Position numbers and translations under genes: made by a program
The notes under the pieces: model-generated
What the model saw: the letters and a program-made list of their open reading frames with translations, nothing else
What the model was told of the DNA's origin: nothing
Database searches by the model: none
Part shown: piece by piece, positions 1-64,000 of the stretch
Layout: each line of letters starts with the position of its first letter
Position numbering within the stretch: position 1 is the stretch's first letter
Source: Aureimonas ureilytica DSM 18598 = NBRC 106430
GTDB taxonomy: Bacteria > Pseudomonadota > Alphaproteobacteria > Rhizobiales > Rhizobiaceae
Assembly: GCF_000382705.1 (NCBI RefSeq)
Contig: NZ_ARQE01000006.1
Span: 62,001 to 126,000, forward strand
DNA: 64,000 bases
Direction: 5' to 3'

Positions 1-175
1 TGAGGTCCAGCTTGCGCCGGATCACCGCGCCGCGATGATCGACGCGGTAGGTGATGGTCTCGTCACCCTCGAAGGTCTGGAAGGTCTGCTTGCGATCCAC
101 CTGGGTCGGGTCCAGGCGGATAGGCATGTTCGCCCACTCGGGCTTCACCGACGTCGGATTGGTCACCAGGCTCAT
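1..175 (-). CDS. Hypothetical protein, N-terminal part only
   Basis: An open frame starts at the ATG at 175 (reading MSLVTNPTSVKPEW) and runs off the left edge after 58 codons. A purine-rich GAGAGGC-like stretch lies just upstream of the ATG. The visible part is soluble, with a charged run ending in VIRRKLDL. It loosely recalls PilZ-like or DUF6101-type proteins of Rhizobiales, but too little is visible to name a family. Function unknown. Confidence 0.5.
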   Translation of the reverse strand, partial: MSLVTNPTSVKPEWANMPIRLDPTQVDRKQTFQTFEGDETITYRVDHRGAVIRRKLDL

Positions 176-355
176 GGTCGCGCCTCTCGTCTCTCTGTCG
201 GAGGCTCCCGTTTCAGGAGCCCTCCCTTTCAGCCGATGTATCCCGGCTTTCGATGCTTGGAGACTAGCGGAGGCTTATTTCGCCTCACCTAATAAACGCA
301 GTTAAGTGTTCCTGACCATATTCAGGGTTTTCAAAATGTAACTTCGAATAAAACT
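176..355. other. Intergenic region, AT-rich upstream segment
   Basis: This is non-coding between the start of the truncated minus-strand gene and the stop of the next minus-strand gene. It is clearly AT-richer than its surroundings between about 280 and 355 and would hold the promoter of the truncated gene. A weak inverted repeat (CCTGA, 6 bases, TCAGG) lies near 311-326. It has no convincing U-tract on the minus strand, so no terminator is called. Confidence 0.4.
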
Positions 356-1786
356 TTAAAGGAGCTTCCCCGGGTTCATAATCCCATAAGGATCGAACAA
401 GCCTTTGATTCCACGCATCAATGCCAGCTCGGCCGGGTCCTTGGTGCGCGCCAGCTCCTCGCGCTTCAGCTGTCCGATGCCGTGTTCGGCCGAAAAGCTG
501 CCGCCGAGTTCCGCGACGACGCCGTGAACGAGGACGTTGATTTCGCCCCAGCGGGCCAGAAAGGCGTCCTTGTCCGCGCCGACGGGCTGCGAAATGTTGT
601 AATGGATGTTGCCGTCGCCGAGATGTCCGAAGGAAACGATGCGCGAGCCGGGAATCGCGTCCTCCACCAGCGCGTTCGCCCGTTCCAGAAACTCCGGCAC
701 GAGCGCGACGGGAACCGAGACGTCGTGCTTGATGGAGCCGCCCTCGGGCTTCTGCGCCCAGCTCATCTCCTCGCGCATCCGCCAGAAGGTCGCCGCATCC
801 GCCATGGACTGCGCGACGGCGGCGTCCTCGACCTCGCCCGCCTCGAACGCGCCTTCCAGAATGCCTTCCAGAACCGTGCGCGCATCCTCGCCCGAAACGG
901 GCGAGGAGATTTCCACGAGGACATACCAGGGATAGGGCTGCGACAGCGGATCGCGCGCGCCCTGCGTATGACGGATGGTGAATTCGAGGCCGATGCGCGG
1001 CATGAGCTCGAAGGCCGTCAACCGCCCGCCCGCCAGCGCCTCGGCGCGTGTGAGCAGCTTCAGCGCCTCGCGAGGGCTGCTCAGCCCGACATAGGCGACC
1101 TCGCGGCCGGCGGGCTTGGGGAAGAGCTTGAGAACCGCGCCGGTGATGACGGCGAGCGTGCCCTCCGAGCCGATCAGGAGATTGCGCAGGTCATAGCCGC
1201 GATTGTCCTTCTTCAGCCGGCGCAGACCGTGGAAGATCTCGCCGGACGGCAGCACGGCCTCGACCCCCAAGCACAGATCGCGCGTGTTGCCATAGGCGAG
1301 AACCGCCGTGCCGCCGGCATTGGCGGCGAGATTGCCGCCGATCTGGCAGGAGCCTTCCGAGCCGAGGGACAGAGGGAAGAAGAGCCCCGCATCGTCGGCG
1401 GCCTCCTGCGCGCGCTTCAGAATGACGCCGGCATCGAGCGTCATCGTGCGGCCGACCGGATCGACCTCGCGGATGCGATCGAGCTTCTGCAAGGACAGAA
1501 CGATCTCGGCGTCGGAGCGCGGCACCTGCCCGCCGACGAGCCCCGTATTGCCGCCCTGCGGCACGACGGGCGTGCGCGTCTCCGACGCGAGCCGCAAAAT
1601 GGCCGACACCTCCTCCACCGTAGAGGGACGCAGCACGAGCCGCGTGCGGCCCATGAACTTGTCGCGCTCCTCGTGAACGAAAGGCGCGATATCGCCGGGT
1701 TCGATCAGCGCCCGGCCGGATGGCAGAAGCGAGGCGAAACGAGCGCGAAGGTCGTCGGAAAGGGCGGCGGAATCGATCGTGTCCAT
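356..1786 (-). CDS. FAD-linked oxidase, D-2-hydroxyacid (D-lactate/D-2-hydroxyglutarate) dehydrogenase type
   Basis: A 476-residue flavoprotein of the GlcD/DLD2/D2HGDH family, which oxidises D-2-hydroxyacids to 2-oxoacids and passes electrons to an acceptor. The FAD_binding_4 motif PQGGNTGLVGG lies at residues 76-86. The C-terminal FAD-oxidase domain has HLGDGNIH at 388-395 and SAEHGIG at 432-438, both metal/substrate-site signatures of the family, and ends in NPGKLL. Length is typical. No partner subunit (GlcE/GlcF) or transporter is adjacent, so the substrate (lactate, 2-hydroxyglutarate or other) cannot be fixed. It lies 37 bp downstream of sua5 on the same strand, so co-transcription is possible. 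Confidence 0.85.
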   Translation of the reverse strand: MDTIDSAALSDDLRARFASLLPSGRALIEPGDIAPFVHEERDKFMGRTRLVLRPSTVEEVSAILRLASETRTPVVPQGGNTGLVGGQVPRSDAEIVLSLQKLDRIREVDPVGRTMTLDAGVILKRAQEAADDAGLFFPLSLGSEGSCQIGGNLAANAGGTAVLAYGNTRDLCLGVEAVLPSGEIFHGLRRLKKDNRGYDLRNLLIGSEGTLAVITGAVLKLFPKPAGREVAYVGLSSPREALKLLTRAEALAGGRLTAFELMPRIGLEFTIRHTQGARDPLSQPYPWYVLVEISSPVSGEDARTVLEGILEGAFEAGEVEDAAVAQSMADAATFWRMREEMSWAQKPEGGSIKHDVSVPVALVPEFLERANALVEDAIPGSRIVSFGHLGDGNIHYNISQPVGADKDAFLARWGEINVLVHGVVAELGGSFSAEHGIGQLKREELARTKDPAELALMRGIKGLFDPYGIMNPGKLL

Positions 1787-1823
1787 GCGCGAACGCTAGA
1801 CCGGATCAGGGTTAACGTCGAGA

Positions 1824-2792
1824 TCAGCGGTCGGCTGCCGCGCGCCGCAGACGGTCGTTGATCGCCTCGCCCAGGCCGTCGGACGGGATCGAGGCGACGG
1901 CGATACGCTCGATCTCCGGCGCGTCGAACGCCGACAGCGCCGCGAACAGGCGGCTGGCCGCCTCGCGCAGATCGCCGCTCGGGCTGAGATTGAAGGACCC
2001 GCCGGCGGATTCCAGCCCCGCATCGGGCTCTGGTCCGAAGCCGATCCAGTATTCGCCCGGCTCGGGCGCGCGCGCGCCCAGGCGCACGCGGCCGGCGGGG
2101 GCGTAATGCGAGAGAAGCTGGCCGGGCGCTGAGATCGCGTCGCTCTCGTCCCGTCGCAGGACGGGGAAGCCCACTTCGGCTTCGATCCGCTCGGCCGTCA
2201 GCGTACCGGGTCGCAGGAGACGGATATGGTCGTCGAAAGCGCGGACGATGGTGGATTCCAGCCCCTCCTCCGTCGCCCCGCCATCGGCCACGAGGTCGAT
2301 CCGCCCTTCCAGCGTGCGCAGAACGTGCTCCGCCGTGGTCGGGCTGACGCGGCCGGAGCGATTGGCGCTGGGTGCCGCGATCGGTCGCCCGAGCGCCGAG
2401 ATCACCGAGCGGAAGGGTCCCTGCGGCGCGCGCAGCGCGACCGTGTCGAGACCGCCCATCACGAGGGGATGAAGTCCCGCATTGGGGATGGCCGGCAGAA
2501 CGAGGGTCAGGGGCCCCGGCCAGAAGCGTTCGGCCAGCCGGCGCGACACATCGTCGAAACGGGCATAGCGCTCCGCCATGGCGAGATCGCTGACATGGCA
2601 GATCAACGGATTGAAGCGGGGCCGGCCCTTGGCCTCGAAAATGCCGGCGACGGCCTGCCCATTGGCCGCGTCGGCGGCAAGGCCATAGACGGTTTCCGTC
2701 GGCACCGCCGCGAGGCCGCCCTCGCGCAGGCACATCAGAAGCGCTGCGATGGCGCCGTCATCCTTCAGGTCGATCCGCCGTGTCGTCCGCAT
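1824..2792 (-). CDS. L-threonylcarbamoyladenylate synthase (Sua5/YrdC/YciO family)
   Basis: A 322-residue enzyme that makes threonylcarbamoyl-AMP from threonine, bicarbonate and ATP for the tRNA t6A37 modification. The N-terminal YrdC domain carries PTETVYGL at residues 31-38 and KGRPRFNPL at 55-63. An APSANRSG motif follows. A separate C-terminal Sua5 domain spans roughly residues 205-320, making this the long Sua5 form rather than short TsaC. The start ATG at 2792 fits the family N-terminus. TrmO, which further methylates t6A, is encoded at 15027 in the same window. Confidence 0.93.
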   Translation of the reverse strand: MRTTRRIDLKDDGAIAALLMCLREGGLAAVPTETVYGLAADAANGQAVAGIFEAKGRPRFNPLICHVSDLAMAERYARFDDVSRRLAERFWPGPLTLVLPAIPNAGLHPLVMGGLDTVALRAPQGPFRSVISALGRPIAAPSANRSGRVSPTTAEHVLRTLEGRIDLVADGGATEEGLESTIVRAFDDHIRLLRPGTLTAERIEAEVGFPVLRRDESDAISAPGQLLSHYAPAGRVRLGARAPEPGEYWIGFGPEPDAGLESAGGSFNLSPSGDLREAASRLFAALSAFDAPEIERIAVASIPSDGLGEAINDRLRRAAADR

Positions 2793-2886
2793 GATCCTCC
2801 CCTACGACGCCGCGCGCGGCCCGCAAAGAAAAAAGCGACGGCGCCCTCTCGGACGCCGCCGCCTTCGATCCATGGTTCCGCCGCGT

Positions 2887-3135
2887 TTAGTTGGCGGTGG
2901 CGCCGTTCTGCGCCGGCGGCGTCACGTTGATCGTCGGCACTTCGACGGTGCGGGTTTCGGAGCCGACCGAAACGCTGCCGACATCCACATCCGCCTTGGG
3001 GAGCTGACCGCCCGTCACGGTCACGTTCGGCAGTTCGGCCTCCTGCGTCTGGCGCACGCTGACCATGTTGTAGGCGAACCACGCCACACCCACGATCACG
3101 ACGAGACCGATGATCCAACCCAGAGCTCTACCCAT
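2887..3135 (-). CDS. Small single-pass membrane protein
   Basis: An 82-residue protein starting at the ATG at 3135, chosen over the longer 92-residue frame because GAAGGG sits about 12 bases upstream of it. Residues about 4-22 form one hydrophobic membrane segment. The remainder is a short, valine- and threonine-rich soluble tail with repeated VTV/VEV-like strands, likely periplasmic or cytosolic according to topology. No conserved domain is recognised. It stands alone on the minus strand between the lysozyme-like gene and sua5. Confidence 0.6.
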   Translation of the reverse strand: MGRALGWIIGLVVIVGVAWFAYNMVSVRQTQEAELPNVTVTGGQLPKADVDVGSVSVGSETRTVEVPTINVTPPAQNGATAN

Positions 3136-3299
3136 GATACTCAACCCTTCACGATGACGCCTCACACGGCGTCTGACGGGCCAAGAACACGCAAAAGCGC
3201 CGGGTGTTCCCCAGCGCGGCGTGAGCTTTTAGAGAATCATTCTGGAGTTTCGCTGGCATCACACCCTCCGTCTTGGACGTCGAGGCGTGGCAGCGACGC
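3136..3299. other. Intergenic region with a short stem-loop
   Basis: Non-coding, between two minus-strand genes. A perfect 6-bp stem (GACGCC, loop TCACAC, GGCGTC) lies at 3156-3173, about 20 bases upstream of the small membrane protein start, and would fall in its leader. No U-tract follows on either strand. Its role is unknown. Confidence 0.4.
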
Positions 3300-4775
3300 T
3301 CAGCGCGTCGTGTCGAAGGCCTTGACGACACGGCGGTCGGGCTTGGCCAGGCTGGCGAGCGAGGTCCAGCTGTCGCGCCCCGTCTCGACTTCCGCGCGTT
3401 CGTCCGGCCGCTGCGGGCCGATGAAATGGTTGGCGGGGACGCTGAGGACGGTCGCCTGCGCCTTCTTCATCAGTTCGGCGATGCGGGACTTCAGATGGTC
3501 CCGCACCTCGGAGCGCTGTTCGAGCGGTGCGCCGGTGGCTTGCGCGTCGTGGAGGATCTCGCGAACCGCCTGCATTTCCTGCTTCAACTGCGTTACGGCG
3601 TCGATCAGCTTGGTCGCCTGCGTCGGCTTCAGCGCGGGTGCGTCGCCCGGCGGCGGCGGGTTCACCTTCTGCGCGTCGGTCAGCGCGGAGAGAACCGGCG
3701 CATTCGGCTTGCCCTTGTGTTCCTGGCGCGCCGCCTCGGTCAGAAGCTTCAGCGGATCGATCGGCTGGCGTCCGCTCGATCCGTAAGCGGCGGCGAGCGT
3801 GCCGGGCACGGCGGGAGACGGAGCGGCCTCGGCGATTTCGGTCTCCGCCACGTCGGAGACGGCCTTCTTGGCGGCGTCGGAGACGGAGGCGATCAGAGCA
3901 CCGGCGTTCGGCGTGTCGGTCGGGTCCTTGCCGACCAGATCGTTGAACGGCCAGGCGTCCTTGAGTTCAGCAACGGTGAGCGGCGAGACGTTGACGTCGA
4001 TATCGGCCTTCGCCCCGGCCACGCGATAGGGGCAGGAACGGCTGTTGCAATTGTGCATGGAGGAGAACTGCCAGAGGGCGTAATTGTCCCAATTGCCGGC
4101 AGGAAAGACGCCCGTGATGTCGTCGCGATAGCGAGCGTACCAGAGCGGCAGCCGCGACAGGAGCGGATATTCAGCCTGATTGCGGGCGATGAAATCGGCG
4201 GTGTTTCCGTTGGTGTAGAGGACCGGATAGCGGCCGAGGCGGATCTTGATCTGCTGCGCGAAGATCTCGGCGTCGGCGAGCGACATCCACTCGTCCGTGT
4301 TGTCCTCGATGTCGAGGGCGATCAGGTCGTCTTCGTCAGGCTGCGCGAAATCGACGAAATGGTCCGCCTGTTCGCGCGGATTGCCGGGACGGCCGAGATG
4401 GTAGGCGCCCCATTTGAGGCCGAGCGTCTTCGCCATCTCGCGGCGCGTCAGGTAGAGCTCCTGCGTGACCGAGTATTTCCACCAGCGGTTCTTGCAGAGA
4501 TTGAGCAGATCGCCCGAAAGCTTGCCGCAGGACCATTCCGGCGGCAGTCCGTCGGACGCCTTGCTGATGAAGCCGGCGATGCGCTTGTCCGAAGTCAGCG
4601 ACTTCCAGTTGATCGGATTGAACTCGTAGGCGTCGATCACGAGGGCGCGATCTTTGTCGGTCCAGGGCTTGTTCCAATCGGCGCTCGCAGGCACCACGCC
4701 AAGGAGAAGCGCGCTGGCGGCAATCGCGCACATCCAGCGCAGGGCGGCCGCGCGAGCGGCGCTCAGGTCAGGCAT
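3300..4775 (-). CDS. Secreted glycoside hydrolase family 25 (lysozyme-like) protein
   Basis: A 491-residue exported protein. The ATG at 4775 is preceded by GAGGGGAC and opens a signal peptide (residues about 1-32, ending near ASA). The mature N-terminal half matches GH25 N,O-acetylmuramidases: VIDAYEFNP early, then WGAYHLGRPGNP, DLIALDIEDN with the acidic catalytic region, PVLYTNGNT, PLWYARY and YALWQFSS. The C-terminal ~230 residues are Ala/Pro/Lys-rich with a predicted helical stretch and no known domain. It probably cleaves or remodels peptidoglycan in the periplasm. No holin or other phage gene is near, so a chromosomal cell-wall role is favoured. Confidence 0.85.
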   Translation of the reverse strand: MPDLSAARAAALRWMCAIAASALLLGVVPASADWNKPWTDKDRALVIDAYEFNPINWKSLTSDKRIAGFISKASDGLPPEWSCGKLSGDLLNLCKNRWWKYSVTQELYLTRREMAKTLGLKWGAYHLGRPGNPREQADHFVDFAQPDEDDLIALDIEDNTDEWMSLADAEIFAQQIKIRLGRYPVLYTNGNTADFIARNQAEYPLLSRLPLWYARYRDDITGVFPAGNWDNYALWQFSSMHNCNSRSCPYRVAGAKADIDVNVSPLTVAELKDAWPFNDLVGKDPTDTPNAGALIASVSDAAKKAVSDVAETEIAEAAPSPAVPGTLAAAYGSSGRQPIDPLKLLTEAARQEHKGKPNAPVLSALTDAQKVNPPPPGDAPALKPTQATKLIDAVTQLKQEMQAVREILHDAQATGAPLEQRSEVRDHLKSRIAELMKKAQATVLSVPANHFIGPQRPDERAEVETGRDSWTSLASLAKPDRRVVKAFDTTR

Positions 4776-5217
4776 TCGGGTTCGTCCCCTCGTCGTCGCC
4801 GCGCAAGGCCGAAGGCCGGCGGTGGCGATGCAATGTCCGTCGAACGGCGCCGCGTCAGCGCCGCTGTCCCTCGAGTCCTGAAGGGGCCATCCCCTTCGCC
4901 AACCGGAACCGTTTTCCACAACCAATCCGGCGAGCCGGTGGCAGCGATCATCACTCTTGATGACTGGCCGTCATAAATTGAGAAAACGAGGCTTTCTCAT
5001 GACTTAACCCGGCGATTTCGATCAACCGGGAACACAGAGGCGTCAGGCCTTCTCGGCGTTTCGTCTCCGGGATCGGCATCTCAGCCGAAGGTCCATTGAC
5101 ACCGCGCGACATCCATCGTCGCGAACCGGCGAATCCCATGGGACAGGAACGCCGGCAGGCCAATTCATTGAACGACGGGCGGCTTGTCTCAGCCTGACGC
5201 CGACGTCCCGCGGACGG
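4776..5217. other. 442-bp intergenic region with inverted repeats
   Basis: It contains the presumed promoter of the GH25 gene and the downstream region of the acyltransferase gene. A perfect 7-bp inverted repeat (TGAGAAA, 7 bases, TTTCTCA) lies at 4979-4999, followed by a weaker CCCGG/CCGGG pair near 5009-5031. A doubtful 47-codon plus-strand frame is listed separately. Nothing else is recognised. Confidence 0.4.
4833..4976 (+). CDS. Doubtful small ORF (47 aa)
   Basis: A plus-strand frame from ATG 4833 to TAA 4976. Its second half (VFHNQSGEPVAAIITLDDW) reads more like real protein than the GC-rich noise around it, and a 7-bp inverted repeat begins three bases after the stop. There is no clear ribosome binding site, and the first half is Arg/Pro-rich. 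It may be a small gene or chance. Confidence 0.22.
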   Translation: MSVERRRVSAAVPRVLKGPSPSPTGTVFHNQSGEPVAAIITLDDWPS

Positions 5218-6303
5218 TCAGGGCGCGGCGGGCGCGCCGACGCCTTCGGTGACGTTTCGGTCGAAGCGGCGGCGCACCCAGCGCAAAACCGGACGCTCGA
5301 ATCCGTAATGCAGCACCGTGGAGACCGCGAGCGTGCCGAGAAGAACCGCGAGCGGAAAGCCGACGAGCCAGATGATCGGCTCGCGGATGCCGAGATGTTC
5401 GAGCCCGAACAGAAGCGCGCGGATCACGAAGAAATGGGAGAGGTAGATGGCATAGGACGTGTTCCCCGCCCATTCGGCAAGGGAGGAGCGGGTGTCGCGA
5501 TGGCCGGACACGGCGGCGAGCACCATCAGCCCGGCCGGCACGCCCCATTGCAGGAAGCGCCAGGTGAAGTCGATCTGCGGAAAGGCGAAGAACAGGGCAA
5601 GGCCGCCGAGACCGACGACCCAGCGTGCCGCGTCGGACAGGCGGAAGCCTCGGTAGACGAGGCCATAGATCGCGATCCCCAGAAGGAATTCCAGGACGAT
5701 CGGGTCGCTCCAGAAGCGCAGCGCGAGGCTGGAAGGCGGGAACCAGCGCCCCGCGAGGACGCCGACCACGAGCACGAGTGCGACGCCTCCCAGCGCCACG
5801 CGCTGCCGCCACCCGACGAAGAGTGCGAAGACGGCGTAGAAGAGCATCTCGTAATTGAGGCTCCAGCCGATATCGAGAAGCGGCAGGGGCACGCCGTCAG
5901 GGTTGGCGACGGGAAGGAACAGGAACGAGGCGACGATCTGCTTCGGGGTCGTCTCGGCCCAGATGGGAACGCGCATCACCTCGAGCAGCACGATCAAGAG
6001 CGCCGTCATCAGCCAGTAAAGCGGTGCGACGCGGGCGAGACGACGCAAGAGAAAGGTCCGCCAGGCGCCCCCTCGCCCATGCAGCGAGCGCGAGGAATGC
6101 GCCATCACGAAGCCGGAGATGACGAAGAAGACGTCGACGCCGGCGACGAAGGGAAACGGGCTGACCGGCGATTGCTCGAAGGTCAGTCCGTAATAGCGAA
6201 GGTCGAGAGCGATCTTGATATGGGCCGCAACCACCATGAGGGCGGCAACGGCTCGCAGCCACTGGATCTCGCCGATCCGGCGGCTATCGCTCCAGGCCGG
6301 CAA
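5218..6303 (-). CDS. Acyltransferase family 3 membrane protein
   Basis: A 361-residue polytopic protein of the Acyl_transf_3/OafA-like family, which transfers acyl groups to extracytoplasmic glycans or lipids. It opens with the family motif around WLRAVAALMVVAAH (the conserved His near residue 27), then FVISGFVMAHSS and FLLRRLARVAPLYW, followed by about nine further hydrophobic segments and an Arg-rich C-terminus. The frame begins at a TTG (6303) two bases after the glyS stop. No clear ribosome site is seen, so translation is probably coupled to glyS, and the exact start is uncertain. Substrate unknown; no polysaccharide cluster is adjacent. Confidence 0.8.
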   Translation of the reverse strand: MPAWSDSRRIGEIQWLRAVAALMVVAAHIKIALDLRYYGLTFEQSPVSPFPFVAGVDVFFVISGFVMAHSSRSLHGRGGAWRTFLLRRLARVAPLYWLMTALLIVLLEVMRVPIWAETTPKQIVASFLFLPVANPDGVPLPLLDIGWSLNYEMLFYAVFALFVGWRQRVALGGVALVLVVGVLAGRWFPPSSLALRFWSDPIVLEFLLGIAIYGLVYRGFRLSDAARWVVGLGGLALFFAFPQIDFTWRFLQWGVPAGLMVLAAVSGHRDTRSSLAEWAGNTSYAIYLSHFFVIRALLFGLEHLGIREPIIWLVGFPLAVLLGTLAVSTVLHYGFERPVLRWVRRRFDRNVTEGVGAPAAP

Positions 6304-6305
6304 GA

Positions 6306-8435
6306 TCAGCCCGCGATCTTCGAGAAGTCGGCGACGCGCTGCGTGGCGGCGCGGATGCGCGCGAGCAGCGCCAGGCGGTTGGCCCTGATCGCTTCGTCCT
6401 CGGCGTTCACCAGCACCTTGTCGAAGAAGGCGTCTGCCGGGCTGCGCAACCGGGCGAGCGCGGCGGCGGCACTGGCATAGTTCTCGCTCGCGAGCGCTTC
6501 GTCGAGTTCCCGCTCGGCCTGCTCCACCGCGCTTGAGAGAACGCGCTCTTCCTCTTCGACGAGCAAGGCGGGATCGACGGCCCCGGCGACGCGCGTGCCC
6601 TTCTTCTCCTCGGCGGCGAGGATGTTGGCCGCGCGGCGATAGGCGGCGAGGAGATTGCGACCGTCCTCGGTTTCGAGAAGGCGGCCGAGTTCGGCGACGC
6701 GCCGCGCGATGTCCAGAAGGTCGTCCTTCGCCGCGCCGTCCGAGCCGCCCGCGAGCACGGCGTCCACGAGATCGTGGCGCGCGCCGGAATCGCGAAGCTG
6801 AACCTTCAGGCGATCGTGGAAGAAGGACAGGAGATCGCCCGAGGTGATGAGCGTGCCGAGCCGCAGGCGCAGCTCGTTCTCAAGGATGATGCGGATGACG
6901 CCGAGCGCGGCGCGGCGCAGCGCATAGGGGTCCTTCGAGCCGGTCGGCTTCTCGTCGATCGCCCAGAAGCCGACCAGCGTGTCCAGCTTGTCGGCAAGCG
7001 CCACGGCGAGCGCGGTCTTGTCCGTCGGTACGCGGTCGCCCGGTCCCTGCGGCTTGTAATGGTCCTCGATCGCCGCCTGAACCGAGGTGTGCTCGTTCTG
7101 CAGGCGCGCATATTTGCGGCCCATGAGGCCCTGAAGCTCAGGGAACTCGCCGACGGCTTCGGTCGTGAGATCGGCCTTGGCGAGAAGCGCAGCGCGGCGC
7201 GACAGCGCGGCGTCGGCCCCCACCATCGGCGCCAGCACTTCGGCGAGATCGGCGATGCGCGCCACGCGCGCGCCCTGCGTGCCGAGCTTGGCGTGGAAGG
7301 TCACGCCGAGCGCGTCGAGCTTGGCCATGCGCTGGTCGAGCGGCTTGCCGAGGTCGAGGCCGAAGCGCGCGGCCGAAGCCTCCAGCGCGCCGAGATCGGG
7401 CAGCGGGTTCTGATCGGTGCGCCAGAAATAGAGCGCGTCCGACAGGCGCGCGCGCACGACCTTGCCGTTGCCGCGTGCGATTTCCGCGCCGCCGTCGCTC
7501 GCCTCGATATTGGAGACGAGGAGGAAGCGGTTCGCCAGCGCGCCCTGCCCGCGATGCCGCGTCACGAAACACTTCTGGTTGGTGCGGATGGTCAGCTGGA
7601 TCATCTCGGGCGGAATGGCGAGGAAGGCTTCCTCGAACTCGCCCATGAGAACGACCGGCCATTCCACGAGGCCGGACACTTCTTCCAGAAGCCCCTCGTC
7701 CTCGACCAGCTCCAGCCCCTGCGCGAAGGCGAGGTTCTGGGCATCGGCGCGGATGATGTCCTTGCGGCGATCGGCGTCGAGCACGACGCGCGCGCGCTCC
7801 AGGCTCTGCACATAGTCGTCGAAGCGCCGCACGCGGATTTCGCCCGGCGCATGGAAGCGATGGCCGACCGTGCGATCGCCCGAGCGGATGCCGGACACTT
7901 CGAAATCGACGACGACCGTCTCGCCGACTTCCGGGCCGAACAGGCAGAGGATCGACTGGAGCGGACGCACCCAGCGCAGCGAGCCGGGCTCGCGCGACGC
8001 CGCGCCCCAGCGCATCGACTTCGGCCAGGGGAATTCGCGGATGATCCCGGGCAGGATGTCGGCGATGATCTCTTCCGCCGCCCGGCCGGGCTTCACGATA
8101 TGGGCGACGTAGAATTCGCCCTTCTTGCCGTCGGAATGCTTGTGCGCCTGATCGATGGAGGTGAGGCCCACTGATCGCAGAAAGCCCTCGATCGCCTTCT
8201 CGTTGGCGTCGGTGCGCGGTCCCTTGCGGTCTTCGCGCACATCCTTGGAGCGCGCGTCGAGGCCGCGAATGTCGAGGGTGAGACGGCGCGGCGTCCAATA
8301 TTCGCGCGCGCCCTCATAGGTCAGACCCGCTTCGACCAGCGCGTCCGTCACCGCCTTGCGCAGGTCGCCCGCGGCCTTGCGCTGCATGCGGGCGGGGATT
8401 TCTTCGGAGCGGAGTTCAAGAAGAAGATCGGGCAT
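6306..8435 (-). CDS. glyS: Glycine--tRNA ligase beta subunit
   Basis: A 709-residue beta chain of the alpha2beta2 bacterial glycyl-tRNA synthetase. It begins with the family signature [14 protein letters not shown] and [13 protein letters not shown]. Mid-protein it has the tRNA-synthetase-2f core ([32 protein letters not shown]), and the C-terminal DALR-like anticodon region includes [13 protein letters not shown]. Length is normal. The alpha subunit gene glyQ is not next to it here: the upstream neighbour is a metallopeptidase gene on the same strand, 73 bp away. The acyltransferase gene follows with a 2-bp gap. Confidence 0.95.
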
Positions 8436-8508
8436 GGTTCGCTTCGCGGCTGGATCGCTTTTCGCCGCGTCTCACCATGCCGACCCTCCGAATGCAAGCC
8501 GATTGCGT

Positions 8509-9399
8509 TCAGATGCGTCCGTTGAACGTATCGCACTGGTTCATGTCGCCCGAGGTGGCACCCCGCTTGAACCATTCGACGCGCTGCGCCGAGGTGCCAT
8601 GGGTGAAGCTGTCGGGAACGACCGTGCCCTGCGAACGGCGCTGGAGCGTGTCGTCGCCGATCTTGCTGGCCGCGTTCAGCGCCTCTTCCAGATCGCCCTG
8701 CTCTAGAAAGCCGGCCTGCTGCGTGTCGTGCGCCCAGATGCCGGCATAGCAATCGGCCTGCAGCTCGACGCGCACCGACACGGCATTGGCCTCGGTCTCC
8801 GACATGCGCTGGCGCATCTCGGTCGTGCGCTGGAGAATGCCGGTCATGTTCTGGACGTGATGGCCGACCTCGTGCGCGATCACATAGGCCTGCGCGAAGT
8901 CGCCGGACGCGCCGAGATCGCTGTCGAGCTGCCGGAAGAAGCCGAGGTCCAGATAGAGCTTCTGGTCATTCGGGCAGTAGAAGGGACCGGACGCCGAACT
9001 CGCATTGCCGCAGGCGGAAGCCACGCGGTCGTTGAAGAGGACGAGCGTCGGCTCGCGATACTGGCGGCCCATATCGGCGAAGCGGCGGTTCCAGACATCT
9101 TCCGTGTCGCCCAGAACGACGGCGACGAAATTGTCGGTTTCGTCGGCCGTGCCGCCGACGCCGGGGCCTCGGTTCGCGGTCTGGGTCTGCGTCTGCTGGG
9201 TGCCGTCGTCCATGCCGATCACCGACAGCGGATTGATGCCGAAGCCGATCCACAGAATGCCGAGGATGATGAGGAGGCCGATGCCGCCTCCGCCGGCACG
9301 GATCGGAATGCGCATTCCGCCCCCGCCCCCACCGAAGCCCCCGCCGCTGCCGCGACGATCCTCGATATTGTTGCTCTCGCGACGACCGCGCCATTCCAT
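8509..9399 (-). CDS. Putative neutral zinc metallopeptidase, YpfJ family
   Basis: A 296-residue membrane-anchored protein of the zinc_peptidase family. The N-terminus is Gly/Arg-rich (residues 10-30), followed by one membrane segment at about 38-56. The extracytoplasmic domain holds the zinc-binding HEVGH at 176-180, followed by HVQN, and a conserved ELQADCYAGIWAHD segment whose acidic residue is the likely third ligand. Cysteines in the ACGNASS and YCPND segments may pair. The substrate of this family is not established. Single gene, divergent from the DUF4112 gene. Confidence 0.88.
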   Translation of the reverse strand: MEWRGRRESNNIEDRRGSGGGFGGGGGGMRIPIRAGGGGIGLLIILGILWIGFGINPLSVIGMDDGTQQTQTQTANRGPGVGGTADETDNFVAVVLGDTEDVWNRRFADMGRQYREPTLVLFNDRVASACGNASSASGPFYCPNDQKLYLDLGFFRQLDSDLGASGDFAQAYVIAHEVGHHVQNMTGILQRTTEMRQRMSETEANAVSVRVELQADCYAGIWAHDTQQAGFLEQGDLEEALNAASKIGDDTLQRRSQGTVVPDSFTHGTSAQRVEWFKRGATSGDMNQCDTFNGRI

Positions 9400-9563
9400 C
9401 GCGCTTCTCCCCTACCGACCACGACTTCGTGAAGGGTGAGATAGGCGCGCAAGGCGCATCGGAAATGGCAGCCTGACGTACGACCCCTCGCAGAGCGCTT
9501 GATCGTTCACCATCTGTCTTCTCGCAGGCTCCGAACGCGAGCCTTTCGGGAGTTCAACGGACG

Positions 9564-9986
9564 ATGATCGCCACCGCCTATGCCTCCGGTTTCGGCACCG
9601 ACACGATGACGCCGGACCTGACCCGTCGCCTCGCGCGCCTGAACGGGCTGGCGCGGCTGATGGATACGGCCATTCAGGTGCCCGGCACCAACATCCGCTT
9701 CGGCGCGGATGCGCTGATCGGCCTCGTGCCCGGCATCGGCGATGCTGGCGGTGCCCTGATCGGCCTCTACATCGTCAACGAGGCGCGACGCCTCGGCCTG
9801 CCCAAGCGCAAGCTCGCGCGCATGGTGGCCAATCTCGGCGTGGACGCGACGCTCGGCGCCGTGCCTTTGGCGGGCGACCTGTTCGACGTCTACTTCAAGG
9901 CCCACAAGCGCAACATCCAGATCATCCTGGATCATTTCGACTTGGAACGGCGCGACATCAAGGACGTCACGCCGCCGCGCCGGTAG
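9564..9986 (+). CDS. DUF4112 domain protein
   Basis: A 140-residue protein matching DUF4112: LARLMDTAIQVPGTNIRFG, then DALIGLVPGIGDAGGALIGLYIV and GVDATLGAVPLAGDLFDVYFKAHKRN, written here in parts. The two Gly/Pro-rich segments (about residues 55-80 and 97-115) look membrane-associated. The family function is unknown. It ends three bases before the stop of the convergent PLP decarboxylase gene. Confidence 0.85.
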   Translation: MIATAYASGFGTDTMTPDLTRRLARLNGLARLMDTAIQVPGTNIRFGADALIGLVPGIGDAGGALIGLYIVNEARRLGLPKRKLARMVANLGVDATLGAVPLAGDLFDVYFKAHKRNIQIILDHFDLERRDIKDVTPPRR

Positions 9987-9989
9987 CGC

Positions 9990-11213
9990 TCAATCGGCCA
10001 TCGTCTCCAGACTGGCGAAGCCATCGGCCGCGCCGCCCTCGTCGAAGGGCTGCGCGACCTCCACGAACGTGTCGGGATAGAAGCCGTTGAAGCGCGTGCG
10101 CAGCGACAGCGAATAGGCGCCGATATGGCCGATCTCGATCCAGTCGCCGGTGTCCACCGTCTCGGGCAGCCAGAACGGGCGTGAAAGGATATCGACCGAA
10201 TCGCACGTCGCGCCGCAGACGCGGAAGGCGCTGACCGTCTTCGGATCGCCCTTGCGCGCGACGCGGGCGGGGTCGGGAATGAAGCGGGCCGGCAGGGTGA
10301 TCTTGCCCGTCCAGGAATCCGAGAGCGACGCCCAGATGCCGTCGTTGATATAGAGCCGCCGCCCCTTGCGCAGCAGCACCCGCACGATCAGCGAGAAGGC
10401 GCGGGCAACGACGACGCGGCCCGGCTCGGCCACGAGCGGCAGATCGGAAAAGCCCCATTCGGCGAGGTCCGATTTCAGCTGCGTGAGGATTTCCGGCGTG
10501 CCGGGAATGTTGGGCTTCTTGCGGCGCGGGTCGTAGCCGTACTCGGCCGGAAAGCCGCCGCCGACATCGAGCCCGGCCAGGGGCACGTCGGCGCGGTTGC
10601 GCACCCAGTCCGCCGAGGCGAGCGCGCGCTCGTAGGTATCGGCATCCTCGATCTGCGAGCCGACATGGAAGCAGATCCCGACCTTGAAGCCGATGCGGTG
10701 GCAGCGCTGCAGAAGCTCGACCGCATGGGCGGGCGCGGCACCGAACTTCTTCGACAATTCGTACATCGCGTGGCCCTTGGTCTGGAGCCGAACGAAGACG
10801 GTGATCGTCGCGGGGTCGAGATCGAGCGCGCGCACGATGCGCAGGATTTTCGCGACCTCGTCCTCATGGTCGAGCGAAAGGGTGCGGATGCCGTAGGTTT
10901 CGAGCGCGAGGCGAATGTCGGACTGCGCCTTGATCGGATGCATGTAGAGCATCTCGGCGTCCGGCGCGACGGCACGCACCGCCGCGAACTCGCCGGGCGA
11001 GGCGACGTCGAAGACCTTCACGCCGGCGGCCGCCAGCGTCTCCAACACCATCGGTTCGCCATTGGTCTTCACCGCATAGGCCGTTTCGCCCGGAAACGCG
11101 TCCATGAAGGCGCGGGCGTCGGCGCGCAGGACCTCGGGGCGGAAGCAGTAGACCGGAACGTCCGGGCGAAGCGTCAGGGCCGCGTCTCGGGCCGTCTCGA
11201 ACTTCTGCAACAC
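9990..11213 (-). CDS. PLP-dependent ornithine/lysine-type decarboxylase, alanine racemase fold
   Basis: A 407-residue type III PLP enzyme of the Orn/DAP/Arg decarboxylase 2 family, which makes polyamines such as putrescine. The PLP lysine is K49 in YAVKTNGEP. A Gly-rich phosphate-binding segment GLDVGGGFPAEY follows, then VAEPGRVVVA, and the C-terminal FRVCGATCDSVD motif places the active-site Cys of ODC-type enzymes. The GTG at 11213 is chosen as start because GGGAAGGA sits five bases upstream; a longer frame exists but is Arg/Pro-rich noise. Ornithine is the likeliest substrate; lysine is possible. Confidence 0.88.
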   Translation of the reverse strand: MLQKFETARDAALTLRPDVPVYCFRPEVLRADARAFMDAFPGETAYAVKTNGEPMVLETLAAAGVKVFDVASPGEFAAVRAVAPDAEMLYMHPIKAQSDIRLALETYGIRTLSLDHEDEVAKILRIVRALDLDPATITVFVRLQTKGHAMYELSKKFGAAPAHAVELLQRCHRIGFKVGICFHVGSQIEDADTYERALASADWVRNRADVPLAGLDVGGGFPAEYGYDPRRKKPNIPGTPEILTQLKSDLAEWGFSDLPLVAEPGRVVVARAFSLIVRVLLRKGRRLYINDGIWASLSDSWTGKITLPARFIPDPARVARKGDPKTVSAFRVCGATCDSVDILSRPFWLPETVDTGDWIEIGHIGAYSLSLRTRFNGFYPDTFVEVAQPFDEGGAADGFASLETMAD

Positions 11214-11353
11214 TCGTATCCTTCCCTGTCGCGGCCTGTCCCGACATAGACCTCCCGCCGACCGCGCGAAAGCCATTCGCACGATGGAAGCCATCCGCGC
11301 GATAAGAGCGCAAACCGATGGCAGGGTTGTGAAGCATCTGCCACAAGGGGCGG

Positions 11354-12640
11354 ATGCAGGACACGACCCGCCGAACGCTCGGTTTTCCCCCGGTCTCGCT
11401 GGAGGCGCTTCTGGAGCGCATCGGCACGGGCCGCTCGACGCCCGCGCGCGAAATCGGCGAGGCGTATGAGCGAATTCTGGCGGCCGACGCGGAGGTTTCA
11501 AGCTTCAGCCGACTGGCACCGACGGAACGTTTCGCCGCGCCCGCCACAGCCGGCCCTCTCGCGGGCGTCGCGCTCGGCGTCAAGGACATGTTCGACACGT
11601 TCGACATGGTGACGGATTATGGCTCCCCGATCCATGCGGGGCACCAACCGCCCGCCGACGCCGCGCTCGTCGCGCAGGCTCGGGCGCTCGGCGCGACGAT
11701 TGCCGGCAAGACGGTGACGACGGAATTCGCCTTCGCGAGCGAGGTCCCGACCCGTAACCCGCATCACCCGGACCACACGCCGGGCGCTTCGTCGGCGGGT
11801 TCCGCGGCGGCGGTGGCGGCCGGTCTCGTCCCCGCCGCTCTCGGTTCGCAGACGGCCGGTTCGGTGATCCGGCCCGCCTCCTTCTGCGGCGTCGCGGGCT
11901 TCAAGCCGAGCTTCCGCCTGCTGCCGACGGTCGGGCTGAAGAGTTTCGCCTGGTCGCTCGACACGGCGGGGCTGTTCGCAGCCGGCGTGCGGGATGTCGC
12001 TCTTCTCGCCGACCACCTCTCGGGGCGTCCGCTGCGCATCCGGGACGACGATGGGCCGCGCCTTCGCGTCGGGCTGTATCGCTCGACGATCGATGGGCAG
12101 CTTCATCCCGCCATGCTGGACGCCTGGGAACGGGCGGCGCACGCGCTGGAGGCTTGCGGCTGCACGCTTCTCGACATCGAGGAAAGCGAAACGCTCGCAG
12201 CCGCCCGCACCGCGCAGGGGCGCATTCAGCTTTTCGAGGGCGCCGTATCCCTGCTGCACGAGCACCGCCATCATGGCGAGCGAATGAATGCCGGCCTGCG
12301 GGCCATTCTGGCCGAAGGCGCGGCGATCCCGCCGGGGGACTACGATCAGGCCCGGCGGGCCGCCCGCGCGGGGCGGCGCGAGACGACGCGCCTGTTCGAT
12401 CTCTGCGACATTCTCCTCGCCCCGTCCGCCCCCGGCCCCGCCCCGCATCGCGACGAGGGAATGGGCGACCCGGCCTTCAACCGTCTCTGGACGCTGGCCG
12501 GCGTGCCTTGCGTCAACGTACCCGTCGGCCGAACGGAGGACGGTCTGCCCCTGGGCGTCAGCGTGATCGCACGGTTCGGTCAGGACGCGAGAGCATTGGC
12601 GGCCGCAGCCCTCCTGGAGGGCCGACTCGCCCTCCGATGA
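11354..12640 (+). CDS. Amidase signature family hydrolase
   Basis: A 428-residue member of the amidase signature family. The Lys-cis-Ser-Ser triad is visible: K77 in GVALGVKDMF, S146 in PGASSAGSA and S170 in GSQTAGSVIRP, with the 24-residue spacing between serines typical of the family. AAGKGGGG is preceded in position by AAGGG-like AAGGGGCGG just before the ATG. It is not GatA-length and no gatB/gatC is nearby, so a free-standing amidase of unknown substrate is most likely. It is divergent from the PLP decarboxylase gene. Confidence 0.88.
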   Translation: MQDTTRRTLGFPPVSLEALLERIGTGRSTPAREIGEAYERILAADAEVSSFSRLAPTERFAAPATAGPLAGVALGVKDMFDTFDMVTDYGSPIHAGHQPPADAALVAQARALGATIAGKTVTTEFAFASEVPTRNPHHPDHTPGASSAGSAAAVAAGLVPAALGSQTAGSVIRPASFCGVAGFKPSFRLLPTVGLKSFAWSLDTAGLFAAGVRDVALLADHLSGRPLRIRDDDGPRLRVGLYRSTIDGQLHPAMLDAWERAAHALEACGCTLLDIEESETLAAARTAQGRIQLFEGAVSLLHEHRHHGERMNAGLRAILAEGAAIPPGDYDQARRAARAGRRETTRLFDLCDILLAPSAPGPAPHRDEGMGDPAFNRLWTLAGVPCVNVPVGRTEDGLPLGVSVIARFGQDARALAAAALLEGRLALR

Positions 12641-12828
12641 CGCGTCGAGCCTGTATTACCGGCCTGTCGCATTCGGATTTCCCGACAATTTTTAACCATC
12701 GCAAGTGCCTGTTTCGACCTTGCTTTCGCCGAGAGACGATTTCCTCGGGCGCCTTGCGAACCGAAACCCCCTTTACGATGTTAACAGGATCATGAAGACT
12801 GGTAACATCCTGTGAGGAGGAGATCGTT
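12641..12828. promoter_or_regulatory. Leader/promoter region before a small ORF
   Basis: 188 bp between the amidase stop and the small membrane-peptide ORF. It is AT-richer than its neighbours near 12675-12700 and 12770-12810. No sharp -35/-10 pair could be chosen with confidence. It probably holds the promoter of the small ORF. Confidence 0.3.
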
Positions 12829-12915
12829 TTGGAACGGGTGCGACCTCTGAATCTGCTGATGGCCACCGCCGCCTTCGCCTTTCTCGGCGCAATGGTGATG
12901 GGCGTCATATCCTGA
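12829..12915 (+). CDS. Putative 28-aa membrane peptide
   Basis: A very short frame starting at TTG 12829 and ending at TGA 12913-12915. A near-perfect AGGAGG ribosome site lies seven to nine bases upstream. The peptide is a single hydrophobic helix (LLMATAAFAFLGAMVMGVIS) after a short charged start (ERVRP). A strong intrinsic terminator follows 36 bases after the stop, so promoter region, SD, frame and terminator form a complete small transcription unit. No family is recognised. An SD-driven frame that ends right before a terminator is unlikely to be chance, but expression is unproven. Confidence 0.5.
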   Translation: MERVRPLNLLMATAAFAFLGAMVMGVIS

Positions 12916-12951
12916 TGCCGCCGGGCGCGAGCCGGGCCGATAAAGGAAGAA

Positions 12952-12977
12952 GGGCCAGTTTCGCTGGCCCTTTTTTT
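12952..12977 (+). terminator. Rho-independent terminator
   Basis: A perfect 7-bp stem (GGGCCAG, loop TTTCG, CTGGCCC) is followed by seven T residues on the plus strand, a canonical terminator for the small ORF unit. The T-run overlaps the metF stop codon region, so the same stem may also act, more weakly, on metF transcripts coming from the other side. Confidence 0.85.
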
Positions 12978-13896
12978 ATGCGGCCTGTTCGACCTCTGTG
13001 ACCTTGTTCTCCCCGCCGGTCCCGCCCGGACGAAGGCCCAGAATGTGGCAGATCGAGTAGACGAGGTCGGCGCGGTTCATCGTGTAGAAATGGAAGTCGC
13101 CGATCCCGCGCTCGGCAAGATCCAGGACCTGCTCCGCACAGACCGCCGCCGCGACATGGCTGTGGGTCTGCGGGTCCTTCTCCAGACCTTCGAACCGCTC
13201 GGCCAGCCAGAGCGGGATGGACGCGCCGGTCGCCGCCGAGAACCGCGCGATCTTGGTGAAGTCGTGGATCGGCACGATGCCGGGAACGATCGGGATATAG
13301 ATGCCGGCCCGGCGAACGCGCTCGACATAGCGCTCGAACAGATCGTTATCGAAGAAGAACTGGGTGATGGCGCGCGTCGCGCCATTGTCGACCTTGCGCT
13401 TCAAAAGGTCGATATCGGTCGCGAAATCCGGGCTTTCCGGGTGCTTTTCGGGATAGGCTGACACCGAGACCTCGATCTCGGGATCGATCGCCTTGATCCC
13501 GGCCGTGAGGTCCACCGCGTTGCGATAGCCGCCCGGATGGGCCTCGTAGGCGCCGCCCGCGCCCCCCTGCCCGTCGCCGCGCAGCGCCACGAAATGGCGC
13601 ACGCCGGTTTCGCGATACTGGCGGACCACGTCGTCCACCTCCTCGCGCGTCGCATCCACGCAGGTCAGATGGGCGGCCGGCTTCAGGTCCGTCTCGGCCA
13701 GAAGGCGCTTCACCGTGTGATGGGTGCGCTCGCGGGTCGAGCCGCCCGCGCCATAGGTCACGGACACGAAATCGGGCGAGAGCGGCGCGAGGCGCTGGAT
13801 CGACGCCCAGAGCCCCTCCTCCATGGTCGCGGTCTTGGGCGGAAAGAATTCGAACGACACCCGGAAGGGCGCGCTGCGCGAGCGACGCTGGATCAT
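12976..13896 (-). CDS. metF: Methylenetetrahydrofolate reductase
   Basis: A 306-residue FAD enzyme that reduces 5,10-methylene-THF to 5-methyl-THF for methionine synthesis. The N-terminal FEFFPPK motif is at residues 15-21. SVTYGAGGS, PAAHLTCV, HFVALRGD and ITQFFFDND follow in the usual order of the TIM-barrel fold. The ATG at 13896 is preceded by AAGGAAAG, which lies directly after the stop of the ArsR-methyltransferase gene 11 bp upstream; the two genes are therefore one operon. Length is normal for the bacterial type. Confidence 0.95.
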   Translation of the reverse strand: MIQRRSRSAPFRVSFEFFPPKTATMEEGLWASIQRLAPLSPDFVSVTYGAGGSTRERTHHTVKRLLAETDLKPAAHLTCVDATREEVDDVVRQYRETGVRHFVALRGDGQGGAGGAYEAHPGGYRNAVDLTAGIKAIDPEIEVSVSAYPEKHPESPDFATDIDLLKRKVDNGATRAITQFFFDNDLFERYVERVRRAGIYIPIVPGIVPIHDFTKIARFSAATGASIPLWLAERFEGLEKDPQTHSHVAAAVCAEQVLDLAERGIGDFHFYTMNRADLVYSICHILGLRPGGTGGENKVTEVEQAA

Positions 13897-13907
13897 GCTT
13901 CTTTCCT

Positions 13908-14909
13908 TCAAGCTGCCTCGACCGGCCGCGACGCCGGATCGAGGATGGACGCCGCGCGGGGGCGACGGGCGACGAGAATGAGAACGGTCAGGGAATCGGC
14001 GCGGCTGCCCTGCGGCGGCAGGGCGCGGATCGTTTCGACCTGAAGGCCGGCGGCCTGCGCATAGGCGCCGAGCGCCTCCTCGCTGAAGCCGAGACGAAGA
14101 TGGGCGTGCTCGGCGCGCAGGATCTCATGCCCATGCGGCGCGAAATCGATGATCGCGAGGCGACCGCCCGGCCCTAGAGCCGCCGCCGCCTCGCGGACGG
14201 CCGCTGCCGGATCGTCGAGATAGTGCAGCACCTGATGCAGGGTCACGAGATCGAAGCTGCCGCGCGGCACGGGCAGACGATAGGCGTCGCCCTGGCGCAC
14301 GGTGGCGCGGCTGAGGCCGGCCGCGTCGAGCTTCGCCCGCGCGATGGAGAGCATCTCGCGCGAGGCGTCGATGCCGAGCGCCCGCTCCGAGCGAGGCGCG
14401 AGGAGTTCCAGGAGGCGACCCGTGCCGGTGCCGACATCGAGCAGGGCTTCGATGCTGTCCGTGCCCAAGAGGTCCAGAAGCGCCGCTTCCACCTCGGCGT
14501 CCGGCACATGAAGCGAGCGAATCCGGTCCCACTGCTCGGCGTTGCGGCTGAAATAATGGGCGGCGCGCTCGGCGCGCTCGCGCCGCACGTCCTCCAGCTT
14601 CTCGCGATCGCCCGCCAGACGTCCGTCCTCGTCCACCACGCCCTCGAGGAGCGCGTCAGCGAGACGGGCGACCAGCGGATCGTCGCTGCGCCGGAAATAG
14701 GCCCAGGCCCCTTCCTGGTAGCGATGCACGACGCCGGATTCGACGAGAAGCTTGAGATGGCGCGAGATGCGAGGCTGCGACTGGCCGAGAATGGAGGTCA
14801 GGTCCGAAACCGTCAGGTCGTGACCCGACAGGAGCATGACGAGACGCAGCCGGGTCGGCTCGCCCAGGGCCTTGAGGATTTCCACCGTCGCGTCGAACGA
14901 AGCGCTCAT
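13908..14909 (-). CDS. ArsR-family regulator fused to a SAM-dependent methyltransferase
   Basis: A 333-residue two-domain protein. Residues about 5-90 are a winged-helix ArsR domain (ALGEPTRLRLVMLL, recognition helix near SQPRISRHLKLL, then VVHRYQEGAWAYF). Residues about 115-310 are a class I methyltransferase with motif I DVGTGTG at 158-164 and a later ALGPGGRLAIIDF. The cysteine metal site of classical ArsR sensors is absent. The start at ATG 14909 has a perfect AAGGAGG. Lying directly upstream of metF, it probably senses SAM or S-adenosylhomocysteine and controls methionine-cycle genes (inference, by analogy with SahR-type ArsR proteins). Enzymatic activity is not shown. Confidence 0.85.
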   Translation of the reverse strand: MSASFDATVEILKALGEPTRLRLVMLLSGHDLTVSDLTSILGQSQPRISRHLKLLVESGVVHRYQEGAWAYFRRSDDPLVARLADALLEGVVDEDGRLAGDREKLEDVRRERAERAAHYFSRNAEQWDRIRSLHVPDAEVEAALLDLLGTDSIEALLDVGTGTGRLLELLAPRSERALGIDASREMLSIARAKLDAAGLSRATVRQGDAYRLPVPRGSFDLVTLHQVLHYLDDPAAAVREAAAALGPGGRLAIIDFAPHGHEILRAEHAHLRLGFSEEALGAYAQAAGLQVETIRALPPQGSRADSLTVLILVARRPRAASILDPASRPVEAA

Positions 14910-14933
14910 GGCTGCGCCTCCTTTCGCGCAAAT

Positions 14934-14953
14934 CATATAAAGATATGTTTATG
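14934..14953. promoter_or_regulatory. Candidate ArsR-type operator upstream of the regulator-metF operon
   Basis: The 20-bp element CATATAAAGATATGTTTATG is an imperfect palindrome whose ends CATA/TATG match exactly. It is AT-rich in a GC-rich region and lies 25-44 bases upstream of the ATG of the ArsR-methyltransferase gene. Its composition resembles the AT-rich palindromes bound by ArsR proteins, suggesting autoregulation of the operon. Confidence 0.55.
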
Positions 14954-15026
14954 TGTTTCCAGCCTACGACGCAAGGGCGATGGCTCGACCTTTGCGCAGG
15001 TTCGTCCCGCTCTATAGGGTCAAAAG

Positions 15027-15515
15027 ATGAGCGATGACTTCCCAGTCCGTCCCGGCGAAAGCCTTCTGACGTTCGACGCCGCCGAGGCCGACGACGCGCG
15101 CCTCGCCTTTATCGGCACGATTCGATCGCCCTGGCGCGAGCCGGCGGCGTGTCCGAAGAACATGCGCGCGGCGCGCGAACGGGGCGAAAACGCGGAGATC
15201 CTGATCGCGCCGCCCTACCGCCCGGCCCTGTCGCGGCTGGAGGCCGGCGCTCACCTCCACCTCCTGACATGGCTCGATCGCTCGCGGCGCGACCTCGCCC
15301 TGCAGAAGCCGCGCCACGCGGAGGACGCGTCGGGCACCTTCGCCCTTCGCTCGCCAGTGCGCCCCAATCCGATCGGGCTGCATCTCGTTCGACTCGTGTC
15401 CATCGACCTCGAAGCCGGACGCCTGGTGATCGACGCGATCGACGCGATCGACGGAACGCCGCTTCTCGACATCAAACCCTATTTTGCGTCGGTCGACCGG
15501 CCGGAGGACGTCTGA
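15027..15515 (+). CDS. trmO: tRNA (N6-threonylcarbamoyladenosine-37-N6)-methyltransferase TrmO
   Basis: A 162-residue single-domain TrmO/TsaA-like protein (UPF0066) that uses SAM to methylate t6A37, giving m6t6A in some threonine tRNAs. The family signature TFALRSPVRPNPIGLH is at residues 104-119, and FIGTIRSPWREPAACPKN lies near the N-terminus. It lacks the C-terminal extension found in E. coli TrmO, as many alphaproteobacterial forms do. The stop overlaps the ATG of the next gene by one base, so the two are translationally coupled. Confidence 0.88.
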   Translation: MSDDFPVRPGESLLTFDAAEADDARLAFIGTIRSPWREPAACPKNMRAARERGENAEILIAPPYRPALSRLEAGAHLHLLTWLDRSRRDLALQKPRHAEDASGTFALRSPVRPNPIGLHLVRLVSIDLEAGRLVIDAIDAIDGTPLLDIKPYFASVDRPEDV

Positions 15516-15928
15516 TGGCGACGGAGCGTCAGAAGTCGATCGCGAAGAACCTGACGGCGCTGATCCCGCGCGTGCCGTTCCTCGACGCCGAAGCGATCCG
15601 CAGCGCCGCTGGCTCGAAGCATATGCGCAGCCTTTCGCCCGCCAGCGCCATCTGGCTGGCGACGCTCGCCCATGTGCGCCACCAGCACACCGATTATGAC
15701 GAGCTGCGCGACGAGGGATACGAGAAGGACGAGGCGCGCTTCTTCGTGGTGGACGCGATCAACGCCGTGCTCGACCAGTGGGGCGCAACGCGGCATCTCG
15801 TGTCGGAACCGGACGGCGACGAGGATTGGCCGGACGAGGGTGAGACGGACGAGAGCGAAACCGACATGGAGGACGGCGAAGCGTCGGCCCTGCCGCCCGC
15901 GCGGAGGCCGCGCCCCGACGCGGACTGA
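15515..15928 (+). CDS. DUF2293 domain protein
   Basis: A 137-residue protein starting at the ATG that overlaps the trmO stop (TGATG). The central part resembles DUF2293: LIPRVPFLDAEAIR, SPASAIWLATLAHVRHQHTDY and DEARFFVVDAINAVLDQWG. The C-terminal 40 residues are an acidic Glu/Asp tail followed by an Arg/Pro end. Function is unknown. Coupling to trmO suggests, weakly, a nucleic-acid-related role. Confidence 0.75.
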   Translation: MATERQKSIAKNLTALIPRVPFLDAEAIRSAAGSKHMRSLSPASAIWLATLAHVRHQHTDYDELRDEGYEKDEARFFVVDAINAVLDQWGATRHLVSEPDGDEDWPDEGETDESETDMEDGEASALPPARRPRPDAD

Positions 15929-15931
15929 GGC

Positions 15932-16516
15932 TCAGCCCTCGCTCGGGTCGTAGATCCATTGCTCGGGCAGACGCGCCTCGAAGCCCTCGCCGATCGTCAA
16001 GGTTCCCGGCTTCTCGACCCAGGCCACCAGCCCGCGCTTGTGCTTGGCCGCGCGCACGAAGGCGAGGTCGAGACCGTCGTGATCCGGATAATGGCCGGCG
16101 ATGGAGCGGCCGGACAGGCGGCAGGGGCCGTTGTCGCCATCGATCTTCAGCGTCACGCCGTTCTCGAAGAACAGGAGGGTTCGCGGCGGCAGCTGGCTGA
16201 GGCGCGGAATGCCGTCCAGCACGAGATTGCCACCGATCCATTCGGGCAGAACGCTCGGAACACCGAGGCTTTCCGCCACTTCGGCAAGTTCCGCAAAGCT
16301 CAGGATCGAAAGCTGGCGCTCGTTGCGGATTTGCGTGCCGCGCGGATACCAGGGCTCGCGGCCTCCGGTGCGCCGCGTGGCGCCACTGTGGAAATCTCCC
16401 TCGATGCCGTCGAAGCCGAGAGCCAGCCCCTCCACCGGCGCGGTGACGAACCCGTCGCCCGCAGCCTTGTACAGTCCGCCGATCGTTCCACGAAGCTTGA
16501 TGGCGGATTTGCGCAT
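15932..16516 (-). CDS. MOSC domain protein
   Basis: A 194-residue MOSC (molybdenum cofactor sulfurase C-terminal) family protein. Visible signatures are GFDGIEGDFHSGATRRTGG near residues 40-57, ERQLSILS, NLVLDG and the conserved-Cys motif NGPCRLSGRSIAG in the second half. Such proteins handle sulfur carried as persulfide or take part in Moco-related chemistry. The ATG at 16516 with GAGG upstream is preferred to the TTG at 16528. It lies just downstream of the DedA gene, separated by 8 bp. Confidence 0.83.
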   Translation of the reverse strand: MRKSAIKLRGTIGGLYKAAGDGFVTAPVEGLALGFDGIEGDFHSGATRRTGGREPWYPRGTQIRNERQLSILSFAELAEVAESLGVPSVLPEWIGGNLVLDGIPRLSQLPPRTLLFFENGVTLKIDGDNGPCRLSGRSIAGHYPDHDGLDLAFVRAAKHKRGLVAWVEKPGTLTIGEGFEARLPEQWIYDPSEG

Positions 16517-16524
16517 GAGGACCC

Positions 16525-17175
16525 TCAACCGTGCCGGTGCGGATGCTCGTCCGACTTCAGGTCGATCGGCCGGCTCCGCTTGGCGGGTTTAAAGGTGATG
16601 ACGCGGTAGAGATAGATCACCACGACCGCGACGATGACGAAATTCGAGACCGGCCCGACATACTGGTCCACCACCTCGTATTGCTGTGCGAGGAGATAGC
16701 CCGCGAAGGCGAGGCCCGCCGTCCAGGCCAGCGTTCCAATGGCGGAGAAGAGAAGGAAGGTCGGCAGCGGCATCCGCGCCAGACCCGCCGGAATGGAGAT
16801 CAGCGTGCGCACGGTCGGAACGAGGCGGCCGAACAGGACGGCCCAGATGCCGTAGCGGCGGAACCAGCGGTCGGCCGCTTCCACATCGTCGGCGGTCATG
16901 GTGATCCACCGGCCGAAGCGGTCGGCCAGTTTGACGATGCGCTGCTCGCCGACCACGAGGCCGAGATAGTACCAGGGAAGAATGCCGAGGATCGATCCGA
17001 TCGTCCCGGCCAGAATGACGGCCCAGATCGAATGCTGGCCGGTCGCGGCCTGATAGCCCGCCAGGGGCATGATGATCTCGGACGGGATCGGCGGGAAGAT
17101 GTTCTCGAGGAACATCAGGAAGGCGATTCCGAACACGCCGAAATCCTGCATGAGACCCTGAACGAACTGATCCAT
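16525..17175 (-). CDS. DedA family membrane protein
   Basis: A 216-residue polytopic membrane protein of the DedA/VTT family, implicated in lipid (undecaprenyl phosphate) flipping and membrane homeostasis. The hallmark ENIFPPIPSEIIMPLAGY spans residues about 24-41, and FGRLVPTVRTLISIPAGL is the conserved Arg/Pro motif near 120-140. It has about five hydrophobic segments and a C-terminal Lys/Arg/His-rich tail. The ATG at 17175 is chosen because the family N-terminus starts there; a longer frame adds 27 unlikely residues. Confidence 0.88.
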   Translation of the reverse strand: MDQFVQGLMQDFGVFGIAFLMFLENIFPPIPSEIIMPLAGYQAATGQHSIWAVILAGTIGSILGILPWYYLGLVVGEQRIVKLADRFGRWITMTADDVEAADRWFRRYGIWAVLFGRLVPTVRTLISIPAGLARMPLPTFLLFSAIGTLAWTAGLAFAGYLLAQQYEVVDQYVGPVSNFVIVAVVVIYLYRVITFKPAKRSRPIDLKSDEHPHRHG

Positions 17176-17303
17176 GGACGGCGTACCTTGCGCTGGGGGA
17201 ATGCGAGAAGACCCGCTCGGCGAGATAGGACGCTGCCACTCGCTGCGCAGGGGCAAGCGGGACGCGAGGCCGGGCAGAAGGCCGACCCGCCCGCTTCAGG
17301 CGA

Positions 17304-17687
17304 TCACTTGTTTGTCAGCCGAAGCGCGTCCTGCAGGGCGCGGCCGATCTGCTCGGCCGTGTAGGGCTTCTGAAGAACGGGATAGACGCGCCACTCGGTG
17401 TCGATGCCGTCGAGCCCGTAGCCGGTCGCGAAGACGATCGGGATGTCGAGACTGCGAAGCCGCTCGGCCACCGGATAGACCTTCACACCGGCGACGTTCA
17501 TGTCGAGAATGGCCGCGTCGATGCCCGGCGCGGCGTCGATCATCGACAGGGCCCGGTCCACCCGCATCGCAAAGCCCGCATTGGTGCAGGCCAGATCGTC
17601 GAGAATGTCCTCGAGCTGCATGGCGACGAGGGATTCGTCCTCGACGGCGAAGACGCGAAGGCCCGCGAGCGAGGTCAGGTCAGACAT
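17304..17687 (-). CDS. Single-domain response regulator (receiver only)
   Basis: A 127-residue CheY-like receiver with no output domain. The acidic pocket E16/D17 (FAVEDESL), phospho-acceptor D62 (AAILDMNVAG) and the conserved Lys in VLQKPYT are all present. The ATG lies inside the last codons of the upstream kinase gene (8-base overlap), so kinase and receiver are coupled. It probably receives phosphate from that kinase and acts as a phosphate sink or diffusible messenger. Confidence 0.9.
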   Translation of the reverse strand: MSDLTSLAGLRVFAVEDESLVAMQLEDILDDLACTNAGFAMRVDRALSMIDAAPGIDAAILDMNVAGVKVYPVAERLRSLDIPIVFATGYGLDGIDTEWRVYPVLQKPYTAEQIGRALQDALRLTNK

Positions 17688-19158
17688 GCGGCAGCGTCCT
17701 GGCGGCGGCGAGTTCCGCCATGGGAATGAGCATGATCCACTGGAGGTCGCGATCGTCCACCTTGAACTCCAGAATGCCTTCCAGCTCGCCGGTGACGATG
17801 CGCTCCAGCATTCGCATTCCAAAGCCGGGCTTCAGATCCTGCAGCGCAACGGGCGCCTTCGTCCCGCTCTCCCTCCAGACGAGGCGCAGGGCTTCGTCCC
17901 TGACGGACCAACACAAGGCGAGGCTCCCCTCGCGACCGGAGAGAACCCCGTATTTGATCGCGTTGGAGGCAAGCTCGTGAAAGATCATGGCAAGCGCGAT
18001 CGCCGCCTTGGAGTTGAGCCGGATCGGCGCCCCCCGCAGCTCGAAACGATCCGACCCGAGGGCCGAAAGTTCGAGTCTCGCGATCGAGGCGAGATCGGCC
18101 GATTCCCAATGCTGCTCGCTGAGGAGATTGTGAGCGTTGGACAAAGCCAGGATACGCCCTTCGAAGACCCGGCGCGCCTCCTCCCGGTCGGTCGTCGCGC
18201 GGAAGCTGCGGCGCGCCAGCGACTGGACGGTGGAGAGCGTGTTCTTCACACGGTGGTTGAGCTCGTCCAGGAGAAGCCGTTGCCGCCGCTGCGCTCGCAC
18301 GCTGTCGGTTCGATCGTAGCCCTGCACCAGGATACCGGAGATCGACCCGTCCGCCGCCGTGATCGGATGGTAGGAGAAGTCGATGAAATACTCGCGCGCC
18401 TCGCCCGTCTGCGGATCGCGCAACATGAGGCGGCTTTCGAAGCCGAGGGCCGCTTCGCCCGTCCGGTAGGCGTCGTCCAGCCGCTCGAAGAAACCCTCGC
18501 CTTCGATCTCGGGAAAGACGTCGCGCACGGGAAAGCCGATCACGTCGCGCGCGCCGACGAATTTGCGATAGGCGCGGTTCGCGTAGGTGAAATGATGTTC
18601 TGCGCCATGGAGAAGCGCCACCATGCCGGGCGCGTCCTCGAACAGGGCACGGAATTGCTGCGTCGGTCCGGTTCCGCCCCGGATCGCCTGCTCCGCCTCG
18701 CGCGCGCGCTGCACCAGCGCGACACCGCCCGAAAACAGCGAGCTCGGCATGGACGCCGCCTCGCGCAAAAGCACGATTTCGGTGATGTCGACCGTGTTCT
18801 GCAGGATGAAGACGACCGTGCCGGCCGCGTCGCATAGCGGCGTATGGACGGCGGTCCAATAGCGCTTGGCCATTCCACCGCCCTTTTCGGGCGGAACGGG
18901 AATATCGTATTCGATATAGGCGAGCGTATCGGGCTCGCCGGTCTCGATCGCGCGCTGCAGGGACTGCTCCAGACGCCGCCGCGCCTCGCCTTCGCTCGGG
19001 AAGGCCTCGAACAGGTTCCGTCCGATGAGATTGCGGCCGGGCTGGTCCGTGGCGACTTCGTAGGCGGGATTGACGGCGACGAAGTTCAGCTGCGTGTCGA
19101 GGAGCATATGCGGGCTGGGGAGCGCATTGAACAACTGTTGAAAGCTGATGCGATCCAA
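17680..19158 (-). CDS. HWE-family sensor histidine kinase with two PAS domains
   Basis: A 492-residue soluble kinase. Two PAS/PAC units cover residues about 5-130 and 165-285, the second ending in LVQGYDRTDS. The phospho-acceptor box is DELNHRVKNTL with H302. The N-box is HELASNAIKYG at 394-404, and the HWE signature W-R-E is at 428-430, followed by GFGMRML. There is no membrane segment. The start is taken as the TTG at 19158, which has AAGGGGAGA seven bases upstream; longer frames run into the ettA 3' end. HWE kinases are typical of Rhizobiales and often sense light, redox state or stress. The signal is unknown here. Confidence 0.88.
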   Translation of the reverse strand: MDRISFQQLFNALPSPHMLLDTQLNFVAVNPAYEVATDQPGRNLIGRNLFEAFPSEGEARRRLEQSLQRAIETGEPDTLAYIEYDIPVPPEKGGGMAKRYWTAVHTPLCDAAGTVVFILQNTVDITEIVLLREAASMPSSLFSGGVALVQRAREAEQAIRGGTGPTQQFRALFEDAPGMVALLHGAEHHFTYANRAYRKFVGARDVIGFPVRDVFPEIEGEGFFERLDDAYRTGEAALGFESRLMLRDPQTGEAREYFIDFSYHPITAADGSISGILVQGYDRTDSVRAQRRQRLLLDELNHRVKNTLSTVQSLARRSFRATTDREEARRVFEGRILALSNAHNLLSEQHWESADLASIARLELSALGSDRFELRGAPIRLNSKAAIALAMIFHELASNAIKYGVLSGREGSLALCWSVRDEALRLVWRESGTKAPVALQDLKPGFGMRMLERIVTGELEGILEFKVDDRDLQWIMLIPMAELAAARTLPHV

Positions 19159-19259
19159 CTGGTCTCCCCTTTCCCGCAAAAGGTCCGAGGCGACATTGCC
19201 CCTGGGCGAAGTGTAGAGGGGAAGCCGGCTTTGAAAAGTGGCTTCCCCCGTTCGATCGT

Positions 19260-20909
19260 TCAGCGCGTCAGGCGCTTGTAGGTCGGACGCTTCGGGTTGA
19301 CCGATTCGGGACCGAGGCGACGGATCTTGTCCTGCTCGTAATCCTCGAAGTTTCCTTCGAACCACTCCCAGTGGCTATCGCCCTCGTAGGCGAGGATATG
19401 CGTCGCCAGACGGTCGAGGAACATGCGGTCGTGGCTGATCACCACGGCGCAGCCGGCGTATTCCTCCAGCGCATCCTCCAGCGCCGCGAGCGTTTCCGTG
19501 TCGAGATCGTTGGTCGGCTCGTCGAGCAGGATGACGTTGCCGCCGGACTTCAGCATCTTGGCCAGATGCACGCGGTTGCGCTGGCCGCCCGAGAGCGTGC
19601 CGACCTTCTGCTGCTGGTCCTGGCCCTTGAAGTTGAAGTTGCCGACATAGGCGCGGCTGTTCATGTCGTATTTGCCGAGCTTCATGATGTCGACGCCGCC
19701 GGAGATTTCCTCCCAGACGGTCTTGGAGCCTTCGAGATGGTCGCGGCTCTGGTCGACATAACCGAGATCGACGGTCTCGCCGATCTTGATCTCGCCGGAA
19801 TCGGGCTTCTCCTGACCCGTGATCATCTTGAACAGCGTGGACTTGCCCGCGCCGTTCGGACCGATGATGCCGACGATGCCGCCCGCCGGCAGCTTGAACG
19901 AGAGGTTCTCGATCAGGAGGCGGTCGCCATAGCCCTTCGACAGGTTCTCGACCTCGATGACGCGGTTGCCGAGGCGCTCCGAGGTCGGGATGACGATCCG
20001 GCCATCGGCCGGCTTGCGGTTCTCGGCGAGTTCGACCAGCTCGTTATAGGCCTTGATGCGGGCCTTGGACTTGGTCTGGCGGGCCTTGGCGCCCTGCTGA
20101 ATCCACTCGCGCTCGCGAGCGATGGCGCGGCCGCGCGCATCTTCCTCGCGGCCTTCCTGGACCATGCGCTTGGCCTTCTTCTCCAGATAGGCCGAGTAGT
20201 TGCCCTCGTAGGGAATGCCGCGACCGCGATCGAGCTCCAGAATCCAGCCCGTCACGTTGTCGAGGAAGTAGCGATCGTGCGTGATCATCAGGACGGCGCC
20301 TTCGTACTCGCGAAGGTGCTTTTCGAGCCAGGAGATGGTCTCGGCGTCCAGATGGTTGGTCGGTTCGTCGAGAAGCAGGATGTCGGGCTTCGACAGGAGC
20401 AGCTTGCACAGCGCCACGCGGCGCTTTTCGCCGCCCGAGAGCGGGCCGACCGCCGCGTCGCCCGGCGGGCAGCGCAGGGCGTCCATGGCCATTTCGACCT
20501 GGCTTTCGAGATCCCAGAGATTCTGCGCGTCGATGACGTCCTGAAGCTTGGCGCCCTCCTCCGCGGTCTCGTCGGAGTAGTTCATCATCAGTTCGTTGTA
20601 GCGGTCGAGGATCGCCTTCTTGTCGGCGACGCCTTCCATGACGTTCTCGAAGACGGTCTTCGATTCGTCGAGTTTGGGCTCCTGGGCAAGATAGCCGACG
20701 GTCGCGCCTTCGGCCGCCCAGGCCTCGCCCGAATAGTCCTTGTCGACGCCGGCCATGATCTTGAGGAGGGTCGACTTACCCGCGCCGTTCGGTCCGAGAA
20801 TGCCGATCTTGGCGTTGGGGTAGAAGGAGAGATGGATGTTCTCCAAAACCTTCTTAGTGCCGTAGGCCTTGGTGAGGTCGGCCATATGGTAGATGAATTG
20901 GCGAGCCAT
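19260..20909 (-). CDS. ettA: Energy-dependent translational throttle protein EttA (ABC-F)
   Basis: A 549-residue soluble ABC-F ATPase that binds the ribosomal E site and gates the first elongation steps according to ADP/ATP ratio. It has two ATPase domains, each with GPNGAGKST, an LSGGE/LSGGQ signature ([14 protein letters not shown] and [14 protein letters not shown]) and [11 protein letters not shown] / [10 protein letters not shown]. The linker carries the Arg/Lys-rich [20 protein letters not shown] stretch. ATG 20909 gives the normal family N-terminus [12 protein letters not shown]. Confidence 0.95.
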
Positions 20910-21111
20910 CGAGCGCGCGTCTCCGCAAGGTAGGAATTGGCATGAGTTGGCGCACAGGTAAGGCATGGCGCTGCGATGAGCAACAAAGGCGGCGAGGAAA
21001 ATGAGCCGCGCCAATGAGCGCTCCGCCGCCACGCCATGCGGCCTCACGGCTTGACGCGCCGGCCGCGAGAGCGGATGCAGCGGTCAGCAACCCTTCAGCA
21101 GCGGAGCCGAC

Positions 21112-21408
21112 ATGATCCGGCACATCGTCTTCTTCAGCGCCAAGGACAAGGCCGACCTGCCCCGCATCAAGGCGGGCCTCTCGACGCTCGGTGCCATCGC
21201 GCATCACGAGCATTTCGAGGTCGTCGAGAATGCGCGTGTCGATCCGATGGGCAACGATGTCGATCTCGTCGTCTATGCCGAGTTCAGGGACCGCGCCGCG
21301 CTCGCCGCCTACAAGGCCGATCCGATCTACGAGGCTTCGACGCGCACCGTCCGCCCCTTGCGCGAGATCCGCTATTCGGCCGACTACGAAGTGCCCGACC
21401 GGGCCTGA
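21112..21408 (+). CDS. Dabb (stress-responsive A/B barrel) domain protein
   Basis: A 98-residue protein with the Dabb fold pattern: MIRHIVFFSAKD at the start, a central helix (LPRIKAGLSTLG), strand VDLVVYAEFRDRAALAAYKADP and an ending near IRYSADYEV. Such dimeric ferredoxin-like barrels have varied or unknown functions. It has no operon partner and is convergent with the RNase T2 gene, 9 bp away. Confidence 0.8.
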   Translation: MIRHIVFFSAKDKADLPRIKAGLSTLGAIAHHEHFEVVENARVDPMGNDVDLVVYAEFRDRAALAAYKADPIYEASTRTVRPLREIRYSADYEVPDRA

Positions 21409-21417
21409 TCGGACGTT

Positions 21418-22404
21418 TCAGCCGAAGCCGGGTGCGTCGACCCGCCCGGCGCGGCAGCCCGGCTGGAGCGGGTCACCGGCCAGGATCAGGGTGCCGAGGC
21501 TCGCGCCTTCGCCGAGAACGCCGCGAAGGGAAATGCGCAGCTCGCCCGCCAACCGGCGCCCGGCCCCGTCGCTCTCGCAGTCGAGAAGAACGCGGCTCCC
21601 CGCCCCCCTGCCGAAGGCCGCGTCGAAAGCCGCGCGAATATCCGACGCGGACAGCTCGCGACCGATCGATCCCTCGAACAGCGCGCGGATCGGCGAGGCG
21701 TTGAGTTCGTCGATGAGGCGGATCGACTGAACGAAATAGGCGTCCGCATCGCCCGAGAAGCAGGTTCCGTGCGTCCAGTATTCGTGCCGATCAAGCTGCG
21801 AGACGGTGCCCGGCATGACGCGCGCCAGGGCCTTGCGAGTGGTCTCGCTGATCTCGACGGGCGGCAGGTCGCGCCAACGGCCGGCCTCGTCGGCGGCGCG
21901 AATCGCAGCCGGAACGCCGCAATATTCGCGACCGCGCGGCTGCGGCCACAGCCCATGCAGAGAAAAGCCGTGTGCCGCCTCGCCGCCCGAGCGGCAATCC
22001 GCGCGGCGCGGGCGCGTTTCGCAGAAGGCCGGGTGCCAGCTTGCGGCAAGAACGTAGGCGTCCCGCTCCTCCCGCCCCTTCGCGTTCGGTTTGCCGAGCC
22101 CGGCCGACGAGGTGCCGTCATTCACCCGGCCGCAGCCATAGGGCACCCAGCGACGCTCGGGGTCGGCCCCGGGGACCTGGATCAGATAATGACTGCCGGG
22201 AACGGCGTTGCGGCCGATGAGGTCGTAGCTGCGGCCGGGCTCGGTGACGATCCGCCCCGGATTGTTGTCGGAGCGGATCGAGGGCGTCGCGAAGCAACTC
22301 GCCTCGGCCACGAACTGGCCGATCATCGGCACCTGGCCCGAAGCCGGCCCGGCCATCATGACGAAAGACGCGGCGCAGCCGAGGGCCCATTCGTATCCAC
22401 GCAT
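21418..22404 (-). CDS. Secreted ribonuclease T2 family protein
   Basis: A 328-residue exported RNase. A signal peptide covers residues about 1-23 (ending near ASG). Both conserved active-site segments are visible: FSLHGLWPQ with H150, and HEYWTHGTC with E208 and H212, which form the His/Glu/His catalytic set. Several cysteines (C37, C91, C128, C137, C162, C215) could form the periplasmic disulfides. It cleaves single-stranded RNA non-specifically in the periplasm or outside the cell. It is longer than E. coli RNase I because of an N-terminal insert before CAS I. Confidence 0.9.
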   Translation of the reverse strand: MRGYEWALGCAASFVMMAGPASGQVPMIGQFVAEASCFATPSIRSDNNPGRIVTEPGRSYDLIGRNAVPGSHYLIQVPGADPERRWVPYGCGRVNDGTSSAGLGKPNAKGREERDAYVLAASWHPAFCETRPRRADCRSGGEAAHGFSLHGLWPQPRGREYCGVPAAIRAADEAGRWRDLPPVEISETTRKALARVMPGTVSQLDRHEYWTHGTCFSGDADAYFVQSIRLIDELNASPIRALFEGSIGRELSASDIRAAFDAAFGRGAGSRVLLDCESDGAGRRLAGELRISLRGVLGEGASLGTLILAGDPLQPGCRAGRVDAPGFG

Positions 22405-22469
22405 CCCGCCATCCCCATGAATTTTCGCGTATCGGTTGCCTTCCAGCCGAGATAGGCCAAACCTCACCG

Positions 22470-23444
22470 ATGTCCCGCATCCATACCGGCTTTCCCGACG
22501 TGTCCGCTAGCTCCACCGTCCTCGACAGTCCGACCGGCGCCGCGCTGCGCCTCTACCGTTTCGCGCCAGCCGGCACGCCCCGTGCCGTGCTGATGGTGCT
22601 CCACGGCCTCGCGGAGCATGCGGGGCGCTACGAGCGCCTCGGCACCGAACTCGCCGCCGAGGGAATCGCCGTCTATGCGCATGACCATCGCGGCCATGGG
22701 TCGACCACGGCGGTCGATGCGCCGCTCCGGCGCTTCGGCGGGCGCGGCGGACGGGCCAAGGTGCTGCGGGACGTCCAGGCCGTCCGGCACAAGGCGGAAG
22801 CCGATTGGCCGGGCGTTCCGATCGTCGTGCTCGGCCATTCCATGGGCGCGCATATCGCGCTGAACCACGCAAGAACGTTCGGCGAAGGATTGGCGGGACT
22901 GGCGCTCTGGAACGCGAGCTTCGAGCGTGGGATGGCCGAGCGCGTCGGCCTCGTCGCGCTGAAGGCGGAAAAGGCGCTGAAGGGATCGGACGTCGCGAGC
23001 GCCCTTTTCGCGCGCTCCACCTTCGAGGCCTGGGGACGTTCGGTGAACCCGCGCCGCACCGAAAGCGACTGGCTGAGCCATGACGAAGCGGTGGTCGATC
23101 GCTACCGGGCCGATCCGCTCTGCGGCTGGACGCCGACCATCTCCATGGTGGAGGACATTCTGGACTGGCAGGGAACCGGCGCGGACCCTGTGCTTCTTTC
23201 CGACCTGCCGCGACGGCTGCCGATCCATTGTCTCGGCGGGACGGAAGACCCGGCCACCGCCGGCGGCGCGGCGGTGCGGCGCTTCGCGGGGCGGCTCGAG
23301 GAAGCGGGAAGCCTCGACGTCCATTGCCATATCGTGGCCGGCGCCCGGCATGAGACGCTGAACGAGGCCGAGCCGATGCGCAGCGAAGCCGTAAGCGAGC
23401 TGCGCCGCTTCATCGAGTCCTGCGCCGCGCGCAAGACGGGGTAA
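22470..23444 (+). CDS. Alpha/beta hydrolase, monoacylglycerol lipase-like
   Basis: A 324-residue serine hydrolase of the Hydrolase_4 family. The oxyanion segment HGLAEHAGRY is at residues 45-54, AHDHRGHG at 70-77, and the nucleophile elbow GHSMG at 122-126 with S124. The acidic and His members lie in CLGGTEDPAT and AGARHETLNE. Similar proteins are annotated as lysophospholipase or monoglyceride lipase; the substrate is not known here. No signal peptide. It is divergent from the RNase T2 gene. Confidence 0.88.
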   Translation: MSRIHTGFPDVSASSTVLDSPTGAALRLYRFAPAGTPRAVLMVLHGLAEHAGRYERLGTELAAEGIAVYAHDHRGHGSTTAVDAPLRRFGGRGGRAKVLRDVQAVRHKAEADWPGVPIVVLGHSMGAHIALNHARTFGEGLAGLALWNASFERGMAERVGLVALKAEKALKGSDVASALFARSTFEAWGRSVNPRRTESDWLSHDEAVVDRYRADPLCGWTPTISMVEDILDWQGTGADPVLLSDLPRRLPIHCLGGTEDPATAGGAAVRRFAGRLEEAGSLDVHCHIVAGARHETLNEAEPMRSEAVSELRRFIESCAARKTG

Positions 23445-23484
23445 CGCCCGCAACGCTCTAGCTGAGATCGATTCCGGCCCTGCC

Positions 23485-24201
23485 TCAGTCCGCGCTGTAG
23501 CTGAGATCGTTCCCGAGATGGCAGCGGGCAAAGCGCAGTTCGAGGGCGCGGCTCTGGTAGGAATAGACGACGCGCTCCAGCGTCAGGAGCGCAGTGTCGG
23601 CTTGGAGGCCGAAAGCGTCACGGTCGGCTTCCGTCGAAAGGGCACAACCGACCTTCTCGATCTTGTAGGTTGCAATGTCCTGCCGGCTCCAGCGCGCCCG
23701 CGCCAGACGCTCGCACTCGGCGGCGCTGAGCGGTCCGGCCGTGGGAGCGACGCGCAGGAACACGTCCTCCACCATGAAAAGCCGTCCCGCATGGGCGCGA
23801 CGGCGCTCGAAGGCGAGCACCGGCGTTTGCTCGCTCACTTGCAACCGGGCCGCGACATCCGCGCTCGGCAGGACGATCTCGACCGCGCCATGGGTGATCT
23901 CGCCGGACACACGCTGGCCGTCCTTGTCCGAAATGTTGGAGAAGCGGCTTCGCATCTTCTCGCTTTCGAAATCGACGACCACCGTTCCCCGGCCCTGATG
24001 CCGCTCCAGAAGCTTGTTTTCGGTCAGGATATCGAAGGCCTTGCGCACGGTGCCGAGGCTGATGCCGAGGGAGCGCGCGATCTCCGCCTCGTTCTCGATC
24101 AGCTGCCCGGGCGCCCAGGTGCGGGACACGATCCGGGACACGAACTCGTCGGCGACCTGCTGATAAAGCGGTCGCGTGTTGAACGGTTTCGTAAGCGACA
24201 T
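23485..24201 (-). CDS. GntR-family regulator with UTRA domain
   Basis: A 238-residue HutC-subfamily regulator. The N-terminal winged helix (about 1-75) shows LYQQVADEFVSRI, ENEAEIARSLGISLGTVRKAFDIL and LLERHQGRGTVV. The C-terminal UTRA ligand domain covers about 95-235 and ends YSYQSRALELRFARCHLGNDLSY. The ligand is unknown. It sits 84 bp downstream of thiE on the same strand with its own palindrome in the gap, so it may be independently transcribed and autoregulated. No catabolic partner is adjacent. Confidence 0.88.
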   Translation of the reverse strand: MSLTKPFNTRPLYQQVADEFVSRIVSRTWAPGQLIENEAEIARSLGISLGTVRKAFDILTENKLLERHQGRGTVVVDFESEKMRSRFSNISDKDGQRVSGEITHGAVEIVLPSADVAARLQVSEQTPVLAFERRRAHAGRLFMVEDVFLRVAPTAGPLSAAECERLARARWSRQDIATYKIEKVGCALSTEADRDAFGLQADTALLTLERVVYSYQSRALELRFARCHLGNDLSYSAD

Positions 24202-24242
24202 CTACATTCCCTGATTGATATCCTGCACAGGGAACGTTATGG

Positions 24243-24264
24243 AGGTTGCAGAACATTGCAACCT
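24243..24264. promoter_or_regulatory. 22-bp perfect palindrome upstream of the GntR gene
   Basis: Arms AGGTTGCA and TGCAACCT are separated by GAACAT, a perfect 8-bp inverted repeat. It ends 42 bases upstream of the GntR start and 22 bases after the thiE stop. A TTGCAA half lies where a -35 box could be. It is most simply an operator for the GntR protein. As a hairpin it could also mark the end of the thi transcript, but no U-tract follows. Confidence 0.55.
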
Positions 24265-24285
24265 AAAAGTGCTGAATTCCCCCCA

Positions 24286-24924
24286 TTAAAAGTTGTATCG
24301 GGTTGCATCGATCCCGCGCAGCGTGGCGATCCATTCGCGCACCCGCGCGTCCGGGTCGGCATGGAGGGTGATGTCGGTCACGACGGCGGCGCTGCTTGCG
24401 CCGTATCGGAAAACCTCGGCCGCCCGGTCCGGTCGCAGGCCGCCGATGGCGACGAGCGGCAGATCGCCGATCCTCCGACGCCAATGGGCGAGGCGTTCCG
24501 GCGTCTGCGGCGCCCAGGGCATCTGCTTCAGGATCGTCGGCCAGACCGGGCCGAGCGCCACATAATCGGGCTCTGCGGCCAGCGCGGTTTCCAGTTCGGC
24601 CTCGTCATGCGTCGAGAGGCCGAGCCGCAGTCCGGAGGCCCGGAGCGCCGCGAGATCGGTCGCGGCCAGATCCTCCTGGCCGAGATGCACGAAATCCGCC
24701 CCCTCGTCGGCCGCGATCTGCCAATGGTCGTTGACGATCAACTGGGCGTCATGAGCGCGGCAGACGGCCAGCGAGCGGCGGATTTCCTCGCGCAGGCGGC
24801 TTTCCGGCATATCCTTGGCGCGCAGTTGGACGAGGCGAACGCCGAGCGGAACGATGCGCTCGATCCAGGCGGCATCCGGCATGACCGGGTAGAACGGGTC
24901 GAGCTGAAGCGGGCGACGACTCAC
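24286..24924 (-). CDS. thiE: Thiamine phosphate synthase
   Basis: A 212-residue TIM-barrel enzyme coupling HMP pyrophosphate with the thiazole phosphate to give thiamine phosphate. Family segments are [46 protein letters not shown] and [21 protein letters not shown]. Its start ATG overlaps the thiG stop (ATGA, 24921-24924), so it is the last gene of thiOSGE. Confidence 0.93.
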
Positions 24925-25691
24925 AGAACGGCCCTCCCGAAAACGGGCGTCGACGGCGCGGCCATGTCGCGCGGCTCCATCGCGCCGGCTTCGAAGCTCA
25001 AGCGACCGGCTTCCACGGCCAGGCGGAAGGCGCGCGCCATGGCGACCGGATCGCCCGAGGAGGCGACGGCGGTGTTCAGGAGCACGCCGTCATAGCCGAG
25101 TTCCAGAGCTTCAGCCGCATGGCTTGGCCGCCCGAGCCCGGCATCCACGATCAGCGTCACATCGGGAAACTGCGCTCGCAGGGATCGCAGGCCGTAGCGG
25201 TTGTTCAGGCCGAGGCCCGAGCCGATGGGCGAAGCCCAGGGCATGAGCACCCGGCATCCCGCTTCCAGAAGTCGGTCGGCGACGACGAGATCCTCGGTCG
25301 TGTAGGGCAACACCTCGAATCCATCCTCGGTGAGGATACGGGCCGCCTCGACAAGGCCGTAGACATCGGGCTGGAGCGTGTCGGCATGGCCGATCACCTC
25401 CAGCTTGACGAGAGCGGTGCCAAGCAGTTCCCGCCCCATCCGCGCCGTCGTCACCGCTTCCTTGACCGTGTGGCAGCCGGCGGTGTTCGGCAGAAAGTCG
25501 ACGCCGAGATCGCGAAGCTCGTCCCAGAAGCCGGGGCCGCGCGCGGCGCCCATATTCTGCTCGCGGCGGAGCGACACGGTCACGAGCGCCGGCTCCGCCG
25601 CGCGGATCGCCTCGCGCATCACGGCGGGGGATGGATAGAGCGCCGTCCCCAGCATCATGCGGGACGCGTAGGTGCGGTCATAGATCTGCAT
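24921..25691 (-). CDS. thiG: Thiazole synthase
   Basis: A 256-residue ThiG that forms the thiazole phosphate from deoxyxylulose phosphate, dehydroglycine and ThiS-thiocarboxylate. The Schiff-base lysine is K96 in [29 protein letters not shown] and VIVDAGLG-type segments are present in the usual order (here [20 protein letters not shown]). ThiS lies 2 bp upstream and thiE overlaps its end. Confidence 0.95.
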
Positions 25692-25693
25692 GG

Positions 25694-25891
25694 TTAGCCT
25701 CCCTGCATGGGGCTGAGGAGTTCCACCGCGTCGCCCTCCGACAGGGCGATGTCGGCGCGCTCGGTGCGCGGCACGAATTCGCGGTTCACGGCGGTGGCGA
25801 CGGTCGTTGGCTCGAGGCCGAGTTCGGTGAGAAGCGCCTCGAGCTGGACGGCGTCCACCTCGCGCCGCTCCCCGTTGATCAAAAGGATCAT
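25694..25891 (-). CDS. thiS: Sulfur carrier protein ThiS
   Basis: A 65-residue ubiquitin-like carrier ending in the essential C-terminal Gly-Gly (SPMQGG), which is adenylated and converted to a thiocarboxylate. It begins [12 protein letters not shown] and keeps the [11 protein letters not shown] segment of the family. Its ATG overlaps the thiO stop by an ATGA junction (25888-25891). Confidence 0.95.
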
Positions 25892-26850
25892 GCTGCCTCC
25901 AGAAGCGATTGAACTTCCTCGACGGCGCGGGCGGACAGCGCCGGCGCCAGAAGGAAGCCGTGGCGATAAAGACCCGCGAACGTGACGACCGGCCCCTGCC
26001 GGGTCACGCGCGGCAGATTGTCGGCGAAGGCGGGCCGGCAGGCCGCGCCGGTTTCCAGGATTTCCGCCTCGGCAAAGGCCGGATGAAGAGCGAACGCGGC
26101 CGAAAGCAGCTCCACCGCCGAGCGAAGCGTGATCGGCCCCGCGCGCTCGCTCTCGATCATCGTGGCGCCGACCATGAAGACGCCCTCCTCGCGCGGCACG
26201 ATGTAGATCGGCCAGCGCGGATGAAGGAGGCGGACCGGCCGGTCGAGCCTGATATCGCGGCTGCGGATCAGCACCATTTCGCCGCGCACGCCCCGAAGCC
26301 CCTCGGCCTTCGCGCCGATCCCCCGGCAGTCCACCACGGCCTCGCCGGCGAAGGCGCAGGGCTCGGCTTGCGACCCGAACAGAACCGTGCCGCCGCGCTC
26401 TTCGATCCGCGCGCGAAGCCGGGCGAGCGCCGTGCGCGGGTCGAGATGCGCCTCTTCGGCATAGAAGAGGGCCTGGCGGAACCGGCCGGCAAGGTCGGGT
26501 TCGAGTTCGGCGACCGCGTCCGCGTCGAGCAGGCGATGACCGCGCGTTCGCGCCGCGAATTGGCGAAGGTCGGCCGCATCGCGCGGCGCGGCGAGCACGA
26601 GCGTTCCCTTGCGCGCGACGGGCGTGCGCTCGCTCCAGAAGTCGATGCCATCGAGGCCCGGCTCGATGATGCTGGGCTCGGCCGTCGCAGCCTCGCAATA
26701 GGGCGCGAGCATGCCCCCCGCGAGCCAGGAGGCGGCCTTCGCGCCGATCTCGGCCGAGGCCTCGTGAACGACGACCTCGCGCCCCGCTTCCACCAGCCGC
26801 GCGGCGGTGGTGAGCCCGGCGACGCCCGCGCCCAGAACATGGACGGTCAT
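25888..26850 (-). CDS. thiO: Glycine oxidase
   Basis: A 320-residue FAD enzyme that oxidises glycine to dehydroglycine for the thiazole ring. The start at ATG 26850 opens directly with the dinucleotide fold [17 protein letters not shown]. Further DAO-family segments are [20 protein letters not shown] and a C-terminal [17 protein letters not shown]. It is the first gene of the thi operon, about 170 nt behind the TPP riboswitch. Notably thiC does not precede it, as it does in many Rhizobiales thiCOSGE operons. Glycine, its substrate, is also the end product of the choline block in this window. Confidence 0.92.
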
Positions 26851-26958
26851 CGCGCGGCCGAGCGGTCGGGGTCGAGAAATGGCAGCGTCGCGCCCAAGGG
26901 CCGTCTCCGTTCGCGGGACCAGCGCTCGCCACGCACAGGGGCGGACCAACCGTTCCCC

Positions 26959-27002
26959 GCAGGCCTGTTCGTCGGACCGGTCGTCCGAATCGCCTTGCCT
27001 GC
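26959..27002 (-). promoter_or_regulatory. Nested stem-loop in the thi leader
   Basis: On the minus strand an outer GCAGGC/GCCTGC pair encloses an inner TCGGAC/GTCCGA stem with a 5-base loop. It lies between the TPP aptamer and thiO, where an expression platform would be expected. There is no U-run, so control by Rho or by translation coupling is more likely than an intrinsic terminator. Confidence 0.4.
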
Positions 27003-27021
27003 CGGAGTCGCCATCGCTCCA

Positions 27022-27112
27022 TCCCTACGCCAGTGCGAACTGGATCAGGTTCGTGGGGTCGCCGAGCATATCGTCGGCCTCTCAGTTCCCGATCTGGCGG
27101 AACTCCCCCTGG
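27022..27112 (-). ncRNA. TPP riboswitch (THI element)
   Basis: Read on the minus strand, the element shows the CTGAGAGG of the conserved CUGAGA box (about 27080-27087), then GAACCTGATCCAG (27041-27053), a variable CACTGG hairpin arm and CGTAGGGA at the 3' end (27022-27029), as in the TPP-binding THI element. A GGGGGAG 5' arm near 27102-27108 pairs with the CTCCC-like closing region. It precedes thiO by about 170 nt and should repress thiOSGE when thiamine pyrophosphate is plentiful. Its 5' end lies only about 7 bp after the antiporter stop codon. Confidence 0.92.
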
Positions 27113-27118
27113 ATGCGC

Positions 27119-28975
27119 TCAAGGTAAGGGTTCGGCCGGGCGTGTCAACTCGGGCGAATCCGGCGCGTCCGGTTCGGGGAGGATCGGCGCGTCGTCGGCG
27201 AGAAGCGGCCCGCGCGCGCCCGGCGCGTCGGACTCCGGCCGCAGCAGATGATCCGCGATCGCCTGCGCCGTCACCTCGTCGCCATTGACGACCATCTCCG
27301 CCCCAGCCTGGATCAGCCGTTCGCGCTGTTCGCCCGAGTGAACGCGGGCCGTCACGCGAATTTCGGGATTGGCCGCCTTGGCGGCGGCGATCATAGCAAC
27401 CGCCTCGAAACTGTTGGGAAAGGCGAGAACGAGATCGCGCGCGCCGGCGACATTGGCGGCTTCCAGCACTTCCGACTTCACGGCGTTTCCGACCACGGTC
27501 TCGAAGCCGGCCGCGCGCACCCGCGCGACCCGCTTGTCGGCATCCTCGATCACCACGAAGGACCGGCCGGCATCGGCGAGGCGGCGCGCGATCTTCGAGC
27601 CGACCCGGCCGTAGCCGACGAGCACGAGATGATCGGCGAGATCGGTGCGCCGGAGCACGTCGTCCTCGATCGCGACGCTGCCGCTCGGAATATGCGTCGG
27701 GGCGTCCGGCGTCGGGCCGGGTGCAGCCTCGCCCGCCTCCTCCGCTGGCAGGGCCGGCGCGCTGCGCTCTTGCGATTGCCGCCAGCGATCCACCCAGGCG
27801 AACAGGAACGGGTTGAGGACGATCGAGAGGATCGCGCCGGCGAGGATCAGGTTCTTGGCTTCCGGCGGCAGGATCTTCAGGTTGAGGCCGAGCGTCGCGA
27901 GAATGAAGGAGAACTCGCCGATCTGCGCCAGCGACACGGAGATGGTGAGCGCCGTCGACGTCGGATGCCCGAACAGGCGCACGAGACCGAAGGCGACGAC
28001 CGACTTGCCGATCACGATGATGAGGAGCGTCGCGAGGATCGGCAGCGGGTCCTCGATCAGCGAGAGCGGGTCGAACAACATGCCGACCGACACGAAGAAC
28101 AGGACGGCGAACGCGTCGCGCAGCGGCAGCGAATCCTCCGCCGCGCGATGGCTGAGATCGGACTCGCTCATGATCATGCCGGCGAAGAAGGCGCCGAGCG
28201 CCAGCGACACGCCGAAAAGGCTCGCCGCGCCGAAGGCGACGCCGAGCGCGATGGCGAGCACGGCAAGGCGGAACAATTCGCGCGAGCCGGACGCCGCCGT
28301 CAGTTGCAGAAGCCAGGGGATGAGGCGCCGGCCGACCACGAGCATCAGCACCACGAAGATGCAGAGCTTGAAGATCGTGACGAGGAGAATGCCGGGCACG
28401 CCGAGCCCGAGATCGGTGCCGACCCCGTGGCTGGCGGCCGGCTCGCCCCCGAGCGGACCGGCAAAGGCCGGAAGAAGAACCAGCGCCAGCACCATGGCGA
28501 GGTCTTCGACGATCAGCCAGCCGACGGCGATGCGGCCCCGCCCCGTCTCGATCAGCCGCCTCTCCTGCATGGCGCGCAGAAGCACCACGGTGGAGGCGAC
28601 GGACAGCGCCAGACCGAAGACGAGCCCCGCCCCCATCGTCCAGCCGAGAAGCCAGGCGAGCCCCATGCCGAACAGCGTCGCGGCCGCGATCTGCACGATG
28701 GCGCCCGGCAGCGCGATGGCGCGCACGGACAGGAGATCGCCCAACGAAAAATGAAGGCCGACGCCGAACATCAGGAGAATCACGCCGAGTTCGGAGAGTT
28801 CGCCCGCCAGCCCCTGATCGGCCACGAAGCCCGGCGTGAAGGGCCCGGCGGCGACGCCCGCCAGAAGATAGCCGACGATCGGCGAGGCGCCGAGCCGCTG
28901 CGCGATCATGCCGAGCACGAAGGCGAGGCCCAGACCCGCGACGATGGTTTCGATCAGCGGCATCTCGTGCAGCAT
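27119..28975 (-). CDS. Monovalent cation:proton antiporter-2 (KefB/YbaL type) with TrkA-N domain
   Basis: A 618-residue CPA2-family transporter. About 12 membrane segments fill residues 5-395, with family motifs SPIVGYLLAGVAAGPF at 31-46, ELGVILLMFGVGLHF at 62-76 and FFAGMIMSES at 263-272. An acidic/Pro linker (about 400-440) joins a cytosolic TrkA-N nucleotide-binding domain, whose GYGRVGS is at 454-460. It exchanges K+ (or Na+) for H+ and is gated by NAD(H) or glutathione adducts in relatives. ATG 28975 has GGGAGACG upstream. It is divergent from soxB. Confidence 0.9.
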   Translation of the reverse strand: MLHEMPLIETIVAGLGLAFVLGMIAQRLGASPIVGYLLAGVAAGPFTPGFVADQGLAGELSELGVILLMFGVGLHFSLGDLLSVRAIALPGAIVQIAAATLFGMGLAWLLGWTMGAGLVFGLALSVASTVVLLRAMQERRLIETGRGRIAVGWLIVEDLAMVLALVLLPAFAGPLGGEPAASHGVGTDLGLGVPGILLVTIFKLCIFVVLMLVVGRRLIPWLLQLTAASGSRELFRLAVLAIALGVAFGAASLFGVSLALGAFFAGMIMSESDLSHRAAEDSLPLRDAFAVLFFVSVGMLFDPLSLIEDPLPILATLLIIVIGKSVVAFGLVRLFGHPTSTALTISVSLAQIGEFSFILATLGLNLKILPPEAKNLILAGAILSIVLNPFLFAWVDRWRQSQERSAPALPAEEAGEAAPGPTPDAPTHIPSGSVAIEDDVLRRTDLADHLVLVGYGRVGSKIARRLADAGRSFVVIEDADKRVARVRAAGFETVVGNAVKSEVLEAANVAGARDLVLAFPNSFEAVAMIAAAKAANPEIRVTARVHSGEQRERLIQAGAEMVVNGDEVTAQAIADHLLRPESDAPGARGPLLADDAPILPEPDAPDSPELTRPAEPLP

Positions 28976-29244
28976 CGACGGCGTCTCCCGGCGTTTGAAA
29001 CGACTCCAGTGTCGAGGTGGTCCTTCGGTGTTAGGCGATGGCGGCGCGCGATGCAGCAGAAAAGAGGGAGGACGGTCGGCTTTTTCGCATGCGCGGCAAG
29101 GCATGGGTGAAGGCGCGGACCGGGCTGCGATGTCGCATCGACCAAACATGTCGGATTTGTACAAAACCGACGCCGCTTCCGTCATCGCGCCCCGACTTTT
29201 CCGGGTGCCAATGTCGGGTCCGCACACGCAGATCGGACCGATCC
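28976..29244. promoter_or_regulatory. Divergent control region, soxB side carries TGTCG repeats
   Basis: 269 bp between the divergent antiporter and soxB genes. TGTCGC at 29131-29136 and TGTCGG at 29149-29154 are direct repeats 18 bp apart, and a third TGTCGG occurs at 29212-29217. The same TGTCGC word is repeated upstream of gbcA. They are candidate binding half-sites for the GbdR-type AraC regulator encoded at 37027. Confidence 0.4.
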
Positions 29245-30501
29245 ATGCAAAGATTCTCTGGCCTTTCCGTGATCGCCAAAGCCTTCGGCTCCAATAAGGG
29301 CTGGCAGGCGCAGTGGCGCGACGCGAGCCCCAAGAGCCGCTACGACGTGGTGATCGTCGGCGGCGGCGGGCACGGCCTCGCGACGGCCTATTACCTTGCC
29401 AAGGAGCATGGCATCCGCAATGTCGCGATCCTGGAGAAGGGCTGGATCGGCGGTGGCAACACGGGCCGCAACACCACGATCATCCGCTCGAACTACCTGT
29501 TCGAGGAATCGGCGGCGCTCTACGACCATGCCGTGAAACTGTGGGAAGGCCTCTCGCAGGACCTGAACTACAACGTGATGTTCAGCCCGCGCGGCGTGCT
29601 GATGCTCGCCCATAACATTCACGACATTCAGGTGTTCAAGCGCCATGTCCACGCCAACCGGCTGGCGGGCGTCGACAACGAGTGGCTGACCGCGCAGGAA
29701 TGCAAGGACTACTGCCCGCCGCTGAATATCGACGCCTCCACCATGCGCTATCCCGTGCTCGGCGGCGCGCTGCAGCGGCGTGGCGGCACGGCGCGCCACG
29801 ACGCGGTGGCCTGGGGCTATGCCCGCGCGGCTTCGGCGCTCGGCGTCGACATCATCCAGAACTGCGAGGTCACCGGCATCCGGCGCGGCGCGAACGGCGC
29901 GGTGACGGGCGTCGAGACGACGCGCGGCTCGATCGAGGCCGGCAAGGTCGGCGTCGTGGCGGCGGGCAACACGTCGGTCGTGATGGCGATGGCCGGCCTT
30001 CGCATGCCGCTCGAAAGCTACCCGCTCCAGGCGCTGGTGTCCGAGCCCTTGAAGCCGGTCGTGCCGTGCGTCGTCATGTCCAACACGATCCACGCCTATA
30101 TCTCGCAGTCCGACAAGGGCGAGCTCGTGATCGGCGCGGGAACCGACGCCTACACGTCCTACACCCAGCGCGGCGGCCTCCATATCGCCAACCATACGCT
30201 GGACGCGATCTGCGACCTCTTCCCCGAGTTCCGCCGGGTGCGCATGCTGCGCTCCTGGGGCGGCATCGTGGACGTCACGCCCGACCGCTCCCCTATTCTC
30301 GCCAAGACCACCGTTCCGGGCCTCTACGTCAATTGCGGCTGGGGCACGGGCGGGTTCAAGGCGACGCCGGGCTCCGGCAATCTCTTCGCCCACACGATCG
30401 CGCGCGACGAACCGCACAGGATCAACGCACCCTTCACGATCGAGCGTTTCCGCGATGGCGTGCTGATCGACGAGGCGGCGGCCGCCGCCGTCGCGCACTG
30501 A
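29245..30501 (+). CDS. soxB: Sarcosine oxidase subunit beta
   Basis: A 418-residue FAD/FMN subunit of the heterotetrameric sarcosine oxidase, which converts sarcosine, O2 and THF to glycine, H2O2 and 5,10-methylene-THF. The FAD fold [18 protein letters not shown] starts at residue 35. The sequence [17 protein letters not shown] holds H185, at the position of the histidine that carries covalent FMN in characterised enzymes. A C-terminal [16 protein letters not shown] segment completes the fold. The ATG at 29245 gives the normal N-terminus [10 protein letters not shown]. First gene of soxBDAG. Confidence 0.95.
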
Positions 30502-30532
30502 CCCGACCCCTCCTCCCCGCGAGGCCGACCCG

Positions 30533-30874
30533 ATGCTTCTGATTACCTGCCCCTATTGCGGCCCCCGCCCCGAACTTGAATTCCGCTATGCCGGCGAAGC
30601 CCATGTCGTGCGCGCCGAGACGCCGTCCGACGTCGGCGCCGAGGCATGGGGCGAGTTCCTCTACACCCGCGCCAATCCGCGCGGCCTCCATGCCGAGCGC
30701 TGGCGCCACATTCATGGCTGCGCGCGCTTCTTCAACGCGCTGCGCGACACGCGGACCGACTTCTTCACCGCGACCTACAAGGTCGGCGAGCCGAGGCCGG
30801 ACGGCGCGGAAGCGCATCAGCCCGCGCTCAGCGGCGACAATGTCGGCACCTGGTCCGGGGAGGTCGCCCGATGA
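30533..30874 (+). CDS. soxD: Sarcosine oxidase subunit delta
   Basis: A 113-residue zinc-binding subunit. C6 and C9 (TCPYCG) and H59 and C63 (HIHGCARFF) fall at the zinc-ligand positions of the characterised tetrameric enzyme. The stop overlaps the soxA start (ATGA). The C-terminal 25 residues are variable. It stabilises the soxA/B core and links the channel between active sites. Confidence 0.95.
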   Translation: MLLITCPYCGPRPELEFRYAGEAHVVRAETPSDVGAEAWGEFLYTRANPRGLHAERWRHIHGCARFFNALRDTRTDFFTATYKVGEPRPDGAEAHQPALSGDNVGTWSGEVAR

Positions 30875-33846
30875 ACCGCTTCCGCACCTCCTCCGGCGGG
30901 CGGATCGACCGCTCGGTCGCCGTTCCCTTTACTTTCGACGGCGAGACCTATCGCGGCTACGAGGGCGACACGCTGGCCTCCGCCCTGATCGCCAACGGCG
31001 TTCATCTTCTCGGCCGCTCGTTCAAATATCACCGCCCGCGCGGCATCGTGACCGCCGGCTCGGAAGAGCCGAACGCGCTCGTCACCGTGAAACGGGACGC
31101 GGCCCGCGTCGCCCCGAACCTTCGCGCCACGCAGGTCGAGCTTTATTCCGGCCTCTCGGCGGAAAGCCAGAACCGCTGGCCCTCGCTCAACTACGACGTC
31201 GGCGCCGTGAACGACGTGATGGGCAAGTTCCTATCGGCCGGCTTCTACTACAAGACCTTCATGTGGCCGCGCTCGGCCTGGGAGAAGCTCTACGAGCCCT
31301 TCATCCGTCGCGCGGCGGGCCTCGGCAATGCGCCGACCCTGCCCGACCCAGACCATTACGCCCAGCGTTTCGCCCATTGCGAGGTGCTGGTGGTCGGTGC
31401 CGGCCCGGCCGGCCTCGCCGCCGCCCTCGCCGCCTCGGAAGATGCCTCGCAGCGCGTGATCCTCTGCGACGAGCAGAGCGAGATGGGCGGCTGGCTCCTG
31501 CACGAGACGGGCGCCGCGATCGACGGCCACACGCCGCCGCTCTTTGCCATGCACATGCTGCACAAGCTGCGTGCCCGGCCGAACGTGACGCTCCTGCCGC
31601 GCACGACGGCTTTCGGCTTCTACCCGCACAATCTCGTCGGCCTCACCGAGCGCGTCACCGAGCATCTCTCCGTGCCGGCCGCCCATCTCCCGCGCGAGCG
31701 GATGTGGCAGGTGCGCGCCGGGCGGATCGTGTTTGCCACCGGCTCGATCGAGCGCCCCCTCGTCTTCCCCGACAACGACCGCCCGGGCATTCTCATGGCG
31801 GAAGCCGCGCGCCTCTACGCGCTGCGCTACGGCGCGCTTCCGGGCCTCCGCGCCGTGGTGTTCACGGCGGGCGACAGCGCCTATCGCGCCGCGCTCGACC
31901 TGAAGGCCCTCGGTGTCGAGATCGCCGCGATCGCGGATCTGCGCGACGCGCCGAACGGGCCCTATGTCGAGAAGGCGCGCGCGGCGGGCATTCCCATCTA
32001 TCCGGGCACCTCGGTGTCCGCGACGTCGGGCCGCCTGCGCATCCGCTCCGCGACGCTCGCCCGCAGGGGCTGGACGCAGGGCGAGACGGTGGAGTGCGAC
32101 TGCCTTCTCATGTCCGGCGGCTTCACGCCGACCATCTCGCTCTTCTCCCAGTCGCGCGGCAAGATGCGCTGGGACGAGGCGGTGGAAGCCTATGTGCCGG
32201 CCGAATCCGTCGAGAACGAGTGCTCGGTGGGCGCCTGCCGGGGCGTGTTCGACCTTGCCGGCGCGCTGGCGGACGGGCACGCGGCGGGTGGCAGTGGCGA
32301 TGCGACCCCCTATCAGGTCGAGGAAGAGCCGGTCGGTCATGCCGCGTTCCGGGGCGCGACGTTCCACAATCGCGATCCGCGCAAGGTGAAGGCCTTCGTG
32401 GACTTCCAGAACGACGTGACCGCCAAGGACGTGCGGCTTGCGACGCAGGAGGGCTTCCGCTCCATCGAGCATGTGAAGCGCTACACCACGACCGGCATGG
32501 CGACCGACCAGGGCCGCCTGTCCAACATCAACGCGCTCGCCATCGTCTCGCAGGAGCTGAAGCGGCCGGAAACCGCGATCGGCCTCACCACTTTCCGTCC
32601 GCCCTACTCGCCGACGACCTTCGGCAATTTCGCCGGCATCGCGCGCGGGCCTTTGTTCGACCCGGTGCGCACCACGCCGATTCACGAATGGGCCGTCGAG
32701 AACGGCGCGCATTTCGAGGATGTCGGCATCTGGAAGCGCGCGCATTTCTTCCCGAAGCCCGGCGAGGATCTGCACGCGGCGGTCGCGCGCGAATGCCGCG
32801 CGGTGCGCTCCGGCGTCGGCATTTTCGACGCGTCGACGCTCGGCAAGATCGAAGTCGTGGGGCCGGACGCGGCGGAATTCGTGGACCGGCTCTACACCAA
32901 CCCGTTCAAGAAGCTGGCGGTCGGCAGCCTGCGCTATGGCGTCATGCTGCGCGAGGACGGGTTCGTCATGGATGACGGCGTCGTCGCGCGCATCGCCGAA
33001 GACCGCTTCCACCTGACCACCACGACCGGCGGCGCGCCGCGCGTCCTCAACCACATGGAGGACTATCTCCAGACCGAATTCCCCGATCTCGACGTCTGGC
33101 TGACTTCGACCACCGAGGAATGGGCGACGATCGCCGTGCAGGGGCCGGATGCCCGCCGCGTCATCGAACCCCTGGTGGAAGGGGTCGATCTCTCCAAGGA
33201 CGCCATGCCGCACATGACCTGGCGCGCGGGGCGGATCGCGGGGGCGCCGATGCGCCTGTGGCGCGTCTCCTTCACCGGCGAACTCGGCTTCGAGATCAAC
33301 GTGCCGGCAAGCGAAGGCCGGCGCGTCTGGGAGGCCGTCTTCGCGGCCGGCCAGCCTTTCGGCATCACGCCCTACGGCACGGAAACGATGCACGTCCAGC
33401 GCGCCGAGAAGGGCTATATCATCGTCGGCCAGGAAACCGACGGAACGGCGGTGCCGGACGATGTCGGCCTCGGCTGGGCCGTCGCCAAGAAGAAGCACGA
33501 CTTCGTCGGCATGCGCTCGCTCGCCCGGCCCGCACTCTCGGCGAAAGATCGCAAGCAGATGGTCGGCCTTCTGACAAGCGAGCCGGGGACCATCCTGGAA
33601 GAAGGCGCGCAGGTCGTCGACCACGTGCCCAATGCCGGTGCGGCCGCGACCATCCCCGCGCTCGGCCATGTCACCTCGTCCTATCGCTCCGAAACGCTCG
33701 GCCGCTCGATCGCGCTCGCCCTCGTTCGCAACGGGCGCGCCCGGATCGGCGAGACGGTGGACATTCCCATGCCCGGCGGGCGCATTCCCGCCGTGATCGT
33801 CGATCCCGTGTTCCACGACAAAGCCAATGAGCGCCTCGATGCTTGA
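30871..33846 (+). CDS. soxA: Sarcosine oxidase subunit alpha
   Basis: A 991-residue subunit. The N-terminal Fer2-like domain (about 10-100, GRSFKYHRPRGIVTAG) is followed by an NAD-binding/FAD-type domain with VVGAGPAGLAAALAA at about 175-189. The C-terminal third (about 600-985) is a GcvT-like folate domain that captures the methyl group as methylene-THF. The ATG is fixed by its overlap with the soxD stop; the upstream in-frame extension is discarded. Length is typical. It overlaps the start of soxG by 20 bases. Confidence 0.95.
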   Translation: MNRFRTSSGGRIDRSVAVPFTFDGETYRGYEGDTLASALIANGVHLLGRSFKYHRPRGIVTAGSEEPNALVTVKRDAARVAPNLRATQVELYSGLSAESQNRWPSLNYDVGAVNDVMGKFLSAGFYYKTFMWPRSAWEKLYEPFIRRAAGLGNAPTLPDPDHYAQRFAHCEVLVVGAGPAGLAAALAASEDASQRVILCDEQSEMGGWLLHETGAAIDGHTPPLFAMHMLHKLRARPNVTLLPRTTAFGFYPHNLVGLTERVTEHLSVPAAHLPRERMWQVRAGRIVFATGSIERPLVFPDNDRPGILMAEAARLYALRYGALPGLRAVVFTAGDSAYRAALDLKALGVEIAAIADLRDAPNGPYVEKARAAGIPIYPGTSVSATSGRLRIRSATLARRGWTQGETVECDCLLMSGGFTPTISLFSQSRGKMRWDEAVEAYVPAESVENECSVGACRGVFDLAGALADGHAAGGSGDATPYQVEEEPVGHAAFRGATFHNRDPRKVKAFVDFQNDVTAKDVRLATQEGFRSIEHVKRYTTTGMATDQGRLSNINALAIVSQELKRPETAIGLTTFRPPYSPTTFGNFAGIARGPLFDPVRTTPIHEWAVENGAHFEDVGIWKRAHFFPKPGEDLHAAVARECRAVRSGVGIFDASTLGKIEVVGPDAAEFVDRLYTNPFKKLAVGSLRYGVMLREDGFVMDDGVVARIAEDRFHLTTTTGGAPRVLNHMEDYLQTEFPDLDVWLTSTTEEWATIAVQGPDARRVIEPLVEGVDLSKDAMPHMTWRAGRIAGAPMRLWRVSFTGELGFEINVPASEGRRVWEAVFAAGQPFGITPYGTETMHVQRAEKGYIIVGQETDGTAVPDDVGLGWAVAKKKHDFVGMRSLARPALSAKDRKQMVGLLTSEPGTILEEGAQVVDHVPNAGAAATIPALGHVTSSYRSETLGRSIALALVRNGRARIGETVDIPMPGGRIPAVIVDPVFHDKANERLDA

Positions 33847-34411
33847 CGCTGTCGCGATCTCCCCCGGTCCTCGGCCCATCACCCTGCCCTTCGGCTCGGC
33901 GAACTCCCCCGTCCGCATCGAAGCGATCGGCTCTCGCGCCCGCTTCGCGCTGCGCCTGCGCGACGAGGCGGGCATTGCGAGCCTCGGCGAGCGCTTCGGC
34001 GTCGCCCTGCCGCGCGAGGCCTGCCGTTTCAACGAGCAGGGCGAGCGGCGCGCGCTGTGGCTCGGGCCCGACGAATGGTTGCTCGTTGCGCCCTATGACG
34101 AGGCGACGAGGCTCGGTGAAGAGCTGGAAGCCGGATTGAGCGGCGTCGCCCATTCGCTGGTCGAGGTCAGCCATCGCTCGCTCGGCTTCACGCTGTCGGG
34201 TCGTGCGGCCGAAAGCGTCCTGGCGAGCGGCTGCCCGCTCGATCTCGATCGGCGCGCCTTTCCGGTCGGCATGGCGACGCGCACGGTTCTCGGCAAGACC
34301 GAGATCATCCTGCAACGAACCGGCCATGAGAGCTTTCAGATCGACGTCTGGCGCTCGTTTGTGGGGTACACGCTGGGCTATCTGATCGAGGCCGCCCGCC
34401 AGCACGGGTGA
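33827..34411 (+). CDS. soxG: Sarcosine oxidase subunit gamma
   Basis: A 194-residue subunit with a GcvT-like small fold (LWLGPDEWLLVAP, LVEVSHRSLGFTLSGR, TEIILQRTGHESFQIDVWRSF). It begins inside the end of soxA, either at 33827 or at the ATG 33839; both lie in the overlap. It is the last gene of soxBDAG, and a strong stem-loop follows 20 bp downstream. Confidence 0.92.
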   Translation: MSASMLDAVAISPGPRPITLPFGSANSPVRIEAIGSRARFALRLRDEAGIASLGERFGVALPREACRFNEQGERRALWLGPDEWLLVAPYDEATRLGEELEAGLSGVAHSLVEVSHRSLGFTLSGRAAESVLASGCPLDLDRRAFPVGMATRTVLGKTEIILQRTGHESFQIDVWRSFVGYTLGYLIEAARQHG

Positions 34412-34431
34412 CCGCTCGGACACGTTCCAAA

Positions 34432-34468
34432 GCGGCGTCGGCCCAGCGGCCGGCGCCGCTTCGCATTT
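34432..34468 (+). terminator. Likely terminator after soxG
   Basis: A 12-bp stem (34432-34443 paired with 34448-34459, one G-T wobble, loop CAGC) is followed by TTCGCATTTG. The T-tract is weak, but the stem is very strong and directly follows the sox operon. Confidence 0.6.
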
Positions 34469-34534
34469 GCGCCATACCAACCCCTAACCCCTTCGCATTG
34501 CACAAAAAATCGGCGCCGCGACTAAGTTCGGTCA

Positions 34535-34562
34535 TGTCGCGTTTTTGACAGTTTCTGTCGCG
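34535..34562 (+). promoter_or_regulatory. Direct TGTCGCG repeats upstream of gbcA
   Basis: TGTCGCG occurs at 34535-34541 and again at 34556-34562, exactly 21 bp apart (two helical turns), the usual layout of AraC-family binding sites. A TTGACA lies between them at 34545-34550, and GACAG/CTGTC form a small palindrome there. The gbcA ATG is about 70 bp downstream. It is a candidate GbdR site. Confidence 0.55.
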
Positions 34563-34633
34563 AATATGGAAGTCGCTGCTTCGGAATGGTTCCAGACTGA
34601 TCGACGTCGCCACCCGTTCCTGGGGAACCGTCA

Positions 34634-35908
34634 ATGCTGGACCGCACCGCTCCGCCGCTGCTTTCGCTGATTCGCCGACGCCGGCCCGGCTACACGCTGG
34701 AAGCCCCGTTCTACACCAGCCCCGAGATCTTCGCCGCCGATCTGGAGGCGATCTTCGAGCAGACCTGGCTCTTCGTCGGCGTCGAGCCGGATGTACCCGA
34801 GCCGGGCGACGCGATGACGGTGGATATCGGCGCGAACGCGATCCTGATCGTGCGCGACGACGACATGCAGGTCCGCGCCTTCCACAATGTCTGCCGCCAC
34901 CGCGGCGCGCGCCTCGTTCACGACGAGAAGACGACCGTCGGCAATCTCGTCTGCCGCTACCATTCCTGGACCTACGATCTCTCCGGCGCGCTGATTCATG
35001 CCGAGCACATGGGCGAAGGTTTCGACCGCAAGTGCCATGGCTTGAAGCCCGTCCATATCCGTTCGCTCGAAGGCCTGATCTTCATCTGCCTCGCGGACGA
35101 GCCGCCGGCCGATTTCGACGAGATGGCCGCCGCGATGGGTCCCTATCTCGCGCCGCACGACATCCGAAACAGCAAGGTCGCCTACCAGCACGATCTGATC
35201 GAGCCGGGCAACTGGAAGCTGACGATGGAGAACAACCGCGAGTGCTACCATTGCGGGGCGAACCATCCCGAACTGACCGTGCCGCTCTTCGCCTACGGCT
35301 TCGGCTTCGCGCCGGAAGAGCTGGACGAAGCCGAGCGCGCCCAGGCCGAGCGCTACGGCTGCCTCGTCGACAACAGCCATGCCGACTGGGAAAAGGCGGG
35401 CATTCCGAGCCGGATGCTGGAGCATCTGGACGACATGGTGACGGGCTATCGCACTGAGCGCCTGCCGCTCGACGGTGACGGCGAGTCCCACACGATGGAC
35501 ACCAAGGCGGCCTGCCGCATTCCCATGGGCCAGTTTCCGAGCGCCCGGATGGGCGGCCTGCATTTCTGGACCCAGCCCAATTCCTGGCACCATTTCATGG
35601 GCGATCACGCCGTCACCTTCTCGGTGATCCCGATCGACGCCGAGCACTCGCTCCTGCGCACGAAATGGCTGGTCCATAAGGACGCGGTGGAGGGCGTGGA
35701 TTACGACCTCGAAAATCTCATCAGCGTCTGGATGGCCACGAACGCGCAGGATTCCGAGCTCGTCGGCTTCTGCCAGAAGGGCGCGCGCACCGCCGCCTAC
35801 GAGCCCGGCCCCTATTCGCCGCACACCGAGATGCTCGTGGAGAAGTTCTGCAACTGGTATGTCGGGCGAATGCGCGCGCATTTCGACCCGTCCGCCCCGG
35901 AAGGCTGA
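34634..35908 (+). CDS. gbcA: Glycine betaine monooxygenase, Rieske oxygenase subunit
   Basis: A 424-residue Rieske/mononuclear iron oxygenase that demethylates glycine betaine to dimethylglycine with release of formaldehyde. The Rieske ligands are C87/H89 and C107/H110 (CRHRG and CRYHSW). Mononuclear iron ligands include H206 and H211 in NRECYHCGANH. Very similar in layout to GbcA of Pseudomonas and to choline/carnitine-type Rieske enzymes. The gbcB reductase follows after 10 bp. A sox terminator separates it from soxG, so it starts its own operon. Confidence 0.92.
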   Translation: MLDRTAPPLLSLIRRRRPGYTLEAPFYTSPEIFAADLEAIFEQTWLFVGVEPDVPEPGDAMTVDIGANAILIVRDDDMQVRAFHNVCRHRGARLVHDEKTTVGNLVCRYHSWTYDLSGALIHAEHMGEGFDRKCHGLKPVHIRSLEGLIFICLADEPPADFDEMAAAMGPYLAPHDIRNSKVAYQHDLIEPGNWKLTMENNRECYHCGANHPELTVPLFAYGFGFAPEELDEAERAQAERYGCLVDNSHADWEKAGIPSRMLEHLDDMVTGYRTERLPLDGDGESHTMDTKAACRIPMGQFPSARMGGLHFWTQPNSWHHFMGDHAVTFSVIPIDAEHSLLRTKWLVHKDAVEGVDYDLENLISVWMATNAQDSELVGFCQKGARTAAYEPGPYSPHTEMLVEKFCNWYVGRMRAHFDPSAPEG

Positions 35909-35918
35909 GGGCCGCGCC

Positions 35919-37022
35919 ATGGACACGCCCAACGCTCCCCAGCCGACCGGCTTCCACCATTGGGACCCGGAAGAGGACGACGTTCTCGTCTGCCGCGCCG
36001 TGCGCGAGGAAACCGCCGACGTGAAGACCTTCGTCTTCGCGCCGCGCACCCGTCGGCAATTCGTCTTCGATCCCGGCCAGTTCCTGACCTTCGAATTCGA
36101 GATCGACGGCGAGACCATCTATCGCTGCTACACGATCTCCGCCTCGCCGACCCGCCCCGACACCTGCGCCATCACCGTGAAGCGCGTGCCGAACGGCCCG
36201 GTGTCGAACTGGCTGCACGATCATTTCAAGCCGGGCATGAGCCTCAAGGCCACCGGCCCGATGGGCGAGTTCTCCTGGGCGCGCCATGGCTCGGCGACGG
36301 GCAAGTATCTCCTGGTTTCGGGCGGCAGCGGCGTCACGCCGATGATGTCCATGACCCGCTCGGCCTACGATCTGGCGGAAATCCGCAACGTCGTGTTCCT
36401 CCACGCCGCGCGTACGCCGGCCGACATCGTGTTCGAGGACGAACTGGCCGTGATGAGCCGACGCAACCGCTCGATCCGCGTCGCCCATATCTGCGAGGCG
36501 GACGCGCCCGGCCATGGCTGGACCGGCTTTCGCGGCCGCCTTACGCTCGGCATGCTGGAAGCCGCCGCGCCGGATTTCCGCGAGCGCGAGGTCTTCGTCT
36601 GCGGCCCCGTGCCCTTCATGTCGGCGGTGCGCGCGATCCTCAAGGAGGCCGGGCTCGACATGAGCCGGTATCACGAGGAAAGCTTCAACTTCGAGGACCT
36701 GTCGGCCGGCGCGCAGGCCGAGGTGCAGACCGCGACCGACGAGATGGCGCCCGCCGCGCGCACCTTCCGCATCGAATTCGCCAAGACCAAGCGCGTGGTG
36801 GAATGCCCGGAGGACATGCCGATCCTCGAGGCCGCGCGGCGCGCGGGCCTGCGCCTACCCTCCTCCTGCACCAAGGGACTGTGTGGCACCTGCAAGTCCA
36901 AGAAAGTGTCTGGTGACGTCGAGATGAACCACCAGGGCGGCATCCGGCAGCGCGAGATCGACGCCGGCCAGATCCTCATCTGCTGCGCCCAGCCCCGCTC
37001 CGACGTCGTGATCGAGCGGTGA
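35919..37022 (+). CDS. gbcB: Glycine betaine monooxygenase, reductase subunit
   Basis: A 367-residue flavin/ferredoxin reductase that feeds electrons from NAD(P)H to GbcA. An FAD domain (about 25-130, YRCYTISASPTRPDTCAITVKR) and an NAD domain (YLLVSGGSGVTPMMSM) lead to a C-terminal plant-type 2Fe-2S domain with C317, C322, C325 and C355. The ATG at 35919 is chosen over a longer frame that overlaps gbcA. Confidence 0.93.
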   Translation: MDTPNAPQPTGFHHWDPEEDDVLVCRAVREETADVKTFVFAPRTRRQFVFDPGQFLTFEFEIDGETIYRCYTISASPTRPDTCAITVKRVPNGPVSNWLHDHFKPGMSLKATGPMGEFSWARHGSATGKYLLVSGGSGVTPMMSMTRSAYDLAEIRNVVFLHAARTPADIVFEDELAVMSRRNRSIRVAHICEADAPGHGWTGFRGRLTLGMLEAAAPDFREREVFVCGPVPFMSAVRAILKEAGLDMSRYHEESFNFEDLSAGAQAEVQTATDEMAPAARTFRIEFAKTKRVVECPEDMPILEAARRAGLRLPSSCTKGLCGTCKSKKVSGDVEMNHQGGIRQREIDAGQILICCAQPRSDVVIER

Positions 37023-37026
37023 CGCC

Positions 37027-38037
37027 ATGGGCGCCGGCGCACCCCCGCTTGCCAGCCTCACCCGCTTCGGCTTCCTCACCCTTTCCAACTATTCGCTGAT
37101 CGCCGTTTCGGCCGCCATCGAAGCCTGCCGCATGGCGAATTATGTCGCCCGGCGCGACGTCTATTCCTGGCAGGTGCTGACGCTCGACGGCACGCCGGCC
37201 AAGGCCTCGGGCGGGCTCGCCCTCGGGCCGACCGTCCCGCTTGCCGAGGCCGGCCCCCTCGACGCCGTCTTCGTGTGCGGCGGCATCGACGTTCGCCATG
37301 CCGTGGACCGGCGCACGCTGGAGGAGCTGCGTCGCCTCGCCCGGCGCGGGGTGCCGCTCGGCGCGCTCTGCACCGGCAGTTTCGCGCTGGCCGACGCCGG
37401 ACTGCTCGATGGCTATCGCTGCGCCATCCATTGGGAAAATCTCGGCGCGATCCGGGAGGAGTTCGAGAACGTCGATTTCGTCGACGATCTCTTCGTGATC
37501 GACCGCGACCGCTTCACCTGTTCGGGCGGCTCCGCGCCCTTCGACATGATGGGCGCCTTTATCGAGGCCAAGCTCGGGCGGCCCGTCGCCGAGCGCATGT
37601 CCGAACAGTTCGTGCTGGATCGCCTGCGCGGCGGGGCCGAGCCGCAGCACGCGCCGATCCGCTCCAAGGGCCTGCGCCATCCCGCCCTGGAACAGGCCGG
37701 CGCCTTGATGGCCAAGACGATCGGCGCGCCGCTGACGGTCGCGGCCGTCGCCGCGCGGGTCGGCCTGTCGCCGCGCCAGCTGGAACGCCTGTTCCGGCAC
37801 CACACGGGCCTCGGCCCGGCAGAATTTTCGATGGCGCTGCGGCTCGACCATGCACGCGAGCTCCTGCGCCAGTCCGATCTTGCCGTGACGGCGGTCGGCG
37901 TCGCCTCGGGCTTCGTGTCCTCGGCGCATTTCTCGGCCGCCTATCGGCGGCGTTTCGGTCATGCCCCGCGCACCGAGCGCGGCGTCGGCCGCCTGTCTCC
38001 TTCCCCGTCCGTTCCGCTCGCGGAGTCCGTGCCATGA
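37027..38037 (+). CDS. gbdR: GbdR-type AraC-family regulator
   Basis: A 336-residue regulator with an N-terminal DJ-1/PfpI-like (GATase1) ligand domain (about 10-190, GALCTGSFALADAGLL and WENLGAIREEF) and a C-terminal AraC helix-turn-helix pair (about 230-325, LTVAAVAARVGLSPRQLERLFRHHTG). GbdR in Pseudomonas senses glycine betaine and dimethylglycine and activates the catabolic genes. Here the gene sits within the operon: 4 bp after gbcB, and its stop overlaps the dgcA start. Its own expression should therefore rise with the pathway. Confidence 0.88.
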   Translation: MGAGAPPLASLTRFGFLTLSNYSLIAVSAAIEACRMANYVARRDVYSWQVLTLDGTPAKASGGLALGPTVPLAEAGPLDAVFVCGGIDVRHAVDRRTLEELRRLARRGVPLGALCTGSFALADAGLLDGYRCAIHWENLGAIREEFENVDFVDDLFVIDRDRFTCSGGSAPFDMMGAFIEAKLGRPVAERMSEQFVLDRLRGGAEPQHAPIRSKGLRHPALEQAGALMAKTIGAPLTVAAVAARVGLSPRQLERLFRHHTGLGPAEFSMALRLDHARELLRQSDLAVTAVGVASGFVSSAHFSAAYRRRFGHAPRTERGVGRLSPSPSVPLAESVP

Positions 38038-40076
38038 TCGCTCATGCCGAAGCCCTGCTGAAACCCCTGACGATCCGGGGCGTGACCTTCCGAAACCGCG
38101 TCATGTCCACGAGCCATGCGCCGGGCTACGGGCAGGACGGCAAGCCGCAGGAGCGGTACCAGCTTTATCACGAGGAAAAGGCCAAGGGCGGCATCGGCCT
38201 TACCATGTTCGGCGGCTCGTCCTCCGTCGCGATCGACAGTCCGGCCACCCCTTGGGCGCAGATTTCGCTGACCGACGACAGCGTCGTCCCGTATTTCCAG
38301 AGCTTTGCCGACCGCATCCATCGCCACGGCGCGAAGCTGATGATCCAGGTCACGCACATGGGTCGGCGAACGAAGGACAACACCGACAACTGGATGCCGA
38401 CCATCGCGCCCTCGGTGCGGCGGGAGCCGGCCTCCCGCTCCGTTCCCAAGGAAATGGAGAAGGAAGACATCCAGCGCGTCGTGCGCAGCTTCGCCGAAGC
38501 CGCGCGCCGCGCCCGCGAAGGCCGGCTCGACGGCTGCGAGATATCAGCCGCGCATGGCCATCTCGTGGACCAGTTCTGGTCTCCCTCGGTCAACCAGCGG
38601 ACCGACGAATATGGCGGCTCCCTCGAAAACCGGATGCGCTTCGGCATCGAAGTGTTGGAAGCCATGCGCGAGGCGGCCGGGGAGGACTTCCTGATCGGCA
38701 TGCGCATGTCCGGCGACGAGATGGTCGCGGACGGGCTCAGCCAGGAAGATCTCATGACCATCGCAACGGAATATTCCCGGCGCGGGCTCGTGGACTTTCT
38801 CAACGTCATGGGCGGTCAGGCGCGCGACCACATCGCCCATGCCGTGTCGCTGCCGAACATGAGCTTTCCGGTCGCGCCCTTCCTGTTCCTGCCGAGCGCG
38901 GTGAAGCGCGAAGTGGACGTGCCGGTGTTCCACGCCCAGCGCGTGACCGACCTCGCCACCGCCGCGCGCGCCGTTCACGAAGGCCATGTCGACATGGTCG
39001 CCATGACGCGCGCCCATATCGCCGATCCGCATCTCGTGAAGAAGCTGCAGGAAGGCCGCGCCGACGACATCCGCCAATGCGTGGGCGCGGGCTACTGCAT
39101 CGACCGCATCTATGTCGGCGGCGACGCGCTCTGCCTGCAGAACGCGGCGACGGGCCGCGAAGCGAGGATGCCCCATGTCATTCCGAAATCGGACGCGCCG
39201 GGCAAGACCGTCGTCGTCGTCGGCGGCGGTCCGGCCGGGCTGGAAGCGGCGCGCGTTTCGGCCGAGCGCGGCCATCGCGTCGTTCTCTTCGAGAAGCAGG
39301 CGCAGCTCGGCGGCCAGATCAACGTCGCCGCCAAGGGCACGTGGCGCGAGGCGCTGTCGGGCATTCCGCGCTGGCTGCGCTCGCAGGTGACGAAGCTCGG
39401 CGTCGATGTCCGGCTCGGCGCCGAGGCGACAGAGGCCGCAATCCTCGCGGAAAAACCCGATGTGGTGATCGTCGCGACGGGCGGCCTTCCCAATCTCGGC
39501 CATGCCAAGGGCGCGGCGGAACACGTGATCTCGACCTGGGACGTCTTGAACGGCAAGGTCGAGCCGACAGGCTCCATCCTCCTCTACGACGAGCAAGGGC
39601 AGCACAACGCCGCCTCCACCGCCGAGTTCATGGCCAAGCGCGGCTGTCTCGTGGAGATCGCGACGCATGACCGGATGATCGGCGAGGAGATCGGCACCAC
39701 CAACCAGCCGATCCACATTCGCGAACTCTACAAGCTGGGCGTCATGATGACGCCGAACATGGAGCTGATCGAGGTCTATCCCGAAGGCAACCGGCTGGTC
39801 GCCGCGCTGCGCAACACGCATACCGACGCCGAGGAAGAGCGCGTGGTGGACCGGGTCGTGGTGGATTACGGCACGCTGCCGGTGGACGGGCTCTATTTCG
39901 ACCTGAAGGCGCAATCCGCCAATCGCGGGCAGATCGATCAGGACGCCCTCGTCGAAGGTCGGCCGCAGCCCAAGAGTGGCGACGGGTTCCAGCTTTTCCG
40001 GCTCGGCGACGCCGTCGCCGGGCGCAACATCCACGCCGCGCTCTACGACGCCCTTCGTCTCTGCAAGGATCTGTAA
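38034..40076 (+). CDS. dgcA: Dimethylglycine demethylase subunit DgcA-like (FMN/FAD NADH:flavin oxidoreductase)
   Basis: A 680-residue Old Yellow Enzyme-type flavoprotein. An FMN TIM-barrel (about 1-370) carries AAHGHLVDQF with H174 and QRTDEYGGSLENR. Three cysteines, C349, C355 and C367, form a likely iron-sulfur site. The C-terminal half is an FAD/NAD domain starting VVVVGGGPAGLEAAR. The ATGA overlap with gbdR sets the start. It removes a methyl group from dimethylglycine to give sarcosine, passing electrons to DgcB and the ETF (as in Pseudomonas, inferred here). Confidence 0.88.
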   Translation: MIAHAEALLKPLTIRGVTFRNRVMSTSHAPGYGQDGKPQERYQLYHEEKAKGGIGLTMFGGSSSVAIDSPATPWAQISLTDDSVVPYFQSFADRIHRHGAKLMIQVTHMGRRTKDNTDNWMPTIAPSVRREPASRSVPKEMEKEDIQRVVRSFAEAARRAREGRLDGCEISAAHGHLVDQFWSPSVNQRTDEYGGSLENRMRFGIEVLEAMREAAGEDFLIGMRMSGDEMVADGLSQEDLMTIATEYSRRGLVDFLNVMGGQARDHIAHAVSLPNMSFPVAPFLFLPSAVKREVDVPVFHAQRVTDLATAARAVHEGHVDMVAMTRAHIADPHLVKKLQEGRADDIRQCVGAGYCIDRIYVGGDALCLQNAATGREARMPHVIPKSDAPGKTVVVVGGGPAGLEAARVSAERGHRVVLFEKQAQLGGQINVAAKGTWREALSGIPRWLRSQVTKLGVDVRLGAEATEAAILAEKPDVVIVATGGLPNLGHAKGAAEHVISTWDVLNGKVEPTGSILLYDEQGQHNAASTAEFMAKRGCLVEIATHDRMIGEEIGTTNQPIHIRELYKLGVMMTPNMELIEVYPEGNRLVAALRNTHTDAEEERVVDRVVVDYGTLPVDGLYFDLKAQSANRGQIDQDALVEGRPQPKSGDGFQLFRLGDAVAGRNIHAALYDALRLCKDL

Positions 40077-40119
40077 CGATGGGCGGCGCGCTTCGCCCCC
40101 GCAGCCGGAGGAGCCTCGC

Positions 40120-42042
40120 ATGAGCTTCGCTCTTCCGCTTCTCGTTCTCGCGATGATCGCGCTGGCGGCCACCCGTTTCGCGCCCCGCGTGGCGCTCTGG
40201 CGGGCGGGCCGCGCCGCGCCGGTGGATTGGGCGCGAGGCCTCGCCGCCGTGCCGCGTCGCTATCTGGTAGACGTGCACCATGTCGTCGCGCGCGATCCCT
40301 ATGCCGCGCGGATGCATGCGGCGGTGGCGGGCGGTCTGATCGGGGCCACCGCGCTGGCGCTGATCGGTTTCGTGCCGCCGCTCGGTGCGTCCCGCCTCTT
40401 CTGGGGTCTCGTCGCGATCCTGTTTCTGTCGATGCTCGGCGGCGCGCTGGCGGTCGGCGCGCGGCGCGTGCCGCAACGGCCGAAACGCCTGTCGGGCGGC
40501 GCGTTTCAGGTGCTTCCCGTGCTTCTGCTCGCCTATGCGTTCGGCGGAGCACTCGCGGCGGGTTCGCTCGCGCTCGCGCTGCCCTCGGCCGTTTTCGCGC
40601 TCGGTCTGATCATCGCCGCCTTCGGCGGGCTCGGCCTCGCCTGGCAGACCGGGAAGGGGCCGATGCGCCATGCGCTGACGGGCGCCTTGCATCTCGCCGC
40701 CCATCCGCGGTCCGGCCGGTTCGAGGGCCAGCGCGAAACGGCGCTTCGCCCGCTCGATCTCGATGCCCCGAAGCTCGGCGTGGAGGCGCCTGCGGATTTC
40801 TCCTGGAACCGGCTTCTGGGTTTCGACGCCTGCATCCAGTGCGGGCGCTGCGAAGCCGCCTGCCCGGCTTTCGCAGCGGGCCAGCCGCTCAACCCGAAGC
40901 GCCTGATCCAGGATCTCGCCGCGTCCATGACACCGGGCGGCAACCCGTCCTATGCCGGCAGCGACTATCCGCAGGCCCGGCCGGTGGCCGGCGTCAGCGG
41001 GTTCGGTCAGGCCATCATCGGCGCGGACGCGATGGTTCATCCCGACACGCTGTGGAGCTGCACGACCTGCCGCGCCTGCGTCGAGGAATGCCCGATGATG
41101 ATCGAGCATGTCGATGCGATCGTCGATCTCCGGCGGTTCCAGACCTTGGAGCTTGGCGCGGTTCCCGAAAAGGCCGAACTGGTTCTCGCCGACATTCGCG
41201 GCGCGGACGAGCCCGGCGGTGCCCCGCTCGGCGCACGCGCCGACTTCGCGGGCGGCCTCGACGTGCCGCTCATGGCGCGCAAGGGCGAAGCGGACGTGCT
41301 GCTCTGGCTCGGGACCAACGCCTTCGACATGCGCACCGGCCGAACACTCCGGGCGCTGGTGCAGCTTCTCCAGGCGGCGAAGGTCGATTTCGCGGTTCTC
41401 GGCGAGGAAGAGCGCGATTGCGGCGATCTCGCCCGCCGGCTCGGCGACGAAGCGAGCTTCCAGCGGCTGGCGCGGCTGAACGTCGAAACGCTGAAACGCT
41501 ATCGCTTCCAGCGCATCGTCACCGCCGACCCCCATTCCCTTCATGTGCTGCGCAATGAATATCCGGCCTTTGGCGGCCAATTCGACGTCGTCCACCACAC
41601 GGCCTATCTGGACGAGCTGGTGGAAGCCAGGCGCTTGGCCCTCCGCGCGCTCGGGCCGACGCCCGTGACCTATCACGACCCCTGCTATCTCGGACGTTAC
41701 AATGGCGAGTTCGACGCGCCGCGTCGGCTCCTCGACCGGCTCGGCCTGGAACGGCGCGAAATGGAGCGCTCGCGCAAACGCTCCATGTGCTGTGGCGGCG
41801 GGGGCGGCGCGCCGGTGACCGACATCGCGGGCGAACAGCGCATCCCCGACCTTCGCATGGCGCAGGCCAAGGACACGAAAGCCGAACTCGTCGCGGTCGC
41901 CTGCCCGCAATGCACGGCCATGCTGGAAGGCGTCGTGGGCGACAGGCCGGATGTGTTCGACGTCGCGGAACTCGTTCTGCGCGCGCTCGACACCGCGCCC
42001 GCCGACGCCGTGAAGCCGGCCCGGATCGGGGAGCCCGCCTGA
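40120..42042 (+). CDS. dgcB: Dimethylglycine demethylase subunit DgcB-like (iron-sulfur membrane protein)
   Basis: A 640-residue protein. The N-terminal part has about five membrane segments (residues 1-175) and fits DUF3483. Two 4Fe-4S motifs follow: C238/C241/C244/C248 and C314/C317/C320/C324. The C-terminal half has CCG-type motifs (YHDPCYLGRY and MCCGGGGG), as in heterodisulfide reductase-like subunits. GGAGGAG precedes the ATG. It probably moves electrons from DgcA toward the membrane or ETF. Confidence 0.9.
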   Translation: MSFALPLLVLAMIALAATRFAPRVALWRAGRAAPVDWARGLAAVPRRYLVDVHHVVARDPYAARMHAAVAGGLIGATALALIGFVPPLGASRLFWGLVAILFLSMLGGALAVGARRVPQRPKRLSGGAFQVLPVLLLAYAFGGALAAGSLALALPSAVFALGLIIAAFGGLGLAWQTGKGPMRHALTGALHLAAHPRSGRFEGQRETALRPLDLDAPKLGVEAPADFSWNRLLGFDACIQCGRCEAACPAFAAGQPLNPKRLIQDLAASMTPGGNPSYAGSDYPQARPVAGVSGFGQAIIGADAMVHPDTLWSCTTCRACVEECPMMIEHVDAIVDLRRFQTLELGAVPEKAELVLADIRGADEPGGAPLGARADFAGGLDVPLMARKGEADVLLWLGTNAFDMRTGRTLRALVQLLQAAKVDFAVLGEEERDCGDLARRLGDEASFQRLARLNVETLKRYRFQRIVTADPHSLHVLRNEYPAFGGQFDVVHHTAYLDELVEARRLALRALGPTPVTYHDPCYLGRYNGEFDAPRRLLDRLGLERREMERSRKRSMCCGGGGGAPVTDIAGEQRIPDLRMAQAKDTKAELVAVACPQCTAMLEGVVGDRPDVFDVAELVLRALDTAPADAVKPARIGEPA

Positions 42043-43205
42043 TGCGCCCGCGCCGCGACCCACGCACGGAGCGCGCCTCCCATCTCGTCACGCATGGCGA
42101 CGGGCGCCCCCGCTTCGATCTCGCCGTGCGCAGCGGCCGACCCCGGCGCGACCCACGCGGCGAGATGGCGGCGCAGGTGGTTCGGCATCAGCCGCGCCTG
42201 CGCCTCGACCGGCTCCAGCACGGCGCGGCGAGCTCGATCGCGCCCGCCGCATCGTCACCCACCGCAAAGCCGGTTGCGGCGATCGTCGCGGTCCCGGATA
42301 CGGCGCTCCGCGCTCTCGTGATCGCCGATCCCGGCAAGGGCGGGCTCACCGCCCTCGATCGCCAACTCCTCGCCGCCGCGCGACTGGCCGTCGGCAAGGA
42401 AGGCGGCGTCGTTCTCGCCATCGACCGCGCGGTGGAGGACGCGGGCGAAGCGGGGGCGGACCGCGTCGTGCTCCTACCCGACACACTGCATCCGGCGGAT
42501 CGCTTCGACGCCGTCACCACCCTTCACCGCGCCCTCGCATTGCCGCATCTCGTCCTGCCGGAAACAGCCGCTGGTGGCGATCTCGCGCGGCGTCTCGCAG
42601 CGCGGTTCGGCCTGTCCTTCTTTCCCGGCGTCGAGCAGATCGGCGCGCGCGGCATGGTCCGCGCCGTTCGCGGCCGCAAGGTGGACCAGGAGCGCGCCGA
42701 CCTTGCGAGCGTGATCACGCTCATCCCCGACATGGTGCCGCAGCGCGCCGACGCACCGCGCGGAGCCAAGGCGATCGCTCTCGACCTCGCCCCGCCGTCG
42801 CGGCAGGTGGAGCGCGTGAAGCCCGAGCGCGGCTCGCTCTCCCTCATGGACACGGATTTCGTCGTCTCTGCCGGCAACGGCATCCGCGACTTCGACCTGT
42901 TCCGCGCCGTGGCCGCTGCGCTCGGCGGCACGCCGGGCGCGAGCCGCGTCGTCTGCGACAGCGGCGACATGCCCCGCGCGGCGCAGGTCGGCGCATCGGG
43001 AACGGTGCTCGCCGCCGACTGCTATCTGGCGCTCGGCATCGCCGGCGCGCCGCAGCATCTCCAGGGCATCGCCGGTTGCGAGCATGTTCTCGCCGTCAAC
43101 ACCGATCTTCACGCCGCGATGGTGGAACGCGCCGAACTCGCCATCGTCGCGGACGCCCATCCGGTGATGGAAGCCTTGCTTCGGCTCTTGAAGGAGGACG
43201 CATGA
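42042..43205 (+). CDS. Electron transfer flavoprotein alpha-like subunit
   Basis: A 387-residue EtfA-like protein. The N-terminal ~85 residues are Arg-rich and poorly conserved. The ETF core starts near VAAIVAVPD. The C-terminal FAD-binding domain has SAGNGIRDFDLF and VGASGTVLAADCYLALGIAGAPQHL, degenerate relative to housekeeping EtfA (canonical GLKWRLxxGxI region is altered). The start overlaps the dgcB stop by one base (TGATG). It is likely a pathway-specific ETF for dimethylglycine demethylation. Confidence 0.82.
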   Translation: MRPRRDPRTERASHLVTHGDGRPRFDLAVRSGRPRRDPRGEMAAQVVRHQPRLRLDRLQHGAASSIAPAASSPTAKPVAAIVAVPDTALRALVIADPGKGGLTALDRQLLAAARLAVGKEGGVVLAIDRAVEDAGEAGADRVVLLPDTLHPADRFDAVTTLHRALALPHLVLPETAAGGDLARRLAARFGLSFFPGVEQIGARGMVRAVRGRKVDQERADLASVITLIPDMVPQRADAPRGAKAIALDLAPPSRQVERVKPERGSLSLMDTDFVVSAGNGIRDFDLFRAVAAALGGTPGASRVVCDSGDMPRAAQVGASGTVLAADCYLALGIAGAPQHLQGIAGCEHVLAVNTDLHAAMVERAELAIVADAHPVMEALLRLLKEDA

Positions 43206-43972
43206 GGATCGCCGTTCTCCTCTCCGCCAGCCTGCATCCCACGTCCGGGCAGCCGGCTCTGGCACGCACCGAAGCGCAAGCCGTGGCGCTCGCCTTGTCG
43301 CTCGGCGGCGAGGTCGTCGGCTTCCACGCCGGCCCGAGCCTCGAGGCGCCGCGTGCCGCGCTGGGGCACGGTCTGCCGCGTCTTGTTCATCTTCGCGTCC
43401 CCGAAGGCAGCGATCCCGTTCCGGCGCTCGCGGAAGCGCTTGCCGAGTTTCGCCCCGATCTCGTTTTCGCCGGCCCTCGCTCGGTCGGCGGCGACGAAAC
43501 GGGCCTCGTCCCCTATCGCCTCGCCGAAGCCTTGGGCTGGCCGATCCTTGCCGACGTCCTGAACCTTCGCGCCGATGCGGACGGGTTCGACCTCGCCTGC
43601 GCGCTTCCCAAGGGCGAGCGACTTCGCCTGCGCGAAACCAGTCCTCTGGTCGCGACGATCCACCCCGCCGCCCCGCCGCCCCGGCCCTATGCCTTCGCGC
43701 AGGAGCGACGCGGCGCGATCGACGTGCGGGACGGCGTGGCGAGCGAAGCGGCGTCCGAGCGCCCGCAGGAGCGCGCGATGCGCCAGCGCGCCAAGGTCAA
43801 GCCGGGCGCGGCCGGCGGCAGCGCGGCGGATCGGCTTCGCGCCGCGACGGAAAGCGCGAGCGCCAAGGGCGGTCAGCTTCTCGTCGATCCCGACCCGGAA
43901 ACGGCGGCCCGTGCGATTCTCGCTCATCTGCGGGCCATCGGCGCGGTGCCGGGCGGCCGGTCCGCCCTTTAA
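43202..43972 (+). CDS. Electron transfer flavoprotein beta-like subunit
   Basis: A 256-residue EtfB-like protein coupled to the upstream alpha gene (ATGA overlap). The N-terminal half has the AMP-binding-type ETF fold (AQAVALALSLGGEVVGFHAG; DLVFAGPRSVGGDETGLVPYRLAEALG). The C-terminal ~70 residues are Lys/Arg-rich and variable. It pairs with the preceding subunit. The gene ends 10 bp before the convergent betA stop. Confidence 0.8.
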   Translation: MRIAVLLSASLHPTSGQPALARTEAQAVALALSLGGEVVGFHAGPSLEAPRAALGHGLPRLVHLRVPEGSDPVPALAEALAEFRPDLVFAGPRSVGGDETGLVPYRLAEALGWPILADVLNLRADADGFDLACALPKGERLRLRETSPLVATIHPAAPPPRPYAFAQERRGAIDVRDGVASEAASERPQERAMRQRAKVKPGAAGGSAADRLRAATESASAKGGQLLVDPDPETAARAILAHLRAIGAVPGGRSAL

Positions 43973-43982
43973 GCCGAAGCGG

Positions 43983-45653
43983 CTACATCACCCCTTGCGC
44001 GGGCGCCGGCAGGAAGGCGACGCGCTCATAGGGCACGTCGGCGCGCGGCAGCGCCTCGCGCCCGCGAATGATGTCGGCGGCCTTCTCCGCGATCATGATC
44101 GTCGGGGCGTTGAGATTGCCGGTCGTGATCGAGGGCATGATCGAGGAATCCACGACGCGCAGCCGGTCGACGCCGATAACGCGCGTCTGCGGATCGACCA
44201 CCGCGAACGGATCGGCCGCATCCCCCATCCGGCAGGAGCAGGACGGATGATAGGCGCTTTCCACATGCTCGGTGATGAAGGCGTCGATTTCCTCGTCGGT
44301 CTGCACCGCCTCGCCCGGCTGGATCTCGCGTCCGCGATAGCGATCGAAGGCGGGCTGCGAGAAGATCTGCCGCGTCAGCCGCACGCAGGCGCGCATTTCC
44401 GCCCAATCGTCCGGGTGGCTCATATAGTTGAACAGAATGCGCGGCGGCTCAGTCGGGTCGCCCGAGGCCAGCCGCACATGGCCGCGCGATTTCGAGCGCA
44501 TCGGCCCGACATGGGCTTGGAACCCGTGCTCGGAGGCGAGCCCGCGCCCGTCATAGGTCACGGCCAGCGGCAGGAAGTGGTATTGGATGTCGGCATGCTG
44601 GACATCGGGCCGCGAGCGGATGAAGCCGCAGCTCTCGAAATGGTTGGTGGCGCCGAGCCCCTTCTTGGTGAAGAGCCAGCGCGCGCCGATCGCGCCCTTG
44701 GCGAAGGGCGTCATGGCGGAAAACAGCGTGATCGGCAGTTGGCAGGCGACCTGGAAGTAGAATTCCAGATGATCCTGCAGGTTCTCGCCGACGCCCGGCC
44801 TTTCCGCGACGATTTCGATCCCATGGTCCCTAAGTTCGGCCGCCGGACCGATGCCCGACAGTTTCAGGAGCTTGGGCGAATTGATCGAGCCCGCCGACAG
44901 GATGACCTCGCGCCGCGCGAAGGCCTGTCGCTCCTCGCCGCCGACGCGATAGAGAACCCCGGACGCGCTCTTGCCGTCGAACAGAACCCGCTCCACCAGC
45001 GCGTGAATCTCGACCTTGAGATTGGGCCGCCCGAGCGCCGGCTTCAGATAGGCATTGGCGGTGGACCAGCGGCGCCCTTCATGGACGGTCATGTCCATGC
45101 GGCCGAAGCCTTCCTGCGTCGCTCCGTTGATGTCCTGGTTCATGGCGTGACCGGCTTGCCCCGCCGCTTCCACGAAGGCCTCGTAGAGCGGGTTTTCGAG
45201 TGTGCCGTAGGTCGTGTGAAGCGCGCCCTCGTCGCCGCGATAGGGGTCGCCGCCCGTCCGGCGATGTTCGGCCTTGCGGAAATAGGGCAGGACGTCCGGG
45301 TAGCTCCAGCCCGCCGCTCCTTCCCGCTCCCAGCGGTCGAAATCGGCCGGCGCGCCGCGTACATAGACCATGCCGTTGATCGAGGACGATCCGCCCAGAA
45401 CCTTACCGCGCGGGCAATTCAGCCGGCGGCCGCCGAGATGGGGCTCGGGCTCGGACCAATAGCCCCAATTGTACTTCTTCATGTTCATGGGAATCGAAAG
45501 CGCGCTCGGCATCTGGATCAGGAGCGAGCGGTCCGAGCCGCCGAATTCCAGGAGCAGAACCGTGGTCCGGCCATCCTCGGTCAGCCGGTTGGCGAGCACG
45601 CAGCCCGCCGAGCCGGCTCCGACGATCACGTAATCGAAGCTTTCGACCCTCAT
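43983..45653 (-). CDS. betA: Choline dehydrogenase
   Basis: A 556-residue GMC-family FAD oxidoreductase that oxidises choline to betaine aldehyde. The FAD fold [14 protein letters not shown] begins at residue 11. GMC signatures [18 protein letters not shown] and [13 protein letters not shown] follow, and the C-terminal [10 protein letters not shown] and [16 protein letters not shown] are as in BetA. It lies 12 bp downstream of the BetI-BetB fusion gene, so both form one transcript. Confidence 0.95.
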
Positions 45654-45665
45654 CGCCTTCTCCGA

Positions 45666-47771
45666 TCAGTAGGGTGCGTCGACGCGCCCGAGATTGACAT
45701 AGACGCTCTTGGCTTGCGTATGCGCGATGAGCGCCGAGCGGCCGTTCTCGCGCCCGAGGCCCGACTCCTTGGCGCCGCCGAAGGGCAGTTCGATCGGCGT
45801 GATGTTGTAGGTGTTGATCCAGGTCGTGCCGGCTTCGAGCCGCGCCACGACCCGGTGCGCGCGCGCCAGATCGCGGGTGAAGACGCCGGCCGCGAGGCCG
45901 AAGCGCGTGTCGTTGGCGCGCGCGATCACCTCGTCCTCGTCGCGGAACGACAAGACGGTCATGACCGGACCGAAGATTTCCTCGCGCACGATGCGCATGG
46001 AATCCGCGCAGCCGTCGAAGATCGCGGGCCGCACGAAGAAGCCCTTGCCGAGACCGTTCGACGTCACCCGCTCGCCGCCGGCCAGAAGAAGCGCGCCTTC
46101 GCGCTGGCCCTCCTCGATATAGGACAGGACCTTCAGCATATGCGCTTCGGAGATCAACGCGCCGACCTGCGTGGCGGGATCGCAGGGGTCCCCGACGACC
46201 ATGGCGCGGGTGCGCGCGGCGAGCTTGTCCAGAAAGGCGGCGCGGACATCGTCGTGGACGAAGACGCGCGTTCCGTTGGAGCAGACCTCGCCCGCCGAGT
46301 AGAAATTGGCGAGCATCGCCCCGCCGACCGCGTCGTCGAGATCGGCATCGGCGAAGACGATCAGCGGCGACTTGCCGCCGAGTTCCAGCGTCACCTGCTT
46401 CAGCGTCGCGCTCGCATCCGCCATCACCTTCTTGCCGGTGCCGACCTCGCCGGTCAGCGAAATCTTGGCGATGCCCGGATGGCGCGACAGAAGCCGCCCG
46501 GTTCGCCCATCCCCCTGCACGACGTTGAAGACGCCCGCCGGCACGCCGCATTCGGTCATGATCTCGGCGAGTTTCAGGGCGGTCAGCGGGGTGAGTTCGG
46601 CCGGCTTGAAGATGACGCTGTTGCCGGCGGCCAAGGCGGGCGCGGCCTTCCAGCAGGCGATCTGAAGCGGATAGTTCCAGGCGCCGATGCCGGCGACGAC
46701 GCCGAGCGGCTCGCGCCGGACATAGCCGAAGGCGTTCGGCCCGAGATCGACATGCTCTCCGGCGAGGCCGGCGGCGAGCCCCGCGAAATATTCGATGCAA
46801 TCGGCGCCGGACAGAACGTCCACGGCTTCGGTTTCCTGGATGGGCTTGCCGGTGTCGCGCGTTTCCAGAAGCGCCAGCTCGCCATTGCGCTCGCGCAGAC
46901 GCGCGGCGACGCGGTTGAGGATGCGGCCGCGCTCGGCGCCCGTCTTCGCACCCCATTCGCGCTGCGCCTCGCGGGCCAGGGCCACCGCGCGATCGACCTC
47001 CGCCTCGCCGGCGATGGCGATCTCCGCGAGGATTTCCGACGTCGCGGGATTGATGGTGGTGAAGGTTTCGGCGGCGGGATCGAGGGCGGAATAATCTCCG
47101 CCGACATGGCTGGTCAGGACCCGCGTACCGTCCAACCGGCGCGGCTTGGGCTTGGCGGCGTCGCGCGGGCGGGCCGAGGCGATCTGCGAGTCGGCAAAGG
47201 CGGTCGCGATCGAACGCGCGGACAGACTGTCGGTCTCGCCGACATCCGACAGCGTCGAGCGCAGCCAGAGCCCGTCGATCACGGCGGCGATCGCGACGGC
47301 GATGCGCTTGGCGTCCTCGTCGCTGCACAGCGCCTTCAGATCGAAGCGCAGGTTGGACAACATGCGCCGCTGATAAACGCGCTGAACGCGCTTCAGGCGC
47401 GGCGAATGGAGGACCTGCCCCCAGAAGGCGAGCCAGACGGAGCAGGTCCGGGCGTCGAACTCCTCGGGGGCGAGATTGGCGTCGATGACGGCCTGAATGC
47501 GCTCGCGAGACCCTTCGGCGCGCGCCAGGCGCAGCCGGGCGCTGTCGGACACACGGCTCGCCAGATGGCGAAGCGTGGCTTCCAGCAGGCCTTCCTTGTC
47601 CCCGAAATAATGCGCCACCAGCGACGGCGCGACGCCGGCCCGGCCCGCGATCTCCGACAGGCTGGAAGCCGCGAAGCCGACATCCGCGAGGGCGTCGATC
47701 GTCGCCTCCACCAATTGGCGACGGCGCTGGTCTTCGGTCCCGAATCGGGTCACTGTCTCTGTGCGAGCCAT
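45666..47771 (-). CDS. BetI-BetB fusion: TetR-type choline repressor joined to betaine aldehyde dehydrogenase
   Basis: One uninterrupted 701-codon frame encodes two proteins that are normally separate. Residues about 10-195 are a complete BetI: TetR helix-turn-helix at 36-60 ([23 protein letters not shown]) given here in parts as [10 protein letters not shown] and [12 protein letters not shown], and the ligand domain with [11 protein letters not shown] and [12 protein letters not shown]. Residues 196-217 are an Arg/Lys/Pro-rich linker. Residues about 218-701 are a full-length aldehyde dehydrogenase with [19 protein letters not shown], the catalytic E463 (TLELGGKSP) and C497 ([10 protein letters not shown]). 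GAGGTGGAG precedes the ATG. No internal ATG with an SD lies at the junction; TTG at codon 213 is the only weak internal start. It should bind DNA and make glycine betaine (inference). Confidence 0.88.
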
Positions 47772-47794
47772 GGTTTCGTCTCCACCTCATCCCG

Positions 47795-47823
47795 CCGATA
47801 GCAAAAATTGATCGTTCATTCAA
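47795..47823 (-). promoter_or_regulatory. Candidate promoter of betIB-betA
   Basis: On the minus strand TTGAAT (-35, 47823-47818) and TATCGG (-10, 47800-47795) are separated by exactly 17 bp, with the transcript start expected about 20 bases before the ribosome site. Operator 1 overlaps the -35 box and spacer, so binding there should block transcription. Confidence 0.45.
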
Positions 47824-47825
47824 TC
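47806..47825. promoter_or_regulatory. Candidate BetI operator 1
   Basis: ATTGA (47807-47811), 8 bases, TCAAT (47820-47824), a TetR-type inverted repeat 35-54 bases upstream of the fusion gene start. It shares its half-sites and spacing with the second site 153 bp away. Confidence 0.55.
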
Positions 47826-47958
47826 AGCGGATCGAGCCGTTCGGCGGCCCTGAGGGATCGACAGGTGCCCTGCGGATGCGCAACTATTCATCATGCACCG
47901 CACAAATATCACGCAGTCGCTTGCAGGGTTTTCACCCATTCGAGACGGTGCGCTCAAC

Positions 47959-47978
47959 AATTGAACGGATGTTCAATT
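47959..47978. promoter_or_regulatory. Candidate BetI operator 2
   Basis: AATTGAACGGATGTTCAATT is a perfect inverted repeat with 8-bp arms around GGAT, the best of the three sites. A TTGACA follows at 47985-47990, on the choX side. Confidence 0.65.
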
Positions 47979-48028
47979 TGCACCTTGACAGCGCGGAGGA
48001 TCGATTGCCGAATGCGCATCTATGGGTC

Positions 48029-48048
48029 GATTGTTCGACCGATCAACG
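48029..48048. promoter_or_regulatory. Candidate BetI operator 3 (weaker)
   Basis: ATTGT (48030-48034), 8 bases, TCAAC (48043-48047): same spacing, one change in each half-site, so it stays symmetrical. It lies 61-80 bases upstream of the choX start, where it could block elongation or promoter clearance. Confidence 0.4.
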
Positions 48049-48108
48049 ATCGACATCGTGTAGTTTGCGCCCACGAGACCAACCGTCCCCTCGATAGGAG
48101 CATATCGA

Positions 48109-49059
48109 ATGATGATGTCCCGCCCTATGACAAAGGCTTGCCTCGCCCTCGCCTTCGTCGCCTGCGCGCTGCCGGCAAACGCGGCCGATCCGGCCTCGTG
48201 CCGGGCGGTGCGCTTCGCGGATGTCGGATGGACGGACATCACGGCGACCACCGCGTCCGTTTCCACAATTCTCTCGGCGCTCGGCTATCAGCCGAAAACC
48301 GACATTCTCGCCCTGCCCGTCACCTTCGCCTCGCTGAAGAACGGCGATATTGATGTCTTCCTCGGCAACTGGATGCCGACGATGGAAGCCGATCTCGCCC
48401 CCTACAAGAAAGAGGGCTCGATCGAGACGATCCGCGTCAATCTCGAAGGCGCCAAATACACGCTCGCGGTTCCGACCTATCTCTACGACCAGGGCCTCAA
48501 GAGCTTTGCCGATATCGCCAAGTTCCAGGATCAGCTCGACGGCAAGATCTACGGGATCGAGCCGGGCAATGACGGAAACCGGCTGATCCTCAAGATGATC
48601 GAGGAGAACAAGTTCGGCCTCGGCAAGTTCGAGCTCGTGGAATCCTCCGAGCAGGGCATGCTGGCACAGGTGGCGCGCCAGACGCGCGGCGACAAGCCGA
48701 TCGTCTTCCTCGGCTGGGAGCCCCATCCGATGAACGCCAATTTCAAGCTCTCCTACCTGTCGGGCGGCGACGACGTGTTCGGGCCGAACTATGGCGGCGC
48801 GACGATCTACACGCTGGCGCGCAAGGGCTTGAGCGAGGAATGCCCCAATCTCGGTCAGTTCCTGAAGAATGTCGTCTTCTCGCTGCCGATGGAAAACGAG
48901 ATCATGGGCGCCATCCTCAACGACGGGAAGACGCCGGACGCCGCCGCCAAGGATTGGCTCTCCAAGCATCCCGATAGCTGGAAGCCGTGGCTGCAGAACG
49001 TCATGAGCTTCGACGGCAAGCCCGGGCTCGAAGCCGTGAGCGCCGCTCTCGCGGACTGA
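48109..49059 (+). CDS. choX: Choline ABC transporter substrate-binding protein
   Basis: A 316-residue periplasmic binding protein of the OpuAC/ChoX family. A signal peptide covers about residues 1-25 (CALPANA, cleaved near ADPA). The mature protein has VRFADVGWTDITATTA, DVFLGNWMPTMEADL, GIEPGNDGNRL and FLGWEPHPMN, segments that in ChoX supply aromatic residues to the quaternary-ammonium cage. TAGGAG precedes the ATG. Three successive ATG codons leave the exact start open by two residues. First gene of choXWV. Confidence 0.93.
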   Translation: MMMSRPMTKACLALAFVACALPANAADPASCRAVRFADVGWTDITATTASVSTILSALGYQPKTDILALPVTFASLKNGDIDVFLGNWMPTMEADLAPYKKEGSIETIRVNLEGAKYTLAVPTYLYDQGLKSFADIAKFQDQLDGKIYGIEPGNDGNRLILKMIEENKFGLGKFELVESSEQGMLAQVARQTRGDKPIVFLGWEPHPMNANFKLSYLSGGDDVFGPNYGGATIYTLARKGLSEECPNLGQFLKNVVFSLPMENEIMGAILNDGKTPDAAAKDWLSKHPDSWKPWLQNVMSFDGKPGLEAVSAALAD

Positions 49060-49077
49060 ACCATCCGCATTCGCATG

Positions 49078-49100
49078 CGGCGCTCCCGCCGGGAGCGCCG
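49078..49100 (+). repeat. Strong stem-loop between choX and choW
   Basis: A perfect 10-bp stem CGGCGCTCCC / GGGAGCGCCG with a GCC loop. No T-tract follows. Such structures after a binding-protein gene often stabilise its mRNA part or limit readthrough, so that the binding protein exceeds the permease. Confidence 0.6.
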
Positions 49101-49166
49101 GCCATCTCGACCCGCATTCGCGGGCGCGGTCTGGCGCCCGAACCCCACTCGCAAGGATCGTCCGGA

Positions 49167-50021
49167 ATGCTCGACTGGATCGCCGATCACAAGATTCCGC
49201 TGGGGCTCTGGCTCCGCGATTTCGTGAACCAGTTGACCACGCACGGGCAGAATGTCTTCGACACGATCTCGCTGGTCCTCGGCTCGCTGATCGACGGGCT
49301 GACCAGCCTCCTGTCGGCCGTGCCGCCGCTCGTCTTCATCCTGCTCGTCGCGGGCGGCGCCTGGCTTCTCCACCGGTCGCTGGCACTGGCCGGCTTCGCC
49401 ATCCTGTCGCTGCTTCTGATCGTCAATCTCGGCTATTGGACGGAAACGATCCAGACACTGTCGCTCGTGTTCTGCGCGACGCTCGTCTGCGTGGTCATCG
49501 GCGTGCCGCTCGGCATCGCCGCCGCCCATCGCCCCTGGGTCTACACGGCGCTGCGGCCCTTTCTCGACCTGATGCAGACGATCCCGACCTTCGTCTATCT
49601 GATCCCGACCCTCGTTCTCTTCGGCCTCGGTGCCGTGCCGGGGCTCATCTCCACCGTGATCTTCGCCGTTCCCGCGCCGATCCGGCTCACCTATCTCGGC
49701 ATCTCGGCCGTGCCCTTGAGCCTTCGCGAGGCGGCCAGCGCCTTCGGCGCGACCAAGCGCCAGCTCCTGTTCAAGGTCGAACTGCCGCACGCGCTGCCGA
49801 CGATCATGGCCGGCGTCACGCAATGCATCATGCTGAGCCTCTCCATGGTCGTGATCGCCGCGCTCGTGGGCGCGGACGGCCTCGGCAAGCCCGTGGTGCG
49901 CGCGTTGAACACGGTCAATATCGGCATGGGCTTCGAAGCGGGCCTCGCCATCGTCATTCTCGCCATCCTGCTCGACCGCATCTGCAAGGCGCCCGAGCCG
50001 CGCCGCGCGAAAGGACGCTGA
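49167..50021 (+). CDS. choW: Choline ABC transporter permease
   Basis: A 284-residue inner-membrane permease of the ProW/ChoW type. About six or seven hydrophobic segments are present, with the conserved cytoplasmic loop EAASAFGATKRQLLFKVELPHALPTIMAG near residues 190-218 that contacts the ATPase. ATG 49167 is preceded by CAAGGA. ChoV follows two bases after the stop. Confidence 0.93.
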   Translation: MLDWIADHKIPLGLWLRDFVNQLTTHGQNVFDTISLVLGSLIDGLTSLLSAVPPLVFILLVAGGAWLLHRSLALAGFAILSLLLIVNLGYWTETIQTLSLVFCATLVCVVIGVPLGIAAAHRPWVYTALRPFLDLMQTIPTFVYLIPTLVLFGLGAVPGLISTVIFAVPAPIRLTYLGISAVPLSLREAASAFGATKRQLLFKVELPHALPTIMAGVTQCIMLSLSMVVIAALVGADGLGKPVVRALNTVNIGMGFEAGLAIVILAILLDRICKAPEPRRAKGR

Positions 50022-50023
50022 CC

Positions 50024-51226
50024 ATGACCGCCGATGAGCGTCCCGCGATCGAATTCCGCAATGTCGATATCGTCTTCGGCGACAAGCAGGCCGAGGCCCT
50101 TCGGCTGATCGATGCCGGAAAGACGCGCGACGAAATCCTGAAGGCGACGGACTCGGTTCTCGGCGCGGCGGGCGTCAACCTGTCGGTGCGTCGCGGCGAG
50201 ATCTGCGTGCTCATGGGTCTGTCGGGCTCGGGCAAGTCCACCATTCTGCGCGCCGTGAACCGGCTGAACGAGGTGGCGAGAGGCGAAGTCCACGTCCTTC
50301 ACCGTGACCGGCCGGTGGATGTCGCGCGCTGCGACGAGCGTGTGCTGAGGGACATCCGCACCCACACCGTCTCCATGGTGTTCCAGCAATTCGCCCTCCT
50401 GCCCTGGCGCACCGTCCGTCAGAACGCAGGGCTCGGGCTGGAGCTTCAAGGCCTGTCAGTCAGCGAGCGCAACCGCATCGTGGACGAGAAGCTCGCGATG
50501 GTCGGCCTCACCAAATGGGCGGACAAATACGCCCACGAACTCTCAGGCGGCATGCAGCAGCGCGTCGGTCTCGCGCGCGCCTTCGCCACCGACGCCGACA
50601 TCCTTCTCATGGACGAGCCCTTCTCGGCGCTCGATCCGCTGATCCGTGCCAAGCTTCAGGACGAGCTTCTCGAACTGCAGCAGTCGATCCGCAAGACCAT
50701 CCTTTTCGTCAGCCACGATCTGGACGAGGCGATGAAGCTCGGCAACCGGATCGCGATCATGCAGGACGGACGGATCGTTCAGGCGGGCCAGCCGGAGGAC
50801 ATTCTCCTCTCGCCCGCGACGCCTTACGTCGCCGAGTTCGTGCGGCACATGAACCCGCTGAACGTCCTTCGAGGCTCCGCCGTCATGCGGCCGGTGCGCG
50901 CCATCAAGCGCGAAGCCGGCGCGCTGCTTCTCGACGAGGCCGGCGGCGTGCGGCTTGAGGTCGACGCGTCGGATCGTCCCGTCAGCGTTCACATCGAAGG
51001 CCATGGCGGAACGCTCGGCCATGCCGATGGCGACGAGGGACAGGTCGATCACCCCTGCGACGTCATCGTCGCGCCGGTCGATCTGAAGCTGCGCGCGGCG
51101 ATCGCGCTGAAGCGCCAGACCAACCACCCGATCCTCCTCGTGGACGATCTCGGCCGCCTCGCCGGCCTGTGCGACGACGAGGAAATCTATCGCGGCCTTC
51201 TCCAGCGCTCGGAGCCGCGCGCCTGA
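50024..51226 (+). CDS. choV: Choline ABC transporter ATP-binding protein
   Basis: A 400-residue ATPase. Walker A GLSGSGKST is at 65-73, the signature LSGGMQQRVGLARA and Walker B ILLMDEPFSALD follow. The C-terminal ~110 residues contain a CBS-like regulatory part ending DDEEIYRGLLQR, as in ProV-type proteins. It powers ChoXW. It is convergent with the DUF2218 gene, 7 bp away. Confidence 0.93.
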   Translation: MTADERPAIEFRNVDIVFGDKQAEALRLIDAGKTRDEILKATDSVLGAAGVNLSVRRGEICVLMGLSGSGKSTILRAVNRLNEVARGEVHVLHRDRPVDVARCDERVLRDIRTHTVSMVFQQFALLPWRTVRQNAGLGLELQGLSVSERNRIVDEKLAMVGLTKWADKYAHELSGGMQQRVGLARAFATDADILLMDEPFSALDPLIRAKLQDELLELQQSIRKTILFVSHDLDEAMKLGNRIAIMQDGRIVQAGQPEDILLSPATPYVAEFVRHMNPLNVLRGSAVMRPVRAIKREAGALLLDEAGGVRLEVDASDRPVSVHIEGHGGTLGHADGDEGQVDHPCDVIVAPVDLKLRAAIALKRQTNHPILLVDDLGRLAGLCDDEEIYRGLLQRSEPRA

Positions 51227-51233
51227 GCGCGGC

Positions 51234-51521
51234 TCAGGCGTCGCGCGTCCAGTCGAAGGTCAGCTCCTCGCGGAAGGCGAAGCGGGTGATGTGATCCGCG
51301 ACGACGCGCTCCAACTGATCGAGCGCGGCCGCATCCTCGGCGCGCAGCGCGACCGTCAGCCGATCCGAGGCGGCGTCCATCACGGTGACCCCGCTCGGCA
51401 GCGTGATTTCGCCATGCTCGGGCGTGAACTCCACTGGAAACTTGTGTGCCCAATGCTTGCAGAGCTGCTGGAGATAGCGGCTCGCGTGTTCGGTCGAAAC
51501 CTCGGCTCGGCTGGTCGGCAT
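51234..51521 (-). CDS. DUF2218 domain protein
   Basis: A 95-residue protein matching DUF2218: RAEVSTEHASRYLQQLCKHWAHKF, then a beta-rich middle and LERVVADHITRFAFREELTFDW. Starts at 51521 and 51527 are both possible; AGAGG spacing favours 51521. Function unknown. In other bacteria such genes neighbour iron or transport genes. Confidence 0.8.
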   Translation of the reverse strand: MPTSRAEVSTEHASRYLQQLCKHWAHKFPVEFTPEHGEITLPSGVTVMDAASDRLTVALRAEDAAALDQLERVVADHITRFAFREELTFDWTRDA

Positions 51522-51616
51522 ATTCATGACCTCTGTCGTCAACTTATGCCGCTCGTCCTACAGGAGGATCGAGGCGCTGTCCTCCGCGTTTGCCAGGGCC
51601 TTGATGTGAGCGCCAA

Positions 51617-51649
51617 CAAAAAAGGTGCCGGGATCGCTCCCGGCACCTT
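51617..51649 (-). terminator. Rho-independent terminator of the sugar operon
   Basis: On the minus strand a perfect 10-bp stem (GGTGCCGGGA / TCCCGGCACC, 4-base loop) is followed by six T residues. It lies 28 bp after the gguB stop and closes the whole minus-strand sugar operon. Confidence 0.92.
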
Positions 51650-51676
51650 CGCATTCGCCCGCAAGGCTCGGAAATA

Positions 51677-52871
51677 TCAGGCCTTGTTGCGGTTGTAGAC
51701 GTCGAAGCAGACAGCGGCGAGAAGCACGAGGCCCTTGATGACCTGCTGGTCGTCGATGCCGATGCCGAGGATCGACATGCCGTTGTTCATGACGCCCATG
51801 ATGAAGGCGCCGACCACCGCGCCCATGACCTTGCCGACGCCGCCATAGGCCGAGGCGCCGCCGATGAAGCAGGCCGCGATGACGTCGAGCTCGAAGCCGA
51901 CGCCGGCCTTCGGCGTGGCGGAGTTGAGGCGCGCCGCGAAGATCAGGCCGGCGAGCGCGGCCAGAACGCCCATGTTGACGAAGGTGAAGAAGGTCAGGCG
52001 CTCGGTGCGGATGCCCGAAAGCTTGGCGGCCTTCTCGTTGCCGCCGACGGCGTAGATGCGGCGGCCCGCCGTGGTGCGCGTCGTCATGAAGCCATAGACC
52101 GCAATGAGCAGCGCCATGACGATGAGGACGTTCGGGAAGCCGTTATAGGACGCCATCAGATAGGTGATGAGCATGATCGCGGCGGCGATGAAGATATTGC
52201 GGCCCGCGAACAGGCCCATCGGCTCGTCCACGTGACCGGCCTTCGCCTGCTTGGCGCGCTTGCGCATCGACAGGACGACGATCGTTCCGGCGGCAATGGC
52301 ACCGATCAGAAGCGTCGTCATGTGGAGACCGCCGGTGCCGCCGAGGAAGTCCGGGATGAAGCCCTTGGACAGCTTCTGGAAGCCTTCCGGGAACGGGCCG
52401 ATCGAGGCCGAACCCAGCACCTTCAGGGTGAGGCCGCGGAACACCAACATGCCCGCCAGCGTCACGATGAAGGACGGAACCTTGAAATAGGCGACGAGAT
52501 AGCCCTGCGCCGCGCCGATCAGCGCGCCCGCGAGAAGGCCGATGCCGGCCGCCGTCAGGCCGCTGAAGCCGTGGTTCACCATCAACACGGCGCCGAGACC
52601 GCCGATGAAGCCGGCGACCGAGCCGACCGACAGGTCGATATGGCCGGTGATGATGATGAGCAGCATGCCGATCGCCATGATGACGATGTAGCTGTTCTGC
52701 AGGATGAGGTTCGTCAGGTTCAGCGGGCGCATGAGAACGCCGCCCGTCATGAACTGGAAGAAGGCCATGATGACGACCAGCGCCATCAGCATTCCGTATT
52801 CGCGGATATGGCCGCTCAGCACGCCCCAGGCGGCACCCTTGCCTCCGCCCCGTTCTGTCTCGTCGACGGTC

Positions 52872-52882
<11 letters not shown>
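51677..52882 (-). CDS. gguB: Multiple-monosaccharide ABC transporter permease GguB
   Basis: A 401-residue permease of the XylH/MmsB/GguB group. About ten membrane segments are seen; the family motif [20 protein letters not shown] is near residue 79, and [20 protein letters not shown] near 340-360. It imports sugars such as galactose, arabinose and xylose with GguA and a ChvE-type binding protein. Its start overlaps the end of gguA by 11 bases. Confidence 0.92.
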
Positions 52883-54413
<1,531 letters not shown>

Positions 54414-54474
54414 CGGCGACCTCGAATCCTGTTGGCCACACCCCTCGCTTCGGGGCGTCGGCACGTATCGAAGA

Positions 54475-54501
54475 CGGGGCGAGGGAAAGCCCCCCGCCCC
54501 G
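54475..54501 (-). repeat. GC-rich stem-loop between chvE-like gene 1 and gguA
   Basis: CGGGGCG / CGCCCCG arms, 7 bp, with additional G-C pairing inside, lie 14 bp after the binding-protein stop on the transcript. No T-tract. A likely stabiliser or partial attenuator. Confidence 0.45.
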
Positions 54502-54514
54502 CCGGATGCTGACG

Positions 54515-55576
54515 TTACTTGATTTCGTCGGCCTTGTAGTAGCCGCTGTCGACCAGCGCCTGGGTCACGTTGTCCTTGGTGACGAGGACCGGCTTCAGGA
54601 GGTAGGACGGCACGGTCTTGACGCCGTTCTCGTAGGTCTTGGTGTCGTTGACCGGAACGTCCTTGCCGGCGGCCATCGCGTCGACCATGTCGACCGTGAC
54701 CTTGGCCAGCTCGCGCGTGTCCTTGAAGATCGTCGAGGTCTGGTTGCCGGCGAGGATCGCCTTCACCGACGGCAGCTCGGCGTCCTGACCGGTGATGACG
54801 GGCATCTTCTTGTCGCCCGAACCGTAGCCGACGCCGCGCAGCGAGGAGATGATGCCGATCGACAGGCCGTCATAGGGCGAGAGAACCGCATCGACGTTCT
54901 TGTCGGTGTAGTAGGCCGACAGGAGGTTGTCCATGCGCGCCTGGGCGACCGAGGGGTCCCAACGCAGCGTGCCGACCGTGTCCATGCCCTTCTGGCCCGA
55001 CGGGATCACGAGCTTGCCCGAGTCGATGTAGGGCTGCAGCACGCTCATCGCGCCGTTGTAGAAGAAGAAGGCGTTGTTGTCGTCCGGCGAGCCGCCGAAG
55101 AGCTCGATGTTGAAGGGACCCTTGCCGTCCTTCAGGCCGAGCGAGTCGACGATCGACGTCGCCTGGAGCACGCCGACCTGGAAATTGTCGAAGGTCGCGT
55201 AGTAGTCGACATTGCCCGAATTGCGGATCAGACGGTCATAGGCGATGACCTTGATGCCGCTGTCGGCGGCCTGCTGAAGGACGTCCGTCAGCGTCGTGCC
55301 GTCGATCGAGGCGATCACGAGCACCTTGGCGCCCTTGGTGACCATGTTCTCGATCTGCGAGAGCTGGGTCGGAATGTCGTCTTCGGCGTACTGGAGGTCG
55401 GTCTTGTAGCCGCGCTCCTGGAGCACCTTCACCATGTTGTCGCCGTCGGCGATCCAGCGGGTGGACGACTTGGTCGGCATGGCGATGCCGACGACGCCCT
55501 TGTCCTGCGCGAAAGCGCCCGACATCAGCGTGAGACCGAGGGCGACGCCCGCCGCCAGGATCTTCAGAGACTTCAT
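54515..55576 (-). CDS. chvE: ChvE-type sugar-binding protein, copy 1
   Basis: A 353-residue periplasmic sugar-binding protein very close to Agrobacterium ChvE over its whole length. A signal peptide (about 1-23, AFA before QDKG) precedes [16 protein letters not shown], the core [20 protein letters not shown] and the hinge segment [10 protein letters not shown], identical to ChvE as I recall it. ChvE binds arabinose, galactose, xylose and sugar acids. AAGGGGAGAAG precedes the ATG at 55576. It is followed by gguA and gguB. Confidence 0.93.
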
Positions 55577-55797
55577 GCTTCTCCCCTTTGAAAGACGCGC
55601 CACGGCCCGGCCGTCGCGCGAGTTCGCGACCCTCCTCCTTCCGCCCCTCCAGCCCGCGCCTATCTAAGGTCGCGGCCATCCCGAACGGCCGTAGGAAGAC
55701 GATCGTAGCCTCGGCGGATGCGCATCGTGTCAGACGCATCGCCTATCGTTTCGAAACGCGCATCGCCGGAGCGCGGGGCATCGCGGCGGACCGTGGA

Positions 55798-55818
55798 GCG
55801 CCGGCGCTGGGCCGGCGC
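55798..55818 (-). repeat. Stem-loop after chvE-like gene 2
   Basis: A perfect 8-bp inverted repeat GCGCCGGC / GCCGGCGC with a 5-base loop begins 10 bp past the stop of copy 2. No T-tract follows. It mirrors the hairpins after copy 1 and after choX. Confidence 0.5.
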
Positions 55819-55828
55819 CCCGCCGAGC

Positions 55829-56893
55829 TTACTTCAGCTGATCGGCCGTGTAGTAGCCGCTGTCCACCAGCACCTTGACCGCATTGTCCTTGGTGATGAG
55901 GATCGGCTTCAGAAGCTCGGCCGGCACGACCTTGACGCCGTTGTCGTAGGTCTTGGTGTCGTTCACGGCGACTTCCTTGCCGCCCAGCGTCGCGTCGACC
56001 ATGTCGACGGCAGCCTTGGCGAGATCGCGCGTGTCCTTGAATATCGTCGAGGTCTGGTTGCCGGCGAGGATCGCCTTGACCGACGGCAACTCGGCGTCCT
56101 GACCGGTGATCACCGGCATCTTCTTGTCGCCCGTGCCGTAGCCGACGCCCTTCAGCGAAGAGATGATGCCGATGGCGAGCACGTCGTTCGGCGCCAGAAC
56201 CGCGTCCACCTTCTTGTCGGTGTAATTGGCCGACAGGAGGTTGTCCATGCGGGCCTGCGCGGTCGCGGCGTCCCAGCGCAGCGTGCCGACGACGTTCATG
56301 CCGGTCTGGCCCGACGGGATCACGAGCTTGCCCTGGTCGATATAGGGCTGCAGCACGCTCATCGCGCCGTTGTAGAAGAAGAAGGCGTTGTTGTCGTCCG
56401 GCGAGCCGCCGAAGAGCTCGATATTGAAGGGGCCCTTGCCGTCCTTCAGGCCGAGCGCATCGACGATCGACGTCGCCTGGAGCACGCCGACCTGATAATT
56501 GTCGAAGGTCGCGTAATAGCTGACATTGGGCGAATTGCGGATCAGGCGGTCATAGGCGATGACCTTGATGCCGCTGTCGGCCGCCTGCTGGAGAATGTCG
56601 GTCATGGTCGTGCCGTCGACCGGCGCGATCACGAGCACCTTGGCGCCCTTGGTGACCATGTTCTCGATCTGCGACAGCTGCGTGGAGACGTCGTCCTCGG
56701 CATATTGGAGATCGGCGTCGTAGCCCTTCTCCTTCAGGGTCTTCACCATGTTGGCGCCGTCCGCGATCCAGCGCGCGACGGACTTGTCGGGCATCGAGAC
56801 GCCGACCGTGCCCTTGTCCTGTGCCGAAGCCGAACCCGCGAAGGCCATGGCGCCGATCGCCGCAGCGGCCAGCAAGGTCTTCATCATCTTCAT
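55829..56893 (-). CDS. ChvE-type sugar-binding protein, copy 2
   Basis: A 354-residue paralogue of copy 1, roughly three quarters identical by eye and colinear without gaps. A signal peptide (about 1-24) ends SASAQDKG. The ChvE hinge SPYDGLS is APNDVLA here, close to the sugar pocket, and MPTKSSTR is MPDKSVAR, so ligand range may differ. GGGAGGAA precedes the ATG. Its leader of 163 bp before dgoA may carry its own promoter. Confidence 0.9.
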
Positions 56894-57056
56894 GTCATTC
56901 CTCCCGAAAGGACCCAACCGGCCTGCCGGCTCGCGGCTCGACCGACGCCCCCGATTTCGATCTGGCCCGGACAACTCTCCTCAACCCAGGCCTGATTTGT
57001 CTGATGATTAACCCATCGCTCGCACGCGAACAATGGAGTTCTTCCACCCGACTGAT
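56894..57056. promoter_or_regulatory. Leader of chvE-like gene 2
   Basis: 163 bp between dgoA and the second ChvE copy, relatively AT-rich around 56990-57060. It is the longest gap in the operon and may hold a second promoter for the transport genes. No clear operator was identified. Confidence 0.3.
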
Positions 57057-57698
57057 TTATCCTAAACCGAATATGCGGTCGTAGAGCAAGACGGCTGCGT
57101 CGGCTCGCGCACGTATTTCTTGTGCCGTCATCCCTGGCTTGTAGAGCGAGGAGCCGAGGCCGAAGGAGCGCACGCCGACCTTCGAGAAGGCTTCGAAATC
57201 CTTCTCCGAAACGCCGCCGACGACGCCGACTTCGCAATCCTTGGGAAGGACGGCGCGAATGGCCGCAACGCCGGTCGGGCCGAGCACGTTGGCGGGAAAG
57301 AACTTCAACGCCGAAGCGCCGGCGGCGAGCGCCTGGAAGGCCTCGGTGGGCGTGAAGACGCCGGGCATCGTCACCATGCCATGCGCCCCTGCCCGGCCGA
57401 GCACAGCCGGATCGACATTGGGCGAGACGAGCAGGCGACCGCCCGCATCGGCCAGACGATCGACATTCTCGACCGACAGAACGGTGCCGGCCCCGATCCA
57501 ATGATGGCCGGACGCGATTCGAACCGCCGTCTCGATCGAGCGGAAGGCGTCGGGCGAGTTCAAGGGGATCTCGATCGCCTCGAAGCCGGCTTCCATCAGC
57601 TCGGATACGACGGCCTCGGCCTCCTCCGGCTGAATGCCGCGCAGGATGGCGACCAGGGAGCGGCGAAGCTGCGGCCACGGGACTCGATTGGATGACAT
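57057..57698 (-). CDS. dgoA: 2-dehydro-3-deoxy-6-phosphogalactonate aldolase
   Basis: A 213-residue KDPG/KDPGal aldolase. The Schiff-base lysine is in ALKFFPANVLG, and the catalytic-Glu region is AILRGIQPEEAEAV near the N-terminus. GAGTVLSVENVDRL and SPNVDPAVL are family-conserved. It splits KDPGal into pyruvate and glyceraldehyde 3-phosphate. DgoA rather than Eda is favoured because dgoK lies 5 bp upstream. Confidence 0.9.
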   Translation of the reverse strand: MSSNRVPWPQLRRSLVAILRGIQPEEAEAVVSELMEAGFEAIEIPLNSPDAFRSIETAVRIASGHHWIGAGTVLSVENVDRLADAGGRLLVSPNVDPAVLGRAGAHGMVTMPGVFTPTEAFQALAAGASALKFFPANVLGPTGVAAIRAVLPKDCEVGVVGGVSEKDFEAFSKVGVRSFGLGSSLYKPGMTAQEIRARADAAVLLYDRIFGLG

Positions 57699-57703
57699 CG
57701 GAA

Positions 57704-58624
57704 TCAGCTCTCCGCTGAGAAAAGGGACCGCGCGGCCTGGGCGAGACCGTGCCTGACGCAGCTGTCGGCGTCGAGACGGCGGAAGGCACCCATGCCGATC
57801 GCCTCGAAGGCGGCGGCGTAAAGCTCGGCGATCGGACCGGACGCCAGAAGCGCCGCGCCCTTCAGGCTGCCATGGCGCTCGGCCGCGCCGGCAAGTTCGA
57901 GACCCAGAAGAAGGCCCGACAGCCGCGCGGCCTGCGCCTGAGGCTCGGCGCCGTGCAGGAGCCAGCCGGCCCGGATCGAGAACAGGAAATTGGTGGCCAG
58001 CGCCGGCGCCTCGAAGGCCCGCCGCACGCCGTCGAGGAAGTCGGGCGAGGCCGAGACCGCGGCTTCCCCTTCGACGGCCTGACGCAGGATGGAATGCGAG
58101 CGCAGAAGCTGGAACAGCTCGCCCGTCATGAAGGTCGAGAAGGCGTCGATCACGCCATCGGTCAGCGACACCCATTTGGAATGGGTACCGGGCATGCAGA
58201 CGAGACCCGAGCGATAGCCCTCCGCCACGACGCCGAGGAGCTGCGTTTCCTCGCCGCGCATGACGTCCGGCTCCCAGGCCGCGCGCTGCGCGAGGCCGGG
58301 CAGAATGTAGACCGGACGGGCGATGCCCGGCACTTTCGTGGCACGGGCCCCGAGATCACCGAGTTCAAGCGGCGTGTCGAGATAGGCCGCCTCGATCCAT
58401 CCGGCGCGCGAACCCACCATGCCGCAGAGGATCGCGGGCGCGTCCGGCCCGAGACCGAGCGCCGCGAGATGCCCTTCCAGCACGGTTTCGAAGCCGCGCT
58501 CCGCCGCGGTCGTCAGACCGTCCTTGGCACGCGTTTCTCCGAGCACCGTGCCATCCCCGCCGATGGCCCAGGCCCGAAAGGAGGTGGTCCCCCAATCGAC
58601 GGCTGCGTAGGTCGGCGTCGTCAT
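57704..58624 (-). CDS. dgoK: 2-dehydro-3-deoxygalactonokinase
   Basis: A 306-residue kinase of the DgoK family: AAVDWGTTSFRAWAI opens the ATPase fold, and GEETQLLGV, PGTHSKWV and FMTGELFQLL follow. It phosphorylates KDGal to KDPGal. The ATG at 58624 overlaps the lactonase stop (ATGA). Length is normal. Confidence 0.92.
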   Translation of the reverse strand: MTTPTYAAVDWGTTSFRAWAIGGDGTVLGETRAKDGLTTAAERGFETVLEGHLAALGLGPDAPAILCGMVGSRAGWIEAAYLDTPLELGDLGARATKVPGIARPVYILPGLAQRAAWEPDVMRGEETQLLGVVAEGYRSGLVCMPGTHSKWVSLTDGVIDAFSTFMTGELFQLLRSHSILRQAVEGEAAVSASPDFLDGVRRAFEAPALATNFLFSIRAGWLLHGAEPQAQAARLSGLLLGLELAGAAERHGSLKGAALLASGPIAELYAAAFEAIGMGAFRRLDADSCVRHGLAQAARSLFSAES

Positions 58625-59505
58625 GCGCTGATCCGCACGCTCGGCTCGGGAATACCGCGCGCATGGACATCGAGCACCAGGGTCATTCCGGCGTTCGGAT
58701 CGGCCTTCTTCTCGTCTTCGCTCATGCCTTCCCAAGCCGTCGTCACCAGGAGGCGATCGAGATCCGGTCCGATGAAGCTCGGGCAGCTCGGCCGCGTCGC
58801 GGGCACGCGGATGGTCCGCACCCGGTCGCCCTCCGGCGTATAGACGTCAACAGCCGAAGCGCCCCACCGGGCGTTCCAGATCAGGCCCTCTGAATCCACG
58901 ACAGCGCCGTCCAACCCGCCCTCGCCGCCGCGATGGTCGTAGAGAACCGAGGGCTGGCCGATGGGCAGGCCCGTATCGGGATCGAGCGGCACGCGATGGA
59001 ACAGGTTCACCCGGCTGTCGGTGAAATAGCCGGTGCGGCCGTCCGGCGAGAAGCAGATGCCGTTCGGAATGGAAATGTCGGAAAAGAGACGGCGGAGTTC
59101 GCCATCCCGGAACCAGTAGATCGAGCCGGCGCCCTGTTCGGCGGAGCGGCCCATCGTTCCGATCCACAGCGCACCCGCCGGATGGACGCGCCCGTCATTG
59201 GAGCGCGTCACCGAATTGTCGGACTCGAGATGCGTGAGCAGATCGAGCCGCCCGCTGGCCCGGTCGCGAACGAACAGACCATCGGAGCTTGCGATCAGCT
59301 GGCGCTTGTCGTCGATCGGCGCGAGCACGCTTCCCATGAAGGGAAGATCGTGAGCCTGCACCGAACCGTCGCCCAAGCGCGCTTCGAAGAGTTTGCACTC
59401 GACGATATCGAACCACCATGCGGTGTTGGTGCGCCCGTCATAGGACGGGCCCTCCCCCAGATGGCAGCGATGATCCGATAGAATTTCGATCGCAACGTCA
59501 CTCAA
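58621..59505 (-). CDS. SMP-30/gluconolactonase family sugar lactonase
   Basis: A 294-residue six-bladed propeller lactonase with the metal-site segments LGEGPSYDG, PNGICFSPDG and NARWGASAVDVY, plus RPSCPSFIGPDLDRLLVTTA. It should open galactono- or arabino-lactone made by the dehydrogenase. The start is a TTG at 59505 with AGGGGA upstream. It is coupled to dgoK. Confidence 0.88.
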   Translation of the reverse strand: MSDVAIEILSDHRCHLGEGPSYDGRTNTAWWFDIVECKLFEARLGDGSVQAHDLPFMGSVLAPIDDKRQLIASSDGLFVRDRASGRLDLLTHLESDNSVTRSNDGRVHPAGALWIGTMGRSAEQGAGSIYWFRDGELRRLFSDISIPNGICFSPDGRTGYFTDSRVNLFHRVPLDPDTGLPIGQPSVLYDHRGGEGGLDGAVVDSEGLIWNARWGASAVDVYTPEGDRVRTIRVPATRPSCPSFIGPDLDRLLVTTAWEGMSEDEKKADPNAGMTLVLDVHARGIPEPSVRISA

Positions 59506-59539
59506 GCCGCGTTCCCCTTTTCGCTCGCGCCGTCTCTGC

Positions 59540-61372
59540 TCAGTGGTTGTCGCGAGGCACGCCGCGCGTCTGCGCGAGTCGCTGGTATTGGACCGCGTTT
59601 TCGAGAACCGCGCCAGTCTCCATCTGGCCCACCAGCGTGCGCTGGATCTCCTGCCAGGGGGTCTGGTGCTCGGGATACTTGTAGCCGCCCTCGGCCTTCA
59701 GCGCGGCGCGGCGCTCGGCGAGCTCCTCGTCGGAAATGAGGATGTTGGCCGAACCGCGTCCGAGATCGATGCGGACCCGGTCGCCCGTCTTCAGCACCGC
59801 GAGATTGCCGCCCGCCGCCGCTTCCGGCGACGCGTTCAGGATCGAGGGCGAGCCCGACGTGCCGGACTGGCGACCGTCACCGATACAGGCGAGCGAGGTG
59901 ACGCCCTTCTTGATGAGGTAGTCGGGCGCGCGCATGTTCACGACCTCGGCCGCGCCGGGATAGCCGATCGGGCCGGCGCCGCGCATGAAGAGAACCGTGT
60001 TCTCGTCGATGCCGAGCGCGGGATCGTCGATCCGGTGGTGGTAGTCCTCCGGGCCGTCGAACACGACGGCCTTGCCCTCGAAGGCGTTCGGATCGTTCGG
60101 GTTGTTGAGGTATCGCTCGCGGAACTCCGGCGAGATCACCGAGGTCTTCATGATCGCGGAGGAGAAGAGATTGCCCTTCAGGACCAGGAAGCCCGCCTTT
60201 TCCTTCAGCGGCTTGTCGTAGGTCTTGATGACGTTCTCGTCCTCGATGATCGCGCCCCGGCAATTGTCGCCGATCGTGCGACCATTGGCGGTCATCGCGT
60301 TCTCGTGGATCAGACCCTTGGTCATGAGCTGGTTCACGACCGCCGGCACGCCGCCCGCGTGGTAATAGTCCTCGCCGAGATATTCGCCGGCGGGCTGGAG
60401 ATTGACGAGGAGCGGAATTTCCTCGCCGAATTCCTGCCAGTCGTCGATCGACAGTTCGACGCCGATGTGGCGGGCGAGCGCGTTCAGGTGGATCGGCGCG
60501 TTGGTGGAGCCGCCGATCGCCGAGTTGACGCGGATCGCGTTGATGAAGGCTTCGCGCGTCATGATGTCGGAGGGCTTCAGGTCCTCGCGCACCATGTCCA
60601 CGATGCGAAGGCCGGTGCGATAGGCGACCTCCTGGCGGTCGCGATAGGGCGCGGGGATCGCCGCCGAGCCCGGCAACTGCATTCCCAGCGCCTCGGCCAG
60701 CGAGTTCATCGTGGTGGCCGTGCCCATCGTGTTGCAATAGCCGGTGGAGGGCGCCGACGAGGCGACGAGCTTCACGAAGCCCGCATAGTCGATCTCGCCC
60801 TTGGCCATCAGCTCGCGCGCCTTCCAGACGATCGTGCCCGAGCCGGTGCGCTGGCCACGGAACCAGCCGTTCAGCATGGGGCCGACCGACAGGGCGATCG
60901 CGGGAATGTTCACGGTCGCGGCCGCCATGAGGCAGGCGGGCGTGGTCTTGTCGCAGCCGATCGTCAGAACGACGCCGTCGAGCGGGTAGCCGTAGAGCAC
61001 TTCGACGAGGCCGAGATAGGCCAGATTGCGGTCGAGACCGGCGGTCGGGCGCTTGCCGGTTTCCTGGATCGGGTGAACCGGGAACTCGATCGCGATGCCG
61101 CCCGCCTCGCGAATGCCCTCGCGCAGACGGTTGGCGAGTTCGAGATGGTGGCGGTTGCAGGGCGAAAGGTCGGAGCCCGTCTGCGCGATGCCGATGATCG
61201 GGCGGCCCGACTGCAGCTCTTCCTGGCTGAGGCCGAAATTCATGTAGCGCTCCAGATAGAGCGCGGTCATGTCGGCATTGGCCGGATTGTCGAACCAGGC
61301 GCGCGAGCGCAGCTTGGTCTGCGCGCGGCCATGCGGGGCGTTGCCGTTCGGCGTGGTGAGTTCGGTGCTCAT
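59540..61372 (-). CDS. IlvD/Edd-family sugar-acid dehydratase
   Basis: A 610-residue Fe-S dehydratase, colinear with xylonate dehydratase XylD of Caulobacter from memory ([31 protein letters not shown]). Cluster ligands C72, C140 and C213 are present ([22 protein letters not shown]). In this operon its substrate is most likely D-galactonate and L-arabonate rather than dihydroxy-isovalerate. GGGAGAAG precedes the ATG. Confidence 0.9.
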
Positions 61373-61438
61373 GGGCTCTTCTCCCCTTCGGGGTTTTCTA
61401 GCCTGGCCTCCCTCCCGCTGCCGGGCGAGGCCGATCGG

Positions 61439-62503
61439 TCAGATCGTGGAAAACTTGTAGAGCGAGCGGTGGCGATAGGTCGCCCCCGCATCGAGACGCG
61501 CCGAGGGAAAGTCCGGGCGGTTCGGCGTGTCGGGATAGAGTTGCGGCTCCAGGCAGAAGGCGTCGCCCATGCGATAGGCGCGGCCGTTCTTGCCGGCCAC
61601 CGTGCCGTTCAGGAAATTGCCGGAATAGAACTGGAGGCCCGGCTGGTCCGTCCACAGTTCCATCACGCGGCCGCTCTGCGCGTCTTCCACCCGAGCCGCC
61701 AAACGCGGCGCGTCGGCGACACCGCCGTCGAGGCAGTAATTGTGGTCGTAGCCGCGACCGCGCAGGATCTGCGGATGCGTTTCGCGCAGGCGCGCGCCGA
61801 TCAGCTGCGGCTCGCGCAAGTCGAAAGGCGTCCCCGCCACCGGCGTCGGCTCGCCCTCGGGGATCGATCCGGCGTCGATCGGCAGATAGGTCTCGGCCGC
61901 GATCCGAATGCGATGCAACAGGATATCCGTCGGCTCGGCCGCGCCGCCGAGATTGAAGAAGGCGTGGTTGGTGAGGTTCACGATCGTGGCGCGATCGCTT
62001 TCAGCCTCGAACGCGATCTCCAGCTCGCCCGCCCGCAGCCGATAGGTCACGGAGACGTTGAGCGTGCCCGGAAAACCGCCCTCGCCGTCCGGGCTGGTGC
62101 GGGTCAGCGTCACGAACGGATCGGCCGCATCGCCCGTCGCAGCAATGTGCCAGACTTTCTGATCGAAGCCCTCCGCCCCGCCATGCAGGGCGTTGGCGCC
62201 ATCGTTCGGCTCGACATGGTGGCTCGTGCCGTCCAGCTCGAACCGGCCCTTGGCGATCCGGTTGGCATAGCGGCCGATCGTGGCGCCGAAGAAGCCGCGA
62301 TGCTCGATATAGCCGGCCAGATCGTCATGGCCGAGAAGAATGTCGGCGAGCGCGCCCGCGCGATCCGGCACGATGAGCGCCTGGAGCGTCGCGCCGAAGG
62401 TCAGAACCCGCGCTTCGACCCCCTCGGTGCGCAGCGTGACGATCTCAACGGCTTCGCCTGACGGCAGCGTGCCGAACGGGGCGCGGGAAACTCCAGCCGT
62501 CAT
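61439..62503 (-). CDS. galM: Aldose 1-epimerase (mutarotase)
   Basis: A 354-residue GalM-type enzyme interconverting sugar anomers. NDGANALHGGAEGFDQKVW and NLTNHAFFNLGG hold the conserved histidines; the catalytic Glu is expected in the C-terminal GLQFYSGNFLNG region. It supplies the anomer used by the dehydrogenase, whose gene is 3 bp upstream. Confidence 0.92.
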   Translation of the reverse strand: MTAGVSRAPFGTLPSGEAVEIVTLRTEGVEARVLTFGATLQALIVPDRAGALADILLGHDDLAGYIEHRGFFGATIGRYANRIAKGRFELDGTSHHVEPNDGANALHGGAEGFDQKVWHIAATGDAADPFVTLTRTSPDGEGGFPGTLNVSVTYRLRAGELEIAFEAESDRATIVNLTNHAFFNLGGAAEPTDILLHRIRIAAETYLPIDAGSIPEGEPTPVAGTPFDLREPQLIGARLRETHPQILRGRGYDHNYCLDGGVADAPRLAARVEDAQSGRVMELWTDQPGLQFYSGNFLNGTVAGKNGRAYRMGDAFCLEPQLYPDTPNRPDFPSARLDAGATYRHRSLYKFSTI

Positions 62504-62506
62504 GGA

Positions 62507-63436
62507 TCAATCCTCGATGAAGGCTTCGACCGCATGGCGACGGCCGAGCAGGAAAGCGTCCGCGACATGCTGCAGCGGCGACAGATCGACGTCGAGTGCG
62601 CCGGTCCGCGTCAGCTCGACGAAGCGCTTGTAGAGGCCGACATATTCCTCGTCCGCCTGGTCGACCTGAAGCACGTCGTCGATGAACAGCTTCTTGCCGC
62701 CCTCGCGAAGGCTGAGGCGCCCCATATTGGTCTCGACATGGACGTTCCAGGTCTCGCCGCCGGTCTCGCGCCAGTCGAACTCGGCGCGAATCGGCGTGCC
62801 CACCGCGTCCGTGAACTCGAGATCGGCGGCGATCGGCGCGGCACGGTTCTCGGGGAACGAGAGATCGGAGCGCAGGAGGAACATCGGACGCGGCAGGATC
62901 GCGGTGACGATCGACAGCGCGTTGATGCCCGGATCGAACACGCCGAGGCCGCCCGGCTGCCAGATCCAGTCCTGGTTCGGGTGCCACTTGCGCACGTTTT
63001 CCTTCCACTCGACATGAACCGAGCGGATGTCGGCATCGGCGAGGAAGGCGCGCGCCGGCTCGACCGCCGAAGCGTAGCGCGAATGCCAGGTGGCGAAGAG
63101 CGTGACGCCCTTTTCCTTCGCCAGCGAGACGAGCGGCGCGAGCTCGCTCACCGTCGCGCCCGGCGGCTTTTCCAGCATCACATGCTTGCCGGCGCGCAGC
63201 GCGGCTTCGGCCTGCGCGTTGCGCCCCTGCGGCGGGGTGCAGAGCGACACCGCGTCGATCTCGCCGCCGACAGCGGCGAGAAGCGCCTGCACGTCGGGAA
63301 AGGACGGCAGGCCGTCGATCGAGGCGTTGCGGCTGGCGATGGCGGCGAGTTCGACGCCCTCCACCTTCGCGATGGAGGGAACATGCTGGTCGCGGGCGAT
63401 CTTGCCGAGACCCACGATGGCGGTGCGCAAGCTCAT
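62507..63436 (-). CDS. Aldose 1-dehydrogenase (D-galactose/L-arabinose), Gfo/Idh/MocA family
   Basis: A 309-residue NAD(P)-dependent oxidoreductase. The Rossmann start is AIVGLGKIARDQHVP; MLEKPPGATVSEL and FATWHSRYASAVEPARAFL follow, then WKENVRKWHPNQDWIWQPGGLGVFDPGINALSIV in parts, a run closely matching the L-arabinose/D-galactose 1-dehydrogenases of Azospirillum and Pseudomonas as I recall them. It forms the 1,4- or 1,5-lactone, opening the oxidative pathway. Confidence 0.88.
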   Translation of the reverse strand: MSLRTAIVGLGKIARDQHVPSIAKVEGVELAAIASRNASIDGLPSFPDVQALLAAVGGEIDAVSLCTPPQGRNAQAEAALRAGKHVMLEKPPGATVSELAPLVSLAKEKGVTLFATWHSRYASAVEPARAFLADADIRSVHVEWKENVRKWHPNQDWIWQPGGLGVFDPGINALSIVTAILPRPMFLLRSDLSFPENRAAPIAADLEFTDAVGTPIRAEFDWRETGGETWNVHVETNMGRLSLREGGKKLFIDDVLQVDQADEEYVGLYKRFVELTRTGALDVDLSPLQHVADAFLLGRRHAVEAFIED

Positions 63437-63446
63437 TGGGTCGACC

Positions 63447-64000
63447 TCAGAGTGCCTTGACCGAAACCGGCGCGGGCGACGCCGTCGCCAGCGTGTTCAC
63501 GAGCGGCAGGCGGAACGGATGCGCCTCGATCTCGAAGCGGTCGCCGTCCTCGGTCTTCACGCCATGCGTCACCGAGAGCGTCGCCGTGCCGAAGAAATGG
63601 ACGTGCAGGTCGCCCGGCCGACGGAACAGGTCGTACTTGAAATGGTGGTGTTCGAGATTGCGGATCGAATGCGACATGTTCGCCTCGCCCGACAGGAAAG
63701 GCTTGTCGAAGATCACCTCTTCGCCCCGACGGATGCGCGAGGAGCCTTCGACGCTCTCGGGCAGTTCGCCGACCAGAAGCTCCGGCCCGAGCGAAGCCTG
63801 ACGCAGCTTGGAATGGGCAAGCCAAAGATAGTTGCCGCGCTCGGTCACGTGGTCGGAGAACTCGTTGGCGAGGCAGAAACCAAGGCGGAAGGGCGTGCCG
63901 TCGGGGCCGATCAGGTAGATGCCGGCAAGTTCCGGCTCTTCGCCGCCGTCGAGCGCAAAGCTCGGCGATGTCAGCGCTTCGCCGGGGCCCACGAGGCAGG
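63447..64000 (-). CDS. gguC: AraD1/GguC family protein, 5' end beyond the window
   Basis: The C-terminal ~184 residues of a fumarylacetoacetate-hydrolase-fold protein of the AraD1/GguC group: VGPGEALTSPSFALDGGEEPELAG, RLGFCLANEFSDHVTE, SLGPELLVGELPESVEG and HHHFKYDLFRRPGDLHVHFFGT. AraD1 proteins dehydrate 2-keto-3-deoxy-L-arabonate. The open frame continues past 64000, so the start is not seen. It lies 10 bp upstream of the dehydrogenase gene. Confidence 0.85.
   Translation of the reverse strand, partial: CLVGPGEALTSPSFALDGGEEPELAGIYLIGPDGTPFRLGFCLANEFSDHVTERGNYLWLAHSKLRQASLGPELLVGELPESVEGSSRIRRGEEVIFDKPFLSGEANMSHSIRNLEHHHFKYDLFRRPGDLHVHFFGTATLSVTHGVKTEDGDRFEIEAHPFRLPLVNTLATASPAPVSVKAL

Follow-up and report, generated by a model that had tools for sequence, protein, structure and literature searches.

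Does a single gene of Aureimonas ureilytica encode both the repressor BetI and the betaine-aldehyde dehydrogenase BetB, and, if so, do the two halves work together in one chain? BetI is a choline-responsive TetR-family repressor in E. coli, S. meliloti, and Ruegeria pomeroyi (BetI1), as described in PMC12442346. An initial annotation of the window (the whole 64,000-nucleotide stretch analyzed) had placed both proteins in one frame, at 45666 to 47771. The coordinates and the count of 701 codons without a stop were correct; the strand, which had been left unstated, is minus, with the ATG at 47771 and the stop codon ending at 45666. A profile search of the plus-strand reading of the same interval gave no family match. 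In the minus-strand protein, Pfam identified a TetR-type DNA-binding domain (TetR_N, residues 20 to 65, 47577 to 47714; 44.2 bits, cutoff 24) and a BetI-type effector/dimer domain (TetR_C_6, residues 89 to 197, 47181 to 47507; 98 bits, cutoff 27). These are followed by a variable linker (residues 198 to 224, 47100 to 47180) and by an aldehyde dehydrogenase (ALDH) domain (Aldedh, residues 233 to 690, 45702 to 47075; 572.5 bits, cutoff 23). All four features lie on the minus strand. With NCBIfam, the fusion protein scored 761.2 bits for the betaine-aldehyde dehydrogenase family NF009725, above the cutoff of 593, and 664.5 bits for TIGR01804, about 4 bits below the cutoff of 668.6. The best 25 of 57 NCBIfam families were all enzymes, and a BetI model could rank below those.

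The claim that both domains are intact and that the dehydrogenase carries catalytic residues E463 and C497 was borne out: the Pfam scores exceed their cutoffs, and N366, K389, E463, and C497 are invariant in an alignment of fusions with 49 rows. An AF2 model of the single fusion chain (mean pLDDT, 85.8; pTM, 0.68) predicts TetR-like helices, then a low-confidence linker (pLDDT of <50 at residues 206 to 214), and then an ALDH fold; as a model of one chain, it carries no information on assembly. When this model was used for a fold search, all 50 PDB matches listed were ALDHs, with bacterial betaine-aldehyde dehydrogenases (BADHs) on top, and the ALDH part was 52 to 60% identical to the solved bacterial BADHs among the matches listed. 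Like BetB proteins of solved structure (6wsa, 2wme, 3r31, and 8skf), the fusion has the whole catalytic domain with the catalytic Glu and Cys; it differs from them in having a repressor at its N terminus. We conclude that the frame in the window joins a complete BetI-type TetR repressor to a betaine-aldehyde dehydrogenase.

Within the genus, 20 of 21 genomes, that of the window included, carry the unbroken frame, and the other copies are 72 to 91% identical to the copy in the window. This rules out a sequencing error or a missed stop codon, the concern that the initial annotation had raised for the junction. The sole genome of the genus without the fusion (G018) carries only an unfused BetB, which clusters in a BetB-only tree with sequences from other classes of the phylum, a position that hints at replacement via horizontal transfer. 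The genome that contains the window (5.09 Mb in 44 contigs) has a single copy of the fusion. Its next ALDH is 45% identical to that of the fusion, and it has one match to a profile of unfused BetIs.

The same architecture, which we were advised to seek in related genomes, is no rarity. In a genome collection queried with fused BetIs, the best 80 of 400 BetI matches all ran in frame into an ALDH (80/80). Within these best 80 matches, 77 are fusions by our HMM rule, two (L123 and L132) enter a degenerate ALDH, and one (L167) reaches the end of its contig just inside the ALDH. In three of the 77 (L125, L159, and L162), the ALDH is cut or shortened. The hosts of the fusions among the best 80 of 400 matches are Alphaproteobacteria and metagenome-assembled genomes (MAGs) labeled Gammaproteobacteria. 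The fusion occurs in Aureimonas, Ancylobacter, Kaistia, Methylobrevis, Azorhizobium, and Acidisoma, and in MAGs labeled Caulobacterales, Steroidobacteraceae, and others. In Komagataeibacter saccharivorans it is plasmid borne and annotated as betB. Sampling of genomes with the fused profile, own genome included, gave at least 3 fused genomes of 385 at the class level, at least 14 of 397 at the order level, and at least 3 of 398 at the phylum level, where the other two repeat earlier ones. The census gives lower bounds, with at most two candidates scored per genome, and live fusions in G1038 and G1051, two genomes that the phylum-level sample probably contained without listing them, emerged only later. 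Two further long frames, L030 (901 codons) and L036 (704 codons), proved to be BetB with an unrelated upstream reading and were left out of the counts. In L125, from a Parvibaculaceae MAG, the fused frame of 414 codons stops inside the ALDH though the locus continues.

We built trees from BetI plus BetB and from BetB alone. In the BetI-plus-BetB tree (82 rows, 54 of them fused; a quick search), the fused rows form one clade with an SH-aLRT value of 92, and a single change is needed; the BetB-only tree (76 rows, 36 fused) needs three. Several independent fusions would suit the BetB-only tree, but the BetI-plus-BetB tree asks for only one change, and one old fusion event is favored, not proved. 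The placement of the Komagataeibacter fusion (L039), which has a long branch, is unsure, and two fusions found later (L244 and L245) were not part of the rows of either tree. The sister group of the fusions in the BetI-plus-BetB tree consists of three unfused loci (L077 to L079). Such pairs have the gene order betI-betB in common with the fusion and differ in being two genes, which in L077 (genome G626) overlap as ATGA in different frames. The fusion could plausibly have begun from an overlap of this type.

A continuous frame could nevertheless yield two proteins. If translation began anew within the linker, or if the chain were cleaved, free BetB would arise and the fusion would exist at the transcript level only. 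This reading draws on the ATGA overlap in L077 of the unfused sister group and on five fusions (L072, L099, L136, L147, and L160) whose linkers contain an SD-like sequence and an ATG near the expected betB start, which may be a relic of the fusion event and might serve as an internal start. The window copy argues otherwise: an SD-like sequence precedes the ATG of the fusion, and close to the junction the sole in-frame candidate start is a TTG that lacks an SD. An ATG lies between the domains in 2 of the 20 genus copies, both times without an SD, and one of the 20 has an alternative start with an SD; no internal start is conserved. We also surveyed the linkers of 113 fusions, in records drawn from different collections and partly duplicated. 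No start was found in 22, only GTG or TTG in 43, an ATG without an SD in 33, an ATG with an SD in 7, and GTG or TTG with an SD in 8. These start counts point to a single chain in Aureimonas, and an additional free BetB is conceivable in a minority of relatives. We consider the production of two separate proteins unlikely and a single chain in Aureimonas most likely, as the initial annotation had proposed; judging from the 7 of 113 linkers with an ATG and an SD-like sequence, some relatives may make free BetB besides the fusion.

The surroundings of the fusion fit a role in choline metabolism. Twelve base pairs downstream lies betA, encoding choline dehydrogenase (43983 to 45653, minus strand; NF002550, 882.3 bits, and TIGR01810, 828.1 bits, both above cutoff). 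Upstream, a 337-bp gap separates the fusion from divergent choXWV genes on the plus strand: choX, for a choline ABC transporter binding protein (48109 to 49059; TIGR03414, 463.6 bits, cutoff 379); a choW-containing frame, for the permease (48987 to 50021; TIGR03416, 412.6 bits, cutoff 363); and a choV-containing frame, for the ATPase (49436 to 51226, match at residues 205 to 590; TIGR03415, 534.6 bits, cutoff 483.75). Past betA, at 35859 to 43972, NCBIfam matches, all below their cutoffs, mark frames resembling glycine betaine monooxygenase reductase, GbdR, and both ETF subunits, and Pfam marks a DUF3483/iron-sulfur protein frame. From these matches, the locus looks like a catabolic island leading from choline to betaine and onward. 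A scan of the 337-bp gap found no sigma-70-type promoter or terminator.

The gap does contain candidate operators. When 112 upstream regions were searched by EM, the palindrome tATTGAATGATCATTCAATa emerged, and the BetI1 box of Ruegeria pomeroyi is ATTGACG-CGTCAAT (PMC12442346). By this comparison, the two have the half-site ATTGA/TCAAT in common, and the fusion, like BetI, has palindromic boxes predicted upstream of its own operon. Two BetI-box-like sites with the core TTGA-N8-TCAA were found by both motif and pattern search, at 47806 to 47825 (35 to 54 bp upstream of the fusion ATG) and at 47959 to 47978. A third, weaker site with one core mismatch, at 48029 to 48048 (61 to 80 bp upstream of the choX start), was found by motif search. 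In a held-out test, we trained the motif on the 20 Aureimonas copies alone and applied it to 65 loci from outside the genus. In all 65, the best site of the whole locus lay no more than 350 bp upstream of the fusion (chance, ~0.046 per locus; the loci are not independent). A search of the 5.09-Mb genome with a pattern allowing one mismatch, for which the third site is too weak, returned two sites, both between the fusion and choXWV; the reversed control returned none. A coding-body control for the motif search proved worthless because the coding regions are homologous. The proposal that the protein binds its own operator is thus in keeping with three putative BetI-box-like sites in the gap and with a one-mismatch pattern confined to it in this genome.

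We next consider selection on the two halves. Over 190 genus pairs, pN/pS was 0.175 for the helix-turn-helix (HTH) region (residues 13 to 65), 0.344 for the BetI C-terminal domain (residues 66 to 197), 0.759 for the linker, and 0.294 for BetB. Both domains of the fusion are under purifying selection, and the linker evolves far more freely. The linker had been described as basic, which is true of the window copy; this feature is not conserved, since the spacing between the TetR_C_6 and Aldedh models ranges from 9 to 40 residues (median, 23) in the 113 fusions and the linker letters vary.

Relatives that have lost the enzyme bear on the repressor half. Seven genomes of three lineages (L123, L132, and L239 to L243) retain the BetI part and keep an open frame through an ALDH from which the catalytic Cys, Asn, and Lys are gone. 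The BetI part is 63% identical to that of the window in L123 (Kaistia adipata, 3468 to 5459) and 58% identical in L132 (a MAG). Operator-like sites persist in six of these seven genomes, L123 and L132 among them; none was found upstream of L242. The genus g333, of the same order, offers seven genomes, five with BetI and a dead ALDH and two with BetI alone (L247 in G528 and L248 in G685). In the latter two, the ALDH part is gone and paired operator-like sites are kept. Six of the seven g333 genomes, with L242 again the exception, have operator-like sites upstream; recomputing the sites of L239 to L248 with model-based gene starts gave identical sites at distances ~30 bp shorter. Six of the seven also have another BetB, 58 to 60% identical to that of the window. 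In g333, pN/pS was 0.22 for BetI and 0.54 for the dead ALDH, which may retain a structural role. BetI is thus maintained even with the ALDH inactivated or lost; among the indirect evidence, this speaks most strongly for a repressor half that probably functions in the fused state.

Taken together, the most probable reading (about 0.78 by our estimate) is that the single chain would act both as a choline-responsive autorepressor (BetI) and as BetB, which catalyzes the second step of the pathway. When choline is absent, the TetR domains at the N termini would pair and occupy the BetI boxes between the fusion and choXWV, and the bound boxes would hold down the fusion-betA operon and probably the divergent choline importer as well. 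Choline imported via ChoXWV would bind the BetI domain and release the boxes. The betaine aldehyde made by BetA would be oxidized by the ALDH half of the fusion chain to glycine betaine, which protects against salt stress. The initial annotation had already proposed this product, and the family assignment and the intact active site lead us to expect it. With each enzyme molecule also a repressor molecule, the amounts of the two would be locked together, and repression would be back when choline drops. Several points count against this reading: the TIGR01804 score just short of its cutoff, the 7 of 113 fusions with an ATG and an SD-like sequence in the linker, the genus member G018 that does without the fusion, the dead-ALDH genome L242 with no operator-like site, and the scan of the gap that found no sigma-70-type promoter. 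From the sequence we infer the full-length product, its binding to DNA, choline as its ligand, its enzyme activity, and the feedback; choline sensing by the fusion is predicted from family membership.

The closest known plan is that of PutA. According to PMC9132996, PutA combines a DNA-binding repressor part with a pathway enzyme on a single chain and controls the genes of that pathway. The enzyme part of PutA is thought to alter DNA binding. The comparison with PutA made at the outset holds for layout, a repressor and a pathway dehydrogenase in one chain, but not for the parts, which are unrelated: Pfam finds only TetR_N, TetR_C_6, and Aldedh in the fusion and no proline dehydrogenase. The DNA-binding domain of PutA is a ribbon-helix-helix, whereas that of the fusion is of the TetR type, and the fusion retains a separate effector domain. 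In sequence, neither half is unusual for a BetI or a BetB, and it is their union that sets them apart. The likeness in layout (as described for PutA in PMC9132996) and the short linker that tethers the domains would suit a switch on which the ALDH half also acts, such that NAD(P)+ or betaine aldehyde, once bound to it, alters DNA binding as proposed for PutA. We think this quite unlikely: the complete effector domain of BetI makes a second sensor unneeded, the linker varies freely, and the dead-ALDH genomes keep BetI. Finally, that the BetI half is a passenger without regulation and the gene merely a betB with a long N terminus, as the annotation of one fusion protein as betB only might suggest, is highly improbable given the HTH pN/pS of 0.175, the conserved operator-like sites, and, in g333, the lower pN/pS of BetI (0.22) than of the dead ALDH (0.54) and the two of seven genomes with BetI alone.

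If the single chain works as an autorepressor and enzyme, it would be a separate, TetR-based invention of the PutA plan, in which a pathway enzyme is its own repressor. In line with the initial claim of novelty, we found no published description of a BetI-BetB fusion in the open-license literature, though such sequences can be found publicly, one of them under the plain annotation betB; a description in a subscription journal could have escaped this search. Since the fusion is widespread, an annotation of betB only can hide a regulator. Separate genes, live fusion, dead-enzyme fusion, and repressor alone form a natural series that could reveal the value of locking a repressor to the level of an enzyme.

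The candidate operators differ in geometry between fused and unfused loci. The motif of unfused BetIs is TTGATTGAACGTTCAATCAA, which can be read as a pair of TTGA-N8-TCAA sites that overlap, shifted by 4 bp; by analogy with other TetR repressors, two dimers would occupy this form. Upstream of fused BetIs, we found mostly single TTGA-N8-TCAA sites. With a motif trained on fused loci, two or more boxes were present at 78 of 89 fused and 3 of 29 unfused loci (L167 counted there as unfused). With a motif trained on unfused loci, at a threshold of 14, this excess was gone or reversed (9/90 fused versus 15/73 unfused; four other thresholds were similar), and any site at all was found in only 45 of 90 fused loci. 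The excess vanishes because that matrix models the overlapping 20-mer. Hence, we recounted with the plain core TTGA-N8-TCAA, allowing at most one mismatch within 450 bp upstream and using no trained matrix; this recount followed sight of both matrix counts and was not blind. An overlapping pair was present at 11 of 90 fused and 46 of 73 unfused loci (Fisher P = 9e-12, which ignores relatedness, the fused loci being essentially one clade). Multiple clusters (two or more) spaced by 25 bp or more were present at 75 of 90 fused and 10 of 73 unfused loci; at loci with divergent choX, separated clusters were found in 64 of 74 and 6 of 33, respectively. L123 and L132, whose ALDHs are dead, and L167, at a contig end, are counted among the 90 fused loci. 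Mean numbers of sites per locus were alike (2.20 and 1.94 for fused, 1.97 and 1.73 for unfused). With no mismatch allowed, the contrast was weaker (two or more separated clusters, 25/90 versus 0/73; overlapping pair, 2/90 versus 11/73). Thus, besides its joining to BetB, the fusion differs from unfused BetI in having mostly separated rather than often overlapping sites.

BADH enzymes are dimers of dimers. For this reason, a fused tetramer could present two BetI dimers at once, bridge two operators, and loop the betIB-choXWV control region, which would lead to separated sites at fused loci and an overlapping double site at unfused ones. We regard such bridging as doubtful. Site spacings showed no helical phasing (R = 0.07), the unfused sister clade likewise lacks the overlapping pair, the BetI-only loci L247 and L248 have split sites ~140 bp apart, and the fusion L244 has one site only; each of these counts against it. 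The second site may just serve the divergent promoter, and the same geometry would be expected if the operator had been split and weakened to suit an enzyme-repressor that is abundant.

Elsewhere in the 64 kb, the next-best BetI-box-like site is at 19125 to 19144. It scored 16.6 bits, and 40 simulated windows peaked at 17.2. The site lies near the 5' end of a minus-strand frame at 17680 to 19365, which reads like a putative PAS/histidine kinase.
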